Below, piece by piece: positions 1 to 64,000 of a stretch of DNA of 64,000 nt. Source of the stretch: Strix aluco (taxonomy: Eukaryota > Chordata > Aves > Strigiformes > Strigidae); the NCBI RefSeq assembly GCF_031877795.1, contig NC_133935.1, positions 50,057,330 through 50,121,329 on the forward strand, in the 5' to 3' direction. Every line of letters starts with the position of its first letter. Positions within the stretch are counted from its first letter, which is position 1. The position numbers and the translations under genes were made by a program. The notes under the pieces were generated by a model that had not been told where the DNA came from, ran no database searches, and saw only the letters and a list, made by a program, of their open reading frames with translations.

Positions 1-3000
1 TTATGGACACCAGTAACGCAGCCTAGCTGCCTTTCAGGATGCTAACTTCAAGTGCTGGACCTGAACGACAGTGAGCTATCCTTACTGCTAGTAATGAACT
101 TCCTGGAAGATGACATGAGGCCCAGGAGTTGTCAGCTACCACCAGCTACCACCATATTAGAGGATGGTGATTCTGGAGGTCTAGGAATCCAGGTGCCAAC
201 ATATGGAAGCTCTTGGAGTGTGGTAGGTATGAAAAGGGGCTGTAAATTGACCACCGATAAATTAATACTGTTATTTACCAGAATTTCTCGTGTGAAATCT
301 CTTCACAGTTGGATGACATGTCTATAGATAAGGCAGAAAGTGAAAATTCCACAGACATTGTTTTTTTCTCAGACAATGGATTTCAGAAGATGTCAAACAT
401 GCCATGAATGAAATATATACGTCTCACAGGTGTTATTAAGTATGGAACTAGCAGAGCTTGAGACATGTGTAAACATTAAAAAAAAAAAAAAGGTGAGAGT
501 TGTTATAAGAACATCATATTGCAGTGTACTTAATCATTGTCTAGAAGAGGGACTTTCTGAAAACTTGCGAGTTGTAGGATAGATCCCCCTGGTCAGGACA
601 GATTGAGTGATTTGACTTGGAACTCTGCCAATATGAACCATAGCATTAGTGATAACGTTAAACCCTGCTTGGAAAACATGCTTGGCATTATCAGAGATTT
701 AGGAAGCAAGACAAGGTCTTTGCATTTAATTCAAATTTCTGACACAGGACTGCTCCCTATTAAAGGCTTCAGAAGAATCTAAAAACCAATACAACCTTTT
801 CATTATCTAAAAAAACTGATGAAGCCTTGATGCAGTGTGCAGAGCAAATGCTTTAAAATAGATGTCAAAAAATCCTACTTTAAAAGACCTGTTCCTAAAA
901 AGTAGAGCAGAAACAAACATGTTTGGTAATGTCATAAAATTTATAATCCTCTATATAGCCAGTATAGTCCTCTATGTAGCCCTCTGCAATGAAATCCCTT
1001 TAAAAAAAAAAGTTCAGCAATGACTTTTTTGGTGCCTTGGCTACTGGTTCACATTTCATAGCTTTGTGTGGTGTCTCAGCATCCTCTCATTCTTTTGTCT
1101 GTAAGAAACATAAGACAGAAGCTGTTTCAGCATTCCCTCAGGGCGCATGGTATTTAACATAGAAGACAGAATTGCTGTGTCAAATAGCAAATGCTCAACT
1201 GTTATTGGATATAATCAAACTCTTATTGTGTACATTTATGCTCCTTACGTGCCCAGGCTAGTAACACTTCAAGAAACTAATGCGATGTGTAGTGAAAGGC
1301 CACCTATCTTGTTCTTTGGTATTAGTGCAGCCATTCTAAATTTCCTCAAGCTATCTAAAAGGGCTATGCCAGTATGTCGCAGCGACATCATCTTGTGCTG
1401 CATCAAAATGCTAAGTACAGCATGACTCACAGACAATAGCGTTATCTCTTGATCAGACACAAGAGAGACAAACTTGATTCAAGGGCCTATGAATATCAAA
1501 TAGGACTGGTGTTCCTAGGAGTTGTTAATCAGTGTGTTATTTTTGCAGTGAGCATGCTGAGATTATGTACATTACTAAGAATTTTCTTCTTTTGCGTAAG
1601 ATCTTGGAAACTTGTTATTATAGGAATGTTAGGCTTACTTTTAAAAATCAGTACGTTTCTAGTCTCAAGGTTGTCAAGAAAATGGATACTAAATATGCTC
1701 TGACAAGTCCTTACCTGCCTTTCTTACAGGCAGTGCTCTTTATGGCCATTTATTTGCTATACAAAGGCATGATAGATTCATTTTTAATAGCAAATTCAAA
1801 AATACTTTCTTTGGTGTTGCAAGGCTAGCTTCCCCCAAAAACTGGTAGCAGGAGGTCTCATTCTTCTTTCTTCCCAAGACCACAAAATGTTTGCAGCATG
1901 TGGCATAAATTTCCCCTTACAGAATGGTGATCTCATCTGTAGGATCAGGGTCACTTTAACTTAACCACACTGTTGCAGAGCATTAAAAAAAATGGTGTTA
2001 TGAGTTTCTTTGCTATGTTTGAGGGAGGAAAAAGCAACCCCACACAAAAAAAAAATGCTGGATGGAATGGCTGCTGCTACAGACTTAAAAAAGATACAAC
2101 TATTTTTATAATTAAATGTATGTGTACAAAGAGTTCTGCTTGAATATATTACATTCATTCACCAGGCTCCATGTCATGCTTACAGGTTTGTATCTCTCAG
2201 GAGAGAAATCCAAAACTGTTATATAATTCTCCAGGAACAGATAAAATCTCTCTTAACAGTGTTTTGTAGTGGATAATACTTTGCAGTGCTGTTTCTAAAA
2301 CAGTCTATATCTTGGTGGCTTATAAAAAAAAAAAAAAAAAGACTACATTATCCTAATGTGTTCCATTAATGAAAAGGCTAAAGAAAACAGAAAAAAAAAA
2401 AAAAAAACAACCAGAAAATCAAAGACCAGCCTTCTGATGAAATTCCTGAAATCCCCCAGTGCTCTTTGTAATGAAAGTTTGGGTAACTATGATGACCATG
2501 TGATAATATTTTGGTTTGCTTTGTTTTTTTTTGTCCAGTATTCTGTCATAATTAATGGTTTGGAGGAGAAATAGTTTGTTAATTGCAGAAGTCTGCATTT
2601 TTGCAAGAGAATCCAAGAGTGTTCATTTATGTTTAAAACTTACAGATCTATATTGTTCTCTAATGGTGTCATGTCTACATTCCTGGTGAACCAAACAGCA
2701 AAGTTCTAGTTAATAAACTCAAAATTAAAAAGAAAGGGGTCTCAGAAAGGGAAAATTCTCTGTCTTTTGAGGCTGTCAAACAAAAGGGTATTTGTAAATA
2801 TGTTTTAAATACTGTTCTGTACTTGCTCATCTTTGCTTTTTAAGACTATTTGTCTGATAACAAGGAGGAATAAATGGGGGGTATGTTTCCCTCAAGATTC
2901 AACTGAAGATTTTAGTGTGTTTTCTGCTTAATGGTACTTTTTTTCATTTTTGTAAGCAGAAGGTCACCCTACTGCCAGCAGTATGATACTGTATGACTGC

Positions 3001-6000
3001 TGGGACATGATTTTGGGCCCAGTTTACATCTACATTTGCAAACCAACCTGGGCCAGTACAGGGGCTGAACCAGAGGTGTGCCGTCACCCACACTGGATGC
3101 AGCTGTGAGCACCCTGGCGTATTTTGGCCTGCGCCAACAAGCACCATCCCAGAAGATGCCTGGGCCCTGAGAGCATTTCACTCCCTTCTCGCAGTTCAGC
3201 TTCAGGACCAAAGAAAAGATTCTGGCTGTTTTCTTTTCTGGTTCAGAGGTAGCCACTAAAGCTTCCCAAGAAAAGTCATTTACCTGCATACAGTTCCACT
3301 TCCCAGCTGTTTGCCACCAAAGGCCACTGCTCACATTAGCTATATAAAGCCTTACTTGATACTCAGATCTGGGAAATATTTGTAGCCACTTTCCACCTGT
3401 TTAATTTTTAAGGGGAGCTTTTATTGAATGAGGATTAAATAAAATTGAGTAAGGACTTTCACAGTCTGAGGTTTGAGCCTGTTTCCAGGGGGTCCTCTGA
3501 CAGCTTTTCCAATTATTTCCCTTCAGCTGGGCTCCTGAGTTTAGCTATTAATCTTTCTTCATAAATAAATCACTGTTGTGCACTATCCCTTTTTTGTTAC
3601 TGTTCCTCCAATTTTTCTATACTTTCCTGGTAGAAATTTAATGCAGTATTCTTCATGTGGTGTTACAAGCATAATGAGCAGAAGTGCTAGGATTACAGCT
3701 AAAAACAGTTTAAATGCAACTGTTCATCTTCTTTTTGTAACAACAAAATTAATGAATTCAAAGATTAACTTCTCACTGATTTTCTTCTCTTTTTCCTCCA
3801 CAGCTGTTCCCAATAGGTGATGTGTTGGAAAAGCAAGGGTTCCAAGGAGGATTTACAGAGGAGAAGGGATGGGACTGAAGCAGACAAGAGACGCTCATAG
3901 AGCCCAGTGTTACAGGAAAGAACTTTACAGTCCTCCCACTCATCCTAACTGCTTCCAGGTCTGGATAGACTGTAAACCCTGCCTTTTGTTTTTGTGTAAG
4001 GCACTCTGAATCAAAGGGCTTGTGAATAATAGAAAATTGAGAAGAGTTGTGAGATCTTGGTGACTGATGCTGTCAAACAGCAATGGACGTAGAAGTTAGG
4101 AGGATTTTAAATCTGCTGAGATTTAATGATGCTACACACTTTTCTCTGTGACCAGCTTCCATCCGAAATAAACCATCTGGAGAATGGAAATAGTTCTGAC
4201 AAGATGGAAATGGCAGCTTTGAACTTAATAAAAAGTTAAAAAGCTCACATAACACTGTGCTGCGTCACGCATCTAGTATGGATCAGAAGATACTCATGAA
4301 AAATGAATGCACAATGACAGTGAAACTACTCAAACATGGGGGTTTTTTTAGCATAGGAGAGAGAGTAAAATGAATAATAAAGCTCCCTTTGGGGTCCTCA
4401 CACAGAGTGAAAATTAAGTTTTCCAGACCAAAATGCCAGAGACATTATGGACTTAGAGAAATGCACTGTGGTTTTGGATTGATGTCATGCTGCAGCTAAT
4501 ATCCTCTTCCTTTGGAAATGTGTTAGAACTTTAGGAATCACTGCAGGCCAGGACTTTGTCATATCTGAGAAATAAAATTATAGGATGATTTTTCAAAGCT
4601 TAAAAGATTTTTCACTCTTGCTTGCATGTAGCAATTCCTTTGTGACCCTGAAACCAGAACCCAATTTCTTTACTGACATCTTTGATCCCCTTTTGTTGAG
4701 ACACAACGATCTTAACAGGTAGTGAGTTGTGTGTTCTGGTGTTTGTAGGGCTGTTTCCTAGTTTTTAGTTGGTGTAGTTTTTGCAATGCACTTTGTATTT
4801 CTTCTGAAGCATAAAATTTGACATGACATATGGCAAATAGACTGAGATAAAGCAGAAGGGCAAGTCTAATGTGGAGCTCTAACATTTGCAACTTAGCCAA
4901 GATTTCTCTCATAAGTGATGGAAGAGTTTGCAATGTTAGCTGTGGTGTGTAGGAGTCTCCTCCCAGCATCTCTGGTCATGCAGAGCTCTGGGATAGCCCC
5001 GACAGAGCACGCAGAGCTGGAGGGATGAGTGGCAACACAGGTAAATCTGGGGGCTACCTTGACCTGTAAGCTGAAAAATTTTAGAAGATGCCAAATTATG
5101 GAGGAATGGTAGAAGATGTGAGTATTGAAAAGAAAAAGAGGTCTGTCCTGTCTGAGGATGTGGAAGGAAAATGTAGATTAGTCTAAAACAAAGCAAAGAA
5201 AGGCAGACTTCCCATAGCATTTTTTCAAGGAAAAAACCCACTTGAAATCTCTGCTCTTAATAAGCAATGCTGTCTTGCCTAAGCTCATTTAGAAACCAGA
5301 TCCTGGCTAGAGTTTTGATTAGTAATTATGAACAAGTTTCCTTTCATCTACAGCTTTCCAGGGGGAAAGACAAAACACTGACTGAATCCACTGGTAAATC
5401 CCACTCCTTATGAAGCTAGTAATGAATCATGATTTCTCTTTTATTGTATTAGCACTACTCACACAGTGTTCATAATGACCCAAACAGTAATGAGGCACCT
5501 ATTTAACACAGTGAGATCTTTGCATCCAGAATTATTTATTTAATAATAGCATGGTCCCTGAAATGCTTGTTTTAAGATGTAAAACAGAGAAAATTATTTA
5601 TTGACATGACATGTGGCAAAGCTTTTCTAAAAATAAAGGAATAATTTTACACTTTCCTGCTTCTTTGTGTATGAGTCTGCTCGTGTAATAGCTATTCAGA
5701 GAATAACACAAATTTGTTTATATTAATGCGATAGATTTTTAAATTTTAAACTCTTCTCACATATTTACTTTTAATTTAAGAGAGCTGTTCTCATGAAGCA
5801 TACTTGGTTGATATATACTTGTATTTTTGGTTCCAATGAAGAACGGAGTTTGCTATATTCTGACTTGTTTTATTCACAGGTGAAAGTGCTTACAGAAGAG
5901 TCCCTGAATTCTTTAACACAATATTGACAGACACTTGTATTCAGACTCTGTTTTTATTACGAAGGAAAGTATAGTCAGTAATTTCAGAGCCCGGCTAGGA

Positions 6001-6691
6001 TTTCAAGACTATTGATTGGAATAAATCTTTGAATTTGCCATGTATTGAATATGATATTGAATTAATGAAAGACAATATGCATGCAAAGTACCAGGTCATT
6101 CTTCCACAATACATCTCACAGTAGAACTAAAATTTCATGTGCATATTTTGAACTGTGCCAACATATTCCACTGCTATTAAGTTTGAAAGAAGATGGTGTT
6201 TATGCAAAAGGATTTTTCAGTGGTTGTCAGACCAGACCAGCGGGATTCAGTACACTACCCTCCAACATGGTACTGGTCAGGAACAGAACAGAGGTTTTCT
6301 TCTTTCCTAGTAATCATGCTTCCTTCTTTCATTATTTCCAGTAAGACCTTGATATGTTGATTTATTGCTTATATGGCTATTCTACCTCTTATCAACCACA
6401 CTTTTGTCCAGTTGCCATGGCAGTAAATGTTGGAGCTGAGACTTTAGACTGTGGTCAGATGGACCAGATGTTATCACAGCCCATTTGTTTCTCCTCCTCT
6501 GTCAGCCTCCATCCAGGTGAAGCCAGACACTCTGTTGTTGAACGCTCATCTGCTCCCGCACAAAGTCAGTCAGTTTAATTTAGCAGCTTTCAGCAGCAGT
6601 TTAGGCTAAATTGCCTGGTTTTGCAATGACAAAGATGAAGTGCAATCATGCTAAACATCATGAGAGGAGTAGACAGAACAGTTTGGACGTG

Positions 6692-6733
6692 ATACCTTCC
6701 TAAATTCTTTCAATACCTTCCTAAATTCTTTCA
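6692..6733. repeat. 21-bp perfect tandem duplication
   Basis: The unit ATACCTTCCTAAATTCTTTCA occurs twice head to tail (6692-6712 and 6713-6733) with no mismatch. This looks like a recent slippage or local duplication in non-coding DNA. Confidence 0.95.
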
Positions 6734-9700
6734 CCTTAAATAGATTCTCTGATCGGTTACCTATGCTCAGGGCATTTTGGCTCTCTTCTTGACTTGTCAC
6801 AGGGTTTAGGAGAGAAATCCAGATTCATTTGAAACAGCTCTGAGAACAGCTCTGAGCTCTGAGTTAAAAAAATATTTCTTAAATATACCATATTTATACC
6901 TTCTGTTATGCAAACATTATTTTCCTTCATTCTGATATCAGAGATGTGAACTATCTTCAGAGAATGAAATACCACCTCAAGGTAAATCACGCAGCTTCTT
7001 ATTAGCGCTGCTCTATCAGAGCATCCAAATCAGTGCTAAGCAATCTAGCAAGTGGAGGAAATGGTGAGTCATTATTAAATTTATGAGAAGCTGGTTCATA
7101 AATCCTATATAATCACTTTTTCTGAGCTGACTTGGGAAAATCCTTTAAAGCTGCCTCATTCTATTTGGCATCCACAGTAGCTCAGTGTGATAGAAAAGAT
7201 TTACCTTTCCCCAGACAACTTCCCAGAGCTCTTGCTTTTCAGCTGACAGAGAGGAAAGAGCTTGTAGCAGTGCATTTCAAATTAGAGTCAGATTTAAAAT
7301 CTTCGAAGGCACCTGAATTTAAGCAGAGATTAGGCATATAAAACCAAAATTACAACTCAAACCCCCTCTGTAATTCCCTCATTCTGGAGTTATTGAAACA
7401 CCCTGGCTACCTAGCTTATTCACTTCAAAGCTTCCCATGTCTCTGCCCAAAATACGGGGTGCTGGAGTCTAGCTCCAGATTGAGCTCTCAGTGATCCAGT
7501 CTCTGGAGCAGGAGAGAAAGTCAGAAACCATAGAATTGTGCCAAGAGGACTCTTCAAAGTTGTCTAAAGCAATTATTTTATGTAATCTTTTTGAAAGATG
7601 TATTTTTCATCTTAGAATTGCAGAATGAGAGCTACAGTTTTTACTTCCCATAGCTTTGAAATACTTCCCAGTTTCAGGACAGAATTAGTTACCTTGTTAA
7701 TTTGAGGGGTTTTGACATTTTTGGTGACCATCCCTCATGTTTCTCCTAAGATCCTTAGCTAATCAGCAGACCTACCAGAGTATGCTCCTGAAGTATACTG
7801 TGCATGTATTTTACACCAGTGACTACTGGCACAGAATCAAAAAGCCTAACTTAGATTAAATATTCATAAAATAGGGAACCGTGTAAACAAAAGAAGCCTA
7901 AATGTGCTGGAACGATTGTTACCTAACCTGCTTTAGTTCTTTGTTAGTGTGCTGTGGAAACCACGGTATCACTTACTCATCCTCATCTGTAACACTGACA
8001 TGTTCCTGCTTGCCTGCCTTTGCAGTATCTGTGTGTCCCTCTTCTACTCCATTCTCATCCTTGATTTTACAGATTCCTGCTTGTCACTGAGTTTATATAT
8101 AGGGTTTTTACTTCCTCTTTGATTTAAAATAGTGGTTGTAGGAGCCTAGGAGCTGCCAGAGTTGTTCTTTTATTTAAGCCGTCAGACTCAATTTGTTATA
8201 TTAATAAATGAGAGACCATTTTCTTCAAAATGTTTTCATCAGACTTCTGCTACCTCAGAGACAATTTCTCCCCAAATTTACAGGGGTGTGAAGATGAACA
8301 AAGCTCACAATTGCTCAATTCTCTGTAAGCATAGCAGAATTGTGCTTGAAACATGATGACCACCTAAACCGTACATTTAATACGGTGCAAATTTTTATTT
8401 TAAGGTGGTTCTTATCTATTTCATGATCCTCTGCTACAGTATTATTAGAGAAGGTCTGGTTTGTTATTGTCTTCCAATAGAAGAATATATTACCTGAGGA
8501 TTTTCTTGTGTTCATAAACATAACCAATTGATGACTAGCAATTGATGCCTGAGGAAAAAGTTAGTAAAGTAGGATTTTTAAAAATAACAGACAGAAAGCA
8601 ATTTAGGAATAAATTATCAAAAACTAGCCCTGAAGTTTTGGGGTTTGTTTTTTAACTCGGTTAATGGGGCAAAATGATATCTCATATTTCTTCTTATTCA
8701 GCTTTCTTTTTGTTTGGATTTCTTTTGGAGGATATTGATTTTTTTTTTCAGCATTTTTTTCTTTTTCTTTGCAGGAACTCTAAAGAGAGTTCATCCTTCA
8801 AAACAACTGGCATGACACAACAGCAGCAGTGTGCAAGTATAGATTATTAGGACCTTCAATAACTTCCATGTTGCATTCAGTGATCTGAATTTTCATGCTG
8901 TAAATGTAAATGCCATGCTCAATTTTATTTTCTGCCGCTGTAATGCAAATATGAATACTGCCATTTTCTGTAAACCCAAAAAAGATCTGGCAAGGCAACA
9001 CTGCTCCTGGGCTTGACAGTGATGGCAGTCTTTCAGATTCCATTAAACAAATAGGAAAAGACTTAAAAAATTAAACACAAAGTTGAATATTTCATAGTGA
9101 CTTTGCTAAATGGGACTGGTCTATCACTTCCAGAGAGCCATACAGAAAGTGATTTCTTGTGGCAGGCGGAGACATGCTGTGTCCGAGATGTCCATCTGCA
9201 GGTGTGCAGAGACCCTGCACCACAACGCTTGTCAGGCAAGGCTTTTCTCAGGTGCCTGAGGGAGGGGAGCACAGCCCTGCAGATCTGAAACTCAGACCTT
9301 GGAAAGGACCAGCATCATAAAAAGACTGGAGAAGAGCTGCTGCTCTTCAGCACCTGGCCTTGGTTTCTTGAGACTACAAGGAGATCTTCAGACATCCTCT
9401 TTTTCCCTCCCTAGACCTTGAGAAGCTGAGATGGATCTTACCTGTGCATGGGTTTAGATACAGGCTGAGAAAATTAACAAATAATGACTGGGTTTTTTGT
9501 TCCACCTCCATAACAAAGAAAGTTTCCCACAGTTTTCAGGTGCCACTTCTTAATTTCTTCCCATTGTTGGGGGGCATTAATTGATCCCCAGATCCTTGGT
9601 GTAATCAAGTAGCACTTCAGGGTGTCTGAAAAGTGGAAGGTTGGCTGTGGATTGCATGTGTGCAGGGCCTGGCAGCACGTGATGTGTTCTACCTAGCACC

Positions 9701-10644
9701 GGGGAAGACAAATAATTGCAATGAGAAGAGTCGGATCTGCAGATGCAGTCAGTCTACCAAATGGAGGACTTGTCAGTGGTTGGTAAGGCCTGGAAACAGA
9801 GATGATGCTTGTTCAAGAAAGCCAAGGGGAGCCCAGTGTGATGCTATTCAGCCCATGATCCCTCCTGGGTTACTCCGCAATGCAGAGGACACTGGATAAA
9901 CTGAGGCATCCCTGCTTTGTAAAGCTAAAAAGCCATAGCAAAGCAGTCGCTATGCCTTAAATCCCATTTTACTTTCCCTGTGCAAAAGCTCCATCACAAA
10001 ATAAATAGCCCAGCAAATATCTTCTAGAAGGCTAAGTGTTAACAATATTTTGAGGATGTTCCCATTTTTTCTGTGCACTTTCATATGTATACAAGTGTGT
10101 ACTGGAACTGATCCTCTAAAAAAGGGCTTATTGTTAAAATATTCTACATAATATTTGATAAAATTTTATAAAATGCAGCTCATAAAATGCTGCAGAATGT
10201 CTTGTATGATACAAAGCTTTGAAGTGCAGCTCATAAATACTCTGAAACCTGTATCTTGAAGCAGAGGATAGATCAAATGCTGCAGCAAATGAATTTGGAT
10301 GACACCTGGCTTTCACAGCGATGGGTTTATTATTGGAATCTGCTGTGCTAGTAAAGATGTGAGGAGAGAGTGAAAGGCAGGGGGAAGGGAATCATGGATT
10401 GCCATCTTGTGTGATGAGCCAGCCCCAGCCAGGGAATATTTATATACACACAGGAACAGTGTTACTAAAAATTATTCCCCTCCATGCCTCCCAGCACAAT
10501 CACCATTCTAGGCAAGGAGCAAAGCCATAGAAATCCCTCTCAACCCAGCAAAGCATTTATCAGCTGCCTGGAATGTAGCAAACACTATGCCTTCCTTCCA
10601 GTCTCTTAATAATACATACACATGTTTGTCTTGCTCTGTGTAAG

Positions 10645-11412
10645 ATGTCACAAGAAACAAACTGGCTCCAGCTCCTTCCTGGGGGCTGTCAGGATGGATG
10701 GAGGCCAACTGTCATGTTCATGGAGGGGTTTTGGTGGAGGGAAGATTTTGTTGTATGGGCAAGGTCTACATCTCACAGTGTCATAGATCTTGGTATCTTC
10801 CTGACCTCTATATCCCTCCCTGCTGCCCACAGTAATACTCAGCTCAGTGTGGCCATCCCAGCTCAGGATCTTATCAATAGGATTACTCTTACAAGGAAGG
10901 TACATTCACAGAGCTCTGATTTGTGGTCTTGGAGGTGTTATCAACTCTTTAGTCTTACTGTATTGCTAGTGGTTCACATGTGGTTCCCCACTCTCAGCCA
11001 TTGCCTTGGCAGAAACTTCAGGTCAACTCTGGTTTCAATGCCACAAGAAACCTTCACTAAAAAAACCCCAAGGAAGCCAGACATCTGGACTGAAGAGGGG
11101 TCTCCCACCTGTTTTATCCCCTACGTGTTTCCCTCCCCTTTTATCACACACACCCTCGTTTGCCTTTCTCTGTTCTCTCTATTATGCAGGTTGTTCTCAA
11201 AAACAGAGCCCAAGATCCCATCAGCTTCAGACATCCTGCCACTTCACCATTTTCCTCCAAAGCCTTTGCCTTTTACATATGAATGTTCTTGTGTCCCTGG
11301 ACCTGTACTGAGTATCACCTGCAATGAGCACCATAAATTTCTCAGATGCAACACCAAATGCTTTTTGCCTGAAAGGCCTTTGCTTGCTTCCAGACCCAAG
11401 TTCCTAGCATAG
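10645..11412 (+). other. Unexplained 255-codon open frame
   Basis: This is the longest uninterrupted ATG-to-stop frame in the window. I recognise no domain. The predicted product is rich in Ser, Pro, Thr, Phe and Leu, has no convincing signal peptide, and has no repeat or catalytic motif. The segment is close to 50% GC, higher than its surroundings, which lengthens chance frames. It is not flanked by a CpG island. It may be chance, part of a lncRNA exon, or a decayed repeat; I do not call it a gene. Confidence 0.2.
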
Positions 11413-12324
11413 CCAGCTATCTGGATCTGTTGGCCAGCAGGATCCTGCACAGAAAAACCACAGCCCTGTGCTGCAGAAAAGCAGAGGACTGCCTTGAAGG
11501 GGCGCTCCTGGATGGTGGCAGGTTGTAGCAACCCAGTAGTGCATACCTCTCCAGTCACTTGCCCTGTGTCCTTGCCTGGAAAGCAAAGGGGTTAGTGACA
11601 TGTGGCATGCTACAGTGAAACGATGCTGCCACAGATAACTCTGGGAAGAGGTACATGAATTCTTAACCTTCCCTATTGTCAAATCCATCTATAGAGTGAT
11701 GCTTTATTTCCATGGTGTTTTACTAAGCAGATCTCAGCAACGTCTCATCTTGTTCACTCCACTCTCATGCCACACACCTTACAAATAAAAGTAACAATTA
11801 AGTGCATTTTTAACCTGCTTCCAACATAATCTAGAAACTTACAACAAAAATGAGAGCCAGTACCATGTGACAGCTGGGTGCTATGCTCCTTGACTAGCCT
11901 TAGTCATTAGCCAACATGTCAACAACGCATCATACAACACAGTCTTGGCAGAAATCCAGATCCCTTGGCTAAGGCCTTCAGCATGCTCATTTCTCACAAT
12001 AGATCTGGTGTTCTTGGAGCAAGCTGGATACTACCTGTCTGCAGTTCTTTAATACAGCCTATTACCAAGGCTGCTATAGGCATTTCAAGGTAATGGCAGG
12101 ATATTAATCTATGATACCATTCTTCAGCAAAAAAATGTAAAATATCCATGAGGACAAAATATTAACATGTAAATGGACTTCATTTTGACCAAGGTGATGG
12201 CAAAGGAAAGATAATTTATATATAGCTGGATAAAAGGTGGGTTTGAAATTCAGATGTGAACCACAGGCAACACAAAGGGCAAATAACTGCAGTTTTGGAA
12301 GTCTCCTTTCAATACAGTAGCTAT

Positions 12325-12695
12325 TGTCTTAGGGAAAAAGGGGGGGTTTAACCAGGATAGGGTTAAGTTTCCCCAGCAGTGGGGGGGGAGCTCTAGCCGG
12401 GTTATTCAGATACCATGCGGACGTCACATCCTGGCAGGTCACATTTTCCTTGTGCGGGAGCGCGGTGCACTCGTGGTCTTGTACATCGTGCTTCGAACTG
12501 CTGTATTTGGTAGCTATTTTGCTCTGTTCATTGCTATCACTATTACTGTTATTGTTGTTGTTTGTTGTGTTGCTATTGCATTGTTGTATTAAACCTTTCC
12601 TTATTTCAGTCTTGGGGCTTTGCATTTCACTCCCTTTGTGGGGGAGGGGTAGCGGCCGCATGGTCTTAGACCCCGGCAGGGGCTAAACCACCACA
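12325..12695 (+). mobile_element. Solo LTR, endogenous retrovirus, older copy
   Basis: The element begins TG and ends CA (…CACCACA) and is flanked by an imperfect 5-bp target duplication, GCTAT on the left and GGTAT on the right. Its body is closely similar to the LTR at 62,232-62,578: both share a G-run followed by GAGCTCTAGCCGGGTTATTC, a TTGTATTAAA polyadenylation-like motif, and a GGGGGAGGGG-AGCGGCCGC block near the 3' end. No internal retroviral genes are attached, so it is a solo LTR left by recombination. The CRE-like site of the younger copy reads GGACGTCA here. A 5-bp duplication fits ERVL-like elements, but the family name is not certain. Confidence 0.85.
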
Positions 12696-15542
12696 GGTAT
12701 AAATTAGCATTCCTACAGAGATCTTACACCTGCAAAATAATATTTAGAGTAGATATTGAGACGCACTAGTCAGCTATTACCTGACCCCATAGCTAATATG
12801 GTAGTGTAAGGGTCTGGTATTACATTCAGAATGAAAACAGGGAGACTGTGCTGAATTCCTGATACCTACAGCAAGGGCTGGCAGCAGTTCCCCAAGAAGA
12901 TGAGCTACTGAGATGCACCATGACTGACACATGGAAGACACGGAGAGCAAGGGTCTCCCGTGAGTGCTGGTGTAAGCGTATATCCAGAGTGTGATGGCGG
13001 ATAGTGAGCTGGGAAGGTTGGAGCATTTTGACTCAATATTAAGCTCAGGGGCACATGCAAGCCAGGCCCTCAGCCATATGTGGAGAGTGTGTGAATCACA
13101 GCCTTTCACAAACTCACAAGATTTATTTATTGTTCAGACTCCCCACTCCAGTGGAAGGTAGGGTGCACCATTTCTGTCTGCTATTTGGGCACTGGGACTG
13201 CAAATGAATAATTTCTCAGTCTCTTGCCATCCTGCTACTGCATTTCTTATGGGATTATTTATGCTTTTCTTTCTTCTTTGGTCCTATTCTTCAGCTGGAA
13301 TGATTCTTTTTTCACACCTTAAGGCTGTCTGTTTTAACTTCCAGCATTTGATGGAAGGTCTTTACTTTGAATAGGTTGAGGATAGATTTGGCAATCCTTT
13401 TAACAACTTTTCTAAATTTTTGCCTAATAATGTGTCTAAGCTCTACCTGAATTCTCCTTAAACTGTATGCATACTGAGCTGTAGTACACATCTATTTGTT
13501 GCTAAATGTTTTCTCCCCTTCTGGTAAACAACCTTCTTGTCCCTCCCTTATTCTGTGAACTGATTTGCATTTCTACTTTCCTGTCTACTTGAAAGCTGTT
13601 TATTTCACTCACAATGTCATTAGATAAAATTTTATGCTATTTATTTGGGTTTTATAAAAATATTTCCTTCTGTTCTAATGAAACTGTTTCCTTTTAATAC
13701 TTCAGCTGTTAAGAGAACTTGCTGAAGTCCGGTCTCAGAAAAGGATGAAAGAGGAGCATACTTTGACTAAATGTCATGCAGAACATCATCCATGTCCTCC
13801 TAGTGGGATCCTGCCTGCTTTTGCCAATTCAACTGCTTTGTCTTGATATAGTTCCCGTAATCAAATAAATCCAGGAGCAGCTCTTGAGTTGGAAATTATG
13901 GTGTTTTGGGTAAAATCCTTCTAAGTCTTATTTCCCCTTGTGCAAAGTGGGGGCAGTACAGGTGCTAACAGCAATGTAGCCCCACAGCACACCAGAACAG
14001 GGGGAACATGTTGGGACAGAGCACATATTTGTGCCTGCTAAGTAGCCTTCAGTGGGGATTTCCTTAGCTATCCCTAAAGCTACAGAAACTGGCATACTCA
14101 ATTTGGGCTGAAGCCATGCATGGGAGAAGGTTAGATGGTCCTGACACTCCAGCTGTCTCGTGATTTCTTTAGTGACATAAGCAGTGAGACTTCACTGTGA
14201 AACCTCAAAACTCCATTTTAGTATGAAGTTGAACGAAGCAGACATTTTTTTTGCTGAAAAACATGTTCAGCAAATGTATTGCAAAGTTGTTGTGAGTCCA
14301 TGCACCTACACCGTCGCTCTCAGAGAGGATTTTGTTGACCATTCCAAGGCTTGCAGAGATACACATGTGGTAACTATGGCTTAGCAAAAAAGGAACAAAT
14401 AGCAGAAAGCTACAAGGTCCTTTACAGTAATGGCTAGTTTTTCTGTTTTCCAACATATAGCAATTAAATCTTCTCATCTTGTTAGTGTTATCTTGATAAT
14501 ATATAATCTATAATATTTTTACTTTGATACTGTCCTCTTAAACCTCCATTGCATTATAGGACAGACATTCAGGTACACACAAACCTAACCTTTTAACCTT
14601 TTACTGTTAAAAGTGTAGGTAATAAAAATGGACACTTGTCTAAAAGTTACACCTTAAGTCAATAGGAGTTGGATTTTAAGTGAAGGATTTAGGGAAATCC
14701 TAAATCTTGCATTATGGAGACGTTAAGATTAAATAACAGAGTGGTGTCTTCTGGCCTTCAGATCTATTAATCTCATTCTTACACTGCATAGAAATCCTGC
14801 CTGATACCCAGCCTAATTAAAATCAGTGCAAACCTTGTGTTAATTTCAGTGGGTCACGGATTGATTTCTAACATCTGGCTTATGTTATTTAGGTTGTAAA
14901 CTCTCTGAGGCACTGGGCTTTAAGAGTCTTCAGTCATAGCATGCCAAATACAGTGGGGTCCTGGCCAGCGGTTAGTATTGCCCTTGTGTTTATTTTGTTT
15001 TTACAGTTAGTAAAAGCTTCATCAAGATAAGATTATTTTAGCTTGATGTTACTCCATTATAAATTCAGATTCGCACCTTAGGCAACAGAATTTGTATACC
15101 TGTCGAAGCTATATATTAAATGACACATTTTTTGCATAGGATATTCTTCTGCAGTTTCACAGCTATAACCCAATTTTACTGGGCAGCTTTAATTGCACCT
15201 ATATGATGTGATGTGTTGTGCTTTGAACTGTGATTTTACATTGCCACTTTCACTGTCTGCAAAGTTCATATTTTTCCCCCAAATTTTTTTGTAGCTGTCA
15301 TATGGTGGGTCTCCTCTCTCTTATGATTTGTCCTAGCACATAGTGATCTCTGTGCTGTACTAATTTTGTGCTATTGTGTTTTTTTCTTTATATCTTTCAC
15401 TGTATCCTCTCCCACCCTATTTAAAATCCTGATTTGCAAAGAATGTATGTGCCATCTCACTGAAACCAGTGAAGTTCTGCACTGGTTGCACTGGTTGCAC
15501 CTTCTTATTGCAGGCTGTGGACCACAGCCTATCTTGACTGTT
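12696..15542. other. Intergenic, nothing recognised
   Basis: Non-coding, AT-rich DNA between two solo LTRs. I saw no exon, RNA gene or repeat family I can name. A short 9-bp triplication-like stretch (TTGCACTGG repeats) lies near 15,480-15,500. Confidence 0.5.
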
Positions 15543-16085
15543 TGTTATGGTTTAACCCCAGCTGACAATTAAGCACTACACAGCCACTCGCTCACTCTTC
15601 CCCCACTCAGTGGGATGGGGAAGAATTGGGAGAAAAAAAAGGAAAACTCATAGCTTGAGATAAAGGCAGTTTAATATGACAGAAAAGGAAGGGAAAATAA
15701 TAATAACAAGAGAATATACAAAACAAAGGATGCACAATACAATTGGTCACCACCCACTGACTGATGCCCAGCCAGACCCCAAGTCACAGTGCCCTCTGGC
15801 TAACTCTCCCCAGTTTATATACTGAATATGAGGTATGGAATACCCCTTTGGCTCATTTGGGTCAGCTGTCCTTGCTGTGTCCCCTCCCAGCTTCTTGTGC
15901 ACTCCCAGTCTCTGTTGGCAGGACAGTATGAAAAGCTGAAGAGTCCTTGACTTAGTGTAAATGCTGCTTAGCAACAACTAAACCATCAGTGTGTTATCAA
16001 CATTATTCTCATCCTAAATCCAAAACACAGCACCATACCAGCTACTAGGAAGAAAATTAACTTTATTCCAGCTAAAACCAAGACA
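15543..16085 (-). mobile_element. Solo LTR, ERVL-like, minus orientation
   Basis: The element is bounded by TG…CA and by a perfect 5-bp target duplication, CTGTT, at 15,538-15,542 and 16,086-16,090. Read on the minus strand it starts TGTCTTGGTTTTAGCTGG and continues with TTAATTTTCTTCCTAGTAGC, a stretch nearly identical to the start of the plus-strand LTR at 18,573. The two are therefore members of one family in opposite orientations. No gag, pol or env remains. A 5-bp duplication and this LTR type are what I expect from avian ERVL-class elements. Confidence 0.9.
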
Positions 16086-16090
16086 CTGTT

Positions 16091-18567
16091 TTATGACTCA
16101 TTTATTTCTCTGTGATGTATTTCTGTGACTTTGCCATTTCTCTGTATACGTATAAAAATTAAGTATAACTATTGAGATAGAAAAAGAAAAAAAGTGCATG
16201 TATATGTGTGTGCACTGATTATTACTTCATCTGAATTAGTAAAATATGGACTATAAACCCATGTCTCTCTGGAGAAAGATGCTCCCCTGGAGGAAGAGGG
16301 GATAGAAAAACAGAGCCTTTTAAAGCACTTGGCCACTCTGCCACCTCTGTCACAAGTCAGTCATGCATGAGATATCAAGCTGTCACAGATTTTTGACACT
16401 GGCCCACACTTAAAACATGTTTGAAATACCAAGCATTTGAGAAGTCTTGTTGAAGTTGGAGAGAGTCATTGTGTATCTGAAATCGTCCACATGGTTCCTT
16501 GGGCCATACTGGCCTGAAGGTATATTTGCACCATGGCTGTCGTGTTAAACATATGCTGGTCACACACAAACTCCTGGCAGTTCCTTTAGTGTCTCAAAGG
16601 CCCGTGTTCTCCACAGCAGACAGCAAGAATTTGCTCTGATTTTTTCCATTTGAAGTTCCCACCACTGCACCCCACTGGTGGAGCCCAGCACCAAAGCAGC
16701 CAGATTTTGATTGCTGGGACATGGGGACCTGATATGGACAGATTTCCATGACACCTTGTAAAGGCACCCAAAGCCTGTCTACAGCAATGTTTGCTCCATT
16801 TTAAGCACCAACACTGTTCCCACATTGTTAAGACAGCTCTAAAACTTCCCACTGTAGAGAAGACCAAAGACTTCGGGCTTCCTCACCCATCTTCCCTATC
16901 ACACATCGCATGGAAACAACTTTTGCCTGGGGCTCCTATTTTTACATCCATTTGTGATTCTGTAGTTCTGCTGCAACAGAAAAAAAACCTGCCAGAACTC
17001 AATTTTAGTCACTTTGTACACTCCAGATTCATCAAAATATTTATCCTTTCTATTTTCTAATCAGTTTAGCTTTCTTATTGGGTGTTAAGTCCTTTCCCCA
17101 CTCCCCGAATCTCCAAGCCTGCAGAGACTGCCTCATATTTTACAGTGACTTAATCGATGCTTTATAGAAACTTTCACTCAAAATATGCAAGAACAAGATA
17201 CAGTGTGTGGGAGCACAGACCACATTGTAAGACACACAAATTAAATAAAAGTTCCAATTCACATGTAATGAATGCATGCAATTCTGGAAGCTTTGCAATT
17301 ATTTCTTCCAAAACTGGAAGAAGTTATGCAAGCTTAAAATGGCAGACAGTCAGTTTATGCAAAATATCTCTTAGGCTGTCCAGGGAAATCTTACAATTCC
17401 CTTCACAAATATAAGAAAAAACAACAATTATACATTAATATAAACCCCATGCTGAAGTCAACTTACAATTTAAAATGCTGTGCTCCAAAACAATAAAATA
17501 TGAAGAAATACGGGCAAATCAGGTATTTAATAGACCAGCAATTGTATTTTAATTAGGCTGTGCATTTATAAAATGACATAAAATTATATCCAGTGAATAA
17601 TTAATTCTAAAAGGACTATTTTTATATATATTACTTAGAAGTAACTCTGAAATTACTATGGGAGAAAATGCTACTGTGAGGATCTTTCACTTCATCCCAT
17701 TCTTTCCAGCATTGAAGCAACTGGAGCCTTATGTACTTCACCTGCAATGCAAAATCACCTACCATCTTGCCCAAAGAAAATGTTTATTATACACCACCAC
17801 CAGTGGTTCAGGCAAGAAGGCTCTGGAGAGTGCTGAGGTGCTGGAGGAGGATGGACTTTGCAGACAGCACTGGAGTTAGACCCCTGCTCTGCACTGAGAT
17901 TAAGCAGCACTGCTCCAGGAGACCCATTCAATTTTGTGGCTGTGCTCATCTGTGCCACAGATTGAGTAGCCCTGCTGATGCCTGTGGAACCTCTCACAGG
18001 TCAGAGCCTGGCTGATCCGAGCACCAGGGACTCAGGTAGGATCTGCTCAGGTATGACATCCATCTAGTCAGAGTGTGAGAATGAGCCTGTATTTCTGCTG
18101 AATAAGCAAAAGCTCACAACATGGTGTTTAGGCTGGCTTGCTCCATAGGCATCCCTTGCATCTCAGGGCACCATTTGAGACATCTGGCCTTGCTTACCTA
18201 CCCGCCTGCTGCATGATGAGATGCAGTGTTTGTAGGATGCTGACCTGGGAGACCAGCCTACTGAGATCGCCCACCACTCTGAAAAAAAGCACCAGTTTTG
18301 AGATGCCACCAGCATCTTAACACTACACAGCATTGCTCCATCCTAATTTCTCCACTTCCTGGAAGCATTCTGCAAACTGTGCTGAGCAGGGCATTACCCA
18401 TACTTGGCAGCAGTCTCTAAAACAGCAATGCCATGCATGCAGTCTACCACCCATTCCTTCCCGTCATGAATCCCATCCAGCAAGACATGGTACACGTGGA
18501 TGCAAACTACTTCCCTGTTTCTCATCCTAGTCCTGGGCAGAGAGGATACAGCTAGAGCTGTAGTTCT
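16091..18567. other. Intergenic, nothing recognised
   Basis: No coding exon, RNA gene or named repeat was seen. The segment near 17,520-17,640 is strongly AT-rich; 17,800-18,050 is more GC-rich but has no conserved open frame. Confidence 0.5.
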
Positions 18568-18572
18568 CTACT

Positions 18573-19169
18573 TGTGCTGGTTTTGGATGGGATAGAGTTA
18601 ATTTTCTTCCTAGTAGCTAGTATGGGGCTATGTTTTCAATTTGTGTTGAAAACAGTGTTGGTAATACAGAGATGTTTTTGTTATTGCTGAGCAGTGCTTA
18701 CACAGAGTCAAGGCCTTTTCTGCTTCTCACCCCACCCCACCCCACCAGCGAGCAGGCTGGGGGTGCGCAAGGAGTTGGGAGGGGACACAGCCGGAACAGC
18801 TGACCCCAACTGACCAAAGGGATATCCCAGACCATATGATGTCATGCTCAGCGTATGAAGCTGAGGGAAGACGAAGGAAGTGGGGGACGTTCAGAGTGAT
18901 GGTGTTTGTCTTCCCAAGTAACCGTTAAGCGTGATGGAGCCCTGCTTTCCTGGAGATGGCTGAACACCTGCCTGCCGATGGGAAGTAGTGAATGAATTCC
19001 TTGTTTTTCTTTGCTTGCGTGCGCAGATTTTTCTTTACCTATTAATCTGTCTTTATCTCAACCCACGAGTTTTCTCACTTTTACCCTTCTGATTCTATCC
19101 CCCATCCCATGGAGGGGGAGTGACTGAGTGAGCGGCTGTGTGTGACTTAGTTGGGGTTAAACCACGACA
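18573..19169 (+). mobile_element. Solo LTR, ERVL-like, plus orientation
   Basis: The element starts TGTGCTGGTTTTGGATGGG, ends GGGTTAAACCACGACA, and is flanked by a near-perfect 5-bp target duplication (CTACT at 18,568-18,572; CTAGT at 19,170-19,174). It contains a CCCCA-rich tract near 18,732-18,746 and a purine-rich GGAGGGGGAG block near the 3' end. It shares its 5' region with the minus-strand LTR at 15,543-16,085 and is about 50 bp longer. No internal retroviral sequence remains. Confidence 0.9.
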
Positions 19170-19174
19170 CTAGT

Positions 19175-20899
19175 CCACCCTCTAGTGCTGTACTGAGGCA
19201 TAGTTAAAGTAGCAGCAGGGGGGGTGGGACTGTCCCTTTCTCAGACCTTCAGTCACCTTACACCCATGTGCTTCTCCAAATATCAGCTTCACCTGTGCCT
19301 AAACCAGGCCAAAGTGACAAAAAAAGATCAAAGACACTGGTGTAATCACTATCAAATGTAGACATACCAAAAATACATCAGAGTTCATTAAAACTGAGTA
19401 AATTTACCACTTCCTTAATTTTTTAGTGCCAAAGGAGCTGATGTCATTCGGTGGCTGTTCTTCACTCCTGCAAGACCATGACAATCTTGTTTTAATGCTG
19501 CAGTCAAGTAAAAGAAGGTCACAAGCTCTTGGATGCTCAAGGAAGCATGGTCTTTTCAGAGCTAGGCTGGAGAAATGGCACATTGCCAGTCCCCTTTCAG
19601 TGGCAATTTTTCTGCTGATCCTTAAGCTCTTTTGTTTTTCTGTCCAGTCACAGGAATGTGACTTCAAAACCACTGTGCTCAAGAGGAAGGTTCTTTGCTC
19701 ACTTGTCTGTTTTGGGAGTAGAGAACAGAAAGTTTTCTACAGGTATACTTTAATGGCAGGAGCCTGAAAGAGGAAACAATGTGGAAAACTTGAAAGATCT
19801 TTGATGACTGACAGTGAAACTCAAAGTATAGAGAGAATTTTCTAGTGTCCACTGCCTAAAAAAACAATTAGATGGAGACACAGTCATTGCGAGTGAGAAT
19901 AGCAGGAAATCCCAAAGCTGATCTCCATGATACTGTGTCTTGAAACAGTGCAAGGGAAGTGCAGGTGTTCAAGAGCCACAAAAATGAAGCTGTGAGAAAC
20001 CACTCTTATTCCAACTATGCTCGAGCTCTTCTCTCCCTTGTGCATTCTCCGTCTGATTTCCTACATCTCTCACCATGTTTCCTTTTAACCTTTAGTTGCT
20101 TGTTCTACTCCCAAATTCCTCCCTTCTGTATTCCCTACTGCCCTTTTAGCAATCCTCTGAATACCTTCCTCCTTCCTTTTCAGTCGCATATGGTCACATA
20201 CAAGAAATCAGAAAGTGGATGACTATTTAGCTTGAAGGAGACAGAAAATCTTTCAGAGAGTCTAAGAGGTTTAACTCAGATCAAACACATTATCAATGCA
20301 AAGTAATCCAAATTCCTCTTACATGAATATATAAAAATATGCATCATTTGCATGAATATATATAACATGGATGCAGGACTTTCAAATGAGATCTTCACAT
20401 CACTAAATCAGCCAGGAAAAAAACACTTTCACTCTTTGATACACTGATGATTTGCTAATAATGTTGTTAAGCACAAGGGCCCCTCCTTAACAAGTTTTAA
20501 TGCTGGTGGCACAAAGAATTGCACGAAGACCAGGACCGGTTACAAAAGCTATGATGCTGCTGCCACCTGAGGTTTTTTTCTGGAAATACATCCCTTGTGT
20601 GGAAGGGGTTGCACAAAAATTGGGGTATAGATGGAAAAGGCAATCCGAGGCTCATTAGTGCCAGAAGAGCCTCGCCAATGCAAGAAGAGACTGTCCTCAT
20701 AGGCAGCCTCAAGCTAACACTTTTTCCAACACTGCACAAGAGCTGTATAAGCTGCTCTCAGCACATACTACTGTCAGCAAGGGCAGTTCTGCCCTTCTCA
20801 CTGCCCTCACCAGCCTGGGCCTCCTCCTTGCCTTGTGCTGGCACCAGTGCTTTTGCAACCTCCAGCTGAGACAGATCAGAGAAGTGATCCAACTAAAAT
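19175..20899. other. Intergenic, nothing recognised
   Basis: No exon or named repeat was identified. Opposed open frames at about 19,400-19,770 and 20,500-20,870 overlap on both strands, carry no domain I recognise and look like chance. Confidence 0.45.
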
Positions 20900-21432
20900 C
20901 GAATGGTTTTTAGACAGCATCTAGAATACCGCATGCAGATCTGGGTTCCCCAGTACAAGAAGAAGGTATCAATGAACTGCAGTACATTTAGCAGAGGGCC
21001 ACCACGATGGTCAGACCCGGAGCACTTGCCCTGTGAGAAGAGGCTGAGAGACCAGAGCTTCTTCATCCTGGGAAAGAGATGGCTTGAGGGGGAGCTTATA
21101 GCGGCTTTCCAGTACCTATGAGGACGTTATCAAGAGAGAGGCAGGCTTTTCCCTGCACTGCTCAGTCAAAGGGCAAGAGACAAGGAGCATAAGTTGAAAG
21201 AAGAGGTTCAGACTGGCTATATGGAAAACCTTTTTCACCATGAGGGACAGTCAGGCAGGGCTAAAGCTGCCCAGAGAGCTTGTGCAGTTGCCATCCTTGG
21301 AAGTTTTCAAAACCAGTCTAGACAAAGCCCTGAGCAACCTTGTCTGATCTCACAGCTGAGCCTGCTTGGAACAGAGTAGGACTAGAGACCTCCTGAGGTC
21401 CCTACCAGCCTTAATTATCCTGTGATCCTATG
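20900..21432 (+). mobile_element. CR1 LINE 3' fragment, decayed, plus strand
   Basis: Translated in pieces on the plus strand, the segment shows the C-terminal end of CR1 ORF2: a PLWAP-like start, then matches to EERLRELxLxxLxKRRLxGxLI, and a LPREVVxxPSLEVFKTxLD-like block near 21,260-21,340. Frame changes and stops show that it is old. The 3' end near TGTGATCCTATGA is a diverged version of the CR1 tail. It is 5'-truncated, as is usual for CR1. Confidence 0.8.
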
Positions 21433-21829
21433 ACCCTTAAGCCAGTTGTGTCCTCATAGATCTTTGTAGCTGTGTGATCTGTTTCAACTTCATATGCAAA
21501 AAGATGTCTAGCTGCTTCTATTGCAAAGTAACCAGCTAAAGTGAAGGCATTCCATCGTTACCATGTTGGCAATCTTTAAAACCAGAATACTGGACAACTC
21601 TTGCATAAGCTGCGGTCCACACGCACTGCCAGCATGGCTGGGACCTCTTCCCACTTCACACACAGACATCAGTGTTGAGCAGCACATTAGCAATACTAGT
21701 GCCTGAGTCCATATAGTCCTGATATAGCATGTGACAGAGATGCAGTTAGGGAAAATGAATGGGGTTTTTGAAAAGACCAGTAAATATAAAAAAATATATT
21801 TAATTATATATATTTGGTCATCTTCCCAT

Positions 21830-22100
21830 CTTCTACTGTTGGTATCTGATTTTAGTTGGTAAAGATCATGCTGTCATTTGTGCCCAACTTTTGATCTGGT
21901 TCCTGGCTTTCTCCTACTGCTGTAAAATACCATTTTAATCATAAATCATCTCGTACAAATTTCTCCCACTGTGGACCTCAGCTTTGCACGTGATGTACAC
22001 TGACATATTAGACCAAGCATTTGCAAGCATGAATCAAATTTACTTTTCTCTGTCATGTTCACCATCACATCTTTCTGGCTAGGAAAAGTATAACCCAGTT
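21830..22100 (-). pseudogene. IRAK3: IRAK3 exon 9 and C-terminal remnant
   Basis: The minus strand holds ILFLARKM near 22,070-22,095, comparable to LSFLDKKV, followed in another frame by FDSCLQMLGLICQCTSRAKL and then RSTVGEI. The latter matches the human stretch with CLAGRCAATRAKLRPSMDEVL. A TGA follows where human has Leu, and weak agreement continues to a WEDD motif near 21,845. The intron to exon 8 would be only about 60 bp, so DNA has probably been lost here. The true C-terminus was not found. Confidence 0.8.
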
Positions 22101-22158
22101 ACATTTAAAAATCAGAAAATTAGGAACATAGCATGCCTTTTTGAACTGTGACTCTCAC

Positions 22159-22219
22159 CAACAGAGTGTTTTGGACTCTTTATCTCTGCTTCAAAGCCTG
22201 TCAAAACTTCCATTATATC
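22159..22219 (-). pseudogene. IRAK3: IRAK3 exon 8 remnant
   Basis: A short exon, open on the minus strand: DIMEVLTGFEAEIKSPKHSV against human VIMEVLTGCRVVLDDPKHIQ. The acceptor is TTTTAG before 22,219 and the donor is GTTG|gtgaga after 22,159. It is 61 nt long, close to what the human exon needs. MEVLTG is fully kept, which makes this one of the clearest matches. Confidence 0.92.
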
Positions 22220-22496
22220 CTAAAATAGTATAAAATAAAGTGATGTTATTTTTTGAGATCATAAAATATTAATAAACCATGAATAACCAACTACAGCTAT
22301 TAAATATCTTTTAATAGCTATCTTTTTTTAGCAAATTATTTTATTCTTTATTGCTTAAATTCCTTATAACAGTGAAATCATTGCACAATATTTAACAGTA
22401 AATCAAATAATGCTAAAAGATTAAGATCATTCCCTGTCCCAATCAGATAATTTAGAAAAAAGATTTGCTCATTGGTTTACAGAAGTTGATATTTGC

Positions 22497-22687
22497 TATT
22501 CCATAGCTGTAGACATAATTTTACAGAGAGTTTGCCCCATTTTAATAAATCCTCTGGTATGTATCTCCAGAACTTTCTGGTATCCATACTTTCAGTGCAA
22601 ATTTGAAGTACCACATGGGATCTCAGACATGACACAGCAAAATCTGATCATTTTGGTTGATTATGGTCATCCAAAAGTATGTTTGTA
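22497..22687 (-). pseudogene. IRAK3: IRAK3 exon 7 remnant with TGA and 2-nt deletion
   Basis: This encodes the catalytic-loop and activation-segment region. The minus strand reads TNILLDDHNQPK, stop, SDFAVSCLRSH, then RYIPEDLLKWGKLSVK. These align closely with human ANILLDDQFQPK-L-TDFAMAHFRSH and WYMPEEYIRQGKLSIK. The TGA at 22,648-22,650 sits where Leu precedes the DFG-like triplet. After LSVK the match continues as YVYSYGI in another frame, so 2 nt are missing near 22,520. The exon is about 8 nt shorter than human. The acceptor TTCTAG at 22,689-22,688 is intact; the donor position reads GC instead of GT. Confidence 0.96.
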
Positions 22688-23399
22688 CTAGAATTATATA
22701 TAGATGTATATAGCTTATATAAGAGAACAGGGCAGGGAGAAAGAAGCGAGGGAGGGTGAAAAATCAGTCAAAGCAAATTCAATGCTTACATTTTCCTAAT
22801 GCATCAAGTTCTTCCTGTTTATTATATTAATATTTTATTGTGCATTATAGTTCCAGTTAAGCAATCCCATTTATGTACGTGCTGGAAGAACAAGCTGAAA
22901 GAGTCTATCACTTTCAGTGAGATTCCTTAAAATTTTTCAAGTTGAGCAGATGCTTAAAATAAGCATATGATGGGTCAGTGCCTAACCGCACTGTTCGGTA
23001 TTTATTATTAGTAGTGCATGGCTAATGTAATAGATGCTCCCATTCTAAATTCTCTCTTCAGCTGCGCATAAATTCCAAAACCAAACTCCTTTTTGACCTT
23101 AAATTCCAAATACTTGGTCTTATGCAAAAAGCCAATCTTTATATAATAGTTCCTGTAAAATCCATCCTTCTGAATTCACATTATGTGGAGAAGACAGAAG
23201 TAATTACCATGAAATCTAGCTCAATTTTTTCATTCATATAACTGAGAATAGCCATGAAGTTTCAACCATGGTTGAAATTGCAAAGTTCAGCCTCTTATTT
23301 TACAATGAATCTTCTGCAGATGCACCATGACTCTCACTCACAGGTTCATTGAACTCAACAAAAATTTGAGGAGGATCAAGGTTTCACCTGTATGATATT

Positions 23400-23760
23400 T
23401 AGGGAAGAACTGAGCACCCACAGTCACTGCAAGAGGACAGGAGCCACGTAGACCCCCCACAGGGGATCCCCATGAGGGTGAGCAGTCCAGGGCCCATCCC
23501 ACCAACCCAGCAAGGGAGCAGGGCAAGCTGGGGGGGCGGTCAGAGCCATCCCCCAGCCCAACTACCAGATGTGTTTGTGGTGACACAACAGGTCTGGGAC
23601 CAAGCCGGAAAGTCAGTCTGCAAGTCAGGGTCTGGGTCAACAGGGTTCACAGCCAGGCAGGGCTGGAACAGGGCTGGGGATGGGGTCACCTCCACCATGG
23701 CTAGGGGAGAGACTGACAGCTCCTGGCTGAGCTGAAATGGGATCCCCTGATGCAGCACCA
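23400..23760. other. GC-rich segment in a pseudogene intron
   Basis: This stretch, within the interval between IRAK3 exons 7 and 6, is much more GC-rich than its AT-rich flanks. It has recurring GGGGCTGG, CAGGG and CCCAGC words and overlapping chance open frames on both strands. It resembles interspersed-repeat DNA, but I cannot name a family and found no terminal repeats. Confidence 0.35.
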
Positions 23761-23920
23761 GGTCACTTTAATGCCTTTAATTCTACTAAGAGCTCTTCAC
23801 AAAACTAGGCAACTGGGAAACATTAAATAAATTATTTATTACCCAAAGATTTGAAAACCAAAAAATTTTGACAGAACTAGTAGTTATACTCCATAGAGCA
23901 ATTGCTTTCTAAATATATGT

Positions 23921-24385
23921 CATAGAACCCCAGAATCATAGAATGGTTTGGGTTGGAAGGAACCTTAAAAACCATCTAGTTCCACCCCCCCTGCCACTGG
24001 CAGGGACACCTTCCACTAGATCAGGTTGCTCAAAGCCCCGTCCAATCTGGCCTTGAACACTTCCAGGGAGGGGGCATCCACAGCTTCTCTGGGCAACCTG
24101 CGCCAGTGTCTCACCATCCTCACAGCAAATAATTTCTTCCTTATATCTAATCTAAATCTACCCTCTTTCAGTTTAAAACTGTTACCCCTCATCCTATCAC
24201 TACACTCCCTGATAAAGAGTCCCTCCCCATCTTTCCTGTCGGCCCCCTTTAGGTACTGGAAGGCCACTATAAGGTCTCCCTGGAGCCTTCTCTTCTCCAG
24301 GCTGGACATCCCCAACTCTCTCAGCCTGTCCTCATAAGGGAGGTGCTCCAGCCCCTTGATCATCTTCATGGCCCATGCCATGCGA
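23921..24385 (-). mobile_element. CR1 LINE 3' fragment, relatively fresh, minus strand
   Basis: Read on the minus strand this is the 3' end of a CR1 element. It ends with the typical GGTTTGGGTTGG…ATTCTATGATTCT tail. It keeps an open ORF2 C-terminal frame with GLEHLPYEDRLRELGMSSL, then EKRRLQGDLIVAFQYLKGA, and later HWRRLPREAVDAPSLEVFKA. It is 5'-truncated at about 24,385. The open frame suggests a younger insertion than the CR1 at 20.9 kb. It sits in the intron between IRAK3 exon remnants 6 and 7 in the same orientation as that gene. Confidence 0.93.
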
Positions 24386-24453
24386 GTTCCTACTGATCTG
24401 TCTGTGTATGCATACTACACAGCATGTATGAAAATGTAATTTCTATGACACAC

Positions 24454-24582
24454 CTTGCTATTCTGACACATAAAACAGGGCAGGGCTGGATAGTATGCAA
24501 ATACTGAAAACCTTCAGCTATTCCTATTAATATATTTAATTTGCCAGGATAGTGAGAGAATGTCATGATAAAAACCAAGGCA
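24454..24582 (-). pseudogene. IRAK3: IRAK3 exon 6 remnant with 5-nt deletion
   Basis: This exon carries the hinge and helix-E region of the kinase-like domain. The minus strand reads CLG…LSLSWQI in one frame, then ILIGIAEGFQYLHTIQPC and PVLC in another. Human has CVG, LPWHI, ILIGISKAIHYLHNVQPC and SVIC in a single frame. Counting bases between WQI and ILIG shows 5 nt missing near 24,531-24,541. The splice sites look usable: TTACAG acceptor at 24,584-24,583 and GCAAG|gtgtgt donor. The phase joins correctly to exon 7. A CR1 insertion lies only about 70 bp further along. Confidence 0.93.
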
Positions 24583-26680
24583 CTGTAACTAAATACGTGC
24601 TCTGTGTAATACAAAAATTCTACTTCAAAAAGCACAACAGTAAATGCAAAACTTAAAAAACTCCACCATACAATAATTGATACCCTTCTGCTTTTGAATA
24701 TAGACTGGATATTCACTGAAGGGCTTTGATATAGAGTTTCCCATATATTCCCTCCATCTGAATGGTCTGATTTGTTTTTCTTCATTAAATGCCACACAGC
24801 TGAGTTTTGTCATCAAAATTAAGAAATAACCTTGCAACATTTTCAGAGGGGCTGAAGTTCACATTGCTCTTTTTCAGTAAAAATTATGACAATACCGCTG
24901 AAGAGGTACAAATTGTATTTGCAATACCAAGACTTTCAACACCTTCTTTTTCTTACCTTTACAAAAAAGAAATACTTAAAACAGCCATTGAAGAGATTGG
25001 GCTAGTACAAACACTAGCAGTAATGGAGTGTTTTACACTGAGTTGTACTGGAGGCTTTCAAAGCCCATTTAATCTTAGGAAAAATCTATTGCTATTGCTG
25101 GTTTCAATTATTGGCAACAAGAGTTTCTCAACTAATGTTAACAGGATAAATCCATTTTCAGTGCAGTTATAAAAGGATTGACAGAGACATGGGAGATTAT
25201 GCACCATCACACATCTTGAAAGGGTGCTGAAAATGCTTTTGTTCTGTATATGGCAGGATTAGAGAATTTTTTGCCTCTCCACCCCCTGCTGCTCCTCTTA
25301 CATCACAGTAATTAGGATAAATGATCTGTTCGGCCCTCTTCAATGCCTGTGGTGCCTAAACCCAGTGTATAAGATAACACAGGTGCTATGCTTAATCTCC
25401 AGTTCAGCAAAGCACTTAATGTATATTTTGAGACCAGACTTAAAGGTACGTTTAAAAAGAGTTCTTAATGGCACTGGTGAATTGGGGCCTTAACACATAT
25501 TCATGGTCATTGCTCAAGAAAACCATGAGTTAATGTAAATCTGTGGAGAGCAGCACTTCCTCCACGCTGCATGCTAGTAACACAGCTGTACTGCCCAGCA
25601 CAGTCTGCCCCTGGACTCCATACACCCAGGTGTTGCTCCATGGAGGGCTCTGCTCAATCGCACGTGAGTGTTCCTCCCTTCTTCACGTTCCAGGTTTCTT
25701 CAGGAGCATCATTTGATGATATCTATCAAGAACCAGCTTACACGGATATTGTCCAGCGTGGAAGTAATGCAACAGCCCTGGTGCCCCACGGTGTGGCAAG
25801 ATGTACAGAGCACTGTGTAGTCACACACTGAAGCACAAAATCCCAAACACAAATCTAGATCAAATTCTCAAATCAAAAGTACTCTCCAGTAAACATTTTT
25901 TCTTTGGGAATATATTTTAATGTAGTCATCAACAGGATACCTTGTATAGTATAAGCAAATATTTTTATAAAGTCTGACACAAAATGGAATTGCCAGTATT
26001 TATTTGTAAATTAAGATTTCCACAGTATTTTTTCTTAATAGAAAGCATTACAGCCCATTATCTGGGAAATATCCATCTAGTTCAAGTAAGTTTAGATGAA
26101 GAAACCTAGGTATAATGTAGCTTTTGAATCCTTGATTGCTCAGTAGAAAGAAAAGGACCAGTATTTTATATATGCTGGTGTGGTCCCAGGAAAATCACTT
26201 TCACAGATGATAGTTATCAGCACAGAAAGATATTAAATGAAGTAAAGAGTCATCTTAGGTAAATGTGTTATGAATTTGAATGTAACATTGGCTGATGACA
26301 ATATAGAAAAAAATAAGACTATAAATGAAAGCTTAACTTTAAATGTAATGGCTCTGAACTTTTTCTATAGTGTTCCAAGTGCAAATTGTTTTTTTACCAT
26401 AAATAAATATTGGTGGATAAAGCCTGTAAGATTTGCTGGCAAAGATGCACAGCCACAGCTATAAATATGTGGGAAAATCTAATAGTTCAGATTTACTCCA
26501 AAGGTCATCTGGAGTATAAATGTATTCTCAGAAAAATTATGCAGAAATTTTATCATTCTCTTCTTCACATGGGCTGAGATTGCAGGAAATAAGTAAGTCC
26601 TCACAAACTATAATGACAGGAAGAGAAAAATGCCTGTGCTGTGACTGAATCCAGTTTCTTCTAACACATTATTATGTGTT

Positions 26681-26845
26681 CTGTGACATAAATTCCAACC
26701 ATTAACCACTTCCATAGGCATGAAGCCAGAAGAACAGCACTGTTAAGACCGGTTTCAGCTAACCCCTGGAATATTTTACTTTTGAAAAGGTTGCATTTTC
26801 TAGACAAAGGAGGTTTACATGCAGTTTGGCAAGAAGTTAATGTGA
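26681..26845 (-). pseudogene. IRAK3: IRAK3 exon 5 remnant, tentative
   Basis: Minus-strand pieces resemble the N-lobe segment between the ATP-site lysine and the hinge. One frame gives ACKPPLSRKCNLFKSKIFQGLAE in scattered agreement with QCKKHW, LSELEVLLLF and NILELAA. Another frame gives LFFWLHAYGSG, stop, WLEF, against FCLIYPYMRNG and TLFD. Several small gaps, a stop and no clear GT donor indicate heavy decay. It lies where exon 5 should be. The boundaries are approximate. Confidence 0.45.
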
Positions 26846-28690
26846 AAAGGAAAAGCTAAAACATAAAATCAGCTCACAACTGCAAAGCTTAAATTTCTGA
26901 ATGAAAAAGTTTCCACTGTTTCTTCGTATGTTTTGCCTATATATTAGCCAGGAAACATATATAATCAGCATGTGAGTTACAGTGCACAGATGTTCTTAAG
27001 ACTTGTTAATGTGGGATGCAACTCCTCTATCATAAAGGGAAAATGCAAAGTCATTTACCTTGCTTACATCCAATACTCGAGCCACAAGGGAACATGCAAG
27101 AAGTGGTGTGTTTGCCAGAACAAAAGGTAAGAATAAACATATGCCAGGGAAGATACCGAAGACTTTTCCTTTTCCTTTGCTTGCAGACAGGCACAAGGTC
27201 CCAGGAGCACTCTTGCATTGGGAGCATTTCCAGGACGGCTGTAAGAGATCCAGTTTTGTCCATAATGAATGAGAATAAGCTACACTTCATGGGAGCACAT
27301 ATATGCTAATTAGTACAATTTGTTCTGCAATTATATTTTAATTGAACAATCATTAACAGAAATCAGACTGATAGCAAGTCCCCCCAAAAACAAGCATGCA
27401 AAAAGCCTGTGCCTCTTCAGCTTCAATGGCAGTGAGCTTGGATTCTCAGCCACTGCTGTAAAATTGCAAGACAACACCACATAACAAAACCCAAGAAAAT
27501 TATTATGGTATTTCTATATGTACATCAATTAAATAAAACCATGTGCAGATACTGTCTGTCACCTCGGATGTTTCAATATCACTAGACAATGGGTTATCTG
27601 TAACATTCTTGACAGCAAAAGGCAAGTTAATTTCCCCTCTTCTTTTGTTCTATTCAAAATATTTATCCTGGGGAGTGGAATTTCAAATCATTTCGTTAAA
27701 ATTTTCCTCCTATTAAAACCACTCAGCAGCCTCAAAAAACCCCAACAAAATCAATATAGATCAAATAAACACTTATAAAAGATTCAGATTACATGCAGCA
27801 CCACCTGCCCAGCCTCATAGCTCAAACGGTTGGCTGCTGCCCTCACCCAAAGACTGCACGTACGTGCACTGGAATATGAGGGCACATCTCTACTGATTCC
27901 CGCTTAGTCTTCTCAGTCCCCATCAGTACAGAGTAGGTTCAAAGTCCCCTTACTGATTTGTATTGATCACTACTCACCCCAAATTTCAGAAAAACTGTAT
28001 TATTTAATGCTGTACTGCTCATGACATTTCTCGTCAGCCAGACCTGCAGGAAAACAATTATTATTTAAAGCACACTGAAATCAAACATCAACATGACCAG
28101 GAAGTTTGAAACACTAGAGCTGAAACATGCACTGTTTCCAAGATGTTCAAGCTGTTCCTGAACATACTTTGAATTATAAGAAAGGTCAGTCTCTGGGCTT
28201 CTGTACTCTTAAGAACTGGCAAATAAAGAAAACTAGAAAAAATATACAATTCCTGAATGAAATTGTGCAAAAAGTGAATCAAGAAGGAGTACACATTATT
28301 AAGACATGCGACTGTCAATATTAAACAAAAATTCAGCCTTATTTTAAAGTAATTTCTGTTGTTTATATTTGTATTTTCTCATACACTTTGGACTACTTTG
28401 CCATAATGCGCTGTTAGATCCAGTCCAACATTTCCATGTGAAACCTTTAAAATTGCACAGGTAATAGTCTTAAAGCTAGTGTAGATCAAAACCATTGCCA
28501 GAAATTATAGAATATCTCACCAATATCTTCAGCACCAATCCATTCTTTGGAAGCCCTCGCTTATCCATGCGCAACATACATTGCCTAAGAAAGTTAAGCC
28601 TGTTTCAGCTAAGATAAGGAAATACTGGGCAAGATCTTAGTAAGGGCAGCAATCTTGTTTTCACACATCAACATTATTTCTACCCTACAC

Positions 28691-28839
28691 CTGCTTCAAA
28701 AAATTAATAGCATATTTTTGATTCTGAGTATCTGCTTTGTGGATTTCGGAAAACTTTTCCGCTCCAACCAGCAAGTTTTCACTGAAGTTTTCTGTTGTAT
28801 CTCTGATGGTTTTAAGTTGATATGGAGGTGCAAGGCTTT
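28691..28839 (-). pseudogene. IRAK3: IRAK3 exon 4 remnant (kinase N-lobe)
   Basis: This exon encodes the start of the kinase-like domain. The minus-strand frame is open and contains LKTIRDTTENFSENLLVG, then EKFSEIHKADTQNQKYAINF, then LKQ. It matches human NIIEGTRNFHKDFLIG, the glycine-loop region and TYAVKLFKQ. The splice sites are intact: CTACAG acceptor before 28,839 and CAG|gtgtag donor after 28,691. The VAIK-type lysine is Asn here (YAIN). The exon on its own shows no stop or shift, so the call of pseudogene rests on its neighbours. Confidence 0.9.
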
Positions 28840-30384
28840 CTGTAGAAAACTGAGCGTTATTTATCAACCATTTATAGAATTACAACAGCTTCATGGTTCT
28901 TTTCCCCTTTTTGTCACCACTATTACACTCTTTTCACTGCTGTGTCCACAGAATTAAAACTGATAATTGAAAAGAGCATGGTACAAGGACACTGAAGCTG
29001 GTCTCTGGGATTGTAAGGCAGAAAAAAAAGTGAGACTCTCTTGTGGGGGATTTTCCTTCTCTCCAGATACTGCAGTTCAGAGCAGTGATGCCGTGACCAA
29101 GAACCTGCACTGCTGGCAGACACTGGGGGCTCACCACCTACACCTGTGCTGAAGGCAGGAACACAGCTGGAGACATATGGGAAACTTTAAGCCCCTTTTG
29201 TATTCTTTGCATTTTGGAGCTGTTCGATCTCTCCACTTCTTCAATCTCTCCAAAGACCAAAACAAGGTTCACAACAAAACTAAAGAATAATAATGAAGTG
29301 GTAATGCATTTTTAGAAAGAACCAAATGCTAAGTAATAAAGCAATATAAACAAAATAGCATTATTGCTGTTCATTTTTTTATGTTGCCAGAGATACAGCG
29401 GATGATTTTCTGTCCCTTGGGTGTGGGTCCATGATACTTCACAAAGACTTATACTAACCTACTTTTTCATCTGTGTCACAAAAGTGATGTTGCTGAGTTG
29501 GTAATGGACTTATCATGAAAATAAAATGTTTTCTTTTTTGTTATTTGAAATTACATTTTACATTTGAAAACAATACATATTTTGATACATAAACCCACTT
29601 TGTCTATTGTCAGAAACCTGATTGGGGTTTTGTTAATGAAGAGCTTTTCACATAAAAGACACTTCTGTCACAGAAAAACACAATCCCATTGTTATTTTTA
29701 CTAATTAAAGTAAAAGCTTTATCCTTTGTTACTTCAAGATAGTGGTATCAGTGGGATGAGACAGTGGTATACATCTAGTGCTTAGGCTGATGTAACCTAA
29801 GAGATGAAGCTGTACTTTCACAGCCAAAATAAAACTGTGCTAAAGTTAGTCTGTATTTAGAAATACCACCAATGATACCATAAATGGTATCTACATATTG
29901 CTAAATTGTTGATGAATTAAAACATCTACAGAATTACAAAAATGCAGCAGTTTTATATTTGCTTTCTATTCTGTGTAGAAGTAACAAACTTCACAGATGC
30001 AGAATGACAGTAAGCCTCTGAAGGAAAAATCTACATTTGTATTCTGAGAACTCGAAGGCACTTAACATGAGTTTTGTTATTTATTGTCATCATGGGAAGC
30101 ATAAATTTCAGGAAAGCATGTGAGCTTCTCAAACTATATTCCCAGCATCAACCTATTTACAGAAAGAATTTCAGCAAGAAATACAATTATATGTGGGGCT
30201 GATGAAAAACATCTTTTCCCACATCGGTGCTGCTAGAAACTGCCAATCAAAGCACATTTAAGTATTTTCTACCTTAATTATGAGATTCAGGGATGCATGC
30301 TACTCTAATTGTTTCCTAAAAGAGAAAGAAAACACTGAGTTCTATATATTTTTATCAGTGCATCATTAGAATTTCATAGCTTAC

Positions 30385-30519
30385 CTTAGTGTATTAATTT
30401 CTCTACAAAATTCAGCACAGCACAGCCAATTAAAAACAAGAGTTTAAAAAAATGTGTATGTTGCAAATTGACCTCTGGAAAGCTCTTGTCTACAAGCAGC
30501 CAGATCATCATAAGCACTG
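30385..30519 (-). pseudogene. IRAK3: IRAK3 exon 3 remnant with terminal stop
   Basis: This is the linker between the death domain and the kinase-like domain. On the minus strand the frame reads AVL, then DKSFPEVN, then FFK, then AVLNFVEKLIH, followed by TAA. These align with AVL, EKSYQEGG, LFK, NVLI and EKGIL of human IRAK3. The donor is a good AAG|gtaagc at 30,384-30,383. The exon ends on one base, and exon 4 begins on two, exactly as required. The TAA at 30,386-30,388 replaces a conserved Leu just before the exon junction. The acceptor is probably TTGTAG|CAGTG. Confidence 0.75.
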
Positions 30520-31101
30520 CTACAACTGGTCCCCCAAACAGAACACAAACGTGCCCAGAGCTCTGCTTCTACACATTTCTCTGAAAAAAGCTACAGAATA
30601 TTTGGGGTGGTTTATGCAGGTACTGTATTTCTAGAGTGCCTAGTAGACACAACAATGTTCCCTACTATTGCCCTAAAATGCCATTAACACAAACTTAAAT
30701 TAGACGAATGATGCCCTCTGCTTCCTGGAATATAGGATACAAAGAATGTTTAGGTAGCATTTTCCAGCACTGCAAAATTTAGTCCATTTTTCGTATTAGA
30801 AAGACAAAAATGTCACGAGGTCAGAAACTTTTGTTCTTAGCTCTTCAACAACATCATATACATGTGAAAATGTTCCAGATGTGCATTTTAGATGGAGGAG
30901 GAGCTTTGCTTGGGACTTTTTCCCCCAAAATAATATCTGACAGGACTGACAGCCTCCAAAGTTCTTCCCGTGTGTAACCACAGCACTGCAACCTCTCAGC
31001 GATGTGAAAATTTCATAGGATCATGAGGAGAAAAGCAACACAATTTTGGAGAAAGTTTAAGGGAGAAATCACTGTCCAGATAATGCCTAAATTCTGTCAT
31101 G

Positions 31102-31177
31102 CACTCCACACAGGACATATATGTGGGCATGGCAATTTTCACTCCACACAGGACATATGTGTGGGCATGGCAATTTT
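31102..31177. repeat. 38-bp tandem duplication
   Basis: Two 38-bp units, 31,102-31,139 and 31,140-31,177, run head to tail and differ at one base (CATATATGTG versus CATATGTGTG). The unit begins CACTCCACACAGG and ends GGCAATTTT. It lies in the presumed intron between IRAK3 exon remnants 2 and 3. Confidence 0.95.
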
Positions 31178-32659
31178 CAAAGTATTTTGAGATTGTCTGT
31201 GCATTTTCATCTCTGGGCAAAAATCATAAGAAGTCCAACATGAAATATCAGCCACAACATGTATTTCTGAGACTGGCAAAGAAATATTCAAACTGCTGGG
31301 ACCACAAGCATGACTGGGAACCAGCTGGTTTTGCCATGTACCTTGAGCCACACACTTTTACACTGGTACTTGGCATGCACCAGAACTCCAACCTGCTGCG
31401 CAGGAAAAGTTATTTTATCTGATGCTGTCCCAAGCCTAAACACTACTGAAAGACTAATTTTTGCTCCAAACATTTGAATGTGATATCCACAAAGGAAATA
31501 GTTGGGCCAAATGTTAACTAAAACTGTGACTTCATAATTAGTTTAAGCTGCTAGAATGCAGGCCGCCACCCAAAAAGGCAACACCCTCTCCCTGCCATCA
31601 ACTCTGTGTGCCCATCACCTTCTGCTGTGAGCACCTACAGCAGCCCCCATGCAGATCAGCTCATACTGATTATGATCTAACATTAAGTTAGATCACTTCT
31701 GCTTCAGATGTCAGATCACTCTCTCCTTGTTAGAGTTATTCTTGAAAAAGGAGAAATGAATGTTTGAATATAAAAGGCTAGGTTCCCCAAAACTTAAGGT
31801 AATGGGAAGACTCATAAATAACTACAGTTATGTTAATACTTTCACTGCCACACCTGTCTTTCCCTTCAGAGGCCCTACAGAGATGACTAAGCAGAATCCT
31901 GCCCCAGCTGTGATTTTCAGTTAAAGTGGTAGCACCTAAAACACGGCAGTTAACTTCAGACATAGTGCTTTAAAGGAACTGCACAACGGTTGTGAACAAT
32001 TATGTATTTTGGCCAGGAATCATGAAAGCACTATTAAAAGGGTTCACTTGCAATTACACTTATTTTGTTAGCAGGTATTAATGAATGTGGTTAATATTTT
32101 AGCAGAGATATTAGATTAGATGTCTAACACCAAGTATTAGATTTAATGAATCAATCACTTTAATGGCTGATTCATTAAGGTATAGAGACAGCTATCTTCT
32201 AAAATAATTTTAAAATCTATATTTCTCAGGCAAGGATCTCATAAGAACCAAAAGCAGTATTGCAGTATTGGATAATTGGATTAGGATGTAATACAATGCA
32301 GATGTGCTTCAAATGATGCATGCTTACAGAGTGGTCAGTAAAATCTCACACAGATGACAGACAGTAGGCCAAGTTTAGGGATTTACAGTAGAAATTTACC
32401 TGGATCACTCAAATTCTTAGCGTAACTACCACTACTGCATAATTCTGGCTGATTTGTGCATGCTCAGTATCAACCATTTCTGAAACAGGCTTAAAATCAA
32501 GCACTGCTGTAAAAAATATCTTCCCTTAAATGAGTGTACTTGGATTTATCAATTTGATATGGTTGTGCTTTCCTGAACAGCAAAAGACATATAGTGTATG
32601 TCTCAACATGGACTTTCCCCTTCTCCTTGTTTACATAACTCAGATGCCTCGCTTTTAGG

Positions 32660-32812
32660 AGGAAGAAGGTCAAGCACAGCTGGTATCTTAGCAGAGGACC
32701 TTTCTGCAAGACCAAGACAGGACCTACATGCTACAGCCCACTCAACCAGCACATACCCTAGTTGGCTGCTATTAACCACAGAGTGGATATTTTGATCCCA
32801 AGAGGTAGCAGG
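32660..32812 (-). pseudogene. IRAK3: IRAK3 exon 2 remnant (death domain), tentative
   Basis: Minus-strand reading gives PATSWDQNIHSVV and VLVEWA in one frame, which I align with the SW-D-H-V and LLWSWA positions of the human death domain. After an apparent deletion of about 8 nt near 32,725-32,735 the match continues in another frame as VGPVLVLQKG, against IGDLLQVLQEMG. A plausible AG acceptor sits at 32,814-32,813. The 3' splice boundary is not clear. Order and strand fit, but similarity is modest. Confidence 0.45.
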
Positions 32813-34699
32813 CTGACAGCCATGACAGAGATTACAGATCTGTGGAGTGTAAATCCACTCTCTAGCTTGCTCACCTCTTAGTAGAGACATCCTTCTGGAG
32901 AAAGCAGCACCATGGATTTTTTACTGAACTGGACAACACATGCTTTGTAGAGGTAATGCCACTAATAGCAGTCCTTGTAGGCAAAACGTGCAGAGTTGGA
33001 CATGGAGTGAAATACATAATTCATTTTTTTTTAACTGAACAGGGGCTGCTGAGCTGCTTTGTTGCTGCAGAAGAGATGCTTCTGCTTTTTAAGTCACAGC
33101 ATTAACACTTGTCATTAATACATCTCAATCCTAAAACCACTGGAAAAATCTCACCCTTCCACTTCCAAAAAAACCTGAGCAGTTTTTCACAGGAGGCAGG
33201 GTTTGTCCAAACAACATCTTCAACAGGACAAATAGGGATGGTGCAGACAAGAGTGCTGAGATAATGCTGGCTTCAACAAAGATGACTGTCCAGCCCATAA
33301 TCTCTACAAAGGTACCACACGCAATGAATAGTATTTCTCAGGCACATCATTCAAAAGCAAGTTTTAAAAGGAATATCTAGCTAAAAATTCAATAGTGATT
33401 GTCCAAACCTCTGGCTGACTAATAAACCACTGTTCTTCCTGCTAGTATCCGAGAACGTCAAGATTACACAACTAATCTTCTTAAAAATGGTATTTAAACA
33501 TTAATTAACACTAGGAAACACTCAGGTGAGAGACCTGTCTACAACTCTTTACTCCTTTGCTGGACCAAGTGTGGTATTTAGCAATGTGTACTACTCTTTT
33601 CTGACTGCTGTTCCAGAAAGGTGACTTGAATCGACGTGGAAGTACTTTGCTATGTCTGGAGCCACAAGCTCTGTTTCTGCCTCATGCAAAATGAGCAGTA
33701 ACTATATATCTGGCACATGTATCCTGAGACTTAATGCTGGTCTGCTTCACACAACTAAATAATTAACCTTGTGAATAAGCAAAGGATTTGCCAGTGACCC
33801 ACTTCCTGAAGAGTCTGCATGAGGCTGCCAACAGTCTTGTTCCATCAGCACCAGAACAAACTTCTCACACCACTTTTATCTTTCCCTCTGTATTTTTCAA
33901 TGCTGTGAAGCTCCAGCAAGTGTCTTGAAAGGCACTCAGCTGTGGAAAAAAGGGTGGAAAAACTAAGGGCTGCTCAATGGGTAACAGCACTTCACAGCCC
34001 AAAGCCCCCTTGTGCCCTTTGCATTCTTGCCTGAAGATGCATTGCAGGAGCTGCAAGTAGCCTCTGCACATCAGGGTCAACCTGCGTATGATGGCAGAGT
34101 GAGGAGACAAGGTAACTCCAAGGATGCCTTGTGCCTAATGCAGCCACTCCAGACAAACTCATGGTGCAGGCAATGCTCGAGGGTGAGCTGTGCCCTTCCC
34201 TCCTCCCGGCTCTCCTAGCACCAATACGCAGCCAGAATAGCGGGGGCCGTACTCTGTGTGGGTACTTCTGCACTGATAAAGCTGTCCTAGCAGAGAAGGG
34301 ACTGCATCTCCATCAAAGGAGGTTTGCTGACTTGGTTTTATGGGTGCACCTACAGCAACAGGCCCGCTCTTTCACAGAAATAACCATCCCCGTCATGTTT
34401 TTTGCCATCTCCTCCTTCTCCTTTTCTGCCCTTGCCATGTCACTATCCCAGCCGTGATACTCCCACTCCAACCATATGTGGAAGATGGCACAGTGAGCTG
34501 AAGCAGACTTCCATAGGCCAGACTGACTCACGATCCTCTTCTGTTCCCAGACAACACTATCCATCCAGTGCACCCCAACTGTGGCAAGGGCTGACTGCTG
34601 GATGGCAGTCAACATTAGTAATTAACAGTAGTTCTTTTTTGTTATTTGTATCTAGAGTCAGTCTCTTCCAAGCTCGTTTTCCAAGCAGTGTTTAACTAT

Positions 34700-35000
34700 A
34701 TTGGTGTAATTTTCTATAAATTCAGGATGCCGTTACTTAACCACTGGCATCCAGTACCTTGCAGGATGCTCCAGGTTATCCAAGGCATCTGCATGACTTT
34801 GCAGATACAAAATTTGCAGAAGCCTGGTGCCTTTCTGGAGAAGCAAACAGAATTGAGGTTGATAACCTGAGCGCCATAAAATGGCACTGGACGCTTATGT
34901 TTAGGCATCTGAATGCCACCCCTATTGCCATTAGCAGTAATGGTTGCTTAGGCACTTAGCACATATGTGGATACATGTTTATAGGCACGTAAACGCAGTT
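34700..35000. repeat. Possible ancient interspersed repeat
   Basis: TTTAGGCAT, CTTAGGCAC and TATAGGCAC words recur at short spacing between 34,900 and 34,990, next to a stretch with TGCATCC/GGATGCC words. This resembles old amniote repeats with TTAGGCACCTAA-type motifs. I cannot name the family, and the boundaries are guesses. Confidence 0.25.
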
Positions 35001-37018
35001 GTCTTCATCCGGAGCTCAATCCTGCTCTTCAATCTCTGCAGAGTAGACCCAACCAACAGCTGCAAAGCCACTGCTATTTTAAATGCAAGATTTTTTTTTC
35101 CTTTAACAGCATACAATTTCTGTTGTTACACGTGAGAGTTCTTATCAGGGTCCGACTGCACTAGACACTCAAACAGAAACAAGCAAATCTGACCTCAACG
35201 TTTCAAAATGCCAGGAAAAAAAAAGGTTCAGCATTAAAAGGGTTCATGACAAAATAAACTCAAAAGTTTAAGTAAACTAATTTACATGAGCACACCCAGG
35301 TTTTAGATGACAGAATGACTAGCCATTCCAGGTGATGTAGGCTGTCCAGTGAAGACAATTAAAGCACATTGGAATTTGTACAGAAAGAGTAGTTAAGTGT
35401 TTTATAAACAGACTCCATATGGCACTCTCAAAATTCAAGCAGCTCTTATGACTAAATTGAAACTGAACAAAATAATAGCAGACTCAAACCAGGGTATGTT
35501 TTGATGTTTCACTCAGAGAAACAAATTCAAGAAGCTTCCCCTTCTATTTCACGAAGGAGTGCAGTTATTAAATTGCTTTAGTTTGTAATACTACCTCCAT
35601 GCAAAAAAAAAAAAAAAAGAAAAAAGAAGAAACCCCCTCCTTCCATAAAAAATTACCTATAACTGGGCTGTCAGTGTAGCACTCTATTATTTCCCCAGGA
35701 TTCAGTCGTACACATGGAATAAAATGGTACTGCTCTTTTTTAAACTCCAGCAGTTACTAAAATAACAAAGGTGAGATTATAAGCAAAGACAGCTTTCAAC
35801 TTGATCCTGACCTTAAAAATAGAAAATACCTCAGCTTGTCAAAATAAGATTGTACCCTTGAAAGATATGAGACTTGCATAAATTGACAAACACCTTGGGA
35901 GAAGACTTTTAATGCTAGGATTATTTTATTATCTACCAGCACTACTCTATTAAACTGCAAAGATACGCTGATCCTGAAGTCCTGTTTTTTCGAAAGAAAA
36001 CATACCCATCCTGACCCCATTCAAAATGTCTCACAAAATCACATCAGTCAGACCAACATGTCTGTTCAAGAGCTGTTCACAATCCTTAAAATAAAGGTCC
36101 AGGCAGTTAATTTCCACATCATGCACCCTGGCAGGTAAGGTCATACCCCCCACATTGATGGACTAGTGCCACCAGATAGCTCCGTTCCTAGTTGCAACCC
36201 ATTTCTCATTGCATCTGAGACCTCCAGCAAGTCCAAGACCCAAAACTAACTTTGCATGTCTTATCAATGATGCACAAAAAAAGAAATAAAGGAGCTAATC
36301 TAGTTACAATATAGTGAGGTATAATGAAAAAATACATAATGCAGATGGGATTTCTTAGGAAAAAAAAATAAATGTTATCATTAGGCAAAGATGTGGGCTT
36401 TAGGAAACTTAAGGAACATTGAGAGTTTTTCATCCTGGAATAATGAAAGGTTGGCTTGGTGACCTGCTTGCTAAAGGGTAGAACCTTTCTCAAGAAACTG
36501 TAAGTACTAAAGAAGATAAACTCTCTTCCCTTGATCAGTGGATTTGGAAATTCACCATCAGGGATTTTAGAGCAGCAGATGGCACATCTGTCCACGAGTT
36601 TGTTACTTCCCTGCCCTATAAGAACATCATGACAGTTTGGAAGAACTTTGCAATTATGAGATTGTCTCCACTTCTCATGGAAAACTTATTGTGAGTGTGA
36701 GGATAATTTCACAGTAACTCACGTTTCTTCAAATTAAGATTCCTCAGGGTCACACAATAAAATGATCCCTCTAACTTAACTAGCCAGATTTTGAAATTAA
36801 GAGAACAAAGTTCACCTGGGGATAAATTAATGGTTAATGGCCATGCGGATGCACCTATATAATCAAACTTCTCTCCTGTTTTCCCACATTGCTTCACATC
36901 TGAACTGTGCGCGCTGTGCCGTTCCGAACACAAATTGCCTGGATGTTACCTCCTTGTTGAAAGGCTGGCAGGCAGCCACGGGGCCCCATGTGTGACTACA
37001 TACTCCTGGAACCACACA

Positions 37019-37158
37019 CCCCGTGCTCCAGCAGTATTACAGCAGTCGTGTCTCCTGCATTTGTACAGAGCCATGCAGAGGTCACGGACTTTGCAATCTG
37101 GGAAGAGGAGACCGCTTACTCCTGCCTCAACAACAGCCGTGATGATGTGAAGATACAC
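37019..37158 (-). pseudogene. IRAK3: IRAK3 exon 1 candidate (death-domain start)
   Basis: Read on the minus strand, an ATG at 37,158 opens a frame containing GLLFPDCKVRDLCMALYKC. I compare this with the human start of the death domain, which has LLF, then ELC, then VL and C at similar spacing. A GT donor follows at 37,018-37,017, giving about 140 nt, close to the human coding exon 1. The resemblance is short and the region is not strongly CpG-rich, so this is tentative. If right, the IRAK3 start lay about 2.8 kb from the TMBIM4 start, divergently. Confidence 0.3.
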
Positions 37159-37159
37159 A

Positions 37160-39580
37160 GACGTATATCAAAGCGATGCTGAGAGGGCTCACTCCGGGAA
37201 CACTGCTCAAAGCTGCAGCAAATGAAGGGGCTCTGGCACAATGATTTAAAAACAAACCTCTGGAAAGAAGCAGAATCCTGGCAATACTCCAAGTACCTTT
37301 CCCAAGTACCTCTGAGCGCCAGATGGACTTTTTCCAGCAAAGCCACCGATTATGTATAGTGCAGACAAAAGGCACAGAGGAGTCCATGGTCCTTAACCAG
37401 GGCTCTAGTGAGAGCGAGTTTCCTTTCCCCATACCGGAGTCCAAACCAGAACCTGGAGAACAGAAAGCTCTTTCACCCCTGCACGCACGCACGCAGAGTG
37501 GAAGCGTCTAGCCAGTCCTAAGCAAGTCACTGTGGGACTGCAGCAGTTTCAAATAAAAATAGTGTGATGGAGGTATGTTTATGGAAACATCAAATACAGA
37601 AAAGAAAGGCAACGTAAAACATACTTTGCTTTTTATAAGGCATATTTAGCATTTTATAAGGTATACTTTCCCAAGCGAGGAATTGAAAATTGCAAAGACA
37701 TTGAAAGCACTCAGCCAGGCTCTGTGTTATTAAATCTTGGTTCAGTACAGTCACTCCAAAGCACTGCTCACTGCACAGTGCATTCTGTGTACGCCTGCCA
37801 CAGAAAAAGATCTTAAGACAAGAATGATGCTCTCTTTTGGCAGGAAAATCACAGGCTGTATCAGTATTGCAGATGTAAATAATTTTTCCATTCCCATCTG
37901 CCGCAACCCTGGCACATTGTTCTCCTGAGTAGCATCATTGAATCATTTGCTGCTTTGTCTCCTGCCTTGCTGAATAAACCCATTACTGCTTCTTGGTGGC
38001 TTACATCAGACCAACATTTTCCACACAGGCCGTGGGTGTGCAAAAGTGCAAAGGTGCACATGCCCGTTTCCTGCAATCTCCTATCTCCCAGCCTATGCCT
38101 AAACCCCAGGCTAACTACTCCACAGCTTTACCCCGATTACTCTTTAAAAGTTCTCAACTTTTCACCCTGAATCTTCCTTACTGCAGTTTAAGCCATACTA
38201 CCTCTTATGTGATACCTTCTCCACAGCTGGAGAACTGCAATAGCCTTTTATAAAGTATTTGAAGACTACTATTAATGTCTCTCCTTCAATCATCTCTAGG
38301 CTCAAACTGTTTGCAGGAGTCAATTCTGTGGCACTGCTCTGACTGTTTCTCACACAGAAGTGAGGCTGTCTCTAAGAGGCATTTTAAACAAAATTGCACT
38401 GTAGGTATTAGGAGAAGGCAACAACAGATAATTGTCCAGAACTCTAAATGCTGCTTCTGGGAGAACATCAGGGTTGTTATTCTGCAGAGACACACGCAAG
38501 AAAGCAGACAGTGTAATTATTTCAAAATAGTTACTATTCAGCAATGCAAACAATGCATAAATCTCCAAATTCGGGCTTAAAGATGAAAGATCCTGCTCTG
38601 CAGCAACTAAAAATGCAAAATGACATCAGGAAAACCATAAATACTTCCCAGAATTTAATCATGTTCGTAATTTTTTTATCTGCAACTGAAATGTAATCTT
38701 AAGTCAACTCAGTAGAACTTTGCTCAAAATTATTTCATCACAGAATCATTAAATTTATTTACTTCTCCCTTGAGAATCTGAATACAGTAGAGGCCACTAT
38801 TTTCCAAGTTTTAAAACCATTTTTAGTCTAATCTATTACATATATTTCTAAAGTGTCTATCACTTCACTTTCTTGGCATGCGTTAGATAATATTCACAAG
38901 TTAAAGAGCGCCCCATCCCACATCCCAAAATCTTAGCTTTTGTGGATTCCTAAATGTAAGCTAGCACCTTAGGTAACTTGGGGGGGGGGGGGGGTGGGGT
39001 GGGAATTCCACAAGTACAAAGTCTGACTGTACAAAGTGCTACATGACATGTGAGAAATGTTAAACATCTTTGTGTTATATTGAATTAAACTGTTTACCTT
39101 TAAGGTTAGGACACAAAACTAGGAGAAAGCCTTAATAAAATTCTAGTTTGCATTAAAGATTTATAGAAGTGAAACTCGTCTCTACTGGGATATACACTGA
39201 CAGACAGCATTAATACCCAAAGCCTCTTTTATCAGTTGTTGCTGAACACAGCTACATGTTTGTAGGTGCAGACAGCCCCAGCCTGCTGGAGAATTCTTTC
39301 CGCATAACAGCTAGAGGTGAATCAAAGGTGAAAACCAGTAAAAGGGCTAATTTTTCAGTCACTGGAACTCCCTTTCCAGTCCTTTCAGACCTAAAATAGA
39401 CACAGGAAATGGTGTTTAAGATAAAACACAAACACAAAGCTTCCTCAAGCCATTGTGCATCACACGCAGGGCAGGCCTGGGCGGGTAAATGTCAGCACAC
39501 TGAAGAGATCTTCATAAGAAACCCAATCCCACTACACCCCTGCAAATCCCGCATGGACAAGCTAAAGGACGCGGGTGTCT
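37160..39580. other. Interval between IRAK3 remnants and TMBIM4
   Basis: No exon was recognised on either strand. The stretch is mostly AT-rich and includes a 15-G run at 38,980. A candidate WSDVSHQE peptide on the minus strand near 38,000 was considered as death-domain sequence and rejected. Confidence 0.5.
38980..39003 (+). other. G-run with G-quadruplex potential
   Basis: Fifteen consecutive G (38,980-38,994) are followed by T, GGGG, T and GGG. Four or more G-tracts with single-base loops fit the pattern for a G-quadruplex on the plus strand. It lies about 1 kb upstream of the TMBIM4 start and could equally be a simple unstable homopolymer. Confidence 0.8.
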
Positions 39581-40130
39581 CTTCCCTCGCAAGGTCACTT
39601 CCCGCTCAGGCACACCGCGTCGAGTCGCCACCCCCGGTACCCGTCAGGCCGCAGCCGTTGGCACCGCCACCCGCGGCGGCCGCCACCGCTCTCCTCAGCC
39701 CTGCCTCGCTCCCGCTGCGGCCTCTGCCCGCCCTGCAGGGACAGCGAGGGGGGAGGACAGCGCGGCGGGGCCGGCGGGCCCGGCAGCGCACGGCACGGCC
39801 TGTTCCAGCCCGGTGCTCCTGAGAGCCCCCGCCGCCCACCGCAGCACCCCGGGAAGGCGGGCAGCTGCGATCGACGAGCTCGGCCGCTCGACAGAGGGCC
39901 CTGCTCGGCGGTGCGGAGTGCGACTGTCTCTCCCGGAAGCGGGGCCGTTGTCGCCGTTGCTGGGGGGGGGGGGAGGAGGCGGAGGCGGCGATGGCGGCGG
40001 CGGAGCAGCTCTACCCGCGGAGCTCCATCGAAGATGACTTCAACTATGGCAGCAACGTGGCCTCGGCCAGCGTCCACATCCGCATGGGTAGGGACTGGGG
40101 ATGAGTAAAACTGCCACACACACCCCTTCC
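39580..40130 (+). promoter_or_regulatory. TMBIM4: CpG-island promoter and 5' UTR of TMBIM4
   Basis: The DNA changes abruptly from AT-rich to very GC-rich with dense CpG (for example CCGCGGCGGCC near 39,670 and CGGCGGGGCC near 39,760), and reverts soon after the first coding exon. There is no TATA box. A GGAAGCGGGG block and a 12-G run (39,962-39,973) directly precede the start codon. Long open frames on both strands here are a by-product of high GC. The exact transcription start cannot be read. Confidence 0.85.
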
Positions 40131-43100
40131 CCCGAGTCCTCCTCCACCTCAGGCCCCCCCAGCCCTTGCGGAGAGGCCCCAGCTGCCTCCCCTTGCTGAA
40201 CGGTCAAAAGGGGTGTCGTACCCCACTGCTCCCAACAAGCTCCTCTCTGTTAACTCCAGCGACTGGGGCGTTTAGCTGAATTCAGCTTCTGCGCAATATT
40301 TCAACCTTCTGGGTAAAGTGGGGAGCCAGGGCATTATTTAGTCCAGGTTAAGCATCAAGGGTAAGGGAAAGATCAGTGGCTGGCAAAAGATTTTAGTGTA
40401 TAGTGGTAGGTCTTTTTATCAGAGGGATGAAACCCATATAGATTCAGACTTGATTTTCCCTGGAGTGATGCATTTTGGAGCCCAAACATGATACGTGAGA
40501 TGCATAAATGCTGTAATTGGTGCCCATAATTATGGTAGTTTAACCAGGAGACAGAGGTTTGTATTTCTTCTGTGAGGTGCTAAAATGTTTTCTCTCCCAC
40601 TGAAGCGTTTGTGTGCTATAAGGTCGTATTAGCGGCCATGAAATAGTGCTTTGCTGTTAATATGCAGGTCTCAAATGCGTTGAATACTCTTGTAGAAGGT
40701 GTCTCATCAGTAATCCTTGCTGAAATAGTGTTATTGGATTCATCTTGGAATAAAAACAGCTGTGTGCTATGCATTTTTTATTAGATATTTCTGATAAGCA
40801 GGAGATCTCTTCCCATCAAAATACAGTTTTATCTTGTTTGGAAAATAAAGGATGCCATAGGAAATATGAGAGAGGTATTCCATTAGCAAGATTGCTGATG
40901 CATTTAATAATGTGGGGAGAAGGCTGTGCTAGCTAGCAGACTACTTCTAGGTTTGTTAAGTTTATGACAACAAAGTAGGCCTCAGTCCCTCATGGTTTAC
41001 AAGTATATTTAACTTCACCTGCTGCAAGCAGGTGGTTCAGCTTCTCGTAGTATGTGCTCTTAAACTTGTTTAGGCTGTGCTATTAAAGATTGAATTGATT
41101 CTTCCTGTAAGCTTATTCTTCCTTTCAGAGCATTTTGCTTAATGGACTTGGTCTCTTTCCACTAAGAACAGAGAATATCTGTATGATATATCTGTATGTC
41201 TTGAACCACTCTCCACTCTTTGTAATTCTAGACTTATGAAGCCTGTTAGCTTAATTCTGGAATTTTTTTTCATAGCAGTCTGTAGATACCCATTCAGTAC
41301 AATGCAAGTTACAAATGATGATAAACAATATTTAACATGACAGAAGGTCAATCAAATAAGTGTTACTGTAAAAGTTTTTCCTTTTTAAGCTTTTGTAGCT
41401 GTTTGTCTTCCACAGAACTTCCAAGTTAATCTTTCTTCATTTAGGTCCATTAGATATCAGTAACATGATGGAGAAGGTATACTGTTTGTAATTTCTTGGT
41501 GAGATTAGGTGTATGTTGTTTTTAAAATAGTCTAAAATAAACTAATTACAAATGTTTTTTTGTATTTCTTTTGTCATTGTTGTTGTTTAAATAATGAAGT
41601 CCAGGAATAAATATAATTTTGCTGAAATACTGTTTCAATTTCTTAAGGAAAAATGGCTTCTTACCACTTTGCTGTGTGCTTTTTCACTGAATAGCTTCTA
41701 ATGGTCCTTATCAAATAGAAAACTTGTATCTGATTTACTGTTGAACAGTATAACTCAAAAGTGATTTCATTTTTATTTTCCTTATTCTAGCTTTTCTACG
41801 GAAAGTCTACAGCATTCTTTCCATTCAAGTTCTTTTGACCACAGTCACGTCTGCAATTTTTCTGTACTCTAGTGGAGTGCAGGCATTTGTTCATGAAAGG
41901 TAAATAGTAAAATGAAATTGAGCTGTTTATTGTATGTTAAGTATAGTTTATGTAGTTTGCTGCTCTGGAACACTTCAGTATTCCTAATCATTTTTATACC
42001 CTGTGTTTTGATTCTGTAATTCTGTAAGAAATCTTGTAACCTGATTAGGAAATAACTTCTCTGACATTTTTCTCCTTGGTTTGTTATTAAAATTTGTTTT
42101 TTACTATTATCATTAGAGTTTATCTTAATCAATACTTTATTAATAGTGCTTGTTTTAATATTTATGCTATGAAAAGCTATACAATAGCTGCAGAACATCT
42201 CAATTATTGATGTTTCTTGTTTTGGTCAAGTATCTACTTTTAAAATCTATTTGAAATGCTGTTGTTTATAGGTACCAGTTCCAAAAAGCTGAATCATTTG
42301 GTGCAGTTAGTGCCTGTGTTTGTTGCATTCAGGTGCTTATAAAAAACGGGTCCCTGAACATGGAGTTCTTAATAGGCAAAATATTACATGTACTTTAATA
42401 CTGTGAGTTTAGTACAGATGGATTTTCCTCTTCATACGGGTTCATCTCCAGGTGATGGATTCCTGGGCAATCTTTAGCTTCAGTATGAAAAAATCATCTT
42501 TACTTGTGACTGTGCTATTTTTAACTGATTATCTGTGGTGGTATTGTTTAGACCAGTTTTATTGTAAAACTTGCCTAACATTTACTTGGATATACAGAGC
42601 AGTATCTTTATTTAGGTGATCACTTAAAAAGTTGGTTTTATATAAACTGATTTTTAGTCTTCCAGATATTTTCATTTTGATGACATTTTTGTATGGAACT
42701 TTACAGGCCTGCCTTGCTTTTGATATCTGGGTTTGTATCTTTGGCTATAATTGTGGCACTGACCCTCTACAGACACCAGCATCCTGTTAATTTATACCTG
42801 CTTTTTGGATTTGTAAGTATTTATATAAAAATTCAATTTTAATAGTCCCTAGAATATCTTTCATTGTGATGAACTCCTTGAAGCAAACTAGTGGTGGTAA
42901 TTTGTTTTTCTTGTATTCTTTGAAGGATACCTTATATGTTTATGAAGGCCTGAGTTATCTTTTGGAGATTCTGTCTGCAGGTTGTTCCTAGATAGCCTCT
43001 ATGTCAGGCTTCTTCCAGCATCTTTTTAGGAAGAGTGTTAGAACTTGGAATCAGATTGAGCAAACTTTTTTTTTCCTGTGTATGTATATAAATGTATCTG

Positions 43101-46100
43101 TTTGCTCTCATTGTTGATGTCAGTGATTTTGCTATGAAACTGCTCAGTAGGAAAGGAGGAGGCATGTTTAATGGATGACCTCCAGAAGACATCCGAAAGC
43201 AACAAGCCATATGTGTTTATTTCTTTAATTGTGGTCTTTTTGATGCTAAATTCTGAGCATGTTTCAAGCACTGGCAGGTCAATTAGAGCTGTCCTCAAAT
43301 TTCAGTTTCCTGCCTGTTGCTGCAAATTTGTAGATATGGGCTAACTGTTACTCTTAGATATTTTGGATTATGTAGCAAATCAGTATTCTGGAAAGAAGTC
43401 ACAGTAGCACAATTAGAATTTGATGCTTTACGAGTTGCCTAAATTGTATTTGTGATACAACAGGAAGACAGCTTTGCTGTGTAAGTAAATAGACTTTTTA
43501 AATGGTAACACAGTTATGTGCTTCCTGACTTCTGAAGTCTTGCAGGAGAGTAAAATGTTTAAAAACTTTCAACAAGTGCAGCTGTAACAAGGAGTGATGT
43601 AATAGTTTGGCTAAATGCGGTGTGGGAGTTTGTGGTATGACAGTTTATTACATTGTGTAGGAATAGAAGGATTCAATCTGTGTGTGATAAATTGATTTAA
43701 ACAGAGTCTGGGTTAAATGTTTTGTATTTCTGACCTCTTGGTTCGTGACATAGAGACTTTTCTCATATTTTGTTGTAATGAAACTTAATTTGAAATTATC
43801 TTTTGGAAAAACTCAGAGCCCATACTAGCCTTCAGCCCAGACATTAATAAAATGTTTGATTTTAAGTTAGCTGTTTTAAAACAAGGACAAGTGGGAAAAG
43901 GAAGTTGATGCAGACACTTAGCTGTCTAACAAGGTATTAAGAGTGTATTAATTTTATAGTCTTTGTTTGTAAAGAAGTGTGATAAGAATGCTGTGTGCTT
44001 TGAGTAGAAAACCTAAATGGCATTTTTCTATAGCGGCTGTGTCTCATTAATTTTCAGTTTATATTGTATTCTTTTTATGTAACACGACAACTTCCAGCAC
44101 AGTAAAACAGTATGATTGCTATTTTCTTGTTGAAAACTAAACATGTTTCCATATACAAAGATTTAACAAGAGAGCTAATGTAACGCATGCTGGGATTACG
44201 TAGCAGAATGGGACTCATTGCATGTGAAGTCTCCGTGTACACGTTTTGTGGGTGGTTTTTTTATCTTTATAATTTTTTCTTTTTACTTTTTGTAGACCTT
44301 ACTGGAAGCACTGACAGTTGCTATTACAGGTAAATGGTAACCATCCTATTGTCTGATTCTATAAAGAAACTGGAAAAGGAATCTAATATGTTGTATTAAT
44401 TGCCGTCTTAGATTCCTAGATGTGACTAAAATGATAGTAAATCCTGTTTGAAAATTTTAATGACAGTGGTAGGAGTTTAGCAAAACACAGGGAATCAAGG
44501 GAGAAAAATGGATTCTGATTCAAACTGCAACTGTACAAACCAGAAGTGAGTTGTGCCATCTGTTCTTTCGGTGCAGCTAGCAATGTTCGTTCCTATAAGG
44601 TAGCTCTCAGCAGAGCTGATCTGCAAGTGAAATATCCTTATCTTCCCCCTCAGTTTCCTCCAAGAGAATTTGAGTTTGGAGAGTTCTGTACTTCGTTGTC
44701 AGTGTTGAGATGGGGCGGTGTGCGGACAAGTCATGGCATCACCTCACACTATAGCTTCCAGTATAAGATGAAACCTCTTCATTGTGGCTTATGATCTGCA
44801 AAAAAAACCCACCCTTGTTTGGGGAAAGGAAAGATTAAGGAGGAAGGAGGGAAGAAAAAGGTTCCACTTATTTCTCTTATCTTTCCCCTCCTATCCCCTA
44901 ATCAGAACTTTATGAGGCTTTACAGAGGACTGACTGTTTTTTCCCTTGTTTCAGTATCATGAAAAATTCAGGTAGCTTTTTCCTTAAGATCTCACGTATC
45001 TGTGCTTGAAATACTTCTTATTTTCTTCCTTTTATTTTGTTTGTTATTGTGAGTAGGGAAGATCTGTTATTTCCATTTAAGAAGCTACAGCTATAAGATA
45101 ACTGTCAAACTTAGCTAGTGCAAGGGTCAGTAAGTCCTGTGATCATGATTTTGAAGTACAAAGACAAGTTCAGACATAATTTACTTTTTTTGTTCAGAGT
45201 TAAGATTTTTTTTTTTTTCCCGTCTGTGAAATTTTAAACTTCTGCTTCCTCAAAAGAAAACTTAGCAAATACATAGTGTAGTGTACTTTAAAATGACAGT
45301 TCACTTTTTCTGTTTACAGTGACTTTGTATGATGTGTGCATCGTCTTGCAAGCCTTTATTCTTACTAGTGCTGTATTTCTTGGACTGACTGCATATACCT
45401 TGCAGTCAAAGAGAGACTTCAGCAAATTTGGAGCAGGGTATGTTGTTATATTATTGATGATTTTTTTTAATAAATTTTTTTTTGTTAAGATATTTTTTCT
45501 TCTTTTGAAGCAAACTTTGCAGATATAATAAAGAATGCAGGTCAATAGAACCTGCTTCAAGGGAATGGTGAGGCTGTTATTTCTCTTAAATTATTTATGC
45601 AGTTCTACTTTCTTGGTAAGAAGTTCTTTTCTGTGATTCTTATGATTCTTAAAACCATAGTATTACACTAGAAAACTAGTTTACCTGGATTTTTCACTGA
45701 GACAGAAAGCAGCTGCTTCAAATATGTCATAACTTTACCATTTAAAAAATAACTTTTGACAGCTTTATAAAACCGAGTTTTACTGCTGATGAATGAACAG
45801 TTGGCATATAAGAATTATGGATGTTTACTTACTGAATATATTGTGAAGAGGTTTCATGAGAAGGGAAGAGATTTTAAGTAAAATTTAAAAGAAAATACAT
45901 TGTTGCTCACAGTTTAATTTTATTTTTTTCAGCCTCTTTGCTTGTTTGTGGATTTTAATCTTCTCAGGTTTCTTGAGGGTAAGATACCTTGTGTTCAAGG
46001 TTAAAAATTATTCTTTAACATAAATCTTTTACTAACTTCTAGTATAACAAAGTGGTTTTGCACTGTCCAATATAGCTTAATGAAAGAAAATTCGAACCAG

Positions 46101-46760
46101 ATGTTGTAGATCATGCTGGTGATCTTTTAACCTTTCATTTCCATTTCAGATTTTTGTTGGATACTGTTCTTGCTAATGTAAAAGTGGTATTTGTATTGAT
46201 TGACAAAATTTGTCAGTCAAGATCCACTACTTCACTGAGAGAATGGGAGGGAGATTTGGATTTTATTTGTATTTTGGTTTTCTAATTTTTCTGCTCTTGT
46301 TAATATACTGGAGACCAGGGCTTGCTCCCTCTTAAGTTGAGGCAGTTTTACTCAGTTAAAGAGATTGTGTGACTGGGGACTATATGAAATAAGAACATTG
46401 GAGATGTCATCGTAATACTGTATTTATGTGTATATAATAGTAAAAAGACAGTGTGTATCCTTGTTTTAACTGTGGCATATCATTATACAGGAATTTTAAT
46501 ATTAAAAAGAAAATTAAATTTACCATTTTTTTTTATGTTTCATTTGCCTCCAGCTGTTTTTCTACAATGAGACAATAGAGTTGGTGTTTGCTGCTGCAGG
46601 AGCTCTTCTGTTCTGTGGATTTATTATTTATGACACTCATTTGCTGATGCACAAATTATCCCCTGAAGAGTACATACTGGCTGCAATCAATCTCTACTTG
46701 GACATCATCAATCTGTTCTTACACCTGCTGCGTTTACTGGAGGCATTTAATAAAAAATAG
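39991..46760 (+). CDS. TMBIM4: TMBIM4, Golgi/ER BAX-inhibitor-motif protein, 7 exons
   Basis: TMBIM4 (GAAP, Lifeguard 4) is a multi-pass membrane protein of the BAX-inhibitor-1 family; it sits in Golgi and ER, lowers stored calcium and protects from apoptosis. Coding exons are 39991-40087, 41791-41899, 42707-42812, 44296-44329, 45320-45437, 45933-45978 and 46554-46760, all bounded by AG and GT. They sum to 717 nt, giving 238 residues, the human length. The protein starts [20 protein letters not shown]. About seven hydrophobic segments follow from residue 36, including [20 protein letters not shown] and [16 protein letters not shown]. The family's conserved aspartates are Asp197 ([11 protein letters not shown]) and Asp220 (LYLDII). 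The C-terminus is FNKK. Start chosen by CpG island, ACC-free but GC-rich context and family N-terminus. LLPH follows in the same direction about 1.5 kb downstream. Introns hold nothing I recognise. The gene looks intact. Confidence 0.98.
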
Positions 46761-46792
46761 TCAAAGGCGGTGTGTTTGACTACAGCAAATAT

Positions 46793-46798
46793 AATAAA
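46793..46798 (+). terminator. TMBIM4: First poly(A) signal of TMBIM4
   Basis: AATAAA occurs 33 bp after the stop codon, which would give a very short 3' UTR. Further AATAAA hexamers follow at 47,278-47,283 and 47,381-47,386 before the LLPH promoter, so alternative longer 3' ends are possible. Which is used cannot be decided from sequence. Confidence 0.65.
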
Positions 46799-47849
46799 GT
46801 TAAGCGTTTGGATGATCTGCATACTGTGTAGTTCTGTCTTCTAGAGACTGAATCTTTATTACTTTTTCATTCCATGAATATTGATCCCTCCTTAGGAAAA
46901 AAAGGCTTTTTTATGTAGCTAAACTTCTTCTCTAGAATATATATTTTATGTAGTAAACATGCTGCTGTCCTGTCAGTCACTTTTTTAATCACTTAATTTG
47001 CACTTGACGTAATTCACGATTAAAACATTTGCCAACTTCTGATTGCTCCAGAGTAAGCCCCTCTCTGCTATTCTGTAGCTGCTGGAAATGTTTCCTTTGG
47101 GATTGAGTGTGTGTACCGCATAAGGGTAGCCTGAGTTTATCATCATGTGATGTTTTACTAAGCTAAATTTTTTTCTAGTTTTTGTTTGGTAAAATGGAAT
47201 GCTGTTTCTAACAGAGGTACTCTGTTCTTGTTAAGGGCTGTCAGATTATTGTGTAAGCTTGGGAGGGTGTTAAAACAAATAAAGGGAATGTTCTTCTTTT
47301 AAGCATTATTTATTGCCTATCTTTCAATTGGAGATGGATTCTGGCATTTTATCAACTTGTGTATATTAAGGTTAATTGTCAATAAAAATTGGAAAACCTT
47401 TGGTCTGTTCTTGCAGCTGAGACGAGAATTTGAGGGCGCTGAGAATGAACACTGCCAACCCTGGCTGACGGGGGAGTGGCGCCGCGACAGTGGCTGCTTT
47501 CCAGGCTGTTGAAATGCTGGCAGGGTGGGCGGGGTAAAAACAGTTTTGGAAGGCTTTCCTACTTCATATTCAGTGTTGAAGTATTGCTACCCCTCGCCGG
47601 TCATGTCAGTGCGAGGTTAGCAAAGAGGCAGGGCAGTGCTTGGGGAACGTCCCGCCGCAAGCAGCGACACTGTCAGCTCTCCGTGCTGGGACTTGACTGA
47701 GGCTGTTGAAACCCAACTGCGAATTGTTTTGAGCAGCTGTGATGATTTCGCTCTTCCGTCTTAGGGTTTCATTAAGAAATGTGTGGCAGTAGCTACGAAT
47801 AAAACTTCACTTGTTTTCCTAGTATGAAACGTGTTTATTTTTTCATCCA

Positions 47850-48256
47850 TCCCCGCCGCCCTCTCCACGCAGCGGTGGCTGGCCACCGTTTCACGCCAGC
47901 GGCACAAGCAGGCAGCTGGAGGGCGCCGGAGCTCGCCTTCCTTCCGCCGGTGGCGGCCGGGAGCCGGAGCGGCGGCGCGCGCGGTCGGAGAGTTACGGTA
48001 GAACCGGCCGCCCGGCGGGGAGCGGGGAGCTCGCGGGGGGGCGGGGCCTGGCGGGTCGGCCCGCCCCGCGCATGCGCGGGCAGCCAGAGCCGCCCGGTGC
48101 GCGGAGGACGGCGGGGCTCGCGCGCGGCTGGGGTGAGTGGGGGGAGGGGCGCCCCCGGGTCCGCGCGCTGCCCGGCCGAGTTAATGGCGTCTTAACGGCT
48201 CCTCTGCCCTGCGCTTGCTTCGCCCTCACTGTTTCCCTCTTCCCTCCCCCTAGGAG
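47850..48256 (+). promoter_or_regulatory. LLPH: CpG-island promoter and 5' UTR exon of LLPH
   Basis: A sharp rise in GC and CpG begins near 47,850 and runs into the first coding exon. A non-coding first exon probably ends at 48,132 (CTGGG|gtgagt), and the next exon starts at 48,254 after CCCCCTAG, three bases before the start codon. GGGGCGGGGCC near 48,040 is an Sp1-type box and GCGCATGCGC near 48,068 is an NRF1-like palindrome. There is no TATA box. This suits a housekeeping gene. Confidence 0.8.
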
Positions 48257-51200
48257 ATGGCGAAGAGCCTGAGGAGCAAATGGAGGAGGAAGATGCGGGC
48301 GGAGAAGAGGAAAAAGAACGCGCCCAAGGAGCTGGAGAGGCTGAAAAAGATCCTCGGAACCAACGCGGATGTCGTCATGGAGGAGGTCAAGGAGGTGGCG
48401 ACCGTGCTGCCCCCCAAGAAGGTCCTCGAGCAGGGGGGTGAGTTGGGCTCTCGCTGGGCGGCGCTGGAGCTACGGGGAAGGCCCGCCTGGCGAACCAGAC
48501 CGGGCCTCGCGGGAGGCCGAGGTGCCGCGCCGGCTGTCGCGGGCCCTGGGTTGCCCAAGACCTGCCGGCTGGTCGCCCGGCTGCCTTCTCCTATCCCTCG
48601 TCACGCTTCTAGCGTGTTTTTCACTCTACCAGTTTCTTCTGTTGTAGTCACCCACGTGCAGGGACGACTTGGAGTATTGCTCTGGCTTTCACTGTCGTGA
48701 TCAGATCTAGGATTATTCCAGGTCAAGAATAGTGAGTTGGAAAACCAAATCTTTTATCTTTTAAAGCCAAAAGACGTTATTAAATCAATGAATCTGGTCA
48801 TCTCACAGCATTAACCATCTGTATTGCATCTGTTCACTTGTGGAACAAGCTTATTAAGTTCTGATTTAAAGTATGTAGTATCTCATAAATTGACGTCTCT
48901 TTGTGAAGACAGGTGAGTGAGGATTCACAGCATGATATTGGCAGTTGAACTGGAGATAGGATATATTTTCCCTTCTAGTGTGAGGGGGACACTAAATATA
49001 TAATAAAAGTTGGGCCTAAATCTAAAGTAATTTTTTTAGAGATTTTGTCAATAATAGAGTGATTATTTTTTTCCCCTCTTTAACTGTACTGTCTCAAGGT
49101 AGGGGTAGTAAGGACCCTGGTTTTGTATGCTAATTAATGCCACATTGCACATGGTGTGGGAGTGGGTGGCATTAGGTGAGTACAGATAACGCCATCTTCC
49201 TCTCTGTTGCTTGAATAGGATGTAATCTGTAAAGGAAATAACCCAGAAAGTGGTAACAAAGGTTTTAAATAGCTACATATTGGATAGGAGTCAGAAAGAC
49301 ACCTTTTCTCCAAAACTGCAGTCTTAAACTAAATCATCATCCTTTTTTCTTCTCCAATTTATGCCACTTAAGCTGTTACTATATTGCTGATGTAAGCTTT
49401 TTATGTGGCATGCAGAAGTCCCTTGAGATGCCACAGTGGGGATATAGAATAATGCTAGTACTCACTGTCAGTCACACAGCCAGTTCTGTCAGTGTTTCAG
49501 AAATTAGGAGAGGGAAGTGTTGTGAGGATGAATAGCCAAACCTGTAAACTATATTGAAAATGGAAATAGAATGCTATATAAAAATACTTACCCAATTAAG
49601 GGTGGCTTAGAGCATAATTTGTAATTTTGTCTGTGGTTCTGATTTGTCCCATAAACCAGATGTAAAAGTTCTTTATGGGATTGTTAGGATTGAATTTCCA
49701 AAATGTTTTAGGGCATTGTCGGCCTACTGATACTGAAGCTGGAGGAAACATCGTCTTCCTAGTTTCTGAAGGAAATGCCTGGCTATCTGTCATTCCTACA
49801 CCCCCTTCCAACTCTGCTGGCAACTTTTCTACAAGTGGCCAGTTTCACTCAGCCTTTGTAGAGAGAGAGCATCCTCAGAAATACCTAAGTGTGTGTATAT
49901 ATATTTATTTCATGAAACAACTACAAGTTTTGTGAAAATGATAGTGTTGTCTTTGAGAGGACTCTTCAGCACTAACTGTGGACACAAGGGAGTTCACATT
50001 GCAAAATGTTACAAGGGACTGGAGTAGCTGAAGGTTTCATCCAGAGTAGCACTTTCCATAGATAGGTGAATAATTTTCCAGCCTAGGAAGGTATACAGGT
50101 GCGTTAGGGATATTTTCTTGTGGTACTTTAAGGTATTTTTCACAGCACACTGTGAAATATTTTTTTTTCCAGTTCTTGTTGTTAGAGGGAAAAAAAAAAA
50201 AAAGGAAGGTCTGGCTAACCTTTGGTCAAAAATGGTTTTGTAGCTGTTTTTGAAACTTTGTAGGCATGCACATTGTATTTCAAGGTAATCATATCCATTG
50301 AGTCTGCTTCAACTACCTACTTGTATAGCTTTTTTTTCTTGGTCCTTTTCTCTTTGTCTTTAACCCCTTTAATGTTTTCTTTAAACCCTTTAAGGTTTTC
50401 TTTATGTCCTTTGACCACTTATGTTCAGTAGGTTTCTTCCTTTTAGTGATTCCTACAGCATCCTTGACATTGCAAAATATGATGAAAACGTTGTGCTATG
50501 TGAACAACTGGTATTTTTTGTCTAGGAGTATTTTAGTTAATATTGCAGCTGACATTTGTTGTGGATGTGCTTTTTCTGCAGTCAAAATTCATGTAACAGA
50601 TTAACCTCAGTCATATGATAGGACAGGGATCAGAGAAGAATCTTATGTAGAGTTGGTTTTCTTGAGGTATTGATTTTTGATTTTCCTTGAGGTGTTCCCC
50701 TTGTAGCCTTGTTGTCTCAGGCGAGACATGACGTTCATGTGGTGTTAGCTAGCTGGGAATACTGTTCTTGGGAGTGACCGTGTCACAGGCAGTCTTCCTG
50801 ATCCTAGAGATTAGTCCTCCATTTCTGTCTCTAAATATATTAGACTTGACCTCGTGCTCGCTTTTTGAGGCAATTATAGCATCACTGGCTCATGCTTCGT
50901 ACTGTCATTGTATTTCAGCTTTTCTCTTTGTTCTTCTCCTTACTTTCTTCATCTTTTTACTTTCTTCATTTTCCAGTCAAATTAATGTAATTTTTTAGAA
51001 CAGATCTTAAACGTTACATCATAAAAAGTGTTTAATTGTGCATATGTTTCAGTAAGCCCATGGCTTCCTGTATGGTTGCAGCATTTGGTGGAGACCACAC
51101 ACAATGTTTTTAGACACAGTATTGGAACAGATGGCAGACTAAAGAATAAGGTGCTTTGCCGAGACATGGGCCTTTAGGGAAAATTCTGCATATTTACCAT

Positions 51201-51564
51201 CAGCTGTTGAAGTTCCTGGGTTGCAGTTGTATCGGTTTGAAAAGAGCTTTCAGCGTATAAAGCCTTTAGCTCTCTATGTAGAAATACTGTTGTGTGTAGG
51301 GATATTTTTGTATCATTTTTGTGAATCTAGTAATAAAATAGCTTCTATGAAGCTGATTCATGTATTTTGCTCACTATATATAAATACCTTCCTTTTTCAG
51401 ATGACTGCAAAATGGACATAGATAATAAACGAAACAAGAAAACGCTTCTGGACCAGCATGGACAGTACCCAATATGGATGAATTCCAGGCAGAGAAAGAA
51501 GCTGAAGGCACAGCGTGTTAAAGGGAAAAAAAAAAAAAAACTAGCCAAAGGCCTAGCCTGGTAA
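48257..51564 (+). CDS. LLPH: LLPH, basic nucleolar LAPS18-like protein, 2 coding exons
   Basis: LLPH is the vertebrate relative of the Aplysia learning-associated protein LAPS18. It is a small, very basic nuclear and nucleolar protein linked to neuronal growth and probably to ribosome biogenesis. Coding exons are 48257-48437 (donor GGGG|gtgagt) and 51401-51564 (acceptor TTTTTCAG), 345 nt, 114 residues plus stop. The N-terminus [20 protein letters not shown] and the core [19 protein letters not shown], then RQRKKLKA, and the C-terminus AKGLAW are family hallmarks. Human LLPH is 129 residues; the acidic middle and the Lys-rich tail are shorter here. Residues 103-107 are five Lys encoded by 15 consecutive A. 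The start has the GAGATGG context and the family N-terminus. It lies about 1.5 kb downstream of TMBIM4 with its own CpG island. Frame is intact. Confidence 0.97.
51526..51540 (+). repeat. LLPH: 15-A homopolymer inside LLPH coding sequence
   Basis: Five consecutive AAA codons (Lys103-Lys107) follow AAAGGG and precede CTAGCC. The length is a multiple of three, so the frame is kept to the conserved AKGLAW end. Such runs are prone to polymerase and ribosome slippage. Confidence 0.95.
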
Positions 51565-51601
51565 AGTCAGTTTTGTAAGATCATGAATTTTTTACTCGCA
51601 A

Positions 51602-51607
51602 AATAAA
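51602..51607 (+). terminator. LLPH: Poly(A) signal of LLPH
   Basis: AATAAA lies 38 bp after the LLPH stop codon and is the nearest hexamer. A later AAAATAAAAA run near 51,770 could serve a longer 3' UTR. Confidence 0.7.
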
Positions 51608-51609
51608 TA

Positions 51610-54600
51610 TCCTAAATAAGTACATGATATTTTTGTGCTTGGCCATCGAGTATAATTAGTATACTAGTTAGTATACATGTAACACCGAGTGTTACATGAA
51701 CTTTTGAAGAGACTGTTAGGCCAGCAAATAATGAAAGCAATATCAATTGGGTGTCTGCCAAACTTGGAAAAAAAATAAAAATACAAAAAGCAAGCTGAGT
51801 GCCTTTGAATAGACTGTGGTTACCTGTTTTCTTGAGGGGGGAGGGTCTTCATCTTTTGTATTGTGAACGCTGAAAACGCTAAAAGAAATCCTGGAAATAA
51901 TGAAACTGTAAATGTTTTTTGTACTGTGGTCTTTGTCAGTGTAACTTGTCTTTTACTAAATTTAACCAAAGGATTCTGTAAACTAGCCTATCCTCTAAAT
52001 TATTCTGCAAAATTACTTTTGTTGCACTGATTTGTGTTGCTTTTAACATATGGTAATTAACGAAAGTGGGCTTTTAACATGTAACTTAAAAGAGATTATA
52101 CACTGAAATCAACAGCAAGGCTTCATGAAACTTCTGTAAGTAAAAAGACAGTGTCAGTCTGACTAATTCGCAAAGAGAAAGTTGTTGGAACAAAGAAGTA
52201 TTTCACTGCTGTCTATAACTAAAATATTGTAGGAACTAAATAACTGAAAGTAAAACTGATTCTTTTATTAAAATGAGAGAATGCAAACACACAGATTGGA
52301 ACTCATTGTTTTATTTAAGATTTTCCAAGTTTTAGTAAAGTAAATGAGAATTTACTTTTCCCTGTGTATTTTCAGTGTCCTTTTATTCCTCTTAAAATGG
52401 TACTCATCTAGCATGCTTTACAGTGTGGGCATAGGATAAAATATTGCATGATTGTGTAACAGATGCCATTTATGTGTGATTAGCTACAGTTGGTTGCGTA
52501 TTACTCGGCAATAACATGTGATGACAGATGCAAGAACTAGTTGCCCTGAAAGCTCGTGCTTTTAAAATGTCTCTCATGTCAAGGATGGAAATAATTACAG
52601 TACCGGTCCTGCAGTGTGTTGCCTGCTGAAGTACCATTCATCAATACAGAGCATAACTTTCATCCAGCTTCATCCGAGATGGGATCCACATTCTGTAATT
52701 GCCCACAAATTGTGATATGTCTTTTGTGATAACTTGAGCATAGGAAATAGGATTTATTCTTTTTAAAGTAATTATACTAGCTTATACTGTGCTAAAATGC
52801 ACTAAGAAGAACTCAACCTGATAGAAAATTTTGGGATTTTTCTTGTTAGGGGAAAAATATTTTGTTGCTCAGGTGAAGAACTAGAAAGGTGTTGGAGGAA
52901 ATACCAGTGCATCTTCTGTTTTCATATACATTGACAATTAATGAGACTTGGCAAGATGTATAGATCAAAGTTAACCAAATTATATGCCGTTAATAACTTT
53001 GTACTTTAAAAACATTCCCATTAAGTTGATAATATCCTCACTAAAAATAGATGCTTCTCTTAATTCATTTCTTTCTTTTATTAGATAAATGGGTCTAGAT
53101 TTCAGTATTGAGTATGATAGCATTTAGATTAGTACTACCTTAAAATTGATTAATATGGAAGAAAGTGTTCTTTAAGCTTCATAATTGTGTTTTTCCAGAA
53201 ATGGAATGGACAGTCAGTATTTCTTTACTATTTTAGTGACATAGGCTGTATTTTGCTTAATGTGTGCTTTGGGGAGTTGTGGAGGGGAGCTTCTTAGGCT
53301 TAAGTGCTAACAATTTGGGTTTTTTCTGTAGAGCAAGCACAGTGCTATTTTTGACGTGCTTGTTTGTAAATCAGATTACTTTCGAGCAGCTGCTGGTGGG
53401 AAAGCAGACTGCTTTTCCTGAGTGGAGATAATCAGACTGGCAGCGTACACCCATTTAAATGTATTGCTTCAGAGTCAGTTAATTTCATTCTTCAGGTGCA
53501 CAGCCATACTCTGTGTCCCAGTTTAATCGATTAAGGCTGCCACCGTTGTACTTGCATTACCCTCTCCTCTCTGGAGTTGTTCCAGTTCTGCCTCTGCTTC
53601 TTCCTCTAGAAGAGAAGATGATCTGCACAACTGAATACTCTTTATTTCTCCTTTTATGACCTAGCCCAGAGCTTTGTTGCACAAATTTATTAGTCTACTG
53701 CTTTTGAGACCAGATTAAGGATTTGACTCTCAAATGAGAGATGGCAGACGCTGCACTGATCTTTTGTTTAGCAGTTGCGTCCTACAGCTGAAACAATACT
53801 GGCTGTGTGAGGTGTTCCCTTCATGGTGTTCAGGATGAAGTCAAACAGGTTCACTTAAACTATAGGTATTTTAAGACATCCTGTTTGATTTTTGAGCTGA
53901 AACAGAGGATAAGAAAGGAATGAACCGTAGCCTTTGCTGGAAGGTAGTTCTTAGTCTAGTACCAATGTACTGTGTACAACATCGCAGCTCACTCAGGTGA
54001 AGCAGAAGTCTCTCTGGGCCAGGAAGGATTTTGAGAGCCCTGCTGGGTGGGATCTATAATCCAGGCTGAAGGCTCGCATGTAGACAGACAGCAGGAACCT
54101 GGCTAGATGTGCAGCACGGTTATAACCTCAGAGGCTGAGTCACAGATGCAGCAGGAAAATGCTACCTTCTAGGGTTTGAGCATATACTATATATGGATAT
54201 GGTAATTTTGTATTTGAAATTTGCTTTAGATCTGCTTTGAGCAGCTATATTTTTTGAATGTGACTACCAAATTTTTGGTTGTCATTGAATATTTGATTTG
54301 CGTTGTTGAATCTGAAACATTCTGTTTGATCACTTCATGAAAAAAATCATTTGTACTTCTTTACAATAGAAATTAACTTAAACATACTAGGTTTTGGCTG
54401 AAATACATGTTTTAAAAGTCCTTAGGGATTTTCAGAGAAGTAAGCTATCTGCCTCTAAACAGCATTCTAATGATACCATAATTTGTTGATCTTTATCTAA
54501 AAAAATTTTTTAGGTTGTGATTGAGTTGGTTAAGCAAACTGATGGAAGTCTAAAAGTGTATAACTGAAATGGCACTGTCAGTTCAGTTTTCTGCTGTGTA

Positions 54601-57600
54601 ACTATGCTATTATGAAACTATTTTGTTGAAACTTCCTACCGCTGTAACTCTGCCACCTACCTGCAAAGTGCTGTGGTAGCTGTATTTCATGGATCTGTGA
54701 AAGGTGGGGGAAATAACATAGGCAGTTTTGAACTACAAGCATAAATGCCAGAAGTGAAAGAATTAAATACTGTCATTTTATTGAAATGTTTCCGTACTGT
54801 AAAATATGTGTGTGTGTATACAGTATAAAAATTGCATTAGCAAATTGCTAAATGTCCTGCAGGTTGTTGGCAGTTTCCTGAGAAGACAACGTCTGCCCTT
54901 TTTGACACAGTATGCAAGACTTGGTTTTAAAGTGAGTTATTTCAGATGCCTCAAGTAACTGGTGGTGGTGGTAGTGCAGTTCCTGGGCCTTCCTGGTAAC
55001 TCATTCCTGCTCTGGGGCACCTGCTTTTCTGCATTGTGTAGTCAGGTGGGTTGGGAGACTAACCTAGCTGAGATACGCTGGAAATATTCCTATTTTCCCC
55101 CATTTTTTCAGCTGAATTGGTTTACAACCTTTCTGTACAAAAAGCATTGTCGGTAGGAGGCAATCCAAGACTGGGAACAAATAGCTGGTGAAGGCAGGGC
55201 TGTGTGAGATAGTCCTCTTGCTTCAGCACTGATCTCGTGCCACCTTTTCCCTGTGACACTAGCGGCTCTTAATGCAGCCACCACGCAGTGTGGCGTTTTG
55301 AAGACGGGGAGAGGTTCTGAAGATTTAAGTCAAGCAAATGCACTGAATGGTGGTTTTGAAGGTTATTCAGTGGAGGGTGTAGCATTAGAATAATTGAGGT
55401 CAGTGTTCTTTATTTTATAGTCCCTGTTAGGTTTTGCTGTAACACTCAGACAGCTTAGGCTCCACTGGTGCATATAGTTGGCTGTGAGCTTGTACAGATT
55501 CTTTCAGTTTGCTTTACCTTTGGCTTTACCTGCAGCTGTCGCTGTGGTTTTAGACTAAATCTGGTTTGGGGAGGTCTAGTACTGGATGGCCACATCCAGA
55601 GGATGCAAGGTGCTCCTCTGATACATGGTCACAAATTTTGTTTGCTTTTTAAAAAACAAAAGTAGCCCTCCTTTATCTATACAAAGGCTTTATACTGTAT
55701 GTCTGTTTCTACTATGCTACCTTTTCCTCCTGCAGCCTGAAAAGTTGCATGGGTTCTAGTGAATTTGCTGGAAGCTGGATGTCTTATCTGTATCAGGTTT
55801 GTAGTGTGAACTTGTCGGGTGTTAGAGATTATAGGACTACAGCCTTAGCACTGCAGAAATGCGGGAGGTGCAGAGCAATCTATTCCTCTGAGTGGCATGG
55901 TCTTAATTGAGTTATGGCAGTTGTGGGCATGATTAGAGATGAAGCCATAGCTATGAATTGCTCTTTTTCAGGCCAGGGTTTTGCCATCAATTTTAACTTA
56001 CCTAAGGGTGAGGTTTCAGGGGAGGATTGAGCCATCTGATAGCTCACTGCTGCAGAAAGAGGCTCTTCAACTTTTGCCCATCCCTTCTCCAGCTGCACTG
56101 CCCAATTCATGATTTCCTACTTCAGGAGAAAGAGACATTGGGATTTTTTTTTTTTTTTTTCCTGAGCTAAAAGTGAGAGAGGATCATAACTTTCTTCAGT
56201 TTGATAAACACTGCACAGTTCTGACAAGCCCCACGCTCCCCCTGTGCTTTTATTCTTCCCACACTACTACAGTGTTCTGATTTCAACTTTCCCTTATCAA
56301 TAGCAACAGTAGTCAAAGGGAAAGAGAAGGCAGAACGGGAAGAGGACGATTTTTGCGCTGCCCCCTCTCTTCCTAATCACTTTAACATCACTCTCACATA
56401 CAAAAGGTCTGAAATGTTAGAAACAGGACATGGTATGGCGACAGAGGGTTGTGTATCAACGGTCCTACGCAAGGTAGCGTGAGGTCTGCTTTATGAAGGG
56501 CTTGTATACTGAGAGCAAACAAGCAGTGACTTGTTTTCCTCCAATTTCAGTCTAGTCAACTATTCAGGAGACTATGAAGGTTATGAGATTCTGGTTTGGT
56601 AAACTACTACTTAGCATCTTTTCTCCCTAATTGCACTTAATTTTCTTGCAAGGCTTCTAATGTCTGGGTGTAGATTTTATAGCATTTTTAAACTTTGCTT
56701 TTAACCAGAAATTGGGTTTGTGGACAGTATTTCGGAATACGAAGGCACATTTTTTGTCTCCAGTACTGCTCATCCAACTCAGTCCAGCTGATCCATTCAT
56801 AGCAGTTGCCGTTATGTAAAACAGGTACCATGTCTCTCTTTTGAAAGCTGACAAATTCATAATGTATAGGTGCAATAGCTATTCCATGCTACAGCTTGCT
56901 ACCTTGAGTCTTCACATTACTTCGACAACAGACATTCTGTAAGCTTGGCTTTGACGGATTCTAACATCTGTGAATGCAGGAAGAACTTTTTAGATCTATT
57001 GATTGCACCTCCTGGCCTGGCACTATAAGCCTTACAGTTAATTTCTGTCCATTTTGCTTCTGCAAAATGTGACAGAACTCAGTGCAGAGCAGATCAGAGC
57101 TGCAGTTTGTCTCAAGTGAATACAAAAGATTTCTGTGAAGGATTAGAGGGAGGGCTGTGTTTCAACAGCTTCTTGCTCATAGTCTCAGGATTAGATCATG
57201 ACCACTACTGCTACTGAATATCCTCACTCCAAATGCAAAATTCAAGTTGGTTCACTTAATATAAAAAATATGTGCAAAAAGATACTTTAAACTGATTGTG
57301 AGAATTAAGAAAGGTATGGTATGTTGCTTTTTTCTGAACTACTTGCACCCTCTGGAAGGTGGTATTGTCAGAGGATGCAACGAAAGCAGCCAGAGACCAA
57401 AGTGCAGTAGGTTATGTGGGAAGCTGATGGTGGAGCTGCAGACTGACCTGTCTGAACCCCAGTCTAGTGCCCTCAGACACTTTGATTATTTTTTCTCTCC
57501 TAAATGTTCTTAAGGCTGTCTGACTTCTTGTGAAAATGACACAAAGTTAGCCATGCTTATTCTAGAGCAACTGCAGCCAAAGTGTGGTCCATGTACTTGC

Positions 57601-58499
57601 CTGGACTGCTCATCGTAGCCTTGGTTGTTGCTGTGTGGAAGAGCAAAAACTTTTAATTCCCTGAGTGTAAGACCAGTGTGTAAGATCATCCATGGGAAAG
57701 ACTACAGGTTGGTCTACTGATACAGTAACTTTAGGAACCATTGCTCCAATATATAGAGACACCTACATTTTTATCCATCCTTTTTAAACAGGTAACTGTG
57801 CATGTCAAGCACTATGTCTTCTCTTTTTCTCTTGAGGGAGAAAATTGCATGTGGATTTCTTGTTATTTTGCTTGCTGTTTAAAATGAGTACTAACCTGCA
57901 AAGTCCTCTAAGTGTCCAGTATTTTAGAAAGATTGTTATAAAACTTAGATAATTTGTGGTTCTGTTTCCTTAGCCAACCGGTAAGATGCTAACAGCCAAT
58001 GCATGTCCTTAACACATGCTATCAAAGCTTATCTCCAGAATTTCATCCCCTGAAAATTGTAGACATTGGAGTTTCAGGAGTCTTTTTTTTTTTTTTTTTT
58101 TCTTCTCTCCTATGGAAAAGCAGCTTTTTGTCTAACTCCTTAAAAAGCTCCTGACAGATACTCCCAGCAGTGGGAACTGAATCTGTGCTTCCATGTCTGG
58201 AGATTGCCCTGTAACAGTGGCGGGAGGTGGAGAAAGCAAGAGGTATGCCGGCCGGTGTATTGCCCTGGCTGCCACCTCAGCATTTCAGTGTCCATAACAG
58301 CGTCATTCCAATTCACCAGTATTGAGAGAGACGGGATTATCTCTCGTAGCGCTCACTGGCATCACCTCCTAAAAGCGATTCAAATTCAACAGTGACACGG
58401 ATGAAATTAGTGGCTTCAGCCCTTTTCCCCCTAAACGTATTGCTGGCATCACCCATCGGACCACCTCTGGATGTTTAGGGAAACACGCTGTGACGAATG
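51610..58499. other. Intergenic DNA downstream of LLPH
   Basis: AT-rich, non-coding. I saw no exon, RNA gene or named repeat. Homopolymers include T-runs near 56,144-56,160 and 58,084-58,101 and a short TG repeat near 54,810. By synteny HMGA2 would lie beyond this side, on the minus strand, but no AT-hook coding exon was seen. Confidence 0.55.
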
Positions 58500-58700
58500 G
58501 TGCTCCGTGCACGGAGCAATCCGAGCAGGAGCCTGCCCTGCCCGTCCCGGCCCCGCGCTGTGGGCCGGGAGCCTTCCCGGGCCCGGCCTTTGCCTCGGAC
58601 GCCGCTGCCCGGTGGGTGGCACCGACGCCGGCGGGAGCACGGAGGCCTCGGCCCGGCCCTGCCCGGCCCTGCGGGCAGCAGGAGGGAGCCAGACCAGCCT
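58500..58700. other. Orphan GC/CpG-rich island
   Basis: About 200 bp of very high GC with many CpG dinucleotides stands alone in AT-rich DNA. It begins with the 18-bp perfect palindrome TGCTCCGTGCACGGAGCA (58,501-58,518) and contains GGGCCGGGAG, CCCGGGCCCGG and repeated GGCCCGGCCCTGCC words. No conserved reading frame is visible on either strand. It could be an isolated promoter of a non-coding RNA, a decayed CpG island or a GC-rich repeat. Confidence 0.55.
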
Positions 58701-58740
58701 TTGAACGTGTTCCTAGCTGAAGGGCCGTGCGAGAAACCAC

Positions 58741-61700
58741 GTCTCTAACACCCTGTACATTATTATTTTTCGGTTAAGAAATAGCATTAGTTTCCAATCG
58801 GGGCACGTATTAACTGCAGGAAAACGCTGTGTGTGTTGCAGAATACTGCGATATTCCGCAATAGTCTGTGGGGGTTTGCTGTGGGTATCCCTAGTGCTCT
58901 TAGGTTCACCCTTTTCCTAACTGCCTGAAAAACTGCTAAAATTATTGTCAGATATTTGGTCCCAAGGAGTGACATTTAAATGTGTAAAACCACTTCATAT
59001 TTTTACTGATTTCAGTTATCCTTTACAAATATACTAAAAGTGCTACTTGGTGTGAATGCTTCCCCAATCTACTTTTTTTTTTATCCTTAAATATGTCATT
59101 TTTCCAGAAAAGGAGACAAAGCGATCCACGACTACTTGATATATAGTGTTTTGTTTTCAGAAAGGTTCTTGAAAAGCCTCTTATCAATCAACTGAAATGT
59201 TTTAATGAAAATTTCAGAAACTCAGTGGAAGGAGAGTTGCTATATATTTGCTTGGTTTATTTGGATTTTAAAATCTCCATGTGGTGATTTCAACTAAGGT
59301 CCTGTGTCAGGGAAACCCAGAAGTGAAGTTGACCAGAGACAAGTTAAAATGCCTGTGTTGTTTTCATTGTCCAAATGTAATGATGTGCAATAATTTAAAC
59401 CAGCAGTTTCACATGGTTAAAAATGAATTGAATTTTTTAAAATTCTAAAAGTAACCTCAGAAACACCAAAAAGGATAACAGTTTGTGTTAGGTTAGCATT
59501 AGTTTTGAAACTACAAAAGCTGTTTTCTGTGCATTCACCAGAAAAAAAGTTTTTAGTTTTAGGAATGCATAGAAAAAAATTTTGTTCTCATACTACCAAC
59601 AAACAGTGTTACAACAAAGGCATCCTTTCCTGCAACTATCATTGAAGCTGAGAAAAATAAAATAATCTTATGTGTGTCAGGATTAAGATACAAGCAAGAT
59701 AATACAAAATTAGAAAAAAAACATTTTTAAAAGTACAAGATTCACTCTGTAATAAAAACACAGGAAAAAAATGTTTCTTTATCTAAACAGTCATTTAAAA
59801 AACAAATATGCAGTGATACAGCTGAACAAATTTATGGAATAATATTTAAAACTGAAAAATATTTTTTAAATTATAAGAAAATAAATGTTGCTTAACTTGG
59901 AGAAATAGATTCCTACTTGAAAAAATGTAAGTTAGATATAAATTTATTTTACATAAATATATGCAAATAAACCACATTTATGTTGTATCTAAACTTGCCA
60001 ATTTCAGCGGATGGGAATTTTGCTATTACTTTGCCTGTAAACAAAGATTAAAGGTTAAAAAATAATAGAGAAGCTGAAGTTCCAGCTTTCTTTAAAGAAC
60101 AAGAAATGAAAATAAAATGTGCAAAAAAGTTTTTGCAAGACTTTTTCAAATGTAAATTAAACTTTGAAATACATTTGAAAAGTTTTAAAAGATTATTATT
60201 ATGATATTCTCTTTCATTCCCAATCTCTACATTTTAAGATCTTATTTCTTTCAGAAACCCCACTAACACAGAAATGTAAACCAACGAATGCAGCTTCTGG
60301 TCCACCCTGATATCTTTAGAGATTGTTTCATGAGAAACAGAGGACCCATAGCTTTCATTCACTTCTAGATGTAATGTGAATTTGCTGTGGTAGGAAATGA
60401 AATAATTTCCAAAATGATCTTTCCCAAGTATCTTTTTGCGTTAAACAGGGTTTGGATTCAGTGGCTCCTAATGAATTTGGATATGTTAACAGTGACTGGA
60501 TCATATCCAAATATGACTTGATGGGAAAGCCATTAGTTTTCTTCCCTGAGGTTACACTGGGATCCCATCTGGTGATTGCTAATAAATGTGGATATGTTCT
60601 GAAAAAAAAAAAAGCTTGTACTGGATTCTAGTATGAATTACTGGGAGTGCAGTTTCTTGAAGTTTTGTTCATGTACTTCAGGGAAGTTGAGTTTGGAGTA
60701 CCTTAAAACGACAAAAGAAACATGTTGCTCACATGACATAAGCCTTCAGTTAATTTTTTTTGTTCTGTAGCAATTGTTTTTACAACAGAATTGTGTTTGA
60801 GATCAGCAGAAATGTATCATGATGTAAAAACACTTGGAGAAAATCAAAAGCAAAACCAGTCATTAAAAGCAATTTTATGTTTGATTGTAGCTACCAAGTG
60901 CTTACTCTAAAATAACAACTTTGCCAGTGCCTGAGCAACTTTTCTCCTTAGTGGGATGAAATCTAAATCCCATTCATCTTTTCTCTGACCCACCCAGGGC
61001 ACTTAGGCAAGCTGTTTCGTTTTTATATGCAGTGTTAGAGAGAAAATCTTGATGAACAGAAACATATGTTTGTCTCAACAAAGAGGAAATGCTCATCTAT
61101 TTTCAAAATCCTATTAATTCTTGGAAAATACAGCAGTACATTTAAAATAGTAAGGCTAATGATTGTATGCAACATGTTATTTGTGAACACTACAACTATT
61201 AATTACATGAAGGGAAAGATTACATTTCTTTCATAAAGAAAAAATTCTGTTGTTCAGCTTTTTTTTTTTTTTCTTGACAAACCAATTATTAGCCAGGGCA
61301 AATTGACCCTGGCTGTGATCAAACGAGCAATTCATCTCATCCTGCAGCGTAACAACTATCTGTTGTTGCAGAACGTGCAGGTTGTCTTTAGCTGCCAACC
61401 CCATCCAGGCATGAGAAAAGGGAGTGAGGAAAAACCTATAAAGCCTAAAATAAAACTGTGGATTCTTCTGGTTCTTGTCAGGTTCAGTTACAGTGGGACA
61501 GAAACAGCAGTAAATTCACTGAGGCTCTATCAGGTCAAAATAGCTCCATTATAAATATCATGCGTATAAACCATGTGGGTGAGAGAGAAACTGTCAGAAG
61601 AAGGGAAGAGAAAATAGGTCTTCTGCACTTCAATAAATTGTATGATGTTTTTATAGATTATAACACAGAAAATTAAAACAACATATGTGCGAATGCATGT

Positions 61701-62226
61701 ATGAGTGCATACCCACACGATAGTATTAGCTTAAACATTCAAATGTTATAAATCCAAATATTTCACTTTAATAAAATATAGATATTTCAGTGACTGTAGA
61801 TAAAATTAGAGTATGGTATAAATCTAGAACAAGAGCTTTGAATAAGTGTTTTGCATTTTCCTCAGGAGTTGACTCAATGACTTGAAGTGCTTCTGATAGG
61901 ATGAATGACATAGTCCCACTTAGCTTTGCAACTGGTGAGTAGCTCAGAGGGTTGTGATCATTAAAGGTGATGACCTTTAAAGGTGATGGGAAGGTGATGA
62001 CCAAAGCCCTTGTTTACCTACACTGTTGACAGAAGAACATTGTTTCCTATGTTTCCCTGCTGTATTTGAAATTATCAGTAAGAATCTTAATGACATACAA
62101 TTTTTCCAAGTTCTCTGTGCTTGATGTTGATGTGTTTGGGTTTTTTAGGTTTTGAGATGCCTTGACACTATTATTGCAGTACAATTAACAATTAATTTAC
62201 ATGAAATAACTAGAAGTTGCCAGATG
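58741..62226. other. AT-rich intergenic DNA
   Basis: Strongly AT-rich, especially 59,400-60,240. No gene was recognised. A short open frame with an inverted repeat at 60.4-60.6 kb is listed separately. Confidence 0.5.
60401..60633 (+). other. Orphan open frame with hairpin and A-tail
   Basis: About 77 codons without ATG are open, reading GLDSVAPNEFGYVNSDWI, then ISKYDLMGKPLVFFPEVTLG, then SHLVIANKCGYVLKKKK. It contains a perfect 10-bp inverted repeat, TTTGGATATG (60,476-60,485) and CATATCCAAA (60,502-60,511), and a third copy of GGATATGTT near 60,590. An AATAAA at 60,583 stands about 20 bp before a 12-13 A run. I recognise no protein family. It may be chance, a decayed exon or the 3' end of a retroposed transcript. 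Confidence 0.2.
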
Positions 62227-62231
62227 ATAAT

Positions 62232-62578
62232 TGTCCTGGTTTAGCCAGGATAGGGTTAAGTTTCCCCAGCAGTGGGGGGGGAGCTCTAGCCGGGTTATTC
62301 AATACCATGCTGACGTCACCTCCTGGCGCCGAAGTGCGGGAGCGCGGGAGAGTCGGTTAACGCGTGTGTTATGCCATCTCTCTGCTCTCACTGCTGTATC
62401 GGTAGATATCTTGCTCTGTTCATTGTTATCACTGTTATTGTTGTTTGTTGTGTTGCTGTTGCACTGTTGTATTAAATCTCTCCTTATCTCAGCCCCTGGG
62501 CTTTGTATTTCACTCCCTTTGTGGGGGAGGGGCAGCGGCCGCGTGGTCTCAGACCCCGGCAGGGACTAAATCACCACA
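62232..62578 (+). mobile_element. Solo LTR, endogenous retrovirus, young-looking copy
   Basis: The element starts TGTCCTGGTTTAGCCAGG, ends AATCACCACA, and is flanked by a perfect 5-bp target duplication ATAAT (62,227-62,231 and 62,579-62,583). It contains a perfect CRE, TGACGTCA, at 62,311-62,318, an AGCGGCCGC block near the 3' end, and a TTGTATTAAA polyadenylation-like motif near 62,468. It is related to the LTR at 12,325-12,695 in the same orientation. No internal viral genes remain. Intact ends and an exact duplication suggest a fairly recent insertion. Confidence 0.92.
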
Positions 62579-62583
62579 ATAAT

Positions 62584-64000
62584 GCACTTCCCCTCCTTTC
62601 CAACCTCAGCTAGATCTAGAGCAGTGTCTTAGCTACCAGAGTTCATTAACTAGTGAGAGGTTAATATATATACGTTGGTTCAGTAAAGCATAAATGAGAG
62701 AGAACACACTAGCAAAACCATTAGCATTGCAATGACTACAGCTGTACAATAACAGAATAGGAATACATTAAAATTATGGGAGTGCACCAAAGCTTTTAAC
62801 AAGGGAATTAGCTTTGTTACAGAAGTTCATGAGAAGTGAAGCTGTGTACAGATTGCATGTCATCTACCAAAATGAGTAAATCTGTTTTCTTCTTAAAAAT
62901 GGTCATACTTTTGGGCACACCACTAACTTTGAGCTTTATTTAAAAAAAAAAAAAAAAAATCAAGTGTTTTTCTTGCCACTGCCTCTTGATTTCTTGCCCA
63001 GGGGAGCTGAGGTCATTGAGTTCTACTGTCAATGTCATGCATTTGCTGGTTTAGGTCCCGAGTCAACTAAACACAGAGATACTTGCTTAACTTCAAAGGA
63101 GTAAACCATGAGATTCGAGATAAGGTTGGTACTTATCTGCTCAAGGTAGATTGCTCACTGCCTTACAGGTCAGTCCTTAATGACCACAGGGAGTAAAGCC
63201 AGAGTCAAAGAAAAATGAGGTTCAGTGGAAACACAGAGGAGGAAATGTACAGAAATGGGAACCCTTACTTCAAAACTGTGAAGCAAAAATACCCACTAGC
63301 TGCCCCCAAAGCTTCCTCTGTTCTTCTCTGATGGGTTCTCATGTGCCTATAATAGTGTCTCTGGTCATGTCCAAAACTATTGCAGACTGATAGCACATCC
63401 TTAAGCACAGCTGGGAAATCAGAGCAGCATTCATTTGCTCTGAGGAAATAAGGAACAGATCAAGGGAATATTTAATCTAATTTCTGTTGACTACTTCTGC
63501 ATCTACTAATGTGTTGTCCTCTGCCCACCTCTGTCCACTAACTACAGTGAAAGCCTCAGGTGAGTTACTTAGATTAGACCTTTAGCATAGGGATGCCCAG
63601 TGTCTCCCCTAAAGTTTCCTTCCACACTCCCTTCCCCACCAGTAGAGACCGCAACCTGGTAGCTGAAGCCACAGGGCGACAGGACAGAAGGGCTTGACTC
63701 CTTGCAAGCAGAATTTGTGCCTTGCATTAACCTTGAAAGTATTGCATTAGCGGGGCTTCTCCTCTGGCAGTGTCTGAAAAGACAAAACTGTTAAGTTTTT
63801 TGGGAGGAAGGATGTAAGTAGCAGCCAACCCTCTAGAGAGCTTCTCAGGATGTGGATTCCAGGTGAGCAGACATCTCCTATTAGTCCTGGATGTGGCACT
63901 TCCAGAGAGGGACGAGATTCAGGATATATCTTGAAGTCGATGAGAATGATTTTAGACAGCTGCCTGTTCAGCAGACTGACTCTTGCAGAGCCACTTACTG
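62584..64000. other. Intergenic, nothing recognised
   Basis: AT-rich to the edge of the window, with a 17-A run near 62,942. No exon, RNA gene or named repeat was seen. Confidence 0.5.

Follow-up and report, generated by a model that had tools for sequence, protein, structure and literature searches.

A decayed IRAK3 (IRAK-M) gene beside TMBIM4 in Strix aluco, a putative unitary pseudogene

A stretch of 64,000 nucleotides of the Strix aluco genome (hereafter the window) very probably contains the IRAK3 (IRAK-M) orthologue at its original locus, where it is dead and in decay. On the minus strand, from ~33.94 to 19.6 kb, nine remnants of IRAK3 exons form a single colinear chain in a profile alignment that is aware of frameshifts and introns. 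A dead IRAK3 with introns, next to TMBIM4, has the look of a unitary pseudogene, and it is treated here as a putative one. The absence of IRAK-M from birds is already published; the relic, its lesions and a rough date of the loss are new, as far as could be searched.

Exon remnants and their lesions

The chain was built by a script fitting an IRAK3 profile to DNA while allowing frameshifts, stops and introns. The profile comprises 13 proteins: human, five other placentals, five marsupials, platypus and coelacanth. The chain scores 310.7, compared with 33.1 for the plus strand, 39.6 for the reversed strand and 38.8 and 35.7 for the minus strands of the flanks. The remnants are, in protein order:

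33768..33939, minus strand: death-domain exon, human residues ~45-103; 34.4 bits
28691..28839, minus strand: first pseudokinase exon, residues ~150-196; open; 28.0 bits
26878..26936, minus strand: residues 197-218; TAA at 26891; weak alone, 4.7 bits
26021..26105, minus strand: residues 219-249; TAA at 26050; weak alone, -0.5 bits
24454..24588, minus strand: residues ~250-294; 5-nt deletion at 24543; 23.8 bits
22497..22687, minus strand: residues 295-362; TGA at 22650, 2-nt deletion at 22515; 41.6 bits
22159..22219, minus strand: residues 363-383, with IMEVLTG; weak alone, 3.7 bits
21957..22078, minus strand: residues 384-440; weak alone, 4.8 bits
about 19594..19855, minus strand: C-terminal exon, residues ~441-540; 15.9 bits

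In a six-frame search with the same profile, the top 11 matches all fall on the minus strand between 33943 and 19594 and follow the protein order; two of these matches overlap stronger ones, and the rest mark nine distinct places. The strongest five (41.6, 34.4, 28.0, 23.8 and 15.9 bits) stand against control maxima of 0.3 for the reversed window and 3.4, 5.5 and 1.4 for three Markov windows. The four weak remnants (4.8, 4.7, 3.7 and -0.5 bits) are singly none above the best control and count through their order only. With human IRAK3 as query, tblastn gave 17 matches in the window at E<=10, nine of them colinear on the minus strand (33940-19612); the seven best all lie within the chain, and the other eight are scattered, with E>=0.47. 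The relic is identical to human IRAK3 at 170 of 389 aligned codons.

No convincing remnant of residues 1-44 (exon 1) was found by local tblastn with human, tenrec, marsupial and coelacanth pieces, nor of residues ~104-150 (exons 3-4) with human, mouse, marsupial, platypus and coelacanth pieces; the best E value of these searches, for a short basic stretch, was only 0.046. A segment that the aligner set on residues 104-152 (33768-33715 and 28852-28823), including a TAA at 33765, is spurious or unsupported and was excluded from the counts. The aligner's fourth frameshift step (33769) was taken as splice phase and is likewise uncounted.

Seven in-frame stops interrupt the relic (TGA 33847, TAA 26891, TAA 26050, TGA 22650, TAA 19752, TGA 19701 and TGA 19650; the last three in the C-terminal remnant), six within the 389 aligned codons and one a TGA that the aligner set as an extra codon. 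There are three frameshifts: 5 nt lost at 24543, 2 nt lost at 22515, and a third, near 22165 or where that exon adjoins the following one, the form of which depends on the splice position. In addition, 48 nt are missing between 22012 and 22011, corresponding to residues 405-420, which are present in human and coelacanth, and one or two splice donors are damaged (GCAAAT in place of GT after 22497; no clear donor after 26021, in a remnant where three codons are also gone). The death-domain remnant has lost two to three codons beside its TGA (33847-33845) and retains an acceptor (..CCACAG) and a donor (GTTAAT). If the weak remnants at 26.9 and 26.1 kb are set aside, the count is still five stops and three frameshifts.

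By eye, AG is present at all nine acceptors and a clear GT at five of eight donors, with two more possible and one GC; the chain aligner set three of eight acceptors off AG. The homologous frame continues when the remnants 26878..26936 and 26021..26105 are joined at GT/AG signals, as it does when 24454..24588 is spliced onto 22497..22687. The exon-intron structure is thus retained, with nine remnants and their splice signals across ~14 kb; hence, the relic is not a retrocopy. Among the codons invariant in all 13 IRAK3 proteins, 88 of 142 are kept and 54 lost. The corresponding leave-one-out counts are 142/151 for platypus, 142/147 for mouse, 760/815 for the five marsupials together and 142/186 for coelacanth.

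An earlier note on this DNA had described ordered minus-strand IRAK3 exon remnants beside TMBIM4, broken by at least four separate lesions, and had read them as a unitary pseudogene. That reading, as a putative one, is supported by the ancestral place next to TMBIM4, the kept introns and the lesions, and both the remains (nine remnants; 310.7 against 33-40) and the damage (seven stops, three frameshifts and the 48-nt deletion) exceed what was noted. The frameshift-aware alignment it suggested, run with the IRAK3 profile, yielded the nine colinear remnants. Its three peptides lie at 24533-24495, 22686-22666 (TNILLDD) and 22216-22196 (IMEVLTG); the 5-nt deletion is present at 24543, and the TGA and 2-nt deletion assigned to exon 7 at 22650 and 22515. 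Of the shifts attributed to exon 9, one frameshift is confirmed, near 22165. No position could be assigned to the exon 3 TAA, as the intron 28860-33765 nowhere rises above noise; TAA codons are present in the remnants at 26891 and 26050. The proposed span, 21830-32812, is too short at both ends, missing the death-domain exon (33768-33939) and the C-terminal exon (about 19594-19855).

Identity and gene neighbourhood

Judged by sequence similarity, the relic belongs with IRAK3 and not with IRAK1 or IRAK4. The best PDB match of the joined read-through is IRAK3 (152.9 bits), compared with 63.9 bits for IRAK1 and 22.9 for the best IRAK4, with some plant receptor kinases (~42 bits) ranking between these two; IRAK2 is absent from the best 60 of 99 PDB sequences, and the paralogue comparison covers IRAK1 and IRAK4. 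In the PDB, the reading frame 24390-24797 by itself also matches IRAK3 best. At E<=0.1, Pfam recognised no Death domain in the read-through; its kinase matches were borderline (28.1 bits with a cut-off of 31.7, and 23.8 with a cut-off of 23.1). The second death-domain exon, the sole one recovered, matches the IRAK3 death domain 5uke at 32.4 bits. A missing Pfam Death domain is expected for a decayed half-domain; hence, the orthology stands.

The IRAK3 pseudokinase signature is given, in a passage of PMC7955167, as Phe177 in the G-loop, CGS and DFA. The relic retains DFA, with CVR for CGS and Ser for Phe177, which may be what a decayed copy shows. Intact mammalian and coelacanth IRAK3 have the same exon order, and their death-domain, pseudokinase and C-terminal segments align with the relic; unlike them, the relic has stops, frameshifts and missing exons.

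The relic is at the ancestral position, with TMBIM4 and LLPH, both on the plus strand, next to it in the human gene order. The other features of the window are:

39991..46757, plus strand: TMBIM4; tblastn exon matches in order, Pfam Bax1-I
48257..48439, plus strand: first coding exon of LLPH; Pfam LLPH, 79 bits
23945..24385, minus strand: 3' end of a presumably CR1-like retroposon, in one of the introns of the relic

TMBIM4, searched by tblastn with a human protein sequence, doubles as a control of assembly quality. Its exons are open but for a weak match at 44263-44325 (E 0.45), which contains a stop taken to be intronic. Bax1-I is matched by the last exon at 70 bits and by the preceding one at 33.7, just below the cut-off of 34.1. 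At 6.8 kb, the gene is compact here; human TMBIM4 is several times longer. This compactness and the CR1-like element both accord with a bird source. A GC-rich island (39500-40110, 70% G+C vs. 40% for the window) lies over its first exon. Between this island and 33945, no convincing first exon of IRAK3 was found. On the other side of the relic, HELB would be expected from the human order; a simple motif pattern scan of the minus-strand frames from 1 to 20 kb returned two chance-like three-letter matches, recognising neither HELB nor any other gene on the minus strand of positions 1-19500. Rfam gave 0 matches in the window.

Reported absence in birds and time since the loss

IRAK-M has been reported absent from birds, reptiles and amphibians in a passage of Gosu et al. 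2012 (PMC3498205), and the loss in sauropsids and amphibians is repeated in part of a 2019 trout paper (PMC6763605). Gosu et al. deal with the same gene and likewise conclude that birds are without IRAK-M; in the passages concerned, this is an absence from collected sequences, and one of them has IRAKM originating early in the mammalian lineage. In contrast, a physical relic at the mammalian position indicates that the gene was once present in this lineage and then lost. The vertebrate-wide presence of IRAK3 (134 orthologues) stated in a section of a 2021 structure paper (PMC7955167) does not sit easily with the reported sauropsid and amphibian absence. The word 'IRAK' does not occur in the main text of Lovell et al. 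2014 (PMC4290089); a passage of PMC3253384, citing Cormican et al. 2009, names TRAM, TRAF, TRIF and IRF3 as missing in chicken, and no IRAK; and the passages on IRAK in PMC3543326 are silent about bird IRAK3. No description of a bird IRAK3 relic was found among the listed titles and abstracts of the mainly open-access literature.

A bird-like IRAK3 query against a protein database gave 162 matches at E<=0.001 among 1759 candidates. Among the 120 of these 162 that were listed, there is no named bird, reptile or amphibian protein: the named ones are mammalian, except for two coelacanth entries, and of five nameless ones, two look mammalian and three share 75-83% identity with human. With such a query, IRAK3 from a turtle, crocodile or lizard would be expected to rank above coelacanth, and the reported reptile absence is consistent with this result, within the word filter and the 120 of 162 matches. 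In the first bird-like search, none of 1391 candidates scored at E<=10. This query scores up to ~200 bits against mammalian IRAK3, and in simulated word sampling of 120 mammalian proteins, 87 share one word with it, 28 two, three three and two none; with word sharing so sparse, the negative is a weak one.

If decay was neutral, the invariant codons, calibrated on platypus, give ~0.20 substitutions/site (bootstrap 0.14-0.30, three transition rates), an estimate biased low by counting alignable exons alone. Over nine settings, the point estimates are 0.15-0.25 (bootstrap 0.09-0.33); the coelacanth calibration, the harshest, gives 0.10, and the stop count (seven vs. 389 codons) fits 0.19-0.23. 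The avian neutral rate is near 2e-9 per site per year, at which 0.2 substitutions/site would correspond, very roughly and with wide error, to 100 million years; at slow crocodilian or turtle rates, the same value would mean a far older loss. The loss of IRAK3 would thus fall on the branch leading to birds, at an age of very roughly 100 million years.

Early archosaur substitution rates were probably slow, which favours another reading, a single death before the reptile lineages split, with the relic just fading slowly. This is also in line with reptiles being reported without IRAK-M (in a passage of PMC3498205) and with no reptile being named among the listed 120 of 162 database matches. We consider it unlikely: 0.15-0.25 substitutions/site (bootstrap 0.09-0.33; 0.10 at the harshest) is low for ~280 million years, and 0.35 would leave 37-49% of the invariant codons, compared with the 62% observed, although the low bias of an estimate from alignable exons weakens this argument. 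A value of ~0.2 is easier to reconcile with a bird-lineage loss than with a single old loss for all reptiles. Moderate decay, together with the reptile absence in the database, favours more than one IRAK3 loss among reptiles and does not prove it. Tentatively, the loss of IRAK3 in birds may have been independent of its loss in other reptile lines; birds, reportedly also without IRAK1, might then carry Toll/IL-1 receptor signals through IRAK4 and IRAK2 alone, the brake having been lost along with one of the kinases it restrained.

Other readings and consequences for Toll signalling

A dead duplicate copy, with an intact IRAK3 elsewhere in the genome, is improbable, as the relic occupies the ancestral place beside TMBIM4 and LLPH, birds are reported without IRAK-M (again in part of PMC3498205), and the bird-like query gave mammals and coelacanth, with no named bird, reptile or amphibian among the listed 120 of 162 matches. 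Several surviving splice signals would suit continued transcription of the remnant, to yield a short decoy protein or RNA regulator, a role made very improbable by the TGA in the death-domain exon and by the preceding exon not being found. Assembly or sequencing errors in a living gene are hardly conceivable: the stops, frameshifts, 48-nt deletion, missing exons and 54 of 142 lost invariant codons are too numerous and too diverse for that, and the adjoining TMBIM4 reads open.

If IRAK3 was lost on the branch leading to birds, Toll/IL-1 receptor signalling in this lineage would since have run without the IRAK-M pseudokinase. Because IRAK3 damps this pathway in mammals, a brake on Toll/IL-1 receptor signalling may have been lost and perhaps replaced. 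Trout Irak3, according to part of PMC6763605, does not directly interfere with TLR-mediated inflammation; hence, the role of IRAK3 outside mammals is itself uncertain. Other innate immune genes have been lost in birds, as reported in passages on TLR8, a pseudogene (PMC3848724), MDA5, lost repeatedly (PMC8619217), and RIPK3, lost in chicken (PMC9573974). IRAK3 differs from these in being reported, in mammals, as an inhibitor of the pathway and not a sensor.

With the relic, a reported absence becomes a loss that is demonstrated and roughly dated, and, for the Strix aluco lineage, the objection that the gene merely hides from the assembly at its own locus is answered. Birds would be a natural setting in which to ask how Toll signalling is restrained without IRAK-M. 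The retroposon inside the dead gene could act as a shared-insertion marker across species.
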